From: Heliocidaris erythrogramma
Lineage: Eukaryota; Echinodermata; Echinoidea; Camarodonta; Echinometridae
DNA length: 64,000 nt
Reading direction: 5' to 3'
Assembly (NCBI GenBank): GCA_025617745.1
Contig: CM046871.1
Location: 34,652,294 to 34,716,293 of the forward strand
Shown: in pieces, positions 1-64,000 of the stretch
Numbering within the stretch: the stretch's first letter is position 1
Layout: every line of letters begins with the position of its first letter
Position numbers and translations under genes: made by a program
Notes under the pieces: generated by a model
What the model was told of the DNA's origin: nothing
Database searches by the model: none
The model's input: the letters and a program-made list of their open reading frames with translations, nothing else

Positions 1-21
1 GCTTTCATATTAGTCAATAGT

Positions 22-322
22 GAGCTTTCGAATGTGTCGACTTAATGCCGTCCTAGATCCTCCCAGCCACAATGGACTGCTTTGTGTTACCTGCATACCG
101 TGCTTTGTGCAAGAACGGCTCACCCGTCCACTGGCTTCTCCCTCGTCCACTAGTCAGATGACAACGCGTCAAACATGGTTTTGCCGTCTTCTCTAAAACG
201 TGAACCTCGCTTCACCCATTGTTAGCTTCATGCTCCACCTACTTTGTACGCAGTCAACACAAAGCAGTCCATCGTCGCTGGGAGAATCTAGAACGGCGTT
301 CTAGTCGACACATCCGAAAACT
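22..322. repeat. Hairpin-type inverted repeat (MITE-like)
   Basis: The left end GAGCTTTCGAATGTGTCGAC is matched, with a few mismatches, by the reverse complement of the right end near 303-322. Both arms continue inward through CCCAGC and GGACTGCTTTGTGTT, giving arms of roughly 80 bp around a unique centre. No ORF is present. This is the structure of a non-autonomous DNA element, but I see no clear target-site duplication and cannot assign a superfamily. Confidence 0.6.
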
Positions 323-3300
323 CCTTAATCTCACGACCAGAACTCAACTTTATCTTTAACATAACTTAAACCCTGACCCTTACCGAAAACAAAATCATAA
401 TCCTAACCCTACACCTTTCACAGGTAAAGCCCGGAGCAATCGTTGCCGGAGCATATGTCGGAACACCATTTTTTCTTTCTTTCTTTCTTTCGTTATCGTG
501 AGTCCTTTACATGGACTTTGCATCTATGACGAAGCTTACTGTCATTAAAGGAGAATTAACATTAGAATATAAATGTACTTATTTTCAAAGGTGTAATATA
601 TTCTTAATCATTGACCTGTATCACTTTAGAAATAAAATATCAGAAAAGGGTTTTAATCAAGACATTCTAGCACACGGTATCATCATTGGAGACCGTTGTG
701 GTCAGGAAGATATTTTTAATCCACGAGCTAAATTGCTTCTATTCATTATAAAAAAAAACCCATATATGATGGAAAATACATAACAGGTGTATACATTTAT
801 TTTCAAATTTGAAATTTATAGATTTCTTTGTAAATTCTCCGGTTTTGCTAACTAGAAATCGATTTCTTTGTCGTGCCTGGCAGCGCAGAACATAATTTAT
901 ACAACGCACATTCTGTCTTTTGAAGTCCATTATCTCAAAGCAGGTGAATGCATAGTTTGTCACTATTGACGCTCGGGAAAGTCATCATCCATAAATTTGA
1001 ATTAATTCGCTCCGTCACGTATGTCATAGTATCAAGAAAATAGATTGATATTTAGTAAAATCGTAATTTTCAAAGAAATATAAAACACATTTTCGTTTCT
1101 AGAATATATGTATATATCTGTTAAATATTTTAAATCTCAGATGGAGTTTTGTATCAGGAAGAAAGACAATTTTGCATTCGGATTAAAAATGGCTTTATGT
1201 ACACATGAAGAAAATGGCAGCCCCTGGTATCGCTAGCAGACGATAAATCTTCCTGAGAAAATCCTGATTTATACCCATCTCGTATATTTTAATGCAAAAC
1301 TACGTAGGGCAACAAGAAGGAATAGATTACATCTTTGAATATGACCACATTTATATTTTGAGGTGAATTCCCCTTTATTTTTAACACATACTTCACTTCG
1401 TTTCCAATAAGGTTTATATGACCATGCATGGAGAAAAAATTGGATGAAATTGTAATCTACACAAATTCGTTATAAATGTCTCATTCTGCAAAATATTTTT
1501 TTTTTATAATCATGCAAAGCTCTGCACATCATTTATTTCAACGACTCATTTTATATCTACTTTTTCAGTATTTATGGCCCTCAATGAAATGATCTTCTCC
1601 GTTGTCGCCCAATGAATTATATAATTATTGAATTATGCCAAATATAACTAGAACACTCCTTGGAGACACTGAATACAATGAAATGAAAACTTTGATGAAA
1701 ATAATGCTACTCGCTGTAGCTATTTTTGTGTATTTATAACCCTTACACGAATAGAAAGTGATAGGTAATCACAGCTCAAAGTTCACCGTCGTCGAAAAGC
1801 ATTCAGGAACGTTTGCAAACAACCGATGTCAAGAGTAAGCGGAAAGAGAGCTCGAGTACTTCATAAGCATTAAGCGGTGACATTAATCAGAAAGCATGCT
1901 GGGTCGTATAATGCACTGACACACAAAAAAGGGTTTCTTCCCTCGTTTAGTTGTCATTCAATTTACGGCAAATTAACGTTATAAACCATAGACAACAGCT
2001 GCTTTTGTCATGTTGTTATTAGAAAGATGTACGAATCCCTTCCTCCCTTTATTTCGTTTAGCAGGTCCTGAAGAGAATGATGGAGAAAGGGAAAATTAAT
2101 TACAGCCGAAAGCTCGGTCGGTCGTGTTTCGTTTTCACAGCTAAATGCAAAAAACATCTTATCCCTTATTAAAACTACAAAATACCAAGATGCATCCACA
2201 TAACATACTGAGCAATTTACTGTGCATAACTACCAGCTCTCATCTTACTGACGTTTGCTCCGGTGACGATTGGTCCGGGGGTTATTTCGTCAAAGACATG
2301 GTGCTGGGGCTGTCATTTGGGTTGTTAGATTAGATTAGATTAGTTTTAGGCATGTTAGGTGTAGCGTTTGGTCCAGGGGGTGAAGTTAGGAATGGCTGGA
2401 ATGCGGTTAGTGTATACTCTCTGAATTTCTAAGACTTATCTTTAAAATAAGTCTTTTGTCCCGGTTTGAAACTCTCTTGGACTTAAAAATAAGTCTAAAA
2501 TTTAAGAGTGTAGAAAATTCACCGGAGCAAGTTGTAGAAACGAAAATTATGCAATTCATTCAGAATATAGTTACAAAGACTTGTATTTCAAACACATCAT
2601 GTCATTTTGAAAGAGGAGATCCTTTACAGGAAAGAAGCAAACTCCCAGTTTCTCTTACATCTTATGTTCCAACAAGGAACATAAAAATTAATCTCAGATA
2701 TATATTCAAAAGAAATCCATTTGCTTTGGTCATGCCTTTATAAACAATCGTCAATCTAATACACGTAATGTTTCAAAGGGATGTTTCAAAGCTGTTACAA
2801 GATACAGATGGACTTCTTATCTTCTTTTATTCTTAATGTCGCTCACGCCTACTTCCTTATGTCACAAAATATAAGTTCTGCAAGCCAACAGGAATATATA
2901 ATTCAGAGGTACAAGAATGGCAGTTCACTATACGTATAGGAAGATATTGGTCAGCATCAGGCGCATAGATGATATGCAATGACGCAAGAAATGCTACAAA
3001 ACATATAAACAGGCAGGGGCGACACTAGTGGCGTGGCATGGGGTGTGATTCCACCCCCTCGTTATTGTGGGAGGGGGTCTCGACAAAATCGACATTTTTA
3101 CATGCTGTTGGTAAATCTAAAAGCTTTTTGAGAGTTTTTAAAATCTTTTGCTTTGCTTTGTTTTTTTAGTTGTTCAAATCCGGCAACCCCTTTAAAGATC
3201 TGATTAAACTATCATCGCCGATGTCGGAAAAGCGTTGCCTATATGTCTCGCTCTCGCTTGCCATCGTTGACAGTCTGTGACAATTTTTTTTTTTTTTTAC

Positions 3301-4385
3301 CATCGTTTGAATGTTATATAATTAGAACTTTAAAAGATATTGAACTGTAAGACATTCCATTAAATGTATTGATGAATGTGTAAAGTGTCGTACACTCCAG
3401 TTTTGGGTATCAATCTTACTAAATGGAGATATAAAACAACTAAACTTCTTTTTAAAATACCATTGCAATAAATATCATATATTGTCTGAAATTAATATGA
3501 GTGGAAATGAAAAATCAAGATGTTACGGTTATATGATGCCGTTGATGAAATATTGGAAATGTTAAAATAAATACGAAGAGCTGTAAATAGAATATTTGCC
3601 ATTAGTAGCATTAAGAATTCCAAAATTACCCGGAAACCGGACAAGATACACTATATTTTGCCCATGAACTTGTTTGCACATGTGTTGTTTCCCACAGGCT
3701 TTCTTGTCACACTTAATATCAAACGATCGACGATTTTTTTTTCAAGTAACGTTTATGTGGTAGTTTGGTCTATAGTAAGATTACCGTAGTCTTCACCGTT
3801 GTGAATTAAGCACCTTTTACTATAAGTGTACGTCTATAAAAGGCTAGAAAGACATTTCCTGGACTAGTCAAGAACGCAGGGAAAATAAGTGACGTTTGAC
3901 AGCGTGAAACAACATCATGCTGTAAAGACATCACAAGTCAAGAAGATTGATGGTTTTAATTCCGAGAAGGTTAAAAAAGACGAGATTCTAAAGCAGGTCG
4001 CAGACTCGGGTTGAAAGGCATACGGTTTCTTACGTTTCTTTTGTGCGTGAGTGCGTCATGCAAGTGTGTTATACATGTCATTCTTGTTCACTGGTCAACT
4101 CAGGTAACAAAATTTTGCACTTTCTAATGCAATGAAGAGTAATAAATCCAGATAAGAATAAGAAAGCGTGCTAAATCGACGATATATACATGTAAGTAAA
4201 TATATATATATACATTATTTTTCTCCCGCATCTATTATCTCGGATTTCCAATGACTCGAACATGCACTTAAAACTTTAAAAGGCAGATGATGTCAGATGT
4301 ATTATTATCTTCTATTGTGCTCGTATATAGTTATGGCTCAAGGCTACGCAAATTTTGGGTGTACTGTATGTATGTTCCATATATT
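323..4385. other. Intergenic DNA without a supportable gene
   Basis: AT-rich sequence. Open frames here (for example 511-783 and 2456-2743) have no recognisable domain or splice context. A TTTC microsatellite lies at 467-490. The stretches near 430-460 and 2250-2400 share a GTGACGATTGGTCC-like block in opposite orientation, so they are probably pieces of one unclassified repeat family. Confidence 0.5.
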
Positions 4386-4445
4386 GGGAGCAACTCCCCC
4401 CCCCCCCCCCCCCTGCCCCACCCCCGACTCTCTCTCTCTCTCTCT
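4386..4445. repeat. Poly-C tract followed by CT microsatellite
   Basis: A run of more than 20 C residues is followed after a short gap by a CTCTCTCT tract. Proline- and serine-rich open frames across it are products of the low-complexity sequence and are not genes. Confidence 0.85.
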
Positions 4446-4599
4446 TCCTTCCTCTCCTTTAGTCACTTTAGTTAACTCTATGTGACTCTGTGATGTTATC
4501 TCTCCATCATCTATAAATTATATACCTGCCTCTATATAGGGGAGTTATTTCCTTTACGCAGGAGGGTCTCTCGTGCAGAGGATTCTTTCAGGGGAGCAT

Positions 4600-4736
4600 T
4601 TCATCAAGCGATTTGTCAGTGATTTTTACCGACAACTGTTATAAGCTACTGAAATCCTTGCATCTGATTGGCTGAGAGCAAATTTGTCAGTAAAAATCAC
4701 CGACAAAACGCTTGATAAAACGCTCCCATGGACTGT
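4600..4736. repeat. Small palindromic MITE
   Basis: CATTTCATCAAGCGATTTGTC at the left (key bases TCAAGCG and TTTGTC) pairs with ACAAAACGCTTGATAAAACG at the right. The centre holds GAAATCCTTGCATCTGATTG, which also occurs in the centre of the elements at 45289-45435 and, inverted, at 39598-39741. The three are therefore likely related hairpin MITEs. Confidence 0.6.
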
Positions 4737-6391
4737 AACGAACATGCAGACAAGGTCAATTGATAAATGCAATTAAACATTTCGGAATCGAGTAATCTAC
4801 ATTTCAAAAAAACTCATTTGATAGCCAATGATTATGGTTAAAGGCAATCCAACTCCCGTAGCAAGTTCCTTTAAAAGAAAGCGTAAGTTTTACAACCTCC
4901 TTTCAAATACAATTCTTTTTAAGTGCTTGAATTATATTTTCACTTTACAAATCAAGGCCCCAAAATCTGCGTGTATATAATAGAAATGAATTCAGAACAA
5001 AACAATACCGTTGTGTATCGCATGATATAATTGAGAGCACCTCTTGTAACCCACAGTCAATTAACAATTCACGAGGTGCTTTGGATTTTGTTTATCTAAC
5101 CTACGACTATTTTACGCAAAGCAATATTAACAGTAAATATTGTATTTGTAATTCTTATGGCGATCGTAAATACTGCGTGTAGGCTACAATGAAAAAACAA
5201 CATGATGATTTCAGTAAAATAAGATAGAGAGAACTCATTTCGGGAAATCGTGGACTTTGGGTATGCTCTCTCCCTCTCTCTCTCTCTTTCTCCCTCTCTC
5301 TCTCTGCCCCCTCTCTTTCTCTGATCCTAATCCGCTGATAGAATCTTTCTCTTTTGTCTATGGGCGAATCTAAATTCATTCTACCAGTTGAACCTTCATC
5401 GAACGACATTCTATCCGAGATAATTTTTAGCATCTTGAATTACAATAACGGCGCACGTAGAAGGGACTTGAATTGCATCGAGTCAGGGCGTTAATGTACC
5501 CTAAGATTTACCACTTCTTCAGTAACAGAGTGAAAGAATTAAGTTATAGACTCAAGTGCATTTTAGCGGACCGGAATTTTCTTTCTGCTGTCTTACTTTG
5601 GAATTATCCGACATTAAAAGATCAACACTGTTTTTCAGCATCATTCTAGAGATGGCGTCATCCATACTACTTGAAAAAAAAACGAAGGCAACGGTATGAA
5701 AATCAACACTTCCTCAATCAAGCCGTTTTGTACGAGTGTGCGTCACATGTTTGCCGAATGAGGAGTCCTTAAAGTCCTTACATGAAGAGTGTCTTTTTAT
5801 CTCTTTTCTTTCTTTATGCTCTCATCGCTTTTAAATATTCGTATGTTTTAGTTTTTGGGGTCTTTATGACGATAACTTTTGACACGCATTCTATTTAGCA
5901 ATATTTGTTCTGATTTAAGCAATCACACTTGCTAAACAATGTATAAAGTAAATTTCCTTTGCGGTATTTGAACTGTAACAAAGACTAACAAATCCGAAGT
6001 ATAATAGATACAATGGAATTGATACAGGCCAATATTCATAGTTCGAAAATAACCAGACTATCGCGTATCATTCTACTGTCTCGCTATATACTCCTCCAAT
6101 ATAATTTTCAGCCAACGGAGTCTATCAAATGTCAGTGTTGTTGGAAAATGGAAAATTATCATATGATTATTGCATTATGAAGCGCCATTGGAAAACGGGA
6201 CAGCTCCAAGCGATTCAAATTATTAGTTTTAAGACGCACCAATGCCTGGTATATTCTTTTACAAGACACTTGCTCTTCTCGAAAGGCCTACAGCGTTTCA
6301 AAATATGCTTGATCATGTGTTTCACCCATATAAATGAAGAAAAACATGAGCGTGACCTACAGCAAAGATTCCTTGTGTAGTTAGTGTCAAA
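4737..6391. other. Intergenic DNA, one CT microsatellite
   Basis: No gene seen. A CT-rich microsatellite occupies about 5264-5325. The Arg/Glu-rich ORF antisense to it is an artefact of the repeat. Confidence 0.5.
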
Positions 6392-6812
6392 TAGCCTGTT
6401 CAGACCAAGGAGTTAAAGTTCGGTGATAACTCCTTGTTCAGACTACAGGAAAGTTATACGTATAAAGACTTATCGTACATATATAGCTCAACGTGCAGTA
6501 TGAAGAAACGTCGAATAAAGAAACAGGTTTTGGGAAAGTCAGGTGATAATATATATTTTGTATCAGGTTATGTCATAGACAGCGATGGAGCATACGAAAT
6601 AACAGGTGATTGGTCACATATCAGCGCGCACACCATAAGACCCGCCCAGTTATAGAAGTCGCGTACGATACGGTGATCGTTCGAAACGATACTCAATCAC
6701 GCGTTTCGCTATAATTATAGACGACGTTTCGTTATGTATGGTCAGACTATGAATATTTAATTATTTATCGTCTAGCTATACGATTGTCGTAGGTAGTCTG
6801 AACAGGGGGCTA
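6392..6812. repeat. Terminal-inverted-repeat element, about 420 bp
   Basis: The left end TAGCCTGTTCAGACCA is mirrored at the right end by AGTCTGAACAGGGGGCTA. The short ORF inside (6434-6655) has no recognised domain. The flanks carry similar text, CTACAGCAAAGATTCCTT and CTACAGAAAAGATTCCTT, which may be a diverged duplication created by insertion or a remnant of an older repeat. Confidence 0.55.
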
Positions 6813-7289
6813 CAGAAAAGATTCCTTCTGAGGCTACGGGCAAACAGTGTATGTGCTAGACAAATAAAATTAGATTAACCCTCATGATATTTCCGATATC
6901 TCTCAACTTTGACATTTGACGCATGAATCGAAGTTTTAGTTTGTAGGCTTATTGAGTCATTTGAAAAATAAAGAACAGACAAGTATCAGCCCGGCTCACG
7001 TCATGAGGCGTAATTTGCTGACGTTAGGATTGCGTCACTTGGTCACGGTATTTCGTGCCTCATGAAAGAGTGATATCTTTCTTCTTTTTATTTTTGGCTA
7101 AACAGTGAAAACAATTACAATGTATTTCAATAATTTGCGTACGGGTTAATTGCCTTTACATGCTCGATTAGCACAGCTAATAACGTAGTCGAAATGACGC
7201 CTCGTGTGAGCTGGGCTGTAAATACCTTATATTAATTAACGTCATTAATTAAAAACGGTGATAAGGAAAATGTGACAGCAGGAAACAAG

Positions 7290-7880
7290 ATGAATGCGAC
7301 TGTGTCTCCTATATATGCCTCCGCCTAAATTCAGTTGATGGCTTAAACTGTTTTTGAAATATTGTGATAACCAGAATAAAAACCTCTAATTACATGTTAA
7401 TTGACTTCTTTGTCATTTGACCTTACACCTTATAACCCAAAAGTCTGATCACTTTATCTCCTAGCCATGAATACAAAAAAGTTGAGATATGGCGATAACA
7501 AAGGTAAAAAACAACAACATGCAACTGTATAATGACCTCTATGACCTGTCAACTTTGACCTACGTGAACAAAAATCTAATCAGTTCGTCTCACTATGGTG
7601 ATGCATACCAGTTCCATGTTTGAAGTTAATGGATCAAATGGTTCTTGAGATATCGCGTTAACAATGCTAACAACTGCATTTCAGAAATTGACCTGTGACC
7701 TCTGACCTTTGACCTAAATACCCCCGAAATCTACTCAGATCCTCATCCTATGGTGATACATACTAGCACCAAGTTTGAATTTCATACCTCACTTGGTTCT
7801 TGAGTGATCGCTAGAGCGAGAAAGCGGGACGGACAGACGGACAACCCGAAAACATAATGCCTCCGGCACCACCTTCTTTC
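7290..7880. repeat. TIR-bounded element with internal tandem units (family P)
   Basis: The element opens with GTCTCCTATATATGCCTCCGCC (key part ATGCCTCCGCC) and closes with ATAATGCCTCCGGCACCACC after a GGGACGGACAGACGG tract. Between them are about three diverged units of roughly 110-125 bp. Each contains GACCTTTGACCT-like text, CTATGGTGATACATA, AAGTTTGAA and GGTTCTTGAG. The same family recurs at 23681-24868, and tail pieces lie near 16590-16670 and 16840-16890. It is non-coding. Confidence 0.65.
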
Positions 7881-8111
7881 GAAACATTTCTATTGCCTTG
7901 TGCATGCTTTGTTTTAAAGTGTTTTAACTTAACGGATTTACTAAAGTGAAAGCGTGATCCATCATGAAAACATAATTACGGATGTGTCAAACGCACAGGT
8001 TCCCACAGCCAGTGTGTCAAGCCCTTCGGAGGAGAAGGAATTTGTTTTCGGACAGCCATGGAAATATTTGTGACCATGCACCTCTACATCCTATATACAT
8101 ATACATATATA

Positions 8112-8723
8112 CACTCAACCAAAAAAGTAAGTTCCCCCCCTAGCATTTTTGGATATATCTCAAAAAGCATTTTACCGATTTTCATAATTCAAACGGGAAT
8201 GGATAGGGAATTTTTTTAGTCATAACATGAATGGCATATCATTGCCACCAGATATCATTATTGGTGTGAAAAAATGCATTTTATGTCAAAATGCATGGGA
8301 AAAAAAGTTGCACTTTAGTGATTTGCATTGGCTTTTACACAAATAATCAAACAATCACTCATGATTCTGAACTTTTAAGCATGGTTTATTGCATATTTCT
8401 CTATCTCTTTCTTTTCATGAGCATACAGTTTAATAGGGAAGCATATTGTACCTGAAGAAATTCCTGAAAATTACATAACAATTTAAAAAGGTCATTTGCT
8501 AACTTGCATAGGAAATGTACACAATATGCTTCATATAACCTTAAGTGCAACTTTCCCCATGCATTTTTTCACACCAATAATGATATCTGGTGGCAATGAT
8601 ATGCCATTCATGTTATGAATAATAAAATTTCCTATCCATTCCCGTTTGAATTATGAAATCGGTAAAATACTTTTTGAGATATATCCAAAAATGCTAGGGG
8701 GGCACTTACTTTTTTGGTTGAGT
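8112..8723. mobile_element. Long-arm foldback element, TA-flanked (family F1, copy 1)
   Basis: The ends CACTCAACCAAAAAAGTAAG and its complement near 8704-8723 are flanked by TA. The arms run inward for about 180-200 bp through TCATTGCCACCAGATATCAT, so the element can form a very long hairpin. A second copy, with its centre inverted relative to this one, lies at 53772-54399 inside the ceramidase gene. The TA target site and TIR style are typical of non-autonomous Tc1/mariner relatives. There is no transposase ORF. Confidence 0.75.
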
Positions 8724-10847
8724 ATATATATATGATAATGCTTAAGTCTGCATTGGTAAAGGAATTATGCATAAAATATGAGACAGATTTCGCAACAACT
8801 ACGGTCCAAGAATTATTTCCAGACACCCACTCTGTAGATCATTTCCGCAGTGAATGATGGTCAGTGAAACATCTGTATCCACAGGATATATCAGACAACA
8901 CACTTTATCCCCATCATACGAAGCGCGGGTGATGCTATGCGTGTGTTCGTTGCAGGAAACACGGGTGCATCCGAGGGCAGTCACCACTTCGGTCTAGCCC
9001 TGAGAAATCCATCCCAATCATGACCATTGCCAGAACCCAAATCATTTCAAGAAGCCTCTGCATAGGCACGGGTAGCACCATATCAAGTTTCAGACTTGGT
9101 GAGATAAACGTGTCTCACCGCGTTCAAAGTGAAAGCTGGTGTTCGTGAAAAATTAGGCATCTTTCATCATGTTCATATTTCATATCGAGAGTTCGTAAGA
9201 ATTTCATTTCGGATTTTTCCTCCTACAGACGATCGGGAATTGAAAATTGTCAGCAAGTCAAAAAATTCAATCATGGAATTCTGAGACAAAGCATTAATCA
9301 TTAAATACTTCTTTCGAAGCCGCATATATCCCATCTTAGTTCCTCTCATCCCCTTTTAGGCAGCTTTAGATTCAGGAATCTGTGCTAATACAGCTTAAAG
9401 AAGACTTGGATGTTTTCGGTTCTTTTGTTTTTATCTTATGATCGCTGTATGAATCCAGATTATAATAGACAAGTCTTAGCTTTTTTTTCCCATACGTTAC
9501 TGACCACATCAAATATTTTAGTACATCTGATAACTGCATTAAGTAAATAGCCCTACTAGAGCTTAGATCTGAGCAAAATTTAATGTGAAATGAAATGACA
9601 AATTTAATTTCAGTCTACGTTCAGAACTCAGTACTTGTGGGTCACCAAATGACCAAATATCTTGGACTTGCCCGATTAAAAGATAATTAAATTCATACGG
9701 TACATCAAGTTATCTGGACACCCAACCTCACAGAAGAGAAGCCTTTACCAGAGATGACAACCCAGTCACTACTTGGAATGTTACGGCGTCCTCAGTACCA
9801 TAGTGCAGGTTTGTGTAAAGTCGCGCATTGCACGACAGGTGCAGTCGAAAAGGACACCAAGCCGTGGGGCTTGCTTTTCATATCGAAATGGTTCGGATTG
9901 GCTTCCTCCACATAAGCGAAAATTAATAGGAAAATCAATTTGCGATTACAAAAACATGTGGTCAGTAATGTGATGCGAAAAAGAGTTTCACTTTCCCTAA
10001 ACAACCTCAAGGGGATTACATCGAAATAGAGGTGCCAGCGAAGTCTTACTTCGGGAATCTTTCAAACGGTTTGCGGTGGATAGTATTACGAAGACTTTTT
10101 TTTTGTTGGTCTTAACATGAGATGTAAAAAATAGTATTGAATGAGATATTGTTCACCTATTTTGGTTTTCTTTCATTGGAGGCAATATTCTAATGTTCTA
10201 GCTAATCCCGCGTACGGTTTTGGAACAAGAATGCTCGTTTCACATCATACACCTTAACCCTATACCAGGTGTATTTGCAGAAACTGAAAGAATTTAATAT
10301 GCAAACGTTTAAACCCTACATACTAAACCTACACTACTTGCAGAAATTACTGAATGGATATACAAACGTTTAAACCAGTAATTCGGAAGAAGTCAGAAAA
10401 GTCAACTTAAAAAGGAGTTTAAAAGTAGCCCCCCCCCCAAAAAAAAAAAAAAAAAAAAAAATCTAAAGTTCAATTAGAACATCAGCAGAAAAATTTAGCC
10501 AAGAGTCTGATGGCCTAGGCTTTGCATAATCATGATTTTAAAATAATTAACCGTCAAATTTTGGATATATCTGCACTTGGTCATTCTGTAATAAACCTTG
10601 TGTCAGTTAACTTTATTTTTTCAGACACACTATGTACAAGGCCTTCAATCAATGAATACTTGGGTATTTAAAAAAACAGAAACTGCACACTGAATTCATA
10701 TGAAGAAAAAAATACATGTGTAAGTGTGGGTGGGTGGGTGGGTGGGGTGTGTATGTGTGAGTGCGCACATGTTTATGAACTGCTATGTGAGTACACTACA
10801 ACCAGAATGTTATACCATTTTGAAATAATAATAATAATAATAATATG
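8724..10847. other. Intergenic DNA without a supportable gene
   Basis: I see no gene. Microsatellite-like parts include a poly-A tract after CCCCCCCCC at about 10430-10460, GGGT repeats at 10728-10745 and ATA repeats at 10827-10844. The last adjoins the SINE that follows and is probably its tail. Confidence 0.5.
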
Positions 10848-11590
10848 TCTTGTTTACCCAGGGTAGCCTCATCAGTGATAATACTGTTCTCCATGAGGGC
10901 CCTGCAATCATATTATTACCCCAGCTTAAGCACAGCTACCATGCACGAGCTTTCAAGGAATTCTTCCTACCGGGTACCCATTTACTTCTCCCGTGGGTGG
11001 AGAGTGGCAAATGTAGATTAATGTCTTGCCAAAGGACATTAGTATGGCTAGAGTGCCCAAGTCTGCGCAGTGCCCATGTCTGCGCACATGTAACTGGGCG
11101 ATTCTAATAAAACAAAACACGCAACGAACACAAACTTTTCATCTTTATCATAGCGATAGGTAGGCCTATTCATGCAAAAAAACGAGTCAAAATATTGAAA
11201 AAGTCTTATTTCATGCATTTTATTCACAAGCCTCAAAATGTTGTTGTTCACGTCAAAACTCCCGAATGAATGAATGAGTGCGCAGACATGGGCACCATTT
11301 TTTTTAAATGTTGAAATGACACGGCCGCCGTTTCTTGCCGTAAATGGCATTGTTCTTGCTCTGATTTTGATGAGAATTTTTGCAAACTTACTCTTTACAA
11401 TATCAAGAATAATATAAAATTAAGCTTTACATGAATATTAAAGAAATTCGAGTGAATTTCAGGTCAAAACCTGAGGTGCGCAGACATATGAGAGCTCCCC
11501 ATCATACAGTGAAAGGGATTCGAACCCCACACCTTGTACTTCATAGTCTGGAGACTTATCCACTAGACCCCGACACCTTTGTAGAATCTG
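10848..11590 (-). mobile_element. tRNA-derived SINE split by a DNA element
   Basis: On the minus strand a tRNA-like head lies at about 11590-11508, with A-box-like text CTAGTGGATAAGTC and B-box-like GGTTCGAATCC. The SINE body continues only after a 462-bp interruption, at about 11041-10848, with TGCCACTCTCCACCC and GGGTACCCGGTAGGAA. The body matches the intact copy at 24077-24350. Because the join is placed as expected from that copy, the interruption is a later insertion. Confidence 0.7.
11044..11505. mobile_element. 462-bp TIR element (family T1, copy 1) inside a SINE
   Basis: The element begins ATGGCTAGAGTGCCCAAGTC and ends GGGGAGCTCTCATATGTCTG in reverse complement. Terminal parts share the GTCTGCGCA motif in inverted orientation. 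A near-identical copy is at 51406-51870 in ceramidase intron 1, and a truncated inverted copy is at 49472-49589. The flanks ACATTAGT and ACAGT resemble a target duplication with a small deletion. No transposase is encoded. The type (hAT- or Mutator-like) is uncertain. Confidence 0.75.
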
Positions 11591-12179
11591 TACAAAGAGA
11601 GACCCGTCCACGTAAGATCTGTGGAGGTTTCAGGTCATTTGCGGTAATCTCCGAACTGGTCCCATCACTGCTTAAAGATATTGGATGAGTTTATGCGTAA
11701 TCACAATAACAATAATAAAAATCATTCCACATGTTTTTCAACATGCGTGATTGTTCATTTCAAATGAGCTGTTGTTTAGATCTGCCTATAGGCATAAAGG
11801 TACCCGCCGCGTCATCAGGCTCTTCTGATAAGTATTTGCCTGAAATTTAAGAAGAAAATATCTAGATATCTGCCCAGTGAAGATGGAAGATATCTTAATC
11901 CAGATGTTCTTTTGAGAGCCAGACTCTTGAGTAAAAGTAAAATAATTTACAAAGCATTTAGAGTACAATGTTTAAAAATACAACAAAAAGAAAACAAATT
12001 AACATTTAAAAAAAAAAGATTTGATAATTACAGTTGAAATAATAAATAAGTGCATGAAAGCTTAAAATATAATTAGAATATATAAATATTCCAAAGAAGG
12101 CAATTAATGGCATCAGCATATCGTTGGCTGTTATGCCACAATTAAATCTAAAGCTCAAAATATTGTATTTCGAGCGCCT
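11591..12179. other. No gene seen; possible LINE 3' untranslated region
   Basis: AT-rich sequence downstream, on the minus strand, of the LINE reading frame that ends at 12180. It may include that element's 3' end, but I cannot place a terminus or tail. Confidence 0.4.
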
Positions 12180-14972
12180 TTAGAAACGAAGCATAATTTT
12201 CCTGCAAAATTTTACAAGGTTGGATCGGATTTCTGGTCTTTCACAATTAAAGAGCTGATTCATTTTGAGTGTATTTGGCCGCTCAGTGTCATATTTTTGA
12301 AGATGAAATTTTCTTTCCTTATTAAAAGAAGGACAAATGAATAGATAGTGAAATTCATCACCAATTGATTGCAGGTTGCATAGTGTACAAATTCTCATGT
12401 TTCTTTGACGTTTTTCATATCTTCCCGAGACAACTGGAAGTCGATGGTTTCCACATCGGAATCTATATACAAAAAGTAATTCGATCTTTTTTATTCATAT
12501 TGCTGAGGTAACTTTCTAGGCAAAGATTTTCTTTGAATATTCTATAGTTTACACACTGTGAATTTTCGTTTATCAATATAAACCAATTTTGCAACTGTGA
12601 ATCTTTTATTCGCAGATCTACAGCTTGTTTTACCCACTCTCTGCTAGAGGAACCACAAATGTCATATAAATTTGTCATGCCCAACCTATCAAGAGTTTGC
12701 TTTATCTTTATTAACCAACTTGTCTGATATATACCTTGATCGGAAAGTATCTTTACAATCTCGTAAATCATACCAGACATTTTTGTTTGACTATTGTGAA
12801 CTAATCCATACCAGAAGTTTATCATTCTATTTTCAATATATTTCTCTAATTTGAATCTTCCGAGCTCGCCTAAAACCATGCAGTTCGCTGCTGATTTATT
12901 AACTCTTAGAATCTGCTTGCAAATTTTCATGTGAAAGACTTCTAAATCTCGAATCACATCAAAACCCCATATTTCTGATCCATAGAGGAGTATCGGTAAA
13001 ACAAGTTGATCAAATAATTCAATTTGGATATCCACTGGTAAATCAAGATGATAAATCTTATTCAACATACTGTACATTGCTCTTCTAGCTTGGGTCAGTT
13101 GCTTTTCTTGAGCTTTCCGAAATGTATTATTATAATTGAAGGTAATACCAAGATATACATAGCTGTCTACTACTTTAACAGCCTGGTTATCAAATGTAAA
13201 AGAAACAGCTTTTCTCACTTTACCGCGGGAGAATATAACAATTTTTGTTTTGTCTATATTTATATTTAAATAGTATCATCTGCATAAAGTAATGTGAACA
13301 ACTGCATGTACACATCAATTCCATGGTCTTGTAATAATGCATGAAGCTTCATCTTGGGCAAAACATCTAGACCACCATATCGTTTACTGATAAATTCTTT
13401 GAAATCGTTTATGAACATAGCAAATAGCACAGGTGATAAATTTTCTCCTTGACGCACTCCTATATTACAGTCAAATAAGCTTGATCTTTCACCATCTTGA
13501 TCTTTCACCATCTTTGATAACACACGATTTAGCCTGTGTGTACATGTTATTGATCACTTTGAAACAAATTCAATTTATTTCACTTAAAAGTAGTTTGTTC
13601 CAAAGTGATGTTCTATCAACACTATCAAATGCCTTTCGATAATCAATGAACGCACAGTATACCCTTTCTCTTCCAAAAAGATATAATTCAAGGAACGAAA
13701 TGTAAAGTGAATATATGGTCTAACGTTGAAGGATTATTCCTAAACCCAGCTTGTTCATTTCCAATCTTTTCACAGTCTTCTAAATACAAATTCAACCGAT
13801 GATTTAAAACAGCTGTGAAGAGTTTACCCAGACAACTTAATAAAGTTACACCTCTATAATTGTTTGGATCGTCGAGGTTTCCCTTCTTCTTGTAAATTGG
13901 GCGTATCAACCCAATAGTCCAATCTGTTGGTACAATACCACTTTCAAAACCAGCATTAAATAATTCAAGAATGAATTTCAGCAGAGTGCTTCAAAAATTC
14001 GTTAGGTAGTAAATCTTCACCATGTGCCTTACCGTTCAGATTTTTCAACTGTGTGATTACTTCATCTCTGTCTATTGGTCTATTTAAAACTGCATTGTTT
14101 GATGCTGATTCAATGATTACTTCTCCATTTTTCTCTTTGTGATCTTGATTCAAGTTACTATGTTCACGAAATGCTTCAATCTCAACATTTTCAAGCGATC
14201 CTGTCGACTTACACGAAGAATTGATAAGCTTCCTAGCACGGGGTTGTTTCTTTTTCAAACTTCTTAATTCTTTGTGCAGATTCATATAAAATTCTGATTT
14301 GGCAGTCTTTATCGCTTTTTTTGTACATACGTTTCTTTTCCTCCAGATTTTCAGCAATGCTACTAGCTTTGTTTTTCTTCTGAAGGTTTTCATATACCGA
14401 AGTATTCATTTCTCAGTTTATAACAATTATCATTGAACCAAGGTTTAGATTTCCTCTCCAAATTTGGGCTAAATTTCTGTTTGATTTTATATGATCTGAT
14501 TTGTAAGGCCAAATAAAAAAAATACATGTTTAGCGTCCTGCCTTTTTGGAAAAAATGAAGGAGGAGGAGGCCCTTTTTTTTTTCCAAAATGGCCGACCGA
14601 CCCATTTATCCAAAACAACCGGCCGGGCTATTTTTCCAAGATAGCCGCCATTTTTTTTTTTTAATCACCAGCTTTTACATAGGCTAGATGCAATGGATAG
14701 TGACCAACTTTTCCCGAAAAATATCATGAAATTTACACTTTTGGGGGGTTTTACACCAAAAAAAAAAAAAAAAAAAAAAAAAAGCAGGCGGCCTCCAAAA
14801 AGGAAGCGGGCGGGGACGCTAAACATGTAATTTTTTTTTTTATTTGGCCTAATGACCTTTTGATACCGCTTTTTTCCGCTGCATCAAAATAAACATTTTT
14901 CAGACTATTAATTATATTATCAGTTGACTGTTGTGAGAAATCACTATTTGTTTTATCTTTTATTTCATGCAT
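12180..14972 (-). pseudogene. Decayed non-LTR retrotransposon ORF2 (RT and C-terminal part)
   Basis: Minus-strand fragments follow protein order. 14972-14751 and 14605-14390 hold the RT-proximal part with KPWFNDNC. 14393-13965 is the linker. 13909-13688 is the reverse transcriptase start, with IRPIYKKKGNLDDPNNYRG and NEQAGFR. 13523-13266 has GVRQGENLSP and the catalytic box YADD. 13218-12463 is the thumb, with YLGITF and LPILLYGSEIWG. 12398-12180 has a C-terminal Cys/His-type motif, CTLCN...GDEFHYLF.CP. It is dead: several frameshifts, an apparent deletion just after YADD (the next recognisable text is KTKIVIFSRG, normally a few dozen residues further on), a MITE insertion, and no endonuclease because the 5' part is lost. 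The clade (jockey/CR1-like) is a guess. Confidence 0.85.
14507..14849. mobile_element. Harbinger-like MITE inserted in the LINE
   Basis: TIRs GGCCAAATAAA and TTTATTTGGCC are flanked by TAA on both sides (14504-14506 and 14850-14852). The inverted ends extend through ACATGTTTAGCGTCC. A 3-bp TWA duplication is the hallmark of PIF/Harbinger elements. The element separates two parts of the LINE reading frame, so it is younger than the LINE. Poly-A and poly-T runs occur inside, and there is no coding capacity. Confidence 0.75.
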
Positions 14973-14984
14973 TAATACACCAAC

Positions 14985-15636
14985 GGACCTATGGCAAGCC
15001 CTTTTAACATTTAATCCTATTTCATGATATCAAGAAATTAATTCTCGATATCAAGAATTCGATGTTTTGATATCAACAATTCAATTCTTGATATCAAGAA
15101 TTGAATTTGTGATATCAACAATTTATTTCTTGATATCAAGAATTCGATTTCTTGTGTTCTTGATATCAAGAATTCATTTTGTGTTCTTAACCAATGGCAA
15201 TTCTTGATATCAAAAATTCATTTCTTGATATCAAGAATTGAATTTGTGATATCAAGAAATCGAAATCATTTTGTGTTCTTAACCAATGGCAATTCTTGAT
15301 ATCAAGAAATCGAATTGTTGATATCAAGAATTGAATTGTTGATATAAAAAAAATCGAATTCTTGATATCAAGAATTGAATTCTTGATATCAAGAAATCAT
15401 TTTGTGTTCTTAACCAATGGTATTTCTTGATATCAAGAAAGTTATTTCGTGATATCAAGAAATCGAAATCATTTTGTGTTCTTAACCAATGGCAATTTTG
15501 ATATCAAGAAATTGAATTGTTGATATCAAGAAATTGAATTGTTGATATAAAAAAAATCGAATTCTTGATATCAAGAATTGAATTCTTGATATCATTAAAT
15601 AGGATTAAATGTGAAAAGAGCTTGCCATACGGACCC
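14985..15636. mobile_element. Foldback element filled with GATATC palindromes (family F2)
   Basis: The end text GGACCTATGGCAAGCCCTTT and the reverse complement of 15598-15636 (GTATGGCAAGCTCTTTTCAC) form TIRs of about 40 bp that both run on to AATCCTATTT. The interior is about 25 units of the short palindrome TTCTTGATATCAAGAA and variants, interspersed with five partial copies of GTGTTCTTAACCAATGG. It truncates the 5' side of the LINE next to it. No ORF. Confidence 0.8.
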
Positions 15637-16070
15637 TTCATCTATATATTTGGTAAAGTCTGTAGCAAAACAAGTAGCGCACCCACCAAAACAGATGCGC
15701 GTACGCGTACATATTTGGGTCATCTGGAGGTCATTTGTACCGTACCATGTATTGTATTTACGAATTGGCTTATTGAAAGAGCTAGAGGTATTGGAGGGGA
15801 GTACGAGTGGTTTGAATGCTCGATGCATTTGTAACACATCAAAATGTTACTTTCAAATATTCAATTAGCCGTTGACTGCTAAAGCGTACATTCTCAATTT
15901 AATATTTTTTTAAACCTTTTTTGTATTAAAAAGAGCCAATTTAATTTCAGCAAAACAAGGAGCCCTAAAACTACCAAAAACTGAAACTGCTAAACTAAAA
16001 TTGCTAAAATATTAATTTCAACCTTACTACAATATTCCTTTGTGACCTCACTGGTCCATGTAATGAAGCA
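15637..16070. other. No gene seen
   Basis: Short open frames on both strands overlap at 15565-15868 but show no recognised motif. The first half may be host DNA or an unknown repeat. Confidence 0.4.
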
Positions 16071-16460
16071 TACTAGGTGTTACCAAAAAAAAAAAAAACA
16101 GTAGACAGTTTTGATTCTTACTAACTCAAAAATTATAGCTGGTATCATACCGAGGTTTTTGCATTGTAAAGTTGAAGGATGTAAAATTCATTGGGAGCGA
16201 GTTTCATGACATATCTCTGAATACTTTTTTTAAAACATTGATCTGAATATTTTATTAGATTTCATTTTTGGAAATATCAAGGCCACAAAATATGTGTGCA
16301 TCAGTAATTGATTCAGAACACAACAGTAGCCATTGTGTGTTGCAGCTGTCATTTCTGCCAACCTTTTCTGTCCAATGTCATCAATGATTCGTGACTCAGG
16401 ATTAAAAAGGTGTTCTGGAATTTCAGCTGCAATGCACAGTGGCAATTGTTGTAAACTATC
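16071..16460. repeat. Half copy of TIR element with TACTAGGTGTTA end (family F3)
   Basis: It begins TACTAGGTGTTACC and contains TTGCATTGTAAAGTTGAAGG, CAAGGCCACAAAATATGTGT and CAGAACACAACAG. These appear in the same order in the left arm of 19742-20350. Only one arm is present. Confidence 0.65.
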
Positions 16461-17120
16461 AGTCTGACTTTACGGTGTATAATATTCGAGTTATTAATGA
16501 TCAAGTTTCCACTGTTTTTTTTTTTTTACATCTATCCATTGCCCTTATGGTTACGAATGTAAGCCCTTTCAAATTAAAAGGAAGAACATATGGGCAAACG
16601 GACTGACGGACAACCCGAACAGATAGTTGCCGCCATCAGCACCACCTCGGGTGACGCATCGAGGTATGAAAGCAAGAGTAGCAAGATTGTGAAAAAGACT
16701 TGACTACACTCGAAAATTTTGTTCATCTTGAAGCAAATAATTTCCTTCAAATAAGTACATAATATATTTCAATTCGATTTTAAATTCAAGTTAAGTTTCG
16801 ATGCACTTTAGTTTTACGAAGGATTCGCAACCCGAAAAAGATAGTTGCCGCCATCAGCACCACCTCGGGTGACGGAGGCATGAAAGCTAGAGTAATATGG
16901 CACGAAAAAGAGACATGATAACAAAGCTTTTCGACCTGCACTCATCAGGTTATCATGCAGGTATATATAACAAATTACTCGAAATCAACTATATTATACT
17001 CGATGAACCCTGACGCTACCCGGACGCCGTAATTTCAGAACAATCGCAAAGCTTGGACGAACTCCTTTTGTCTGCACAGAAGGGGTTCGTCCGAAATCGC
17101 GAAAATCAAAACTATTCTCC
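16461..17120. other. Repeat debris
   Basis: This holds two tail pieces of family P (GCCGCCATCAGCACCACCTC at about 16630 and 16850) and a short inverted repeat at 17053-17092 (GGACGAACTCCTT paired with AAGGGGTTCGTCC). No host gene seen. Confidence 0.5.
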
Positions 17121-17657
17121 TTGACAATGGTTTCCTTGACAATGGTTACCCTGAGCATGTTATATCTCGCACCATATAACACGGACCCTGGAGGCACGGG
17201 GCATTTGGCAGGTCCAAATCTGGTGTCAGATTTGGACCTGCCAAATGCCCCGTGTATCTCAAACTACTGGAGGGGTAAGGTATCTGACAAATCCGCCAGT
17301 CAGATCAAACACGCAGTGTCACGTTGCTATTACGCGGTTTCGACACGCATTGTCTTATTTCAGTGCCGGTGCGATGCCAGGTACGTGGGCCGTACTTGTC
17401 AGCGGTTGGCAGATCGCATTAAACAACACGTCCCCTCGACTATTCGGAACCGTACAACCAATCAGCGCACGCAGCCCGTCCGTGCCTGCAAATCTCAAAT
17501 GCACGCTAACAGACCAAAGATAGCCAAATGCGATTCAGCGATTGGTCTCCATTTGCTGAACAATCCAGCTTGCGCACAAAGCTATGCCGACGATCAATTC
17601 TCAATTATGTCCCGGGCCAGAAGGGCAGCGCATTTACGCTTTCTGGAAGCCGTGTAG
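17121..17657 (+). pseudogene. Penelope-like element GIY-YIG endonuclease fragment
   Basis: The 178-residue frame contains FQCRCDARYVGRTCQRLADR from about residue 79 and KQHVP after it. About 50 residues on it has CDSAIGLHLLNNPACAQ and FSIMSRAR.....LRFLEA. This order is that of the C-terminal GIY-YIG endonuclease domain of Penelope-like retroelements, including the GRT variant of the YVG...R core. The reverse transcriptase is absent and the frame stops just after LEA, where family members usually continue for a few dozen residues. It is therefore a 5'- and 3'-truncated remnant. The first about 35 codons run through a perfect hairpin and may not be native. Confidence 0.75.
17195..17254. repeat. 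Perfect 28-bp hairpin at the start of the Penelope fragment
   Basis: The arms 17195-17222 and 17227-17254 are exact reverse complements (CACGGGGCATTTGGCAGGTC at the outer side) separated by the loop GTGT. The right arm is in frame with the endonuclease fragment, so the left arm looks like an inverted copy of it made at insertion. Confidence 0.9.
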
Positions 17658-17659
17658 AT

Positions 17660-18225
17660 TCCGACGCAGGTCACACTGCTTACCGATCAAAAATGGGAGG
17701 TTTGAAAGTAATCCTGAAGAAAGAAATACTGAATGCTCTTGTTGTGATTTTAAGGCTTTTGGAGATGAAATTCATTATAGTTTTGTCTGTCCTTTTTTCA
17801 AGAAAGAAAGGCAGTTATATTTAGAACGACAATTTGCTGCGAGTAAACCTAGCACATAAATCGTTTAAACTAGTATTAAAGAAAAGTGTTTCATAACGGT
17901 AATAATACGATTCTTTTCGATGGATCCAATGGCTGAAAGCCATAGTACTATTTTTGTCAATAAAAGTGTAGTTACTCGTAGTGGTAGACCAAAAAAACCG
18001 CGTGATATTTTAGATTTATAATTATTAACTGTATACTAGACCTTAGTTCATGTTTATTGTGTTTTAACTGGTAAATATGTGTATTCATGTCGATGTATTT
18101 TATTATTCTATCTTACATTGTTTTATATATCTTTCTGTATTGTATTGTAAATATGTTGTGCTCTCATACTCCGGAAAGAGGTGGATAGAGTCAAATAAAA
18201 CTAAACTAAGCTAAAACTAATCTAA
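17660..18225 (+). pseudogene. Non-LTR retrotransposon 3' end
   Basis: The frame 17674-17859 has CSCCDF.AFGDEIHYSFVCP, the same Cys/His-type C-terminal motif as at 12180-12398 (CTLCN...GDEFHYLF.CP). Downstream AT-rich sequence ends in imperfect short repeats (AAACTAAACTAAGCTAAAAC at about 18198-18220), as expected of a LINE 3' tail. It abuts the Penelope fragment directly, so the two are fused by insertion or rearrangement. Confidence 0.7.
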
Positions 18226-19013
18226 AATCAGTCATTTGGCTAGGCGTAATTCGGTGATAGAACATTGATTACATGATTTTATAAATTTTACACATTGAAT
18301 TTTGCCTCTAGTCCGTTAGAAATATAATAGTGAACAGGAATATAGTTATATAGAGCTTCTTTTTACCGGCAGGCCGGGCTTGCCTTCGGGCGGACGTACG
18401 TCGTCTGGTAGGTTTTTCACTACACAAGTACACAGAATTCTTAAGCCAATAGGCATACTAAATTAAATACATGTACAAGCAAAACAGCAGAAACTCTACC
18501 TGTATTATAAAATAATGTGGAAGATAATTACCGCAATATTAGTTCAATATATTAGTGTTCACGTGAATACGTAAAGTGCATACTTGAAAATTCTATGATG
18601 TCTAACGATATCAAAGGGGAAAAAAGGTTTACGGAAGAAAATTTTCAGATAATAAACATTCCAGTTGAAATTGGAAACAACAGAAACTCATTCTTTTTTA
18701 AGTGTGAATTACAGGAAAATAATTTCTGCAATTTTGAATGCAACCCACGAACATCTACGTGGATTAAGTACTCAAAGTTGTTATTTCGTCCTCAGGATCA
18801 TAACTAACTTTTACGTTTGCCACCCTCGAATCGAGGTGTAGTGAATGGGTAAAAAGCACTTCAAAATCATCATATCCTTCACAAAAGTAAACATATGCAA
18901 GTGACTGGAAATGCCAGACTCATTTTCCCCCATAGACGCAGTGTTAGACTAAAGCGTATGGCAATATGCTTTCGTAAATGGGAGTATTCAGTCATAGATC
19001 TCTTAATTATAGC

Positions 19014-19072
<59 letters not shown>

Positions 19073-19530
19073 ACCTTTCTATGCCTGGCTATTTATTTTT
19101 CCTTCTGAACAGCATTATACAGGACAGATATCAAAATTCAACAATTTATTAAATCAAGCCTCCACTATATACCGAATCCCTTTAATTACAAGCTTCTCCA
19201 CGGTTTTACATGCCCTCCCAATAATTTTTGTTGGGTCAGGCATTTTCGTGACTACTTATTTTCCTAGTTAATAACTTAAGGTCTACTTTATCTTTTTACC
19301 ACCCGCAGAATATCAAGTTCGCTGTAGATAAATTAAGTTTATTAATTATATTCATTTTGTAAAGCACATAGAGACACCCCTGTAATGTGTGCTGTATTAA
19401 GCATAATTTATATCATTATCATTAATTCAGGATACAATACATTGTACAGCATTCGCCATTTCCGACAACCTGCCACCCCATAATCGACGCCCCTGCCTGG
19501 TAGGATTTATTTCTTGAATATACTACATGT
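18226..19530. other. No gene seen; TA microsatellite
   Basis: An AT dinucleotide tract spans about 19016-19068. The 18595-18807 frame has no recognised domain or splice signals in phase. Confidence 0.5.
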
Positions 19531-19531
19531 A

Positions 19532-19741
19532 CAGCCCTGGAAAAGTTATTAGACCAAGTTTCTGTAATAAGGGTACTATAATATGCAAACAAAATTATAA
19601 AAATGATTTGTCTTTGTATTTCATTGAATGAATACCAATTCCAGCAAATATACTTTGCTTTTATGATAATTTATTTCCTCCTTACCACAGAAATAACACT
19701 ATCAGTAACCATTCTTGGTCTAATAATTTTTTCCATGGCTG
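19532..19741. mobile_element. Tc1/mariner-type MITE (family T2, copy 1)
   Basis: The ends CAGCCCTGGAAAAGTTATTA and, in complement, CAGCCATGGAAAAAATTATT are both followed by GACCAAG. TA precedes the left end. Length is 210 bp. The same element in opposite orientation is at 23074-23283. The ends resemble those of Tc1-family transposons. There is no transposase. Confidence 0.8.
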
Positions 19742-20350
19742 TGGGTGTTTAAAAAACAGTGGACAATCTTGATCGTTAATTACTCAAAAATTATGCCTCT
19801 TATCAGACTGAGGTTTTTTACATTGTAAAGTTGAGGAATGAAAAAAGTAGTGGGAGCAAGTTTCTGACATTTCTCTGAATAATTTTCTTTAAATATTACT
19901 GTGACTATTTCATGAGATTTTCAGTTTTTCAAAAAATCAAGGCCACAAAATCTGTGTGTATCAGTAATTCAGAACACAACATCTGCAATTGTGTGTTACA
20001 GCTAAATTTCCAGAACACCTTTTTTAAACCAGTGTCATGAATCATTAATGACACTGGACAGCAAAAGTTTTGCAGAAAATGAAAGCTGCAACACACAATG
20101 GCAATTGTTGTATTCTGAACCGATTACTGATACACACAGATTTTGTGGCCTTGATTTTTCAAAAAATGAAAAATCTAGTTAAATATTCAGAGCAATACTG
20201 TAAGAAAAATATACAGAGAAATGTCATAAAATTTGCTCCCACTATATTTTACATCCTTCAACTTTACAATGTGAAAACCTCAGTCTCCTACAAAGTATAT
20301 AGTTATTAACAAATGCAAGTGTCCAAATTTTTTTATTTAACACCTAGTAT
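19742..20350. repeat. Long-arm foldback element (family F3)
   Basis: The two arms are inverted copies: ACATTGTAAAGTTGAGGAAT and AATCAAGGCCACAAAATCTG on the left correspond to complements near 20262 and 20140. The centre near 20035 has TCATTAATGACACTGG. The right end is TAACACCTAGTATA, matching the start of the half copy at 16071. The left end abuts the T2 MITE directly and its terminal bases are altered. Confidence 0.7.
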
Positions 20351-21730
20351 ATAATGTGAAATGTGCTATACAAGGACGGGGATTTGTTTTTTATTACATA
20401 GATATCAATATATATATTCTATATTTTCCCACCCTCACTTCTTCCTTTCGCAAATATGCATTGATAGTAATTTTTGTTCGTTATTCTACATCATTCTTGC
20501 AGTAACGAAAATGTTAAAGGGAGCGACAAGTCACAATATATGGGCGCTTCTACAGTTGGCTGCTCCTTTCTCTGGATCAAAGTTCAAAGCGACTTCAATT
20601 TATCGTGCGCAGCTAATAAAAGTTCGCACATTGGCCCAAATTTGAGTAAACAAGATCGCGTGTTCTTTATTCCAGTATTTGAATCTCATTTGGTCGGTTG
20701 CGTATGGAGGGATTCGAGTTAACGATCGCGCGAGCAATCCGGCAATAACATTCCTTCGGTAGCGCACGATTGGACCTGATTGTATCCGAATTTCCCCGAG
20801 TCAGGCCAACTGGTCAGGCCCGTGGATTACGACTTGCCACTCCCTTTAAGAGGTATTGTCTGCCGTCCGAAAATGGGACAAAGAATAATATCAATATTCT
20901 ATATCAGTACTTACAAATAGTGATATTTCTCATCGCTGAAGAACAGGGAGAGAGTGTGTTCAGCTAAACTACATGTATTTGCTATTCTATACACCTTTGA
21001 TTTCAAAACTATTAAAGGTTGAAGGTGACAGAACAAATAATGACTATGAAGTCATTATCTTGCTCTCTAAATTACAGCGTAGGTTGTCTAATGATCATCG
21101 TTCGGATGTAGATAACAGATAAGCCACAGCTAAATAGATAGCTGCATGAAGATGTACCGGAGAAAGAATGCCTGGGAAAACCATCTTAATATAAACTTGT
21201 TATAGGAAGATACTTGTTAAATAACCAAAGAGTACTCTCACTTGCTCCTCAATGAGTACCTATTAAAATGACCAGTTCAAGACTGGAATGAACAGATCAG
21301 AATTAGCTTTTTCTTTATCTGTTTGGATGCACAAATTAGCTCAAGACTATCAATAATGCATGGTGATACTTGAGGGTCATAATTTGTTTTTCTTGATCTT
21401 TTAAATTTTCGAAAGACTTGAGGGTATAAGCATAACCCTCCAAAAGTTAATTACAATATACATGCACTTTCAAGAATTTGAAATTTTGTTATGTTTTATC
21501 ATCTCCATCCTCCCGAAAAACGCCAACTCCTCCTTCTCTTTCTCCACCTCCTTGTCCTTTTCCTCCTCCTTCTCCTCCTCTACCTTCTTCTCCTCCTTCT
21601 CGTCCAAATTAAAATCAATCACTCGGGGAATAGGCGAATTCGTATAATTAATGCATGGTAAAAATGACCCTGAAATGACCCCTCTTTCTATCAATCAATG
21701 CGCATCTGTTTTGATGGACGCGCTACTTGT
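20351..21730. other. No gene seen
   Basis: Several short open frames (20361-20967) lack recognisable motifs. A CTCCTT-rich tract occupies about 21530-21605 and explains the Glu/Lys-rich antisense frame there. Confidence 0.45.
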
Positions 21731-21734
21731 TTAA

Positions 21735-22159
21735 CCCTTTCGAGACCATTGAATACGTTTTGTGGTTTGCCCAATATTTTTTGATTAAGAGCTCATAAAA
21801 ATATACCAGATACACGAGTAGAAAGAGCAAAAGTTGCTGTACACACTATGTCCATTTTTGTTGCATGACCATATTGCATTTGATGCCAGGAATTTTCTAA
21901 ACGAGAATAAGCTTTGAAATCCTTAAACTGGCAACACATTGAGAGGTTAAAAAGCATTGTTTTTCCATCAAAATTGGCAATTTTTCCAACTTTTTGACAA
22001 ATTTCTAACCATATATCTTGTTCTCACTGACATTACATCTTATTAGAACCATGTAGCACTAAAATTGATCATTTTTCATAAAAGAAAATATTATTGTTGC
22101 CATTTTGAAGAACAAAATGTGATCAATGTAGCCCTTAAATAATTCCTGTCCTGAAAGGG
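21735..22159. mobile_element. TTAA-flanked MITE (family T3, copy 1)
   Basis: The ends CCCTTTC and GAAAGGG are flanked on both sides by TTAA (21731-21734 and 22160-22163). The element shares long stretches with 62884-63302, including AAATATACCAGAT and GAACCATGTAGCACTAAAA. TTAA duplication with CCC-starting ends is the piggyBac or Kolobok pattern. It has no transposase. Confidence 0.75.
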
Positions 22160-22163
22160 TTAA

Positions 22164-23073
22164 CAAGTAAAATAAAAAATCGTAGTGGCGTGCGGATAGT
22201 GGTGCGTGCAAAATGACAGTGTACAAAGGTCGATTGTATTCGGTACAAAATGACCGTTATCTGCACATGCGCAAAATTGAAATTACGAACTGGCTTATAA
22301 TTACTAGACAATGATGTTGTGTTCTAAAGCTAATACTAGTTGTTCAATTTAAAAAGAAAATTTATTTTTAAGCAAATGCTGGTTAGTGGTTGACCTTATC
22401 AAAAATTGAATCTCATGTTCAAAACAAATTTAACATTTTCTAGAGATCAAGATGGAAAAGTAAAAACATTAAATTCTCATCATAAACATCTTCATAAACA
22501 GAGGGTTACCTGACGAAGTACTCGATTAATTGTAAGATTATAATTTTCACAGAGTATATGTTTACGTTCATATTGGAATTATCCTGTCTTAATTTGTTCT
22601 AATTTCGATCCTTTAATTCTGCTCCGAGCCTTTTCACTATCAGATTCATTCTTTTTACAGAAAGAAATAAAATACATTCAAACTTCTTTGCTACCCCATC
22701 TAACGATATCACTCACCGGAAATAAAGAGAATTACACGTTAACAAATGCAGAAGGATGAATATTGAATTTCAAAATAATTATGACATCATAGCTTTTATT
22801 TTCCCCATGAAGTCTATTACTAATGCATCTCAGCAAAGAATTTTCCTAATTCTTGTGAACATAATATGCTGTGATTTTACGGTCCCTTTTAGACAATAGT
22901 ATCTCTACTCAAGGACATTTAAAATAGGAAGAACAAATAGTCTTTTTAATCCATCGTTACTCAAATAACAATAGTTTCATTTTATAAATACCTGCATATT
23001 TAAAGTAGATTTGAAAGAAAGCGATGGATTAAAGTGCACAGACAGGGGCGGGGGATATATATATATATATATA
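22164..23073. other. No gene seen
   Basis: AT-rich sequence with short frames only. A TA microsatellite lies just before the next MITE. Confidence 0.5.
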
Positions 23074-23283
23074 CAGCCATGGAAAAAATCATTAGACCAA
23101 GAATGGTTACTGAAAGTGTTATATTTTTGGTAAGAAGGAAATAAAATATCATTAAAGCAAGCTACAATTGCTGGATTTGTTATTCATTCAATGAAATACA
23201 AAGACAAATCATTTCCATTAGTTTGAATGCATATTATAGTACCTTTATTACAGAAGCTTGGTCTAATATTTTTTTCCAGGACT
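23074..23283. mobile_element. Tc1/mariner-type MITE (family T2, copy 2)
   Basis: The left end is CAGCCATGGAAAAAATCATT and the right end, in complement, AGTCCTGGAAAAAAATATTA. It is flanked by TA-rich sequence, where TA target sites are abundant. It is in opposite orientation to 19532-19741. Confidence 0.8.
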
Positions 23284-23304
23284 ATATATATATATATATA
23301 TAAA

Positions 23305-23340
<36 letters not shown>

Positions 23341-23345
23341 CGGGC
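23284..23345. repeat. Compound TA, TG and CG microsatellite
   Basis: A TATATA tract runs into a TGTGTG tract and then CGCGCG. Further TG-rich repeats occur at about 23466-23520. The Val/Cys-rich frames are repeat artefacts. Confidence 0.9.
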
Positions 23346-23680
23346 TTACATAGATTCAGTTGTGGGGTACAGAGAACAAAAGAGCACAATGATGGCCTTT
23401 ATTCCGTCATGCTTGTGGGGTACAAAATACAATACGAGAAACAATACAGTTCCCCACAAATCAATGTGTGTAAGTGTGTGTGGGGTGTGTGCGTGCGTGG
23501 GTGTGTGTGTGTGTGTGTGAAGAGAGGAAGAAGGAGAACAAAATAGGAGAAACAATGAGGGGGAAGAGATAGAGAATAAAACAGCGTAACACACATAAAC
23601 AAAGGGGGAGAGAGAAGAACAAAAAAGCAACATACATACCATGTTGAGAGAGAGAACATGAACCAAAACAAGATCTATGA

Positions 23681-24868
23681 ATGCGACTGCGTCTCCTATA
23701 TGCCTCAGCCTAAATTCATTTTAGTTCATGACTCAAACTTTTCCTGAAATACGTGTATTTACGATAACCAGATTGAGGAAGCCTATAATTACATGTTAAT
23801 TGACCTCTAATACCTTTTGAGCTTTGACTTAACACTAAAAGTCCGATCACTTTATCTCCTCCTAGTCAGTATATAAAATAGTTGAGAAATGGTGATAACA
23901 AAGCTAACAAATCTTTAATTTCATGCATATTGACTTCTATGACATTTCACCTACGTACACAAAAATCGAATCAGTTCGTCCCAATATGGTGGTGCATATT
24001 AGTACCAAGTTTGAAGTTAATGGCTCAAATCGTTCAAGACATATTGCAATAAGGAGCATAAAACTTCAATTTCATGGTATAATAATAATACATATCATTT
24101 ATATTGCGCTTAATACAAATGTTTCTAAGCGCCGAAGTATTATTACCCCGGCTCTAGCTAGGCTACCGAATTCGGTGCTCACGGCATTCAAGGAATAAAT
24201 TCCTACCGGGTACCCATTTACTACACCTGGGTGGAGAGTGGCAAATGTAGATTAATGTCTTGCCAAAGGACATTAGTGCCGCGGCGGGACTCGAACCGCG
24301 AACCATGAGATCCACAGTCCGGTGACGTATCCACTAGACCACGACACCTCTACATGACCTCTGTGACCTTCGACCTACTTACCCCAAATTCTCATCAGCT
24401 TGTCTATTACTACAGTGATGTCTACTAGCACCCAGTTTGAAGTTCATACCTTAAATGGTTCGTGAGATGTCCTGTTAATGATGCTTAAGCCTGTAATTTC
24501 ATTATTTACCTCTGTGATATTTGACCTACACGTGTACGTACCCAAAAATCTAATCTGATCGTCTTCCTACGGTGATACATACCAGCATTAAGTTTGAAGA
24601 TCATACCTTAAATGGTTCTTGAGATTCGTGTTAACGAGTATAGAACCTGCAATTTCAGAATTGACCTCTATGACCTTTGAACTCTGACCTACATACCCCA
24701 AAATGTAATCAGATCATCTTTCTATGGTGGTACATACTTTACTAGCATCAAGTTTGAAGTTCATACCTCGAATGGTTCTTGAGATTTCGTATAAAAAAGG
24801 GGACGGACGGACGAATAACCTTGAAACATTGTGCCTCAGGTACCACCTTCGGTGGGCAGAGGCATAAA
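23681..24868. repeat. Family P element with internal tandem units, carrying a SINE
   Basis: It starts with the same GCGACTGCGTCTCCTATATG text as 7290 and ends in GGACGGACGGACG, GTGCCTC and GGCAGAGGCATAAAA. Four or more diverged units of about 115-125 bp contain ATGACCTCTGTGACCTTCGA or similar, CTAGCACC, AAGTTTGAAGTTCATACC and GGTTCTTGAGA. It is interrupted by the SINE at 24077-24350. Confidence 0.65.
24077..24350 (-). mobile_element. Intact tRNA-derived SINE
   Basis: On the minus strand the head at 24350-24280 has TGGTCTAGTGG (A box) and GGTTCGAGTCCC (B box), with a loop CTGTGGA resembling a tRNA-His-type anticodon loop. The body contains CCAAAGGACATTAATGT-type text in complement, TGCCACTCTCCACCC and GGGTACCCGGTAGGAAT. 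It ends near GCGCAATATAAATGA and an ATT repeat. Other copies lie at 10848-11590 (split) and 34059-34200 (fragment). Transcription would be by RNA polymerase III from the internal promoter. Confidence 0.8.
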
Positions 24869-26391
24869 AGTGCAAAAGCAGAAAAAGAAAGAGAGAGTTA
24901 GGGGAAAACAGGATGAGCTCGAGATAGCAACAGAATCAGGAATGGCTGAAATTGATTTGGGGACATTTCATTTTCCATTAGCAAGGGACAATTAAAAAGG
25001 CGGCTTTGAGATTGTTTTCATATCATTTCAGAAGAAGCGATTCAATTATAAATTTTGATTTCACACAAACACTTTCTCTTCGCTCTCTATCACTTTGATG
25101 TTTGGCGTTATTAAGCGGATTGGTGGGAGAGGAAAAAAAATGAAATAGAATATTGAAATCGGGTTCGACAAGGCATGCATACTTGGATGAAAATAAGATG
25201 TAAAGATGATCCACACTCATTAAGAGACCGCAGGGACTACAGAGGAGATGAAAGAATTAAGTACGAAATTCCTTGCTTTGTTATGAAAATCTGATCATCA
25301 GAAAACGCATGTTTTTTTTCTCCGTTTCGTTTTTTTTCGTATTTGTAAAAGAATCTGAAAAGTATATCACATTAGATCAACGTATCAAGAATACAATCGT
25401 ATGACAATCTAATCATGAAAAAATGACAATATTTTTTTCTTAAGGAACCTGAAAAATACATCAAATTAAATCTTGTTACATACAAAAAAAATCAGCTTAT
25501 ATAAAAAAAAAATTTCCAGTGAATTTATGAAAACTGATAAAAATGGTGCTAGGTGAAGTGGACTTGATTGAAATGAAACCGTAGACAAGTATAAAACAAA
25601 ATGCAGAAATGCCAAAGTGTATACAAGGGTATGTAACAAATGCATCAAACGATAAGTGCCTACCTATAAGATACATAAAACAGCCATTTTTATTATATTC
25701 ATTATTTTTTCCCTAGAACCCTTCATATCAATTTCTTTCATTTTTTTATTTTTTTATTTTTTTTATTTTTTTTTTTTATTATTTTTTTTATTTTTTTTAT
25801 TTATTTTTTATTTTTTATCTTTTTTGGCGGGGGGGGGGGGGAATTTTTTCCCCCAGGATACATGCTCAATTACAAAAATTCCAAAGCATTTGATAAAACT
25901 CTAATTTGTTCTGAACAGGATAAATCAACTCTGCATTTGAACCCTGACCAATTATGAATTAAATTAGTAAATCATACTTAAATGTATATCTGATTGTTCT
26001 TATATTTCAGTGGAAATATCTTTAATAGAGTTATTTAAATTATAGTACTTATATTTCCTAGGGTAAAGGCAGACTCAAGGATCATTCCTGAAGTTTAATG
26101 AGAATGATTCCTTCCGCTCCTATTGCTAGAAGTAATTACGACTAATACACGGTCCACTAAGAATGAAAGAGTCCTTTCACACATAATTAACATTCCAATA
26201 TCTCCTTGCACACAAAACTGTAATAATTCTTAAATTAAGGGTTGGTTTCAAAAGAAGCAGCTAATTAAAGAAACAGAGCAAGTTTGAGCAAAATGCGATA
26301 CAGAACCCTTTCCCGTCATTTTCAGAGTAGTTCCCCCTCCCCCTTCATCTCTCTCTATTTCTTCTTTGGACTAAGGACTATTCTAAAGCCA
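24869..26391. other. No gene seen; T-rich and G-run low complexity
   Basis: TTTTTATTTT repeats occupy about 25738-25822, followed by a run of G near 25829-25840. The Phe-rich frame is an artefact. A piece of the family found at 26392 (GGTTTCAAAAGAAGCAGCTA) lies at about 26245-26300. Confidence 0.5.
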
Positions 26392-28557
26392 CACTTTAAG
26401 AGGAAGTCCACCCTGATATAAAGTTGGTTTCAAACGCAGCAGATAATTAAAGAAACAAAGCAATGAAAATTTGAAAATCCAATAAGAAACTAGAAATGTG
26501 CATTGCTGGTGCCGCGCAATGCGAAATGTATCCCCCGGCACTGGCAGCGATTTGAAGGAGGGACAAAGACCCTCCCCCATCCCCTCCCTCAAACAAAAGG
26601 ATGGTGTAGAAATTGCCACCAGTGGCCCGGAACATTGTCAACACTAGGAGCAGCATTACCAAAACGATTTGTGCAGATTAGAGTATAATGCATTTTTATA
26701 GATAATTCGGAAGAAATATGACCTCAGAGCGCACATAAGCCATCCACTAAAATATGACCTTTGATCCTATGAAAGACGGAACACTAGAGGCAGCATCACC
26801 AAAAACTGTAGAGGTGTAATCTGTAATGGACCTACATACAAAATCTGAAAGAAATGAGTTAACAAATGTGTCCTCCAGAATGCATGCAACGAAAATATGA
26901 CATTTGACCCTAACAACAACCTGAATATGACATTTGACTGTATAGAAAGTGGTACAGTGGGGGTAGCATCAGCAAACAATTTAGATGTGTAAGTTTCACT
27001 AAGACACATGTTCATATAAAATTTGAAAGAAATGTGTTGATATACCAAGATACATCTCCATACAAAATTTGAAAGAAATCCATCAAGAAATGTGGCCTGC
27101 AGAGTGCACTCACGCCATGCCCTGAACTATGACCTTTGACCCTATAAAGGACGGAACAATGAGGGCAGCATCACCAAAAATTAAATATGTGTAGATTATA
27201 CCAAGATACATCTCCATACAAAATTTGAATGAAATCCGTCAAGAAATGCAGAAGTAAGAGTGCACAAAAGGGACAAATGAGCTTTGACCCTATAAAGGAC
27301 GGAAAAATGAGGGCAGCATCACCAAACAGTAAAGATGTGTAGATTATACCAATATACATCTCCATACAAAATTTGAAAGAAATCCATCAAGAAATGTCGC
27401 CTGCAGAGTGAACTCACGCCATCCCTTGAAGTATGACCTTTGACCCTATAAAAGACGGGACACTGGTGGCAGCATCACCAAAAACTATAGGTTTTTAGAT
27501 TACACCAAGAGACACCTTCATGCAAAATTTGAACGAAATCCGTCAAGAAATGCAGAAGAGTGCAAGAAATGGAAAAATGACCTTTGACCCTATAAAGGAC
27601 GGAACAATGAGGGCAGCATCACCAAAAATTAAGCATGTGTAGATTATACCAAGATACATCTCCATACAAAATTTGAACAAAATCCGTTGAGAAATGTGGC
27701 CTGCAGAGTGCACTCACGCCATGCCCTGAAGTATGACCTTTGACCCTATAAAAGACGGAACACTGGGGGCAGCATCACCAAAATCTATAGGGTTCCAGAT
27801 TTTACCAAGAGACACCTTCATACAAAATTTGAACAAAATCCGTTGAGAAATGTGACCGCTAGAGCGCACACAAACTATCCCCCCAAAATATGGCCTTTTA
27901 CCCTATAAAAGACGGAACACTGGGGGCAGCATCACCAGAAACTATAGGGGTCCAGATTTTACCAAGATACACGTCCACAGGAAGTCTGAAAGAAATTCGT
28001 CGAGAAATGTGACCGCTAGAGCGCGCACAAGAATGTGACGCGGCGGCGGCGGCGGCGAAACGCTGCTGAATCCAAAGTATCCTCCGGCATACTGCCGGGG
28101 GATACAATTAGAAAGTTATGAATTTTTGTGGCTGTAATCGATCAAACACAAATTGCCAACTTTTCCAAGCTCCTCTCTCTCATTTGCCCTGTAGTAAAAA
28201 TATCATAAATTTCCATTTTTTTTCTTCTAAATAAAATATTGAATCAAACATGCACCCTAAATTAAACCATTGCACATACGTTTTTATACAAAACCTGTAT
28301 GAAACGAATTTATTCCTTTATCAACAACTAAGAAAAATGAAAATTCATGAAATGTTCTGTAAAGAGAACAATTGGGAGATGAGTTCACAAGACACGTTAC
28401 AGAGTTGCCAATTTGTGTTTGATTAATTACAACTTCAAATATTCATAACTTTGTTATTTCCTATCGGATTTTGCTCAAACTTTCACAAAATCTGTTTCTC
28501 TAATTTGCCTGCTTTTATTCAAATCAACTCCATCCTCGGAAGGACTTCCCCTTTAAG
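26392..28557. mobile_element. Outer TIR element containing a second nested element
   Basis: The left end CACTTTAAGAGGAAGTCC and the complement of the right end (GTGCTTAAAGGGGAAGTCC) are inverted. The left arm text ATTAAAGAAACAAAGCA and the right arm complement ATTAGAGAAACAGATT also correspond. A related copy with CACAAATTGGCAACT and CATTTGCCCTGTA text lies at about 62800-63650. The segment 26529-28105 is a nested insertion. Confidence 0.6.
26529..28105. mobile_element. Nested TIR element filled with a 150-bp tandem array
   Basis: The ends GTATCCCCCGGCA and GCCGGGGGATAC are inverted. Inside are about eight diverged units of 140-160 bp with the signature CCTATAAAGGACGGAACA, GGCAGCATCACCAAAA, CATACAAAATTTGAA and GAAATCCGTCAAGAAATG. 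A CGG repeat sits near 28040-28056. Open frames antisense to the array follow the repeat period and are not genes. The interior resembles the tandem style of family P. Confidence 0.7.
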
Positions 28558-28657
28558 CACGGTTAAATTATCTTAACACTGATAAAGTGTCTTAGTGGAG
28601 AGTAACTGGGGCAGGTTATTGCTCATCCTTCAAGAAAAATGCAGTCAAGTAACATCT

Positions 28658-28709
28658 TCATGTAGAGTGACTGAGGACCCTTTGCACAAGACTCATTAAC
28701 ATATAATGG
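28658..28709 (-). CDS. C5orf34: Candidate last coding exon of the C5orf34 homologue (exon 8)
   Basis: A strong minus-strand acceptor (CATTCTCTGCATTTCAG) precedes 52 bases that complete the split codon of exon 7 in the right phase. They encode about 16 more residues (HYMLMSLVQRVLSHST) before TGA at 28660-28658. The predicted total of 614 residues is close to the human protein (about 640 by memory). Similarity of this short tail to the human C-terminal region is weak, and the intron would be 5.7 kb with the 3.4-kb palindrome inside. Another acceptor about 65 bases upstream (TTCTCTTTCAG) would give a different short end. Confidence 0.35.
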
Positions 28710-31700
28710 CTGAAATGCAGAGAATGAATATGTAAAGGGAAACTTCACACCAGGCAAGACGATGAGGTGTCAGGAATCTTATAACTGAAAGAGAATTATG
28801 TGCATTTGACTTACTTGAACTGGGGCCTGTAACATAAAGAGATAGTACGATCAATCTTACGATCAATTGTAACTCTTCAGTACATGGTTTGCCATAGACT
28901 TACGATTGATATCAATCGTAAGATCGATTGTATCTCTTTATGTTACAGGCCCCTGTACTCATTATAACTTCAGTCAAGATCAGTTCTAAATATCAAAACT
29001 ATGAGATCCTACCTTACATTAGGTTATTACAGCGCAAACTCACTATAACGAGGACCTTGCGACCATGAAAATTACCTTGTTATATCGGGGGCACTCGTTT
29101 TTCCGAAGGTTCATAATTCCGAAACACAAATTTCCCATGCCTGGGGGTTCATACTTCCGAAAATGAAAAAGGGTTTATAATTCCGAACATTTGTTGCATT
29201 ATTCCGAAGGTTCGTTATTCCGAAGGTTCGTTTATCCGAAGGTTCATAAATCATAATTCCGAAAATGAATAAGGGTTCATATATCCGAAAATTCATAATT
29301 CCGAAAATGAAAGAGGGTTCATAATTCCGAAGGTTCGCATTTCCGAAAATGAAAAAAGGGTTCATAATTCCGAAAATGAAATTGGGTTCGTAATTTCGAA
29401 AATGAAATAGGGTTCATAATTTCGAAAATGAAATAAGGTACCTAAAAAGGAGGGAGGGGGGAAATGACTGAGCGTCCCCCCCGTCCATATATCAAGGGTC
29501 CAAAAAAAGGGAGAGAGATAAAAGCGGGGAAAAACAATGACAGAATAAGAACCAGTAAATTATCTGGCGGCTGTCGGATCAATTCTATTTTTCCTCATGT
29601 TATTCTATTTTTTTATCCTTCTTTCATGTCCTCTTTCTATCTTTTCTTTGTTTTCCCTTCTATCTGTTTCTTTTTCTATCTTTCCTTATGTTATTCTTTG
29701 TTTTTATGCTTCTTTCATTTCCTCTTTCTATCTACAACATAACATAAGAAAAAATTGAATTATTTGGCGGCAGCCAGATAATTCTATATTTCCTTATACA
29801 TGTATTATGTTATTTTCCTTCTATCTTCTTCACTTTCTATCTTGCCTTATGTTATTCTTTGTTTTATTATTTTATCTTTGCCTTCTATCTACCCTTATGT
29901 TTTTATCCTTCTATCATTTTTAAGACTTCTTTCCTACAAAAAAACAATACTCTTCAGTGAGCCCACATTATGGAGTCATCTTCCACCTCATATAATAAAA
30001 TGTTCTTCGTTGTATTCATTTAAGGCAAAGTTGAGATAATTCCTGATAACAATCCATCATTTACGTATAGGTAGATGTATCTGTTTTCCCCTTCTCTATA
30101 AGCTTTTCCTCCTGCTTCTTCTTCATTATTGGTACCACCTCGTTACTTGACCTTAAATTTATTTCTGAATTGTACATTTTGTTTGTTACTGGGGGTAGTT
30201 GAATTTTTGACTACCCCTTCTGCATTTGCTGTTTTTCTTTTAAAACATACATTCTTTACTTGGATTCGCCTTTATAGAGTCATGTTCACTTTTTATTGTA
30301 TGCATGTATTTCATTCTATGTATTCTCATTATATGTATATGTTTGGTATCTGTGGAAATAAAGTTGAATTGAAAATTGAATTTCCTCTTTCTATCTTCAT
30401 TATGCTATTCTTTGTTTCTTCTATCTTCTTCTCTTTCTATCTTTCCTCATGTTATTCTTTTTTGTATTCTATCGTTTTTTCTCTCTATAATCATTATGTT
30501 AAAAATAGGAAACGATAGGATAAAAACAAAGAATAACAAAAGGAAAGATAGAAAGAGAGGAAGATAGAAGGATAAAAACAAAGAATAACTTATAACTTAT
30601 GTTATTCTTATTTATTCCATCATTTTCTCTCTCTATATTCATTATGTTAAAAATAGGAAACGATAGGATAAAAACAAAGAATAACAAAAGGAAAGATTAA
30701 AAAAAGAGGAAGATAGAAGGATAAAAACAAAAAATAACTTATGTTATTCTTTTTTTATTCTTTCATTTTTTTTCCTCTCTATATTCATAATGTTAAAAAT
30801 AGGAAACAATAGGATAAAAACAAAGAATAACAAAAGGAAAGATAGAAAGAGAGAAAGATAGAAGGATAAAAACAAAGAATAGCATAAGTAAAAGTTAGAA
30901 AGAGAAGATGATGGAAGGAAAACAACATAACATTGGCGGCCGCCGGATAAATATTTGGCGGCCGCCAAATAATTCCCTACATTCCCCTATGTAATGTTGT
31001 TTTCTTTCCATCATCTTTTCTCTTAACTTTCCTTATGTTATTCTTTGTTTTCATCCTTCTATTTGATTTATTTTGATTTATTTATTTTCTGCTTGATTTC
31101 TCAATTCATCAAATAATGCATACGTTATACAAATTATGCGATATACAATACAATGGAACATCATGACATTAATATATCTTAAACTACAAGGCTAACAGTA
31201 GGATTATAGAAAGAGTAATCAAACAAGAGGGTTTTCATAATAAGCCGAGGCTTGACAGCATGAAAGCCCTTTGAGATAAAATATAATTAAAAAAATAATG
31301 AGAGAGAGAATGGGAAGAGGATACAGAGAGAAATAGGGATGAAGAGAGGAGGATAAAATGAGGCAATTATACCTTTCCAAATATTTTAAATAACAACTGT
31401 ATTAACAATAGAGAGTTAATCATCCGGTTTGAGAGGCAGACATGATATTAACATAATAGCAAGTGGTAAACTGTTTTGTAAACTAATCATATCTGCCTCC
31501 CAAAGAGGTGAAAATGTGCCAAGTCATGGGTCCTATTTACATAATTATACAAGATATTATGGGTGTACTACACAATCATTATTGTGGGGAATATTGCTTA
31601 ATTAGGTGATTTTTTGCTGCTCGCTTGAAAGAGTACATTAAAGTCATGTTTTTTATTTCGGGAGGAAGGGAATTCCATACATCAGGGCCAGAGTGCCTAT

Positions 31701-34700
31701 CTTCCTATCTTTCCTTTTGTTAGTCTTTGTTCTTATATTATCGTTTCCTATTTGTAACATAATGAACATAGACAGAGAAAATGATAGAATAAAAACAGAA
31801 AATAATATAATAGGAAAGATAGAAAGAGAAGAAATAGAAGAAACTTGAACAAAGGATAACATAATGAAGATAGAAAGAGGATAGGATAGGATAAAAACAA
31901 AGAACAACATAAGGAAAGATAGAAGGCAAAGATAAAAGAATAAAACAAAGAATAACATAAGGAAAGGTGGAAAGTAAAGAAGATAGAAGGAAAACAACAT
32001 AATATAAGGAAAGAGAGAATTATCTTTCCTTATGTTATGTTGTAAATAAGAAAGGGAAATGAAAGAAGGATAAAAACAAAAAATAACATAAAGAAGAGAA
32101 GAGGATAGGAGGAAAAACAAAGAATAACATAATGAATTATCCGGTGGCTGCCAGATAATTTACTGGTTCTTATTCTGTAATAGTTTTCTTTTCTATTTTT
32201 TTTTTCTCTCTCTCTCTCTTTGAACCCTTGATATAGAGACAGAGGGGGGGGGGGGGGGGGGGGGGGGGGTGCTCAGTCACTTTGGTCCCCCCCCCTCCTT
32301 TTTAGGTTCCTTATTTCATTTTCGGAATTATGAACCCTATTTCATTTTCGGAATTACGAACCCTATTTCATTTTCAGAAATACGAACCTTCGGAATTATG
32401 AACCCTCTTTCATTTTCAGAAAAAAAAACGAACATTCGGAATAACGGACCTTCGGAGTAACGAGCCTTCGGAATTACGAACCTTCGGAATAACGAACTTA
32501 TCGGAATTATGAACCTTCGGAAATACGAACGTTTGGAAAAACGACATGTAACCGTTATATCAGGAATCTCCGTATATCGGGGTAAAAAAAACAAGAACAT
32601 GAAGACCTGGGGTGCATTATTCTGAGAATTATTGTATCTCAAGTTAAATGAAAAGATTGTATTTGTCATAACAAATTTTAAATTGCACATTTCATTGGTG
32701 TTCGCACAGATGAATTCCGCCTACGCAGCCAACCATTGATGCGCCGTATAATAAAGTCTACATTTTGTTATGACAAGTATTCATTTAGAGCTTAAGTTTA
32801 CTGTCACTTTAATTAGTGCCTTCAACCCAAGATAAAGTCGACCACATAAAAGCTCAACAAAACCTGCATAAATTATTTAAAGACATTTAGGCATTACTAT
32901 GCATTAAGGTCAAGTCAGTCAACAATTATGAAAAGGTAATGAGTGTATCGTATTTAATTTTGAAAACTTGCGGGCTTGATTTCAGGCTTGTTAACTGAAA
33001 AGGTAAAAGAAAAATAGTCATACAATGAGTACATGCATATATTGTTATATAAACAAAATTAATTTTTGTGGCAAAAATAGCCAATTCTGATTGTTTGCCG
33101 GATAAAACAAAAGAAGAAGACTGAACTGTTTAGGTTCAAAACATAAAATTCAGAAGCACACCTTGGCAATATTGCATGTGCTTTTTGACCACAAGAGGGG
33201 GCTGTGCTACCTCTAAGCATGACATGCCAAAATCATTTTGGACTTTTGTTTTTGTTTTGTATTTATTAGTTTTGCATTGTTTTTGTTATGTGTTTTTGTG
33301 TTTGTTTGTTTTTTGCTTCGGTTTGTTTTGTTGATTTTGTTATTGCTTTTTTTTTTGGGGGGGTGCTTTTGGAGGAAAAAACCAGCAATCCCTTATTTTT
33401 CACTTCTACAGTAAATTGAGGATTTAGGTACAAACACTGAATTTCTGCAAGAACCATAATTTAATATCTGCAAGTGCAAATCTGATTCTGCCTTGTCTAA
33501 AAATCCTCACAAATTTCTCTCACTTTAAATCCCTTTTAGTCAATTGAAGTTATTCAATTAACAACAACAACATCACACCGTTTCAATGTTTTCACAACTA
33601 TCAAAGAAAACACTGATAAAACAGAAAAAGATAACTGTATATTTAATATAAATACAGAGTAGTGACCACCACAAACATGCACATCAATAATACCTCAACA
33701 ATCCATAAGACAGTCCATAAATTAAATGTACAATTTAATTTCATGTTTAGGACATTCTAACTACATAAACATGTTGAACATCCATACACGTCCTGATTAG
33801 GATACACTACGCAGTGATGATCATCACGGGAGGGGTTGGAGGGCACAAGGGTCATATGTCCTCTATACACTAAGGACACAGAGAAATATGTGTGCTCTTG
33901 TGCACCCACCCCCTTTCAATTGCAGATTCCAAAAGACATCCGAGTTTATTTTTTTAATTCTCTTTCCCCCTTTTCTGCTTGTTTGTCAGGGTTTTTTTTA
34001 TGTATGCGAATAAGCACCTGATTTTTTTAAAATGTGATAACCTTTTTATTTAGTTTTTTTGTTTGTCAGAGATTTCAGCCAAACTACCCTGATAGAGCAC
34101 TCAAGCATTCAAGGGATCTCTTCCTATCGGGTACCTATTTACTTCACCTGGGTGGAGAGGGGCAAATGTAGACTATTGTCTTGCCAAATCATATTAGTGC
34201 CATGCCAAGAGAGAAAAAGTCTGAGGGGAAAGCGAAGAATGAATTGGGAAGAAATCATGAAGCCCTAGAGTGGGCAGCAAATGAAAGAGTTTGCAAAAGG
34301 ATAGTAAGAAAAAGGAAGAAAGGAAAGATGTTACTATCAACCACCAATTGAACTCTGAAAAGAGAGACGCTACAAATACAAAGTTACAAACCTTAAATAA
34401 GCTCCTGGATTTAGAGAAGTAACCATCTTACGACATCCGCCGGGCAACACCACGGTGAAAACAGTCTCGCGGTCGTTCACTTCCTGTATGTAGAATGGAT
34501 TAAATGATCAGGCCAAATCAGGTTCAGTTCACAATCTAAAAGACCATTAGAAAATTATTCTTTTGTCCATTTAAGCATGTCCTAGTACATGTATAATTCA
34601 ACTTCAATGATGGGAGGTCAATGATGGGAGGTCAATGATGGGAGGTCAATTCTGAATTAAAAAGATAAAGGGGAATCCAACAAAATTTCCATCTGATGCA

Positions 34701-37700
34701 ATAGATAATGGACATTCACCAAGCTAGAAAATATATACTTGAAAGGTAAATTAATAGTGGAGAAATGAATTACTAGGGAGGAACAAAAATATTAGGAAAA
34801 GAAAATCAATCCTGAATTGAAAAAAAAAAAAAAAATTTTCTCCATGAGAAAGGAAAGGAAATATATTTTCTCCTTGATAAAGGAAAGGAAATATATTAAG
34901 GAAAGGACAGGAAATCCTACAAGAGTAAAAAACATATACGCTGTATATAAAAAAAAAATCTCCTTGAGAAAGTAAAGAAATGAAATTAAGGAAAGGACAG
35001 GAAATCTTAAAAAAGTAAAAAAAAAAATCCACATATATACATAATATATACATGTACATGTATATTATTATTATTATATATATGTATAGGTGTATATATA
35101 GATATATATATATTCCACTAGATTGGGTATTAGGAGAAACAAGACAATGTGGTTTATTCTGTCATAATAGGGAATGTTGTATTAGGGAGACACCATAGAC
35201 AAACAAGTGTCTCTCAAACGAAGAACTAGTGATATATATATAATACATATAATTGTACGGATATAAAATATACAACAGCTTTGGCAACTCTTGGGGAACC
35301 ATTATTCTCTCATTTCATTTCTCACAATCATATATACAGTTAACAACAAAATTATTCATACCCCTTGGAAAATTCTAGTTTTTTGCATTTTTCCTAAAAA
35401 TGAATGGTTAACTGAATTTAATTGCACATCACATGAATACATTTAGTTATCATCTGCAAATGAATGCCGTTTCTGGTTTCACCTCATTTGCATAACAATA
35501 GAAAAGGGTGAATTATCCAAACTGGGTAATGTTCAAAATTATTATTATACGGATATAAAATATACAACAGCTTTGGCAACTCTTGGGGAACCATTATTCT
35601 CTCATTTCATTTCTCACAATCATATATACAGTTAACAACAAAATTATTCATACCCCTTGGAAAATTCTAGTTTTTTGCATTTTTCCTAAAAATGAATGGT
35701 TAACTGAATTTAATTGCACATCACATGAATACATTTAGTTATCATCTGCAAATGAATGCCGTTTCTGGTTTCACCTCATTTGCATAACAATAGAAAAGGG
35801 TGAATTATCCAAACTGGGTGATGTTCAAAATTATTCATACCCTTGGTGATCTAGTGACTTTGTCAATCAGTATGAATCCAGGCCTTGTGATTAATGCTCG
35901 TAACACTTTCTTCACACTGTCATAATGCTTCTGGAGGTCTCTACTGAGATATCAGGCCAATACCTGGTCTCCAATGGCCCAATCTCCTTGAGGATGTTGT
36001 CCACACATGCCATCACCTGGTCTTCAGGGGATTCGATTTAAAGCAGATTTTATGTTTGCAGGTGGTGTAGTTTTAGACGTCATGAGGATAGGACTATGAA
36101 ATTGATATTTTCGTTAATATTCCTTACAGTTTAATGACAATTCTGTATCTAAGTTGAAACAAAGCACTCTTCCTGGAGAGACTTCCCTAGAGGCATTCAC
36201 TGTTGAACTGTCAAGGGAAGGTATTTCCTGATACTTTTGTTCCATTATGTTTAGGGAGGCCATGGTAGTTGTCTAAAGGTTGGATGGTGCCAATTTTATC
36301 ATTTTATTCAGTTACAGTGATTGACACATTTTTGATATGGACACCTGCAAGTGGATACTCTAGTGAAGCTTAAAATACTGATCTTTATGTTCCAGTGCAC
36401 TGTCAAACTGGTAGCATTTTGTGCACTGCAGCTGGTAACATGGAGGGCATATGGTATAAATTTGGTTTACATTCATTTTGATATCAAGGATTGTAGCTTT
36501 CATACCAAAGATACAAAGAATATACCATATGAAGATTGATACAGTAACAGTCAATGTGGGATGTGTATGGTACTCAAAGGTTACATACTGTTATTCATGG
36601 TGACCTGACGTTAGAGTCATGAAATGACTTTAATATCACCAACATGGCCTTCCTGAGCACTTTGATTAAGAATGGGGCCAATGAATAAAGGTGAACCCTC
36701 CCACAGGCAGTGCAAAAGGGAAGGGCTCTTCAGGAATGGTGCTTTGCTTCATAAGTAGATACAGAATTTTCATTAAAATGCATGGAATAAATGACCGAAA
36801 AATTTCAATATCATAGTCCTGTCATCATGAAGTCGATAACTGCATCACCTGTAGGACACGAAATCTAATGAACTCACTGAAGGTCAGGTGAAGGCATGTG
36901 TGGACACATCCTCAAGGAGATTGAGCCATTGGAGAACAGGTACTGGCCTGATATCCCAGCAGAGACCCCTCCGGAAGCCTTGTGACGGTGTATTATAATA
37001 AAGTGAATTACAAGCATTAATCACAAGGATCGGATTCATACTGATTGACAAAGTCAATAAATCACCAAGGGTATGAATAATTTTGAACATCGCCCAGTGT
37101 GGATAACTCACCTTTTCTATTGTTATGCAAATGAGGTGAAACTGGAAATGGCATTCATTTGCAGATGATAACTAAATGTATTCAAGTGATGTGCAAGTAA
37201 CTTCATTTAACCATTCATTTTTAGGAAAAATGCAAAAAACTAGAATTTTTCCAAGGGGTATGAATAATTTTGTTGTTAACTGTATATATAAAGTTCAAAA
37301 GTTCTGCGACGGAGATTAAAAATAGAAAGAGACCCAGAATAAATGCCTCCGTTAGACACAAAAGGTTCAATAATTCATTTCGCCTATAAGGCTTCTTCAG
37401 GAAATGGTTTCCTGAAGAAGCCTTCTAGGCGAAGTATTGTGTCTAACGGAGTCATTTATTCGGTGTGTGTCTCTCTCTCTATATATACGCTTATATGAGA
37501 AGAGTAGAATACCTGTAGGTAGAGTCTGGATGGTAAGACTGTCATGAGAATGAGCTAAAAGTGGCATAATTTGAACTAAATATAAAACAGATTGTTACCT
37601 GCAAAGCCAGGGGTTGCCTGTCCGAGGCAACCCGGCTCGTGCAAATTGTTTCCATGGTGACTTCATCATTGAAATAGCCCTTGATCACACCATTTGAGTA

Positions 37701-40629
37701 AGCCTCCATCTGGCCTAAGCCAGGTATAATGCTTCTTTCAATAAGGATGCCTCCACTGGCTGATGCATCATCCTTCTCCATTTTCTGAGTTATGGGGTTA
37801 GATTGACGAGCATAAAGAGAAGACATTACCCTCCGAGCCAGATGCTCTGCAAAGAAATCTTACTGTATTGCAGTTATTCAACTGCACATTTTGACAGGAC
37901 TTTGAGTTTACAGAGGTACAAAACAGCACTGTGCTAAAATAAATAACTTCTATCAGTATCAACATTAGCAATTCATCTACAACAAAATACGGCACAAATA
38001 CAAAGATAATACACAGGTATTAGTAGTACTTTGTAGGTGCCTTGAGCATCCCCTAGGATGGATATGTGAGTAATATAAATCGTCGCATCAGTGTAAAAAA
38101 GGGATAGCGCTCATTGACACTATACATGGACGTTAAGCCCTTTTTCCACTGATGCGACGAAATGTAGCTATTATTATTATCCTTATAAATATAAATGTTT
38201 ATTATCTCACTAAACAGTATAATCATACCTAATCAACATGAAAAAATAGAGCTTTTAATTCAATTTCGTTCAATGCTTTCATTATTCATAAATAAATGAA
38301 AATTTGATGTATTTATATGCATGATACATCATGTGTGAGTAGACATAAAGCAATTATACATAACGTTAAAATAAGAAAACTGAAATATGAGGAACAGGAT
38401 AATCCTTTTGAAGCTCCCATATGCATAGTGATTGCAACATTAAAAAACTCCCCTCTTTCTTACTCTTTGTACAACTTTGCTTAAACTTTCACCAATCTTC
38501 TTCTCTGATTTTTCTGCCTTCTTTCAGAAGTTGCTATAAAAGTATGATTTCTCTTGGAAATCCTGTCACATTCAGGACACAAGGTGGGCAGAGGGGGTTA
38601 CTATGGCCTTTTTGCCATTGCAAGTATGGCTTCTGAGCTATCTGAGCTATTGATATATGGCCTTTTTGCCATTGCAAGTATGGCTTCTGAGCTATCAATT
38701 CCGGTTACTATCGGCAGGAAATAGATATATCTGAAGGCGTTACCAAAATGTTATACATTTAAAGATTATAGTCACAACTTTCAATGGTTTCTGTAAATGT
38801 CACAGGCAGCTTTGTATTAATAGAAACCAAAACAAATTGTCACACGTGTGCTAGCTCACGTGTTTTGACTCATGTGTCTTGACTCACATGTCTCGACTCA
38901 CCCTGTAATACAATAGCTAATAAAGTTCAAAGTTCCAAATTCAAAGTTTATTTCCTTATTTTGTATTTCAAAAAAATAATACAATATATGCATATTTCAA
39001 AAAAATATCTAAATTTCACAATTATTTTATTAGAAAGAGAACTTAAAGATCATCAAATTAAGTGAAGATAAAACAAGGAAAAATTCAAATTCAAAACCAA
39101 AAAAAATTAATTAAAAAGGTGATGGTGGGATAAAAAAATTTAATCCAAAATTAATGTTTCTTTTTAAACAGCTGTGAATGCTATACTTTGCCCGACTTTA
39201 TTATATTTATGGTGTTAATCCATAGCTAGAAGTCGAAAGGGGTACACCAAGAAAACTGAGTAACAAAAAAATATTGGCATATCAATGAAATCACCAAAGA
39301 AAGATATAATAAGTCTCCATCAAAAAGTTCTAATTTTTTTTTTTTACATAAACCACTTATTACCTGCCAGCAACAAAGATTGTGTCCTTCACCTATCGTC
39401 CTCTGATGTACTAAAACACATTGCAGTAACCTGAAAGAGAGTAGAAGAAAACTATGCTTTAAAATTTGTGCTACAATTTTCTTTTACATAGTCTTCAAGG
39501 TTAAGGTACTTTTGGCGAGGAATGGACAAATAATTCTTGGACTTGTGCAACCCCACCCTACCCACCCCAACTCCTCTAGGCTAGGAAATCCTTGGCCCTG
39601 TTTCATAACAACTGTTATCAATTACAACTGCCCCATTTCTATGACAAATGTGCCCTCCGCCAATCAGCTTCAAGGATTTCAGTAGCTTATAACAATTATT
39701 GCAACTTGTTATTAACAACAAGTTTCATGAAACAGGGCACAGTATTGAAACTGTGAATGGGCAGTATGATTATAGGAATTACCTAGAACCTCTTCTGACC
39801 AGATCCGCAATGATGTATGACGAGTGATTAGTGTCAGGAGGAGGACTGGATGCAGAGATCATCAGTTCCTTGAGGGCGCCATCACCACACACCTTGACAA
39901 GCCTGAAGAAAGATCCCCTCTCATCATGTGATGTGAGCACATCTCCGTTGCCAGGGTAAATCTCAATGGACGGGATAGGATCCCAGAACAATCTGTTTTA
40001 AGACAAGAGCCCCAGGGGGCACGACGCTCACCTGAGGTGGATCAATTCACATCTGGTGCATGTTCTCTCTAGCACCACCAGGAGATATGTTAGAAATTGA
40101 AACAACTAGGAGGATGTACATGTATATGAGATGATGTCAGAAATTAACATAATTCCCCCCCCCCCACCCCATGGTCTACAATGTCATGTATTATTTGAAT
40201 CCCCTACCCCTAAGGATGATTCCTACCAAGTTTGGTTGAATTCCGATCATGTGTTTTGGAGAAGATCAGAATGTACATTTTGCCTGGCAGGGCCCCCCCT
40301 CCAGTATGTTACCCCCACAGGGGCCCTATATAGGGCCACTCAGAGAAATTTCATGAAAAACATTCATTCTTCATCTATAGAGGTATCTCCATACACAATA
40401 CCAAGTCTGAGCTATGCCTGGTTCTGGAGAAGATGATGTTTGAAATTTACATAGCTTTTACAATTGGGGGCCCTCCCCCTGGCCCCCCCCCCCCCCCTGG
40501 GGGCCACATGTACCATTTTAGCAACTTTGGGTCCCCTACCCCTAAGGATGATTCCTACCAAGTTTGGTTGAATTCCGATCATGTGTTTTGGAGAAGAAGA
40601 TCAGAATGTACATTTTGCCTGGCAGCGCC

Positions 40630-40669
<40 letters not shown>

Positions 40670-43600
40670 AGTATGTTACCCCCGCAGGGCCCCTATAGGG
40701 CCACTCAGAGAAATTTCATGAACAACATTCATTCTTCATCTATAGAGGTATCTCCATACACAATACCAAGTCTGAGCTATGCCTGGTTCTGGAGAAGAAG
40801 ATGTTTGAAATTTACATAGCTTTTACAATTGGGGGCCCTCCCCCTGGGCCCCCCTGGGGGCCACATGTACTATTTTAGCAACTTTGGGTCCCCTACCGCT
40901 AAGGATGATTCCTACCAAGTTTGGTTGAATTCCGATCATGTGTTTTGGAGAAGAAGATCAGAATGTACATTTTGCCTGGCAGCACCCCCCCCCTCCAGTA
41001 TGTTACCCCCGCAGGGCCCCTATAGGGCCACTCAGAGAAATTTCATGAACAACATTCATTCTTCATCTATAGAGGTATCTCCATACACAATACCAAGTCT
41101 GAGCTATGCCTGGTTCTGGAGAAGAAGATGTTTGAAATTTACATAGCTTTTACAATTGGGGGCCCTCCCCCTGGGCCCCCCTGGGGGCCACATGTACCAT
41201 TTTAGCAACTTTGGGTCCCCTACCGCTAAGGATGATTCCTACCAAGTTTGGTTGAATTCCGATCATGTGTTTTGGAGAAGAAGATCAGAATGTACATTTT
41301 GCCTGGCAGCGCCCCCCCCCCCCCTCCAGTATGTTACCCCTGCAGGGCCCCTATAGGGCCACTCAGAGAAATTTCATGAACAACATTCATTCTTCATCTA
41401 TAGAGGTATCTCCATACACAATACCAAGTCTGAGCTATGCCTGGTTCTGGAGAAGATGATGTTTGAAATTTACATAGCTTTTACAATTGGGGGCCCTCCC
41501 CCTGGGCCCCCCTGGGGGCCACATGTATCATTTTAGCAACTTTGGGTCCCCTACCCCTAAGGATGATTCCTACCAAGTTTGGTTGAATTCCGATCATGGG
41601 TTTTGGAGAAGAAGATGAAAATGTAAAAAGTTAACGGACGACGCACGACGCACGACGCACGACGGACGACGGACGACGGACGACGGACAAATTTCCATCG
41701 CAATAGCTCACTCGAGCCTTAGGCTCAGGTGAGCTAAAAAAGGGTGGATCAAGTTCTAATGAGAAAGGAAAATATCTTTTAGTCAGATTGAAGTGCATGA
41801 AGAACAGAAACATAAACCCCTCAAAAAAAGTTCTGCAATTCAAGTTTGAGCGTTGATATATTTCTTGTTATCAGATTACGCTTACCAGTCAAAACGTCCC
41901 CGCGTCAAAACGTCCTTGGGTGATACCAAAACGTCCCCTTGTTAGACCAAAACGTCCCCGGGTCAAAACGTCCTCGGGTCAAAACGTCCCCGGGCTCTTT
42001 TGTTAAAAAATATGTTGAATTCTCACCGTTATTACATCATATTTTGAAGTAAATGAAATCTTTAACCAACAAGAATAGTTTTGTGTCATTTACCATCCAC
42101 CACACGACTGAATTACCGCTGCATTCACGGCATGAAAATCATCTAGCTCTCGCTTCCAATCAACCCAATATCGCCGGCTGTGCATGTAGTGTGCGTGGGG
42201 TACTTTGGTAAGCAGCCGCACGGCTAGTACAAACGTTTAACAGTTGACCAGAGCAATTATAATAAACGTATATTCAATTTAATATAGAATCTTTATTTGC
42301 ACATAATAAGTCGAGGTATTTTGTTTTAATCGGTAAATAGGTTCATGTCATAAATTACTAATGTACAAATTTCCATCAAAATGAAAGGTTGGGTATATCT
42401 GTCTATTATTTTTGTGGGTGTAATTGAAAAAAATTAATGCCATTACTGTATAAAGACCTAACTATTTGACAATTTTCGTACAGACGCTCATAATCCATTC
42501 TTAAATATATATTCATAATGTATTATTAACCTGTATGATAACTATGATCTGCATCAAATCCTTTTATCATCTATATAGACTGCCGTTTTGAAAGTGCACC
42601 CAAATTTGTTTTCACTTGCGTAATTTGGTATTTTAGACAAACCGCAAAGAGAGTTGTAGGAAAAAGTGTGATCTAATAAGTTAGATTTTATTTTATGTAG
42701 AAAAAGAAAACAAAAAAATTCCTAAATAAAATCACATCTAGTCTACTAGACCATCAATAAAAATATATATTTAATTTTTAATTACGACTCTTTTTTTGTC
42801 GATGTAATATGTTTAAGTTATGTCATTTATGTAGAAAATGTACTTTGACCTGCATTGCCCCTTCTCTCTTTCTCTCTGCACTCTGTATATCTTTTTGTAC
42901 TATTCATCTATTTCCACATCTGCCTCCCCCCCCCCCCTTATCTCTCTCTCTCTCTCTGTGCTCCCTTTTTATCTCTCTCGGACTACTATATACAAAACGA
43001 CAAAAACATCAAATCCTTTTATCATCTATATCTGCCGTTTTGAAAGTGCACCCAAATTTGTTTTCACTTGCGTAATTTGGTATTTTAGACAAAGCGCAAA
43101 GAGAGTTGTAAGAAAAAGTGTGATCTAATAAGTTAGATTTTATTTTCTGTAGAAAAAGAAAACAAAAAAATTCCTAAATACTCTGCAGAAGAAAAAAAAT
43201 AAGAGTAAGCAGTCTACCAACTGACGATAGAAAGAGCGAATGACGCAAAAATTGAGCCAGAGGCAGAGCGGGGGAAAAGGGCGGGGACGTTTTGGTACGC
43301 TACACGGGGACGTTTTGGTACGCTACCCGGGGACGTTTTGGTCGTAGCAAGGCAGGGACGTTTTGACGCGGGGACGTTTTGACCGGATACCCAGATTACC
43401 ATACTTGAATTTAGTATCATTGAAAAGCCTGTTTATTCCCATTTACAATGACTCATTTGTACTGATTAAGTAATCAAGGAATGTGCTTTACACCTGAATA
43501 TGGGGATAACTCACAAAATGCATCAAATTGTTTTGCCAGTAATGACTTTCCCTTTGTTTGGAGGCTGGATTGTGTTTCGAGTGTGCGGTCACTAATGAAT

Positions 43601-46600
43601 GGAATGCTGTTTTCTTCTTTTGTTCGGAAGATGAAATGTGATGTAATCGACTGATTTAAACACAGGTCAAAAATGAAATGTCCCAATATTCATTGTTATT
43701 GACATTAGTAAATTCTTCATTTGCTTGGAGGATGGATCGTGTTCTGAATAAAGTTGAGGTGGTCATTCATGAATGTTGTTTTCCCTTTTTGTTTGGAAAA
43801 TCAAATGCGTTGACTGATGGTGAGATTATATACATCTCTGAGTTCCCTACAAATTCAAGGCACATTTCATCATACAAAATAAAGAAGAAAACATCACTGC
43901 ATTCATAAAGGAGAATTAACAGCTGTCAATAATAACAATGCATTTTGCAACATATCACTTCGACTTGACCCCATATTCAGGTGCACTGCAAATTCCATTT
44001 TTACTAGGTATATAATTAAAACAAGTGGGTCATCACTGTAAAGGGGAATAAACAGGCTTTTCAATCACACAAAATCCAAGTATGATAAAATAGTAACAAA
44101 AGATAATGCTAAAACGTGAAGTGCAGCTAACTTCTTGAGGTGTTTATATTAATGGGAAAGTAAAACATCTTCAACCATCAGTCTTTCTGTGCTGTAGATG
44201 TAGTTTTCACATTACTCCCATTTTCCTAATTCTAATGCACATACATGTAGCTATATATCTGCTGAAATGTCCCCCCTCCCCCCCCCCCCCAAAAAATAAA
44301 AAATAAATAAATAAATAAATAAAAAAAATAATAAAAATTTAAAAAAAATAAATAAAAAATAAAATTAAAATTACAAAATTAAAAATAAATAAATAAATAA
44401 ATTTAAAAAAAATAAATAAAATGGACATGCTCTATCTCTTTAAGAATGATTAATAAAATATAGGGGTAACATGAATTTTAGAGAGTTATGCCAAAAAAGG
44501 ATGATTTTTGTTATTATTCTTAATGTGACATGACATCTACTGCAGTAAACTACAAGCAGTATATCACTGGAATGTTTGGAATCTCTAATTTCATAAAATA
44601 TACATAATATGAACCCTGGCTATGTATAGGGGGTTTTAAGCCAATGAAGAAATTACTTATGTTTGCTGGAGCCCTTTCTGGACTTGATTTATAAACGCAA
44701 ATTCCGTCTATGCCATTTTTCATCTTAACTTTTTTTTTCATTTTACCAGAGCTGTGTTTGAGATTACCAAAGCCACTTAGAGTTTCCCAAGATAGATCAC
44801 TCAGCTCCCGAGTATTTTTTTTCCCACTCTTTTGAGTGTCAAGTTGTTCAATGATAAATGTACCTGTAAACCACTCCTCCTACAACCAGAACTGAGACCT
44901 TCCTCCCATACATAGTAAGGGTATCAGCCTCGCCGCTCCTGTCCAAGGCATACTCTTCCTTCACTGTTCTCCAGTGGTGCTTGTGAAGGTGACTTTGAGC
45001 ACAGCTGAGAGGAAGGGATGGAGGTAGCGGACTACAACGGGTGTGTAACTTTCCAAGAACATCACGCCTATTGCCATCATGATCTGACGTTTCATCTGTA
45101 TAGAGAGTGAGAATATTTAGACACTCTTGAAATGCTATTAGACATCGTTCACACATGAAAAGGTAAACCGCCTAAAAATAAAACGTTCTGCACAAAAACA
45201 TAAGCTGAGAGGAAGGGATGGAGGAACAAGACTTTAATAGGTTTGCACTTTTTCTGGATTACCACGCCTATTGCTGTAAGGAGACCTGGGCCCTGTTTCA
45301 TAAAACTTACTATTAAAAACAAGTTGCAATAACTTAAATAACTACTGAAATCCTTGCATCTGATTGGCTGAGAGCAATTTTGTCACAGAAATGTGGCAGC
45401 TGTTACTGATAACAAATTTTATGAAACAGGACCCTGTAGTTACATCTGCATAGAGAGAGAGAGAGAGAGAGAATATTCAGACACTGATTGAGTTTATCTT
45501 TGCTGAAATGCTATATCAGACACAGTATACCGCCCCCAAAAAAAATAAAAAATAAAAATAAAAAACAATAAATAAAAAATAACATACATTGTACCAGTAA
45601 GCGTTATGCTCTGGACTAAACATATGGGGTGTTGCAAGAAACTTGCGATTGATTGCAAGTTGCAACTGATCGGTACTGACCAATCAAAATCATTGTTGCA
45701 AGCGCATCTTCTTGAATGGGCAGACCCTGAACCATTCAGAATGGTTGTTCTAATTTGCTTTACAATTTGCAATCGATTGCAATTTTCTTGCAACACCCCA
45801 TTAGACTGCAGTTCTGCAGCTTTTGAAAATATTTGCTTTGACATTTTAATCCACGAAGGAAGTTCTCCTCTCAGTTTAAAGTAAGGAGATGTGGAAAGCT
45901 TCTGCAGTCAAATATATTTTTGAATTTCGATCATAACAATCACAAGTTTTGCAAGATAGTAAACTGTCCAAAGTTAAACAACATTTGTAGAGATGTTGCG
46001 TATTCACATTTATAATAGATGAACATTTTTACTTACATTTTTTTTTTTCTTTTAAGAAGTACAGTGTATGCCTTGTTAATGTTTTTTACACTTTAAGATG
46101 AAATTTCTAGAAATATTCTTGAGCTTTTGCTCTAGACCTCTTTTCATTTTTTAGATGGTTCCAATTCCGTAGAATCCAATGAAAAACAAAAGAATCTCCC
46201 ATCTTACCATTTCCTAAATGAGCAGGGATGCTTTCATCCGCATGCAACATCTTCCTTTTCTCTGCATGTTCATTCAACAACAAGTCTAAGGGATACCTCC
46301 AATACCAAGGACAGTGGGAAACAGAGTGATTCTGAACTACCCATGTATACCAGAACTTGCATCTTGTACTTCTTTTCAATGGCAATCTCTCCTCTGAGGA
46401 TACCCTTTGAAACATCATGAGGTCAAGACCTTGATAGCGTGGCTCTGAACATTGTCCTCCCAGAATGATGTTGTTTCTTCCATCCCCTTGATCCTGGTAG
46501 TGTTTCATTACATGATTATCCGTGCTGGTCCTTTGGAAGCACCTCATATCAGACCTTTCCTTGTTGTCCTCACTGTATTCCCACTGTTGCCTGTCTTGAT

Positions 46601-48346
46601 CAATCCCTCCAGGTGAAGTCACAGCCATGTCACCCTCTGGTTGGAGCTTACAGAGGTATTTGACAGAGAAGTCCTGTGCACTGGGCGATAAGACAATCGT
46701 TGCGAGACTATCAACCGATGTCAGCTCCAGAGAATGATCAGGGTGCTCGCTGAAGGTACACTTTCCACTAGAGTTTGACCATTCTACTCGGGTGATATCA
46801 GCATACAATTCCTGGGAACACAAATACCAGTCATGTTGCTTGTCAGTGATGTGAAATTTGCTTCAGGCTTTATTTTGTCAAACATATTTGAGAGACAAGG
46901 GCTTGGATGTTTGGGCCAGGATTGAAGTTATAGTGTACCAATCACCTGAAAAACCATTGGATTACAGCTAGAATGTAACCTCAAAAAACTTTATGTGACC
47001 TTCTGTGGGTCAACAATTAAGGAGTATGAAGAAAATAAAGTAAAACAGTTCAGTTGAGTGCGGGCCCTATTCTGTGAGAGTGCTTACTGGTCCATAGATT
47101 GGTCTACTAGCAAGTTGCTGTCATGTTTATTTAGAGAGTATTTAACCCCTTACATGTCACCAGATTTTTGAGCAATTGTCTAAAATGAACTTTCATGAGT
47201 TGAATATTAATGTTCAATGAGTTTTTTTCTTGAGCAAACTGGGCAAAGATTAATTGCATAAGAATAAATTATTGGAGGGGCAGGTTTCTGTATTTTTTCA
47301 AGCCATTCTGAGCCTAAACAAAATGTTCAACACTCACATTTTGGGACGGGATTTACCGCCCACGGCATGGTAGGGGTTAAACTTGCAATATCTCTTTACA
47401 GAATTAATAATTGAAGCTCATACTTTGAATATCGTATGGCGACATGAAACCCTTAACATACAGATACAGAGCAAAATATTTGTTGATGATTGGCACACTT
47501 TAAAAATTCATTTAATCCTACAAAATGCAACAGAGCAATTTTCCCAGCATGTGTCTTATCATCTTTTTGTTGTGTACATCTAGACATATTCATTTAAAGT
47601 AGCTTCATCATAGGGAAATCACAATGAAATTGTTGCAACTTTTAGTGCAAATAAAATTCCACCATAAACTATTCCTCAACATCAGAAAGAAATTATAATA
47701 TTCCAAGAGAGTATTACTGATAAAACTTTTTATTTGTTACTTAGTTTAATAAATATTAAAGAAATTAGAACTGTAAATTTAATCTTAAAATTAAATGCTT
47801 TAGACGGATTACAGAAAATGATCACTGTGTGTCATGCATTATGATTTATATTCAAATGATAAAAATTGTTTATCTTGTGTTCTTGGCAATATTTAATGTA
47901 AAAATCCTAGGTTTTAGTTTGAAAAGGCTTCATAAATTTTCTGAATATTAACAGAAGGGATAATGTACAGTACTTTCCCCACACACGTGCACACTTCCTC
48001 TTACCAATGGTATATCTCCTTGAGACGTTGCAGTGCAAAGGAAAGGGCTGGAGGCAAATCTGTTTCTGAACTCCAGAGCTGCCATAACCTTTGACCTGCA
48101 TCTGCTGGTGACAAAGCATGTCCTCTGTTGGGTCCTGGTAGAAGTATAGAGAGGATGACTTGGTCCTGGACCTGGTCCTAGACCTCGTTTGTTATACGGG
48201 TGTGAGACTCCATGGCCGGTAGGTGGATCGTAAATGAAGCAGGACCCACATGGGGAGAGCTGCACCCTGGATCCATCCATGAACATCATCTCCACTGCAT
48301 CATCACATGTCATCACCATGGAAACAGGCACTGCCTCAGAAGCCAT
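28658..48346 (-). CDS. C5orf34: C5orf34 homologue, whole gene model (7 exons plus 1 candidate)
   Basis: Exons in order are 48346-48005, 46811-46208, 45095-44864, 39992-39783, 39430-39364, 37844-37599, 34483-34392, and possibly 28709-28658. All seven firm exons have GT and AG borders and phases that join without a stop, giving 597 codons. The human protein is uncharacterised; I recall it carrying two domains of unknown function, one at each end. The sequence shows three strand-turn units with a D-G or N-G turn (MMFMDGSRVQL, IEIYPGNGDVL, IKGYFNDEVTM). These look similar to polo-box strands, but that is inference. No signal peptide or membrane segment is evident. Introns are dominated by repeats. 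The gene is divergent from the ceramidase. Confidence 0.8.
28822..28953. mobile_element. Hairpin MITE
   Basis: GGGGCCTGTAACATAAAGAG at the left is the reverse complement of CTCTTTATGTTACAGGCCCC at the right. The arms continue through repeated GATCAATCTTACGATC-type text. Length is about 132 bp and it is non-coding. In the model with candidate exon 8 it would lie in the last intron. Confidence 0.85.
29931..30390 (+). pseudogene. Non-LTR retrotransposon 3' end inside the foldback
   Basis: The reading frame ends FSEPTLWSHLPPHIIKCSSL then YSFKAKLR and a stop at about 30037. This matches the usual LINE ORF2 terminus (W..LP..I...SL..FK..L). About 320 bp further on, AAATAAAGTTGAATTGAAAA forms the terminal tail. 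The piece is 5'-truncated. Confidence 0.65.
31040..31700 (-). pseudogene. Second non-LTR retrotransposon 3' end inside the foldback
   Basis: Minus-strand text encodes a degenerate ORF2 terminus: GIPFLP then, in another frame, PEIKNMTLMYSFKRAAKNHL followed by IKQYS. A long AT-rich 3' region ends near 31040 in repeated AAATCAAAATAAAT. It is a separate element from 29931-30390. Confidence 0.55.
32544..34391. other. C5orf34 intron (if exon 8 is right) or downstream DNA
   Basis: No further exon found. A fragment of the SINE body lies at about 34080-34200 (TATCGGGTACC, CACCTGGGTGGAGAG, GTCTTGCCAAA). T/G-rich low complexity at 33240-33365 gives spurious Lys/Gln-rich frames on the minus strand. Confidence 0.5.
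34392..34483 (-). CDS. C5orf34: C5orf34 homologue, exon 7
   Basis: The acceptor CATTCTACATACAG precedes 92 bases encoding EVNDRETVFTVVLPGGCRKM and VTSLNPGAYL. The donor is AAG/GTTTGT. It enters in phase 0 and leaves in phase 2. It aligns in order and length with the human segment that has F.DG followed by I.H.EPYERY. The V..PGG.R arrangement resembles a beta-hairpin of polo-box type, which is my own reading and not an established assignment. Confidence 0.75.
34484..35255. other. Intron, no gene seen
   Basis: A GATGGGAGGTCAAT unit is repeated in tandem at about 34609-34652. AT-rich repeats with GGAAAGGAAATATATT text follow at 34850-35000. The Phe-rich antisense frames are repeat artefacts. 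Confidence 0.5.
35256..35839. repeat. 292-bp tandem duplication of a transposon end and its flank
   Basis: Units 35256-35547 and 35548-35839 are almost identical, starting TACGGATATAAAATATACAA. Each contains about 82 bp of flanking DNA and about 210 bp of the left end of the Tc1-like element. The duplication therefore happened after that element inserted. Confidence 0.9.
35338..37282. mobile_element. Tc1-like element rearranged into a 1.9-kb palindrome
   Basis: The ends CAGTTAACAACAAAATTATT and their complement at 37263-37282 are flanked by TATA. The arms, each roughly 700-900 bp, can be matched nearly to the middle through GGTATGAATAATTTTGAACA-type text, GATATCAGGCCA and CATCCTCAAGGAGATTG. 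The left arm, on the minus strand, and the right arm, on the plus strand, contain decayed text that looks like transposase 3' sequence. Both arms carry this same end, as if two transposon halves were joined head to head. It lies in a C5orf34 intron. Confidence 0.7.
37339..37460. mobile_element. Hairpin MITE
   Basis: AATGCCTCCGTTAGACAC and GTGTCTAACGGAGTCATT are inverted. The centre is the palindrome GGCTTCTTCAGGAAATGG paired with TTTCCTGAAGAAGCC. It lies 139 bp downstream of C5orf34 exon 6 in its intron. Confidence 0.8.
37599..37844 (-). CDS. C5orf34: C5orf34 homologue, exon 6
   Basis: The exon encodes 82 residues, starting HLARRVMSSLYARQSNPITQ. The core ILIERSIIPGLGQMEAYSNG and VIKGYFNDEVTMETI aligns with human LKESLIPSVG then YSDDKVHAIF.DG. 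The donor is TTGCAG/GTAACA. The acceptor region reads TTTCTTTGCAGAG: only the second AG (exon start 37844) keeps the phase from exon 5, because the first AG would give a stop within seven codons. About 28 residues before ILIER have no human counterpart. Confidence 0.75.
37845..39363. other. C5orf34 intron with one hairpin repeat
   Basis: A hairpin at 38080-38160 pairs TCGTCGCATCAGTG with CACTGATGCGACGA. A 52-bp tandem duplication with CTTTTTGCCATTGCAAGTAT occurs at 38608-38700. No exon seen. Confidence 0.6.
39364..39430 (-). CDS. C5orf34: C5orf34 homologue, exon 5
   Basis: A short 67-base exon with acceptor CTCTCTTTCAG and donor GGCAG/GTAATA. It completes an Arg codon and encodes LLQCVLVHQRTIGEGHNLCC then WQ. 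Human C5orf34 has ILQ then C, and HNYRICCWK, at the same place. This supports an exon too short to stand out by length alone. Confidence 0.75.
39598..39741. mobile_element. Hairpin MITE
   Basis: GCCCTGTTTCATAACAACTG and CAAGTTTCATGAAACAGGGC are inverted ends. The centre AGCTTCAAGGATTTCAGTAG is the complement of that in the 4600 and 45289 elements. It lies in the C5orf34 intron, 42 bp from exon 4. Confidence 0.75.
39783..39992 (-). CDS. C5orf34: C5orf34 homologue, exon 4
   Basis: The acceptor is CTTGTCTTAAAACAG and the donor TTCTAG/GTAATT. It encodes LFWDPIPSIEIYPGNGDVLT and continues through SFFRLVKV to YIIADLVRRG. Human C5orf34 has NSIEIYPGDGSVF and then a similar run to VRSLIK. Phases 2 and 2 match exons 3 and 5. 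The upstream intron carries a tandem-repeat element whose end is only about 10 bp from this acceptor. Confidence 0.85.
40003..41736. mobile_element. Repeat element with five tandem 330-bp units in a C5orf34 intron
   Basis: The ends GCTCACCTGAGG and CTCAGGTGAGC are inverted. The right end carries a CACGACGCACGACGGACGAC-like array before CAATAGCTCACTCGAGCC. The anchor TTTGGTTGAATTCCGATCAT starts at 40231, 40563, 40920, 41247 and 41578, giving periods of 327-357 bp. Most of the variation comes from a C-tract in each unit, the longest being 36 C at 40631-40666. Open frames rich in Pro follow the period and are not genes. Confidence 0.75.
41880..43391. mobile_element. 1.5-kb TIR element with AAAACGTCCCC subterminal repeats
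   Basis: A perfect 8-bp duplication CAGATTAC flanks it (41872-41879 and 43392-43399). The ends GCTTACCAGTCAAAACGTCC and, in complement, GGTATCCGGTCAAAACGTCC are followed by about five more CAAAACGTCC repeats on each side. Inside, a 170-bp segment is duplicated at 42556-42727 and 43009-43182 (both contain GTTTTGAAAGTGCACCCAAA). The 8-bp duplication suits a hAT-type non-autonomous element. There is no transposase. It lies in a C5orf34 intron. Confidence 0.8.
43400..44863. other. C5orf34 intron, no exon seen
   Basis: An A-rich AAAT/AAAAT low-complexity tract lies at about 44290-44420, after a C-run. Short frames elsewhere have no recognised motif. Confidence 0.5.
44864..45095 (-). CDS. C5orf34: C5orf34 homologue, exon 3
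   Basis: The acceptor is CTCTCTATACAG and the donor TTTACAG/GTACAT. It encodes DETSDHDGN then LPPSLPLSCAQSHLHKHHWR and ends VLVVGGVVYR. Human C5orf34 has LSLSCPVPHLHRW and later VWYKGVTYRLT in the same order. The start codon base is supplied by exon 2 (phase 1) and the end is phase 2. Confidence 0.85.
45289..45435. mobile_element. Hairpin MITE
   Basis: GGGCCCTGTTTCATAAAACT and TTTTATGAAACAGGACCC are inverted ends. The centre has GAAATCCTTGCATCTGATTG, as in 4600-4736. It lies in a C5orf34 intron. Confidence 0.75.
45624..45801. mobile_element. Hairpin MITE with GGGGTGTTGCAAGAAA ends
   Basis: ATGGGGTGTTGCAAGAAACT and its counterpart TTTTCTTGCAACACCCCAT are inverted. Internal TTGCAATCGATTGCAA-type text also pairs. 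The 116- and 92-codon frames across it arise from this repeat. Confidence 0.8.
46208..46811 (-). CDS. C5orf34: C5orf34 homologue, exon 2
   Basis: The acceptor GTGTTCCCAG and the donor AATG/GTAAGA bound 604 bases. The exon begins ELYADITRVEWSNSSG (human: DITEVRW) and continues to FSVKYLCKLQ (human: FTVHFLCKVS). It has a poorly conserved acidic linker, then FWYTWVVQNHSVSHCPWYWR followed by YPLDLLL (human: YTWVKQCWSVAACPEEWKYPL). The match of three separated blocks makes this the clearest exon of the gene. Confidence 0.9.
48005..48346 (-). CDS. C5orf34: C5orf34 homologue, exon 1 (start codon)
   Basis: It encodes 114 residues from MASEAVPVSMVMTCDDAVEM to TATSQGDIPL and ends at TTG/GTAAGA in phase 0. 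The block MFMDGSRVQLSPCGSCF (about residues 21-37) corresponds to human YVDGSTLQLSPCGSEF. RTCFVTS.....ALEFRN...CPFL-like text follows, as in the human protein. The ATG at 48346 gives the expected N-terminal distance to that block. A 5' non-coding exon may exist upstream. Confidence 0.85.
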
Positions 48347-49239
48347 CGCTGCTGAAGTAGTAGTTATAGACTACACTGTAAATACTAAAGATTAAAAGAC
48401 AGAAATTGTATTTATGTAATTATATTAAAGATCACATTGCAAGAAAATTCCATCAAAATAAATATTGGCTAAATACTTATTATTGCATAGATGGCATAAA
48501 TTATACAAGGTTATCCAAATTCAACGCTTGGAAACATTTGAATTAATGATTATTATCAATTATAAAACGGTAAAATACAGCCCCCGATATAGCAGCTGAA
48601 GAGCTCCTTGAACGCTGCTGAGATGTGTGACGACACACGAAGGACCAGTCCTGTCTAAGCAGACGATGTCCCATAACATCTTACACATTTTTCAGTGCCT
48701 GTTTTGTCATCTCCTCTTCACTTATTTCTCTTACTTGACTAGCGTCAGTCTTAACCCATTGCATACGGGAACCGGGTGGTCCATGTATTAACCTCATGGA
48801 AATGAGAGAATTCAGTAGTCAACGGGTTAATGTTAGTCTGTTGCCTCACTCTTAACTTCGTGTATGGTATTATTTTGATGAAAAATGCAGCGTTAAAAAA
48901 ATAAAGGAATCAGTCACTTGTAAACAAAATAAGACGCCATTGTATTTTCAGCTGCTTGCACCGGGGCATGTTCGGCGTTTCAAGAGGGAACGAATACAAT
49001 CTGTGATATTATTCGGAGGGCTTTTCAATTTGAAGATGGGGTTTATTTCATTGATCATTGACCCTTCTCCTGTGTATACAATCAAACGGTTTTAGTTATC
49101 AGAATCAGTTTCACTTTCCCTTTTAGAATGGTGTGAAATAAGGTCATGTTAAATATACCAAACTCTTTATAATTTGATAAATAATTCCTCTAAAGATTAA
49201 TTTTATATTATTCCGGATATTCCATTATTCTAAAGAGTG
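48347..49239. other. Upstream of C5orf34; no promoter motif called
   Basis: AT-rich sequence between the two divergent start codons. I see no convincing TATA box or CpG island. A short inverted repeat near 48755-48835 pairs TTAACCCATTGCATACGGG with complement text at 48820 (CAACGGGTTAA) and may be another small MITE. Confidence 0.35.
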
Positions 49240-49430
49240 TGTAGGCCCTAATTGGGTTTTTACAGACGTGTATCAATCAGATATGATTATTTACGTCTGG
49301 GACCGACCTTTTAAGTTTAACGTCACCATCCGAAAGACGTGACTCAGTCTCGAACCTGGGTCCGCTGAATCAGTTTATAACTTCCACTGGTAGCTGGATT
49401 ACAGGCGCACGCCACAACGCCACAACGCCT
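49240..49430 (-). mobile_element. SINE with a 7SL-RNA-like head
   Basis: On the minus strand the head at 49428-49386 reads GGCGTTGTGGCGTGCGCCTG then TAATCCAGCTACC. This resembles the 5' domain of 7SL RNA (GGTGGCGCGTGCCTGTAGTCCCAGCTAC in human, split here as GGTGGCGCGTGCC and TGTAGTCCCAGCTAC). It is followed by AGGTTCGAGACTGAG, a good B box, at 49356-49342. A tail contains TTTCGGATGGTGACGTTAAA and ends near GGGCCTACAC. The head carries a small duplication of CGTTGTGG. Either a SINE family or a lone 7SL pseudogene would fit. Confidence 0.5.
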
Positions 49431-49471
49431 CAAAGTGTTATTTCAGGGTATTTTCCAGTGCTAAGAACGAG

Positions 49472-49589
49472 AAAAGTTTGTGTTTGTTGCGTGTTTTGTT
49501 TTATTAACAATGTTACAACAATATTACAATCGCGCAGTTACACGTGTGCACAGACATGGGCACTGCGCAGACTTGGGCACTCTAGCCAT
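49472..49589 (-). mobile_element. Truncated copy of the T1 element (copy 3)
   Basis: On the minus strand it starts ATGGCTAGAGTGCCCAAGTC at 49589 and follows the T1 family through ACACGCAACAAACACAAACT. It then stops at about 49472. It lies next to the 7SL-like SINE. Confidence 0.8.
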
Positions 49590-50362
49590 ACTGGCAGGAG
49601 CGGCTGGGCCTGGCCTGGGACTCTTGTGGGAGCCGAATCTAATTTAACCGCAGGCGTAGCGGCGCGGTACCTGCCCTGCCCCCTTGCCCTGGCCGCGCCA
49701 TTGGCCATTCCATTGGCATTGCCATTGGCATGGGCATAGTCCTCTCCCAATCGTTGCCATAATACGAAGGCTATAATCTTAACTTGTTTGCAAAATTATT
49801 ACCTTATGTTGGCTAACCTATCTCATATGGTCTAACAACTTGATATGAATGAACACGTAACGGTACCTGACATTCGAAAACAAATCGATGAATTGATGTC
49901 AACATAAACAAACGAATATCGCGCCAGGTCTAATTCTGAACACATCGATTATATTCTCTCTATTATTCTCCGATAATATATGGTAGCAAAGGTGCTAAAA
50001 CACTAAAGAAAAAATGTTTGATCAAACGCTACAGTAGACTCTCTTTCTACTAGTTGTATATTTCATATTTCATATTTTTAAAGTATAATAATATGTTAAA
50101 AGTTTAATTCCAAAAAAAATAAGAAAAGTCAGATATCTATTCATAATTCATAATCAATTTATTGTATTTCATTATTTATCAGATCTTTTAAAGACACCGC
50201 CCTTTCCACTATGCCCTTTATCTATTATTATTATTATTATTATTATTACTTATAACGCGCTTTTCCCATCTACAGTGTATATTACGAGGACTAAAATCTC
50301 GCTTGAATGAACACTCGCCAGAGCATGCAGTTAGATAGCTAGCTTCCACCGCTAGCAGGCTA
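49590..50362. other. Intergenic DNA between divergent genes
   Basis: A GC-rich patch at 49590-49745 has repeats of GCCATTGG and CCTGCC. An ATT microsatellite at 50224-50247 is followed by ACTTATAACGCGCTTTTCCC, which may be the end of an unclassified SINE. No exon seen. Confidence 0.45.
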
Positions 50363-51158
50363 CTATGGGGCGCCAAGTGTAAAGTGCCTATTCCGTTACA
50401 AAATTGCCTCATTTCGTGACAAAATTCACTCAAAACTTCTAAAAATTCTATTTTGTAACAGAATGAATTCTGTTACAAAATGAAAATGGACAAAATGATT
50501 TTGTTAATTCTATTTTGTAACAGAATGAATTCTGTTACAAAATGAAAATGGACAAAATGATTTTGTTAATTCTATTTTGTAACAGAATGATTCTGTTACA
50601 AAATGAAAATGAACAAAATCATTTTGTCCTGTCCATTTTGTAACAGCTATAATTTGGTTACAGAATGAAATGGACAAAATTATTTTGTCCTGTCAATTTT
50701 GTAACAGAATGATTTTGTTACAAAATAGAATGGACAAAATTATTTTGTCCTGTCAGTTTTGTAACAAAATGAACCGTTGTTCAATAATTTTGTAACAGAA
50801 TAGTTTTGTTACAAAACGACATAGACAAAATCATTTCGTCCTTACTATTTTGTAACAGAATGATTTCGTTACAAAATGAAAATGGACAAAATTATTTTGT
50901 AATGTCAATTTTGTAACAGAATGATTTCGTTACAGAATAAAATGGGAGTGTAAAATATTTTGTCACAAAATAAATTTTTGTTACAGAATGAAAATGGTCA
51001 GAATCATTTTGTTACAGAATAACCTTTCCAAATTCATTTTGTAACAAAATGAACCGTTGTTCAATAATTTTGTAACAGAAGACAGTTTTGAGTGAATTTT
51101 GTCACGAAATGAGGCAATTTTGTAACGGAATAGGCACTTTACACTTGGCGCCCCATAG
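50363..51158. mobile_element. Foldback element filled with TTTTGTTACAAAAT palindromes (family F5)
   Basis: Ends of about 73 bp, starting CTATGGGGCGCCAAGTGTAA, are near-perfect inverted repeats. GCTA flanks both sides (50359-50362 and 51159-51162). The interior consists of about a dozen units of TTTTGTAACAGAATGATTTT and GAAAATGGACAAAAT, nearly all themselves palindromic. No protein is encoded. Frames that cross the ends (50218-50433 and 51088-51471) are artefacts. It ends 126 bp before the ceramidase start codon, so it sits in or next to the promoter or 5' UTR. Confidence 0.85.
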
Positions 51159-51284
51159 GCTACAGGTGGGATGCGTGGCGGCTGCTACGCTACACTACAG
51201 CATTCCGTGTTTGAATGCAGCTTGTTGTGCATTGATCGTGTCGCAAGTGGTGGCAACAACGATCTTCCGAGAAAACACAAAATC
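51159..51284 (+). other. Presumed 5' untranslated region of the ceramidase
   Basis: This 126-bp stretch lies between the foldback element and the ATG. It has CG-containing text but no clear TATA or initiator. Whether transcription starts here or inside the foldback element cannot be told. Confidence 0.4.
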
Positions 51285-51399
51285 ATGGCTCCTGCTCCGC
51301 CGTCTCCAGATGATTCAGAAGGATATTGGGGTCCTCCAACATCTACCCTCGACTGGTGTGAAGAGAATTATGTGTCTTCATATTACATTGCAGAATACT
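51285..51399 (+). CDS. ACER3: Ceramidase exon 1
   Basis: It encodes residues 1-38, [20 protein letters not shown] then [18 protein letters not shown], plus the first base of Trp39. The start follows AAAATC and gives a protein start nearly collinear with human ACER3 (four residues longer). The donor is CT/GTAAGT at 51400. That donor lies in the 9- to 11-bp target duplication of a T1 element. Confidence 0.93.
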
Positions 51400-54300
51400 G
51401 TAAGTATGGCTAGAGTGCCCAAGTCTGCGCAGTGCCCATGTCTGCGCAGACGCGTAACTGCGCGATTCTAATAAAACAAAACACGCAACGAACACAAACT
51501 TTTCATCTTTATCATAGCGATAAGTATTCATGCAAAAACGAGTCATAATAATGAAAAAAGGTCTTATTTCAAACCTTTTATTCACAAGCCTCAAAATGTT
51601 GTCTTTCACGTCAAAACTCCCGAACTGCGTGTAAAATGAATGAGTGCGCAGACATGGGGCACCATTGATTTTGCAATGTTGAAATGACACAGCCACCGTT
51701 TCTTGTGAAAATGGCATTGTTCTTGCTCTAATTTTGATAAGATTTTTTGCAGACTTACTCTTTAGAATATCAGGAATAATATAAAAATAAACTTTAGAGG
51801 AATATTGAAGAAATTCTTGTTCATTTTCAGGTCAAAACCTTAGGTGCGCAGACATGGGGCTCCCCATCATACTGTAAGTGAAAGAGAGAGGGGGGGGGCG
51901 GAGAGGGGGGGGGGGAGGGGGGAGAGATATAAGTGCTCCTTCAATGATGGAAATTGAATTGAATTGAATTGAATTGAAAATTAGTTACTGTGGTGGATCT
52001 CCGATAACAACGGAGGAAGGATACGAAAGAAGAAGGATACGAAAGAAGAAGAACAGAAGAAGAAGAAGAAGAAGAAGATGAGTGATTGCATTCACAGTAC
52101 ACTCATCTTGGTTCCCAAACCAACTGGATTTTTTCCTTTCCATTGCCATTGCCATTGGACTGGTTGTTAGGACTATCAATGAGTATCACTGAAGTGTAAC
52201 ATAGAAAGAATGAATTGTTTTCTGGACTAAAGACTAAAGCTTGAACAATTCGAATTAGTGCTAACCATGCTAACAGTAACAGCTTAAGTTAGAATTAGTA
52301 TTAAAGTTAGAAATTAGATTAACACAAATAACACTGTAGTGATAATATGTTTCAACATCGGTAAGTCTTTTTCAGTCAACACATTGTTAATGGTCGTTAA
52401 TTAATTTCTTAAACACTTGTATTGTAGTCTTCTTCTTCTTCTTCTTCTTCTTCTTCTTCTCCTCCTCCCTCTCCTTCTCCTTCTTTTTCTTCTTTTTCTT
52501 CTTTTTCTTCTGCTTCTTCTTTCTCTCCTTCTCTTTCTTCTCCTCCAACTTCTCCAACTTCTCCTCCCTTCTCATCCTTCTTCTTTTTACTCTGCCTCCT
52601 TCACTCCTGAAGATTCTTGTAGTCAACACAGTATTAAGATTTAAGGTCATTAAGGTAGAGGATTTAAGGGATTCATTGAATTATTATTTTGATTATGCCC
52701 ACATTCCCCACACCATTAGGAATGCAGCAATGTTTTATAAAGTTTTATAAAGATGAAAATCTCGCCAAGTTTAATCATGATCATGGGACTTTGATTGTTG
52801 TTGTACCTTTGCGAACAAGTTTGGTTTTTTTTCACTGAATTTTTTTTGTGTGTTTTTTCTTTCTTTTCATATCTTCCTTTTTTTGTATGCAGGGAATACA
52901 ATTTCAAACCTGTTTATGATTGTGTTACCCATAGTCTCCAGTGTGTACATGTGGAAAGAAAAGGTAGAAATGAGATTTATATTGGCTAATCTTGGTCTGC
53001 TAGGTAAGTTAATTTCTATTCAACATGTTATATTTTCATATAGTAGTAATTAATATTGAATAATATTAACATTAATTCAAAAGTAATATTATATTAATAT
53101 TTTGTTTTGGTATAAGCCTAAGATATGCTTCCAAAGTGATTTTTGAAATTATACTTTGTGTGTTTCATATAACGATTTATACACATGTATGTGTATAATT
53201 TACAATTATACACATACATGTAAATTGTTTAGAAACTTGCTTTTTAATATAATCTCGGAAAGAGAATTGATGGTAATATAAGTAAAAACTCTTCAAAATT
53301 TGATAAAATTGTTTGAATTTGTTCCACCACTGAAAAGATTCCTGACTCAGATATTTAAAGCCTTCATGTATGATACAATTACTTTTCATTTTTTTTAATC
53401 CACCTCGAGTTTGGACGAATGAAAATAGAAATCTGTATAAAGTTGTAATGGGCATACAGTCTGATAAGCTTTACAGCTGATTGAATAAGGAAAGGAAGCA
53501 TATTATTATCTGGCTTGAAACTGAGCCATATGACTGGGAAATTATAAAAGCAAGCAATTTGCATCTTAGTCAAACTTAGCGGCCAAATACTGCACCATTT
53601 GCATTCTAAGCAAACCGTTTCTGTATATTTATATGTGCATTTTATTCATCATTTATTCAGTTGTTGGAATTGGATCATGGTCTTTTCATATGACATTGCT
53701 GTATGGCAATCTAACTTAGAAGGCCAAATACTGCGCCATTTGCATTCTAAGCAAAGCAGTTTCAGTATATACACTCATCCAAAAAAGTAAGTTCCCCCCT
53801 ATAGCATTTTTGGATATTTCTCAAAAAGTAATTTACCGATTTTCATAATTCAAATGGGAATGGATAGGAAATTTTATTACTCATAACATGAATGGCATAT
53901 CATTGCCACCAGATATCATTATTGGTGTAAAAAAATGCATTTTATGTCAAAATGCATGGGGAAAAAAGTTGCACTTAAGGTTATATGAAGCATATTGTGT
54001 ACATTTCCTATGCAAGTTAGCGAATGACCTTTTTAAATTGTTATGTAATTCTCAGGAATTTCTTCAGGTACAATATGCTTCCCTATTAAACTGTATGCTC
54101 ATGAAAAGAAAGAGATAGAGAAATATGCAATAAACCATGCTTAAAAGTTCAGAATCATGAGTGATTGTTTGATTATTTGTGTAAAAGTCAATGCAAATCA
54201 CTAAAGTGCAACTTTTTTTTCCATGCATTTTGACATAAAATGCATTTTTTCACACCAATAATGTTATCTGGTGGCAATGATATATGCCATTCATGTTAAA

Positions 54301-57300
54301 ATTCCCAATCCATTCCCGTTTGAATTCTGAAAATCGGTAAAATACTTTTTGTGATATATCCAAAAATGCTAGGGGTGAACTTACTTTTTTGGTTGAGTGT
54401 ATATATGTGCATTTTATTCATCATTTATTCAGTTGTTGGAATTGGATCATGGTCTTTTCATATGACATTGCTGTATGGCATGCAGGTATGTAGGAATGAA
54501 TTTGTTTTGTTCAACTGTTTTGAATTGCATATATGCAGTGATGTGAAATCTATGCGTACAAACAGACATTGTTTCATTGTTTAAGCTGGGTCCGCTCGCT
54601 ATTCATAGAAAACCGCTATTCATTTAACACGCGTTATGAATAGCGGTCCTTATGAATAGTTATGAATAGTGGTCCTTATGAATGGAGGTCCTTATGAATA
54701 GCGAGGTAATTTGTGTATGGTTTGCTCGCTATTCATACAAAACCGCTATTAATTTAGTCACGCGTTATGGATAGCGTTCCTTATGAATATGTGGTCCTTA
54801 TGGATAGTGGTCCTTATGACTAGCGAGGTTACCCCGTTTAAGCTATGCTGTTTTCATGCATGTATAGAAGTCGCTTTCATTTTTCTACCATTTTGAATTA
54901 CATATATTGAATGTAGTGATGCAAAGGAAACCCAACCATGAATGTGAACAGATGTTGTGTCATTATTGCACATCCAGTATGCTGTTTTCATTCAAGTTGC
55001 CCCAAAGAAAATAAGGTCCAAATTCAAATACACAATTCTCTGTCCATGTGTTAATGATATCATGTGATGCAATGACAAACTTTCATTCTCGATTATCTTT
55101 TTGTTTCATTTCTTTGTTGTTTCCTTTGGCTATCATTGATTTCTATAATTTATTAAGCCACAAAGCAGATACTGTAGATGGACTTTGATCTTGTAATTTA
55201 TGGGTTAATATACCAGAAAGGAAGCATGCAATCATTTTAATGCTCTTGTTTCTTTTTGTTGTCTTTTGTTCTAAAAAAAGAATTGTGCTTATAATAAATA
55301 TCATAATACATTAAATGAACTATGTTCATTTCCAATTTAACCTGTTCACTTTGCAGCAAATGTAGTTCACTTTTTGCAATCCTAAAGCCATGCTGATTTC
55401 TGTCCTTTTTAGTCAAAACCATATTTACATTGACTTCTTCTATCTGTTTCCATTTCACTCTGCATGTCTGCACGTACCTTGCACACACTGCCAATTAAGA
55501 TGTTTGTATAATCTTTGAAGTACTGTATTTTGATTACACAGCCAAGTCAACGCACTATTTGCCTCAGTGATTTGCTAAGGTATAACGTACCCACACAATA
55601 GCTCTATTGGTTCAATCGTTTGTGAAAGCTAGTCTACCCTCATCAGGTTGGCACAGTTCCTGCCTCAGTGACTTGCCAACCCACCATGATACTATGTTTA
55701 TATTCCTTTGGTAAAGCTTGTCTACATCTTTCTGGTGTATCTTATTTAAATTATCACTCCACCCTTGTATAGTATGCTGCATTTATGTTCACTTACTGCT
55801 CATCTTGTTAAAAAAAGCTGTGGAAGATAAATTGCTAGCAATATTAATAATTAATACATGCTCTTTTAATAAGTTCAGTTAATGTTTGATGAGTAAGGTT
55901 GTACCAATTGTGCAAACAAACTTTGTTTGCTTTTGTCCCTTTTGGGTGTGTAATTAGAGAAGATGCTGTTTAAACATCACCTGTAGTTAATGGATGAGCC
56001 AGAACTTTGTTATCAGAGTATAGACGTTTTGGTTTCCATGGTTTATGAGAGCACTGTAGTACTTGTCCTACATAGCTTGGAGCCATCCAAGAACATAAGA
56101 ATAGATGATTCAATGTACAGTGAAACCTGTATATAAAGACTGCTCAAGGGAGACAAGAAAAGTGGTCTTTATGAGCAGGTGGTCTTTATGTACAGGTTAC
56201 TTTAATACACGTTTCAATGAAACACACTTTTCAAGGGAAACAAAAATTGTGGTCTTTATAGACAGGTGGTCTTTCTATACAGGTGGTCGCTAAAGCAGGT
56301 TTGACTGTATGATGTAATCAGCAAGGTGCATGGCTGTCCCTGAACAAAAGCGGGAATATTTGAACTATTATTTAGCATACTTGATGGCCCCCTGTAATGG
56401 CAACTGAGCACTAATGTTCAACTCTCCGAATCAGTGTATAGTTGATGGATAAACCAGTCATGAACTTTCTATTTGATCAGCATTAAAAAAAATTACTAAT
56501 CCACATGCATGCATATGAAATGTATTTTCTAATTTTTCTTGAAGCTACTCTGCTATTACAACAATATTAGGCTTACATTGAAATTTGCTTATAGTCATAC
56601 TGACAAGACACCTAGGTACCAAGTTAAGAAAGTTCTTTATTCTTCACTGGGCAATTACATGTAAAAGAAATGCCTCAGGCAGGTAATTTATATATAACAA
56701 AAGTACACCACTGGCCATTTTCCTGTATGTTGAGGAATGCCATTGAGTAGTCAAGTTTCCACCGTCAAATACATAGAACACAATAGTTTGTGAATTGAGG
56801 CTTATAAACATCAATAGAATGTTTGATAAAGAATTTCTCAGAGATTTTGGCATATTGTGTTCAACCTGAAAAAAAAAACATTTCAGCTATGACCTTATCA
56901 AAGTACTGCACTTTGCTCTTTATAGTGAGGACCTTTGTTGTCAAAATGAAATTTATATAGTTAAAAACAAATTGTAAAATATACTTCTAGAGGAGTTTTC
57001 CCATGTATCGCTCAATACGTAGGTAGAAAAAGAATGTTATTAAGTCTTTCCTATCTCTTTTTCCCTATTGGATTTCTTTATTGTACTTGTAGCTGCTGGA
57101 TGAACTACCCATGGTGTGGGGGTCTATATCAATGGTATACATCAGGTAATTTACATTCCATTGATGATGGTGGTGATGATGATGATGATGATGATGATGA
57201 CGATGGTGGTGGTGATGATGATGATGGTGATGATGATGATAGAGATGATAAGCTACCCATGGTGTGGGGGTCTATATCGATGATGTACATCAGGTAATTT

Positions 57301-57607
57301 ATATTCCATTGATGATGGTGGCGATAATGAAGATGATGATGATGATGGTGATGATGATGATAGAGATGATAAGCTACCCATGGTGTGGGGGTCTATATCG
57401 ATGATGTACATCAGGTAATTTATATTCCATTGATGATGGTGGCGATGATGAAGATGATGATGATGATGATGAAGATGATGGTGATGATGATGATAGAGAT
57501 GATAAGCTACCCATGGTGTGGGGGTCTATATCGATGATGTACATCAGGTAATTTATATTCCATTGATGATGGTGGCGATGATGAAGATGATGATGATGAT
57601 GGTGTTG

Positions 57608-57639
<32 letters not shown>

Positions 57640-57859
57640 AGAGATGATAAGCTACCCATGGTGTGGGGGTCTATATCGATGATGTACATCTGGTAATTTA
57701 TATTCCATTGATGATGATGATGATGCATGATGAAGATGATGATGATGATGGTGATGATGATGATAGAGATGATAAGCTACCCATGGTGTGGGGGTCTATA
57801 TCGATGATGTACATCAGGTAATTTATATTCCATTGATGATGGTGGCGATAATGAAGATG

Positions 57860-57891
<32 letters not shown>

Positions 57892-60800
57892 AGAGATGAT
57901 AAGCTACCCATGGTGTGGGGGTCTATATCGATGATGTACATCTGGTAATTTATATTCCATTGATGATGGTGGCGATGATGAAGATGATGATGATGATGGT
58001 GGTGGTGATGATCACTGATGTAACTTTGGTCAGTCCAGACATTGAGTAGGCACCAGTATTAGGGGGTGCAGAAGGCAGGGCAAAAGTCTTGGATGAAATA
58101 GGAATTAGCAAGCTAGGCCATTGATAGGGGAAGGTTGTGGGAGAGGGTTGCATCAGCTTCTTGTCATATTCCCTTTCTTCCTTTTCTTTTTCTCCCCGTC
58201 TCTCTCTCTCTCTTCTTTTCTTTTTTCTTGCCATTTGAGATTATTGGGGCATGTGTTCCCCTGTAGCTGATCCACTGATAATGTTGATAGTGATTCTGAT
58301 GATGATGACACAGAGGCGGCAGAACATTGGGCTCGGACAATGAAAGTGGGGATGCACCTTTTGTTTGGCGGACAAAAGGTGCCCCTCCACTTCCATTGTC
58401 CGAGCCCGATGTTCCGCCACCTCTGGATGACAATGATATTGAGGAGATATTTGTTTCTATTTATTTCAGTTTTGAATGCTTTTCCAAGCCAGGCCAATTG
58501 AACATGAAGCTGCTGGTATCTCTCCTAGTCTACTGTGCTTTGACAACCGTCATCTATCTGACAGTCATCAATCCACTCTTTCATCAGGTATATCACACCT
58601 TTGATTGAGTTTCTCTTCAAAAATTTTACCACTAAAGTCTCATTTGGATAAGACATGATAAACTGTCTGGAAAGAAAAATGGCACACCAAACAAGATGAG
58701 AGTAGTTTAGTGGGAGTCAAGAATCTGTGTATCAAGCACACATATATCGATGGCCTTCTGTTTTTTTTACCCCACTAGTTTGTCATTCACTAATAAGATT
58801 AAAAGTTTTCATTTTGCTTTATTTTTTCTCTCTTTTTTTAGGGGGTTTGTTGAGTCTAGTCTTAAAAGTGCTTAATTGTGTCGTCTTTTTGTATATCATT
58901 AATTTGCAAAATTGAAGAGAGTTTTGCAGCAGTTTTCTTTTTAGCACTCACTTAAAGTACAGTATTTCAGCCGGACTATATTGTTGCTAGCTGAAAGGTG
59001 TTAAAGAGACTTCTTTTGCAAGGCAGGATTTTCCAAAAATCTTTTTAATAGATAATGAAAATGGCTTGTGATGAATACAAAGATGGTTAGTAGTACTGCA
59101 AAATCAAAGAATATCTTTTAATACAGAAATACTGAAGCTCTGTCTTGCACTTATAATGTCAAACATGTGTTACTCTGATGAGTGCAAAAGGAAAAGCATA
59201 CCATAAGTAAAGCGTCAGACCTCACCAATATTGAGCCTGATCAGTTAGTCACAGACGGACATTTGATTAAATTTTGAAAGTTTGAATGCCTTAAGAAAAT
59301 AAATATTTAATTGAAGCGAGCTATTTTATGTTTCACTATGAAGGCCATAACTAATAAGTAATTGAAATTCGATAAAATTTGGTGGCCATGGTTGCCTACT
59401 AAAATTATAATCCATAAAATATTCACCGTCACAGACGGACAAAATGCATACTCTTAACCAATCAGGCTCGACTATAACAAGATTTTTCATTAAAGATACA
59501 CCTTACAGTTATCCTATTATTAACAGGCATGAGCTTACTCACATTCACACAACTTAGCTGGGTGTACCTTTAATTGAATATCTTGTTATTATTATCGGTG
59601 GGGTGTGACCAGCCCCTGTTAAAGACAAATGCTTCAGTACATCTCAATTTAGAGCTTTTCGACAAAACAATATCAAATTTGGTTGGTTGTTTTTTTGTGT
59701 ACCGGTATGTGTGCGACTTTGACTTCAATGTCATTGTTCAATTGTTGATTTGTTTCCCCCATTTTAGGTTGCGTATGGGTTTTTAGTAGTCTTGCTCATT
59801 GGACGTGGTATATATTTGTTACGGTAAGAGAGCTTACAGAGTGCTGAAGGTGGACATCTCTTTTTGCCTGTAGTCTTTCATCGCGTTATAGCCTGGCTAC
59901 CAAGCTAATTGCGTTTTCTCCCTTATCACATAAATGCCAACCATTCCTATTTTGGAAGAATTACCCATATTTTGGGGACTTGAAAGTGAAACAAAGATTG
60001 TGAAATCTAGATCCCTCTCTTTTTCCAAAAAACTTGTTTGAAGGCATGTGACCCCAAAAATAAAAATCACTCAGTGTGACCTTGGACTATTGTTTCTCTC
60101 TGGTATCGCTATTTAATGGCCACAAACTAAGTTCTCATCAATTTTGTATAGTCTGTAGGCTAATTAGTATTTTCAAAATGTCTATACAGAATGTTTATGA
60201 GAAGGTAGAATGGCTTTTCTTGGCAGCTAGGCTAGTATACACATTTCGGCTTCTTGATCATGCTCTATCATCATCACCTCACTTAACTCGGTGGCATGTA
60301 ATCATATATAGACATACTGGCTAGTATTCATGAATCATACTAATTTTAGTCCAGGTTTAAGTGGCTATATTTACTCAGGGGTGGATCCAGGATTTTATGA
60401 AGGAGGGGGCACAATATTACGGAAAAAATATTGACAAGCAAAACTAAGTTCATCAATGACAAGCAAAAAAAAGGGGGAGGAATCAGCATTGGGGGGTATT
60501 TTTACACCCAAATTCTCCACTTTTTTTGCGTCAGGGGAGGGACGCGGGCCCCCGGTGGATCCACCCCTGTATTTAGACCACCTATTTATGGAGTGCCAAA
60601 GTTTCACCCTCATCTGGTAAAAATTGAAATTGTTCTTTAGCTACTTGTAGATGAATAGACAAACTTCATGTCACCTTTTCATTTCATGACCAGAACCATT
60701 TTGTTGATTCATGCAGAATTACAGTAATCTTGACATGATAAAGAGCTTGACAGTTGGCACTCCATAAGTTAAGGCTAAATTGATCCAGTCCACCTTTATG

Positions 60801-63800
60801 AGTATAAGCCACTAATTTTAGTCCAGTTTTAACTTGGTCTTTGAGGGTCATGCCGTTTTTATGGAACACCAAATGTGAGTCTTCTGCTCTTATCAAGTCT
60901 TTGAGGGTCATGCCGGGGGGGGGGGGCACTTTGTATATAGTGTGCGGTGGGTATGTGCCACCATTTTTACACTCAAATTTCCATTCCAAAGCATACCATT
61001 TTTTATCTTGTTGAGAAAAAGAGAGAAAACCGTTCCAAAGCACCGCTTTTTTTCATTCCGTCGTTTCGGCCGTTCTGGCCCGCCCCGCCCATGGACTTGC
61101 CATGACACACAGTGTATTAAGCGAATGGGAGTGTGTGTGTGTGGGAACCAGGGTAGCGTTTCATCAAACGGTCATTACTACAAGTTCGCCGACATCCCAT
61201 TGAAACACGTGTATCAAAATTAACATGCGTTTCAATTGGATGTCGGCGAACTTGTACATATAAAGGTTTGATAAAACGATGCCCAGTTCCGTAGCATCAT
61301 ATTTATATTGTAATCCAGTTCCAAAGATCCCCGTTTTCAAAAATGTTAGTAGTTCCGAGGACCATCCTTTTCATGATGCGGTCGTTCCGAAGCCCCCGTT
61401 TTGTCTTGCCGGTGGCACATACCCACCACTTTTTGGGTCGAGTCCCCCCTCCGGGGGTCATGCTTCTTGGGTTTTTGCAAGTGGATCTTCTACAAATATT
61501 TATTCCAGTTTGATGGCTCTCTCTCTCTCTCTGTCATTAAGTCCCACTTCATTTCTCTTTTCAGACTCTCCATCCTTTTCTCTTCATCGATGCTCAGCCT
61601 GTTACTATCCATCCCATTCTGATTTTCAGTTGATGCTTTCAAGAAAAAATTTAATCAATTGCATTCATTCCACACATCTTGTTTGAACATTTGTGTACTA
61701 ACTAACCATCCACACTTCATGCAAAATCTGGATATTCAGTTAGAAGATTTAAAGCAATTCTTTGAGATATGGCCAGCTACATAACTTTATTTATCTAGTT
61801 AGTTCATCTAAAAATAAGAAATCTCTCAATATAACCATTGGCAAATGGTCATAGACCGCTTCTGTAATGTATACAGATTTATGCACTTATATTCTCTGAG
61901 CACCTAGTGACGAGCTATTCCATGAACCTGCGTTTCATAAATGAGCCTCAATGCTTGGAATCCAGTTTGCATACATTATTTGTTACTATGTCCAGCAAGC
62001 TTTCAGGTTGTCAAGAACAACCTTTGTTTGAAAGGTATGCATAAAATTTGCATAAAATTTGCATACATTACTGAAGCCTTCTATTGTGGACAGGAAAAAC
62101 CATTAGTCAATGACTGTATCGAAAAGGTTCTTTATTCTTGAAGGAAATAAATGGATAACAGATTCGTTGTATGGGGCACATCTCATGGAATCACACTTTA
62201 GATACCTGCAGTTAATCAATAAAACACACATTTATTCCACATTCAGTACAGTTACAGGTAAGTTGTTTTACAGAAACATATTGAAATTGTTTGATATAAT
62301 CTACCCCACCACTTTCCCTTTGCGAGCCAATATGTCTAGCTTTCTTCAAAATTGTACCAAAACTTGATCAATGCTTACTTTTCAAATTTCTGCCTTTCAT
62401 TAACCATCTATTATTTCACAAAATATTGTGTACAAAACTTGTAGGAAATTTATTATCATTCCTTATGATACCAAACATTATTATTTTACACAACTTTATG
62501 AATAAGAATTATTGAAAATTACTTTTTGTCCATTATTTTTAGGTTTCTCATTTGTTTACTATTGTTTAGTTTTGAAATATGTAAATATCTGTTTTAAAAT
62601 ATGTAATTTTCTCTGCAAATGTCTATGGTAGCATATAATTATAATCATATATTTAGGATGCTCGATTTAAGCTTAAAATTTTGATATTCATTGACCACCA
62701 TATACCTTTCCTGTGGTCGAGCTACTGGTGAATGAAAATGACAAATCTATCTGTCACATATACGTGACATCGGCACTGAAAGAGTTAAAAGAAGCATGAA
62801 AATTGAAACAGATCACTGAAGGTTTGAGCAAAATCCCATAAAAAATGAGGAAGGTATGAATTTTTGAAGTTGCAATCATTTAACCCTTTCGTGACCATTG
62901 ACCACATTTTGTGTTTTGGCTCAATAATTTTTGATTCAGAGCTCTAAAAAATATACCAGATGCATGAGTAGAAAGAGCAAAAATTTCTGCACAGACTATG
63001 TCCACTTTTCATGCTTTTGTTGCATTACCATATTGCGTTTGATGCCAGAAATTTTAAATACGAGAGTAAGGGTTAACATCTTTTAATTGGCAAAACACAT
63101 TGAGAGGTTCAAAATCATTGTTTTATTATCCAAATTGGCAATATTTCAACTTTTCAACAAAACTTCTAACGATGTATATTGTTTTCAAAGACATACATTA
63201 CACCTTATTAGAACCATGTAGCACTAAAAGAAAAATATTGTTGCCAGTATGAAGAACAAAATGTGATTAATTTAGCCCTTAAATAATTCTGTCATGAAAG
63301 GGTTAACACAAATTGGCAACTACGTGACATATCTTGCGAGCTCCACATCCATTTGCCCTGTACCCCAAAAATCATTAATTTCAATTTTCTTAGTTTCTGA
63401 TGAAGGAATAAAGTTGTTTCATTCAGGTGTTGTGTGAAAACATGTACAATGATTATATCTAAGGTGCATGTATGTTTGAATATTTTCTTTAGAGAAAATG
63501 GAAATTAATGATTTGGGGGGGGGGTCCAGGGCAAATGGGAGAGGCGCTCGCATGTGACGGAGTTGCCAATTTGTGTTTGATTGATAACAACTTCAAAAAT
63601 TCATAACTTTCTTATTTCTTGATATACTTTGCTCAAAACTTCTTAATTTTTGATGACTTACCAAATGACGTTGGCTAACAATTTCATTTCAAATTCATGT
63701 ATACATTAAATCCTCACAGAATAGGAATACCACTTTTACCAAGCAAGCTATCACCAACGTCTTTAATATTTGTTTATTTTGTTAGTTAATATCTTCCTTT

Positions 63801-63931
63801 TTATGTGTGTTTTGACTGTACAGAAACTATGGAAGGCATATGAACAAGCTTCTTTACGCCTACTGCACCGGATTGTATGTCTTTGCTTTTATTCTTTGGA
63901 ACATCGATAACAACCTGTGCCCAAGTATAAG
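51285..63931 (+). CDS. ACER3: Alkaline ceramidase, ACER3-like, 7 exons, 3' incomplete
   Basis: Exons 51285-51399, 52893-53003, 54433-54485, 57093-57145, 58470-58587, 59768-59823 and 63824-63931 join in phase to 205 residues. Alkaline ceramidases are seven-transmembrane ER/Golgi enzymes that hydrolyse ceramides to sphingosine and fatty acid. By analogy to the human ACER3 structure, the calcium-site residues are D23, W24, E26, N28 and E37, all present. H85 (in SWSFHMTL) and D96 (in LLDELPM) are the conserved active-site residues. Hydrophobic stretches at about 40-58, 67-80, 100-110, 122-145, 152-168 and 180-195 fit the membrane segments. The final about 60 residues, including the two other zinc-binding histidines, lie beyond the window. 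Introns are unusually rich in mobile DNA. Confidence 0.93.
51406..51870. mobile_element. T1 element (copy 2) at the exon 1 splice donor
   Basis: 465 bp, starting ATGGCTAGAGTGCCCAAGTC and ending CATGGGGCTCCCCATCAT. The 9-bp ACTGTAAGT is present directly on each side (51397-51405 and 51871-51879); 11 bp match if the terminal AT is counted. It closely matches 11044-11505. Insertion duplicated the last two exon bases plus GTAAGT. Confidence 0.9.
51871..52892. other. Ceramidase intron 1 remainder
   Basis: G-rich low complexity lies at 51888-51926. TTGAA repeated five times at about 51953-51977 resembles a LINE or SINE tail. GAA repeats occur at 52045-52078. A long CTT/CTC tract at 52429-52570 gives Leu-rich and Lys/Glu-rich artefact frames. 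No exon seen. Confidence 0.6.
52893..53003 (+). CDS. ACER3: Ceramidase exon 2
   Basis: The acceptor TTTTTGTATGCAG and the donor CTAG/GTAAGT bound 111 bases. It completes Trp39 and encodes [20 protein letters not shown] then [16 protein letters not shown]. The start of the first membrane segment, W-N-T-x-S-N-L, is the family hallmark. Confidence 0.93.
53571..53770 (+). pseudogene. Partial upstream duplicate of exon 3
   Basis: A 141-bp segment is duplicated. 53661-53708 repeats exon 3 up to TATGGCA after an identical acceptor (TTTATTCATCATTTATTCAG), but the last codon and the splice donor are missing. Read in phase from exon 2 it gives [16 protein letters not shown], then NLT and TAG at 53717-53719. 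The second unit was later split by the foldback element at 53772-54399. Confidence 0.88.
53772..54399. mobile_element. Long-arm foldback element (family F1, copy 2) in ceramidase intron 2
   Basis: The left end CACTCATCCAAAAAAGTAAG and the right end CTTACTTTTTTGGTTGAGTG are flanked by TA. The arms are about 180 bp and include TGCCACCAGATATCATTATT. It ends 33 bp before exon 3. The same family lies at 8112-8723. Confidence 0.8.
54433..54485 (+). CDS. ACER3: Ceramidase exon 3
   Basis: 53 bases encode V76 to Q93, [17 protein letters not shown], with H85 expected to bind the catalytic zinc. The acceptor is TCATTTATTCAG and the donor CAG/GTATGT. The upstream partial duplicate has the same acceptor, but only this copy has a donor. 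Confidence 0.93.
54588..54835. mobile_element. 248-bp element with 9-bp target duplication in intron 3
   Basis: GTTTAAGCT flanks it exactly (54579-54587 and 54836-54844). The ends GGGTCCGCTCGCTA and, in complement, GGGGTAACCTCGCTAG are inverted. The interior is a tandem pair of about 120-bp units with TGAATAGCGGTCC-type text. Confidence 0.8.
54845..57092. other. Ceramidase intron 3 remainder
   Basis: It contains the MITE at 56118-56307 and otherwise AT-rich sequence without exons. Short frames have no recognised motif. Confidence 0.55.
56118..56307. mobile_element. TA-flanked MITE with CAGTGAAACCTGTATATA end
   Basis: The left end CAGTGAAACCTGTATATAAA and right-end complement CAGTCAAACCTGCTTTAGCG are inverted and flanked by TA. 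Units of GTGGTCTTTATGAGCAGGTG type repeat four times inside. The style is that of Tc1/mariner-like MITEs common in marine invertebrates. Confidence 0.75.
57093..57145 (+). CDS. ACER3: Ceramidase exon 4 (functional copy)
   Basis: The acceptor TTATTGTACTTGTAG and the donor ATCAG/GTAATT bound 53 bases encoding [17 protein letters not shown] and two bases of S111. D96 corresponds to the conserved active-site aspartate of human ACER3 (D92). It leaves in phase 2, as required by exon 5. It is the only one of seven exon 4-like copies that has LLDE and a good pyrimidine-rich acceptor. Confidence 0.92.
57105..58013 (+). repeat. Minisatellite made of exon 4 copies and GAT repeats
   Basis: Six extra 41-bp copies of the last part of exon 4 lie at 57253-57293, 57374-57414, 57507-57547, 57652-57692, 57777-57817 and 57904-57944, with spacings of 121 to 148 bp. 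Each is preceded by GATAGAGATGATAAG and followed by GTAATTTATATTCCATTGAT and a GATGAT tract of variable length. All six have TCGATGATG where exon 4 has TCAATGGTA, so they descend from one diverged duplicate. The fourth and sixth extra copies (57652 and 57904) end ATCTG instead of ATCAG before GTAATT. Confidence 0.95.
58014..58469. other. Ceramidase intron 4 remainder
   Basis: Sequence between the exon 4 array and exon 5. A T/C-rich tract at about 58165-58225 gives Arg/Lys-rich artefact frames on the minus strand. The MITE at 58311-58425 occupies its end. Confidence 0.6.
58311..58425. mobile_element. 115-bp hAT-like MITE beside the exon 5 acceptor
   Basis: The ends CAGAGGCGGCAGAACAT and, in complement, CAGAGGTGGCGGAACAT are inverted. 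Pairing continues through GGGCTCGGACAATG almost to the centre. GATGACA flanks both sides (58304-58310 and 58426-58432). CAGNG-type ends with a duplication of about 8 bp are hAT-like. Only 44 bp separate it from exon 5, so the presumed branch-point zone is in or next to it. Confidence 0.85.
58470..58587 (+). CDS. ACER3: Ceramidase exon 5
   Basis: The acceptor TTTCTATTTATTTCAG and the donor CATCAG/GTATAT bound 118 bases. The exon completes S111 and encodes [20 protein letters not shown] then [23 protein letters not shown] and the closing P-x-F-H-Q match human ACER3 at the same spacing. Confidence 0.92.
58588..59767. other. Ceramidase intron 5
   Basis: AT-rich with no exon seen. Short inverted text around GACGGACA (59253 and 59433) bounds a possible small repeat at about 59220-59480. 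Confidence 0.5.
59768..59823 (+). CDS. ACER3: Ceramidase exon 6
   Basis: 56 bases with acceptor CCCCATTTTAG and donor TTACG/GTAAGA encode [18 protein letters not shown], a membrane segment, with Arg169 split to the next exon. Human ACER3 has VMYGMLVFTLVLRSIYIV here. Confidence 0.9.
60376..60569. mobile_element. hAT-like MITE
   Basis: The ends CAGGGGTGGATCCAGGA and TGGATCCACCCCTG are inverted. The flanks TATTTACT and TATTTAGA agree in six of eight positions, as expected for an aged 8-bp duplication. Length is 194 bp. Confidence 0.8.
61153..61285. mobile_element. Hairpin MITE
   Basis: GGTAGCGTTTCATCAAACGG and the complement of the right end (GGCATCGTTTTATCAAACCT) are inverted. The inner arms TACAAGTTCGCCGACATCCC and complement pair fully. 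It interrupts the composite repeat around it. Confidence 0.8.
62800..63650. repeat. Copy of the 26392 repeat family, split by a T3 MITE
   Basis: GTTTGAGCAAAATCCCATA, GTATGAATTTTTGAAGTTGC, CACAAATTGGCAACT and CATTTGCCCTGTA also occur around 28110-28500. An internal stem is visible between ATCATTAATTTC and GAAATTAATGATTTGGG. The middle is interrupted at 62884-63302. Confidence 0.6.
62884..63302. mobile_element. TTAA-flanked MITE (family T3, copy 2)
   Basis: CCCTTTCGTGACCATTGACC at the left and CATGAAAGGG at the right are flanked by TTAA (62880-62883 and 63303-63306). It has the same orientation and text as 21735-22159. Confidence 0.8.
63824..63931 (+). CDS. ACER3: Ceramidase exon 7 (last in window)
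   Basis: The acceptor TTTTGACTGTACAG and the donor ATAAG/GTAATA bound 108 bases. They encode R169 then [20 protein letters not shown] and [15 protein letters not shown] plus two bases of residue 205. W-N-I-D-N-x-x-C is the strongly conserved end of the sixth membrane segment in ACER3. The gene continues to the right. Confidence 0.92.
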
Positions 63932-64000
63932 GTAATAACTTTCTCTCGCGATAACTTTACAACACCAAATGAAATTTTCAGAGCAGCTTGATAATATTTG

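Follow-up and report, generated by a model that had tools for sequence, protein, structure and literature searches.

What are the six exon-like copies that lie behind exon 4 of a sea urchin gene: exons, alternative donors, or the by-product of a duplication? The 64-kb stretch of DNA analysed here (the window) holds both the copies and exons 1-7 of the gene, and the initial annotation took the gene for a ceramidase and each copy for a potential poison exon. We examined the gene, the anatomy of the array, its splice sites and the reading frames that its use would create.

The gene and the array behind exon 4

The ceramidase call holds. The protein spliced from exons 1-7 matches Pfam Ceramidase (PF05875) with E 7.5e-58 and 196.4 bits, above the curated cut-off of 32.5, and the solved human ACER3 with E 2.1e-57; judged by this similarity, the gene is a predicted ACER3-type alkaline ceramidase. 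Exons were placed by tblastn with a human ACER3 sequence as the query and by their splice junctions (Table 1). The spliced reading frame is open across exons 1-7. Of the conserved Ser, three His and Asp at the active site, the predicted protein shows S81, H85 and D96, each unchanged throughout all 17 sequences aligned; the two C-terminal His residues lie past the window end. Among the best 120 of 415 protein matches, the nearest are from Lytechinus variegatus (82% identical) and Diadema setosum (68%), with many others at 53% or less. Since even the best of these 120 reaches only 82%, this gene's own products are absent among the matches listed, and the same 120 of 415 are silent on ceramidase isoforms.

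Table 1. Features of the ceramidase locus (positions in the window)
Feature	Position	Strand	Basis
Ceramidase exon 1, coding part	51285..51399	+	tblastn with ACER3; splice junctions
Ceramidase exon 2	52893..53003	+	tblastn with ACER3; splice junctions
Partial tandem duplication of exon 3, first copy (53570-53628, from the intron, and 53630-53708)	53570..53708	+	sequence identity, alignment
Transposon-like element with 214- and 205-nt terminal inverted repeats	53766..54405	.	inverted-repeat alignment 53766-53979 / 54201-54405
Ceramidase exon 3 (53 nt, intact), with the Ser and the first zinc His	54433..54485	+	tblastn with ACER3; splice junctions; alignment to ACER3
Ceramidase exon 4, 53 nt, donor CAG|GTAATT	57093..57145	+	splice junctions; alignment to ACER3
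GAT-rich tract, exon 4 to copy 1	57162..57252	+	TRF period 3 at 57162-57249
Copy 1 of exon-4 3' part, donor CAG|GTAATT	57253..57293	+	core search, alignment, splice scoring
Copy 2 of exon-4 3' part, donor CAG|GTAATT	57374..57414	+	core search, alignment, splice scoring
Copy 3 of exon-4 3' part, donor CAG|GTAATT	57507..57547	+	core search, alignment, splice scoring
Copy 4 of exon-4 3' part, donor CTG|GTAATT	57652..57692	+	core search, alignment, splice scoring
Copy 5 of exon-4 3' part, donor CAG|GTAATT	57777..57817	+	core search, alignment, splice scoring
Copy 6 of exon-4 3' part, donor CTG|GTAATT	57904..57944	+	core search, alignment, splice scoring
Intron piece and GAT tract ending the array	57945..58013	+	TRF, alignment
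Ceramidase exon 5	58470..58587	+	tblastn with ACER3; splice junctions
Ceramidase exon 6	59768..59823	+	tblastn with ACER3; splice junctions
Ceramidase exon 7; gene runs on past the window	63824..63931	+	tblastn with ACER3; splice junctions

As initially annotated, the 3' part of exon 4 and its donor recur six more times at 121- to 148-bp spacing. The 26-nt core CTACCCATGGTGTGGGGGTCTATATC occurs seven times, in each case on the + strand: at 57105 (within exon 4), 57253, 57374, 57507, 57652, 57777 and 57904, with spacings of 148, 121, 133, 145, 125 and 127. At up to 3 mismatches there is no further site for this core in the 64 kb, and the maximum in 100 dinucleotide shuffles is 0. The TRF periods of 121, 127, 133 and 145 are overlapping rows of one array of near-identical head-to-tail units, i.e., a minisatellite. 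The closely repeated part of exon 4 is its last 41 nt. Exon piece and donor do belong to the repeat unit, as described initially; the unit is not the exon piece alone, and comprises these 41 nt, the GT donor, about 16 nt of intron and a GAT tract. The GAT repeats noted between the copies bound every unit. A 20-nt GAT pattern, searched on both strands of the whole 64-kb window with up to 2 mismatches, has 66 of its 66 matches inside 57163-58002. An AAG before and a GT after each copy, also annotated, are found in all six; a CAG|GT end is not common to all of them, copies 4 and 6 reading CTG|GT.

Over the 41-nt exon part, copies 1, 2, 3 and 5 differ from exon 4 at 3 positions and copies 4 and 6 at 4. 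In the following 28 nt there is 1 difference per copy, with 3 in copy 4. Three differences from exon 4 are common to all copies, which differ from one another at only 0-1 of the 41 exon positions, as expected of one older duplication and subsequent amplification. A Val of exon 4 is Met in the copies, probably the derived state, because the Lytechinus and Diadema proteins have Val. BLAST homology to exon 4 starts at exon position 7, the G of GATGAACTACCC, in 6 of 6 copies.

Arrays of this kind are difficult to assemble in urchins because of simple repeats and high polymorphism, which would favor a copy number that stems from misassembled GAT-rich reads or from two mixed alleles. The copies, however, are a second sequence type, distinct from exon 4, and the spacers vary in length and carry substitutions, unlike the stutter of a single unit. 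Thus, even though a repetitive urchin gene family has been reported as wrongly assembled (according to the account in PMC5103432), we regard an artefact as improbable; mixed alleles may still play a part.

Other searches were negative. The copy 1 unit, the only one folded, gave no sign of conserved RNA structure (z = +1.22; its fold was equalled or bettered by 187 of 200 shuffles), no Rfam family reached gathering scores in the window, and ARAGORN found no tRNA in it. The array has no match at E 1e-5 in a phage collection, a weak control for an animal locus.

Splice sites and reading frames of the copies

In the poison-exon reading, one of the six copies is spliced in after exon 4, the resulting TGA lowers ceramidase output, and copy number tunes the effect. 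Its frame arithmetic is right: with the annotated phase, adding a copy after exon 4 puts a TGA in frame for 6 of 6 copies, each of which has its GT. Missing from the copies is a convincing 3' splice site with a polypyrimidine tract. The AAG ahead of each copy sits in purine-rich sequence, and C/T content at -20 to -4 is 29% ahead of each of the 6 copies versus 59-82% at the 6 real acceptors; by C/T content alone the copy acceptors are poor rather than extreme, 17% of the AGs examined being equal or poorer. We also scored splice sites with a simple model built on approximate vertebrate frequencies. In this model the acceptor ahead of each copy scores -7.7, which ranks near the 9th percentile among the 3377 AGs of the window that were scored, whereas the six real acceptors score 5.24 to 10.59 (90th to 99.5th percentile), exon 4's being the lowest at 5.24. 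For want of an acceptor, poison cassette exons were rejected as the leading reading, and we consider them very improbable.

The copies' donors look usable in the same model. Exon 4 and copies 1, 2, 3 and 5 score 8.56, the donors of these four copies matching that of exon 4 at every position between -8 and +8, and copies 4 and 6 score 6.56. The description of the donors as usable thus stands for the GT of all six and for a strength equal to exon 4's in four; copies 4 and 6 are weaker. As also annotated, putting a copy in place of exon 4 would remove LLDE, and the lost Asp is catalytic, corresponding to Asp92 of human ACER3 as given in PMC9436119. Lengthening exon 4 to a copy donor yields ...MVYIR* for 6 of 6 donors, with TAA immediately behind the codon that the normal junction splits. 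The lengthened exon would measure 201, 322, 455, 600, 725 or 852 nt with the donors of copies 1 to 6, respectively. If the extra donors are used at all, extension of exon 4 is more likely than a separate exon. One observation speaks against low use: exon 4 is short (53 nt) and has the weakest real acceptor, and a 201-nt exon is not obviously worse for exon definition.

Two further readings turn on these donors. The array might be a functional set of competing 5' splice sites, in which leaky donor choice commits a regulated fraction of the transcripts to nonsense-mediated decay (NMD); the four copy donors that match exon 4's, and an extension that meets a stop at once for all six, fit this. Two of the six copies have weaker donors, however, and splicing often prefers the donor closest to the acceptor, so we think such tuning unlikely. 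The second reading starts from AGGT, which is present in exon 4 and in 4 of 6 copies of the repeated unit and makes this a candidate dual-specific array, with CATCAG|GTAATT, shared by exon 4 and copies 1, 2, 3 and 5, as the putative sites. Joining the exon 4 donor to the CAG of a copy would re-create an identical donor, and intron removal could then proceed in steps that leave the mRNA unchanged. Among the array's 29 AGs, the four CATCAG|GT sites score highest as acceptors. Moreover, for human data PMC10809524 reports that two-way AGGT sites score lower against the consensus than sites used in one way only, and that tandem-repeat genes show an 8.4-fold enrichment of DSS-spliced introns. However, the CATCAG|GT acceptor score of 1.84 ranks near the 72nd percentile among all AGs and falls short of every one of the 6 real acceptors, and we give traceless removal only a small chance.

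Origin of the array and a second duplication at exon 3

We consider it likely that the array arose by partial tandem duplication, driven by a GAT microsatellite, and that the copies it left behind are decoy 5' splice sites rather than exons. The microsatellite, located in the intron just 3' of exon 4, would have driven the duplication and its later amplification, with one breakpoint at the GATGA that codes for exon 4's catalytic Asp-Glu and the other within the GAT tract. Such breakpoints would produce a unit of exon 3' end, donor and intron start, without an acceptor. Unequal exchange or slippage would later have given the six near-identical units. GATAGAGATGATAAG, ahead of each copy, is neither a plain copy of exon 4 nor (GAT)n; the founding junction was therefore not an entirely simple one. 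The array would normally be spliced out with intron 4. Occasional use of a decoy donor would lengthen exon 4, with TAA right after the junction codon, and the transcript would be expected to undergo NMD. We infer that decoy usage is low and the array nearly neutral, with an ordinary mechanism. Against low usage, the purine-rich spacers could act as splicing enhancers.

Exon 3 is the mirror image of exon 4, with a partial copy upstream that has an acceptor and no donor. The segment 53630-53708 has the acceptor and, counted from the 5' end, 48 of the 53 nt of exon 3; it lacks the donor and is 100% identical to 54402-54480. The adjoining 53570-53628 aligns to the sequence that follows the first copy; 54 of 61 columns agree, and the 7 differences are 5 mismatches and 2 gaps. 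A transposon-like element is inserted in the second copy of this duplication. A second partial duplication with an intra-exon breakpoint argues that such events recur in this gene, the spliced frame still being open. Because 79 nt are identical and the adjoining duplicated 61 columns carry 7 differences, the upstream copy may be subject to selection or gene conversion.

With duplicated acceptor upstream of exon 3 and duplicated donors downstream of exon 4, both catalytic exons would be bracketed by decoys. This could be extended to a reading in which a microsatellite-driven set of cloned 5' splice sites varies in copy number behind an essential 53-nt exon, and either allele length sets the share of transcripts lost to the stop or AGGT removal proceeds stepwise; we see a slim possibility of this.

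Related systems and significance

No description of this array was found among the matches listed from open-access papers. The Sp185/333 family of the purple sea urchin, as described in PMC5103432, likewise has GAT short tandem repeats edging tandemly duplicated segments, but its units are about 4.2-4.6 and 7.1 kb and mostly whole genes, whereas the ceramidase unit is about 130 bp and consists of part of an exon with its donor. Earthworm metallothionein genes, in the account of PMC12783039, have intronic tandem repeats (minisatellites) as well as duplications of the fourth exon that do not appear in the final mRNA. In these genes the duplicated exons (clone Lr6F14) are separate from the first-intron repeats (other clones); in the ceramidase array the repeat unit itself contains the partial exon. 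The human UBC dual-specific splice-site array shares tandem AGGT splice motifs, but its units, according to PMC10809524, are coding and frame-neutral, while the ceramidase units are intronic, 121-148 bp apart, and lead to a stop if retained. Tandem duplication has also moved splice-site sequence in potato RdRp, across an intron-exon boundary (PMC4974935), and in Drosophila coding duplications (PMC2891723). In those accounts introns were gained, whereas the ceramidase shows no evident new coding intron, its copies lying within an existing one.

Seven near-identical donors in a row are a natural test of how cells choose the right splice donor. If the array varies between individuals, it would amount to a dose series made by nature, in which near-identical 5' splice sites lie ever farther from one acceptor. 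A wrong choice would bring an immediate stop, and distance dependence and proofreading of donor choice would then be measurable in a real gene. The array would also carry the reported link between GAT repeats and duplication in urchins from kilobase immune-gene segments to the sub-exon scale.

A sub-exon minisatellite after ceramidase exon 4

The seven coding exons of the ACER3-type alkaline ceramidase gene, joined in frame, encode 204 residues, and the gene extends beyond the end of the window. This spliced product matches Pfam Ceramidase (E 7.5e-58) and the solved human ACER3 (E 2.1e-57). Among the best 120 of 415 homologous proteins, the closest are those of two echinoids, at 82% for Lytechinus variegatus and 68% for Diadema setosum; this places the source of the DNA among the sea urchins, probably closer to Lytechinus than to Diadema. 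The Asp in the LLDE stretch of exon 4 is invariant in the 17 aligned sequences and aligns to Asp92 of human ACER3, mutation of which is reported to abolish activity (PMC9436119).

The initial annotation described six extra copies of the 3' part of exon 4 after the exon itself, and this holds. A 26-nt core of that part occurs six further times on the same strand, at successive spacings of 148, 121, 133, 145, 125 and 127; with up to 3 mismatches allowed, no further site was found anywhere in the 64 kb, and none in 100 shuffles. In the alignment, each unit combines the final 41 nt of exon 4 with its donor and about 16 nt of intron, followed by a GAT tract of variable length that ends in GATAGAGATGATAAG. 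Every one of the window's 66 GAT-pattern matches falls inside the array formed by the copies and their GAT tracts. Over the 41 exon positions, the copies show 3 or 4 differences from exon 4 versus 0 or 1 from one another. The array is a sub-exon minisatellite.

Homology to exon 4 begins at GATGAA, which encodes the catalytic Asp-Glu, and GAT repeat forms the other end of every unit. The simplest account would be a founding duplication between the exonic GATGA and an intronic GAT tract, followed by amplification of the units. The copies have Met where exon 4, Lytechinus and Diadema have Val; because these relatives share the exon 4 residue, the Met is probably the derived state.

Features of the ceramidase locus and its surroundings
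Feature	Position	Strand	Description
Tandem array	40220-41592		Complex 26-mers, 3-5 repeats each, spacing 327-357 bp; in the window's most G+C-rich 2-kb bin
C5orf34-like gene pieces	46107-48370	-	Upstream of and divergent from ceramidase; domains PF15025 and PF22833
Tandem array	50444-50934		Units of ~61-62 bp rich in TTTTGTAACAGAATGA; ceramidase start codon ~350 bp downstream
Ceramidase coding exons	51285-63931	+	
Exon 3 partial copy	53630-53708		Matches 54402-54480
Transposon-like element	53766-54405		Bounded by TATATA; terminal inverted repeats 214 and 205 nt long
Exon 3	54433-54485	+	53 nt
Exon 4	57093-57145	+	53 nt
Copies 1-6	57253, 57374, 57507, 57652, 57777, 57904	+	Array extends to 58013
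Fold-back in intron 4	58311-58425		Shortly before exon 5; 54-nt arms, 47/54 paired positions identical (alignment read by eye)

Splice sites and reading frames of the copies

The copies had also been proposed as potential poison exons, a claim supported for their donors, which look usable, but not for their acceptors. Measured at -20 to -4, C/T content is 29% before all six copies, versus 59-82% for the six real acceptors; among 3378 AGs examined, 17% have a content as low as that of the copies or lower. In a simple position model, which uses approximate vertebrate frequencies and is trustworthy for the large contrast only, the copy acceptors score -7.7 (9th percentile of 3377 AGs) and the six real acceptors 5.24 to 10.59. 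The donors of exon 4 and of copies 1, 2, 3 and 5 reach 8.56, those of copies 4 and 6 reach 6.56. For splicing the upstream side is decisive, and there both C/T content and acceptor score are low; the copies are, as modeled, donors without convincing acceptors. Against this view, the weakest of the six real acceptors in the same model is exon 4's own, and use of the copy 1 donor would give a 201-nt exon; the extra donors may therefore see some leaky use.

The predicted coding consequences were reproduced by joining scripts. Any of the six copies added after exon 4 yields ...YPWCGGLYR and then a TGA stop, and a copy that replaces exon 4 keeps the frame and removes LLDE, the active-site aspartate included. 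If exon 4 runs on to one of the later donors, whichever it is, the reading frame ends in ...MVYIR followed by a stop, and skipping of exon 4 leads to a stop nearly immediately.

The top-scoring of the 29 AGs in the array is the CATCAG/GT of copies 1, 2, 3 and 5 (acceptor score 1.84 in the simple position model, which ranks it near the 72nd percentile among all AGs). This is an AGGT motif, like the human motifs reported to serve as both donor and acceptor and to be enriched in tandem-repeat genes (PMC10809524). Our boldest idea, drawn from that analogy, is that the CATCAG/GT sites might likewise act as both; splicing to them, if it occurs, would restore the same donor, and the mRNA would bear no sign of it.

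A mirrored duplication of exon 3

Exon 3 has a partial upstream copy, identical at 79/79 nt, that retains the acceptor and 48 of the 53 exon nucleotides and has lost the donor; a neighboring flank is duplicated too, with 54 of 61 columns identical. The transposon-like element sits inside the second copy of the duplicated segment and splits it in two. Joined by script, the upstream acceptor spliced through to the exon 3 donor leads to a stop. Two adjacent 53-nt exons each carry a partial duplication with its breakpoint within the exon, in mirror image. The pattern is more in keeping with a high background of these duplications than with a design, the zero divergence across 79 nt apart.

Parallels and significance

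In the purple sea urchin, the Sp185/333 genes are reported to lie in tandem segmental duplications bounded by GAT repeats (PMC5103432). Earthworm metallothionein genes are described as having fourth-exon duplications that are missing from the final transcript, and minisatellites in introns (PMC12783039); tandem duplication with splice-site sequence carried along is reported from potato (PMC4974935) and Drosophila (PMC2891723). A C. elegans survey associates an intronic minisatellite with regions of multiple splicing decisions (PMC4039745), which by analogy leaves room for a regulatory role of the array. Most likely, the array with its decoy donors is a near-neutral product of GAT-repeat instability.
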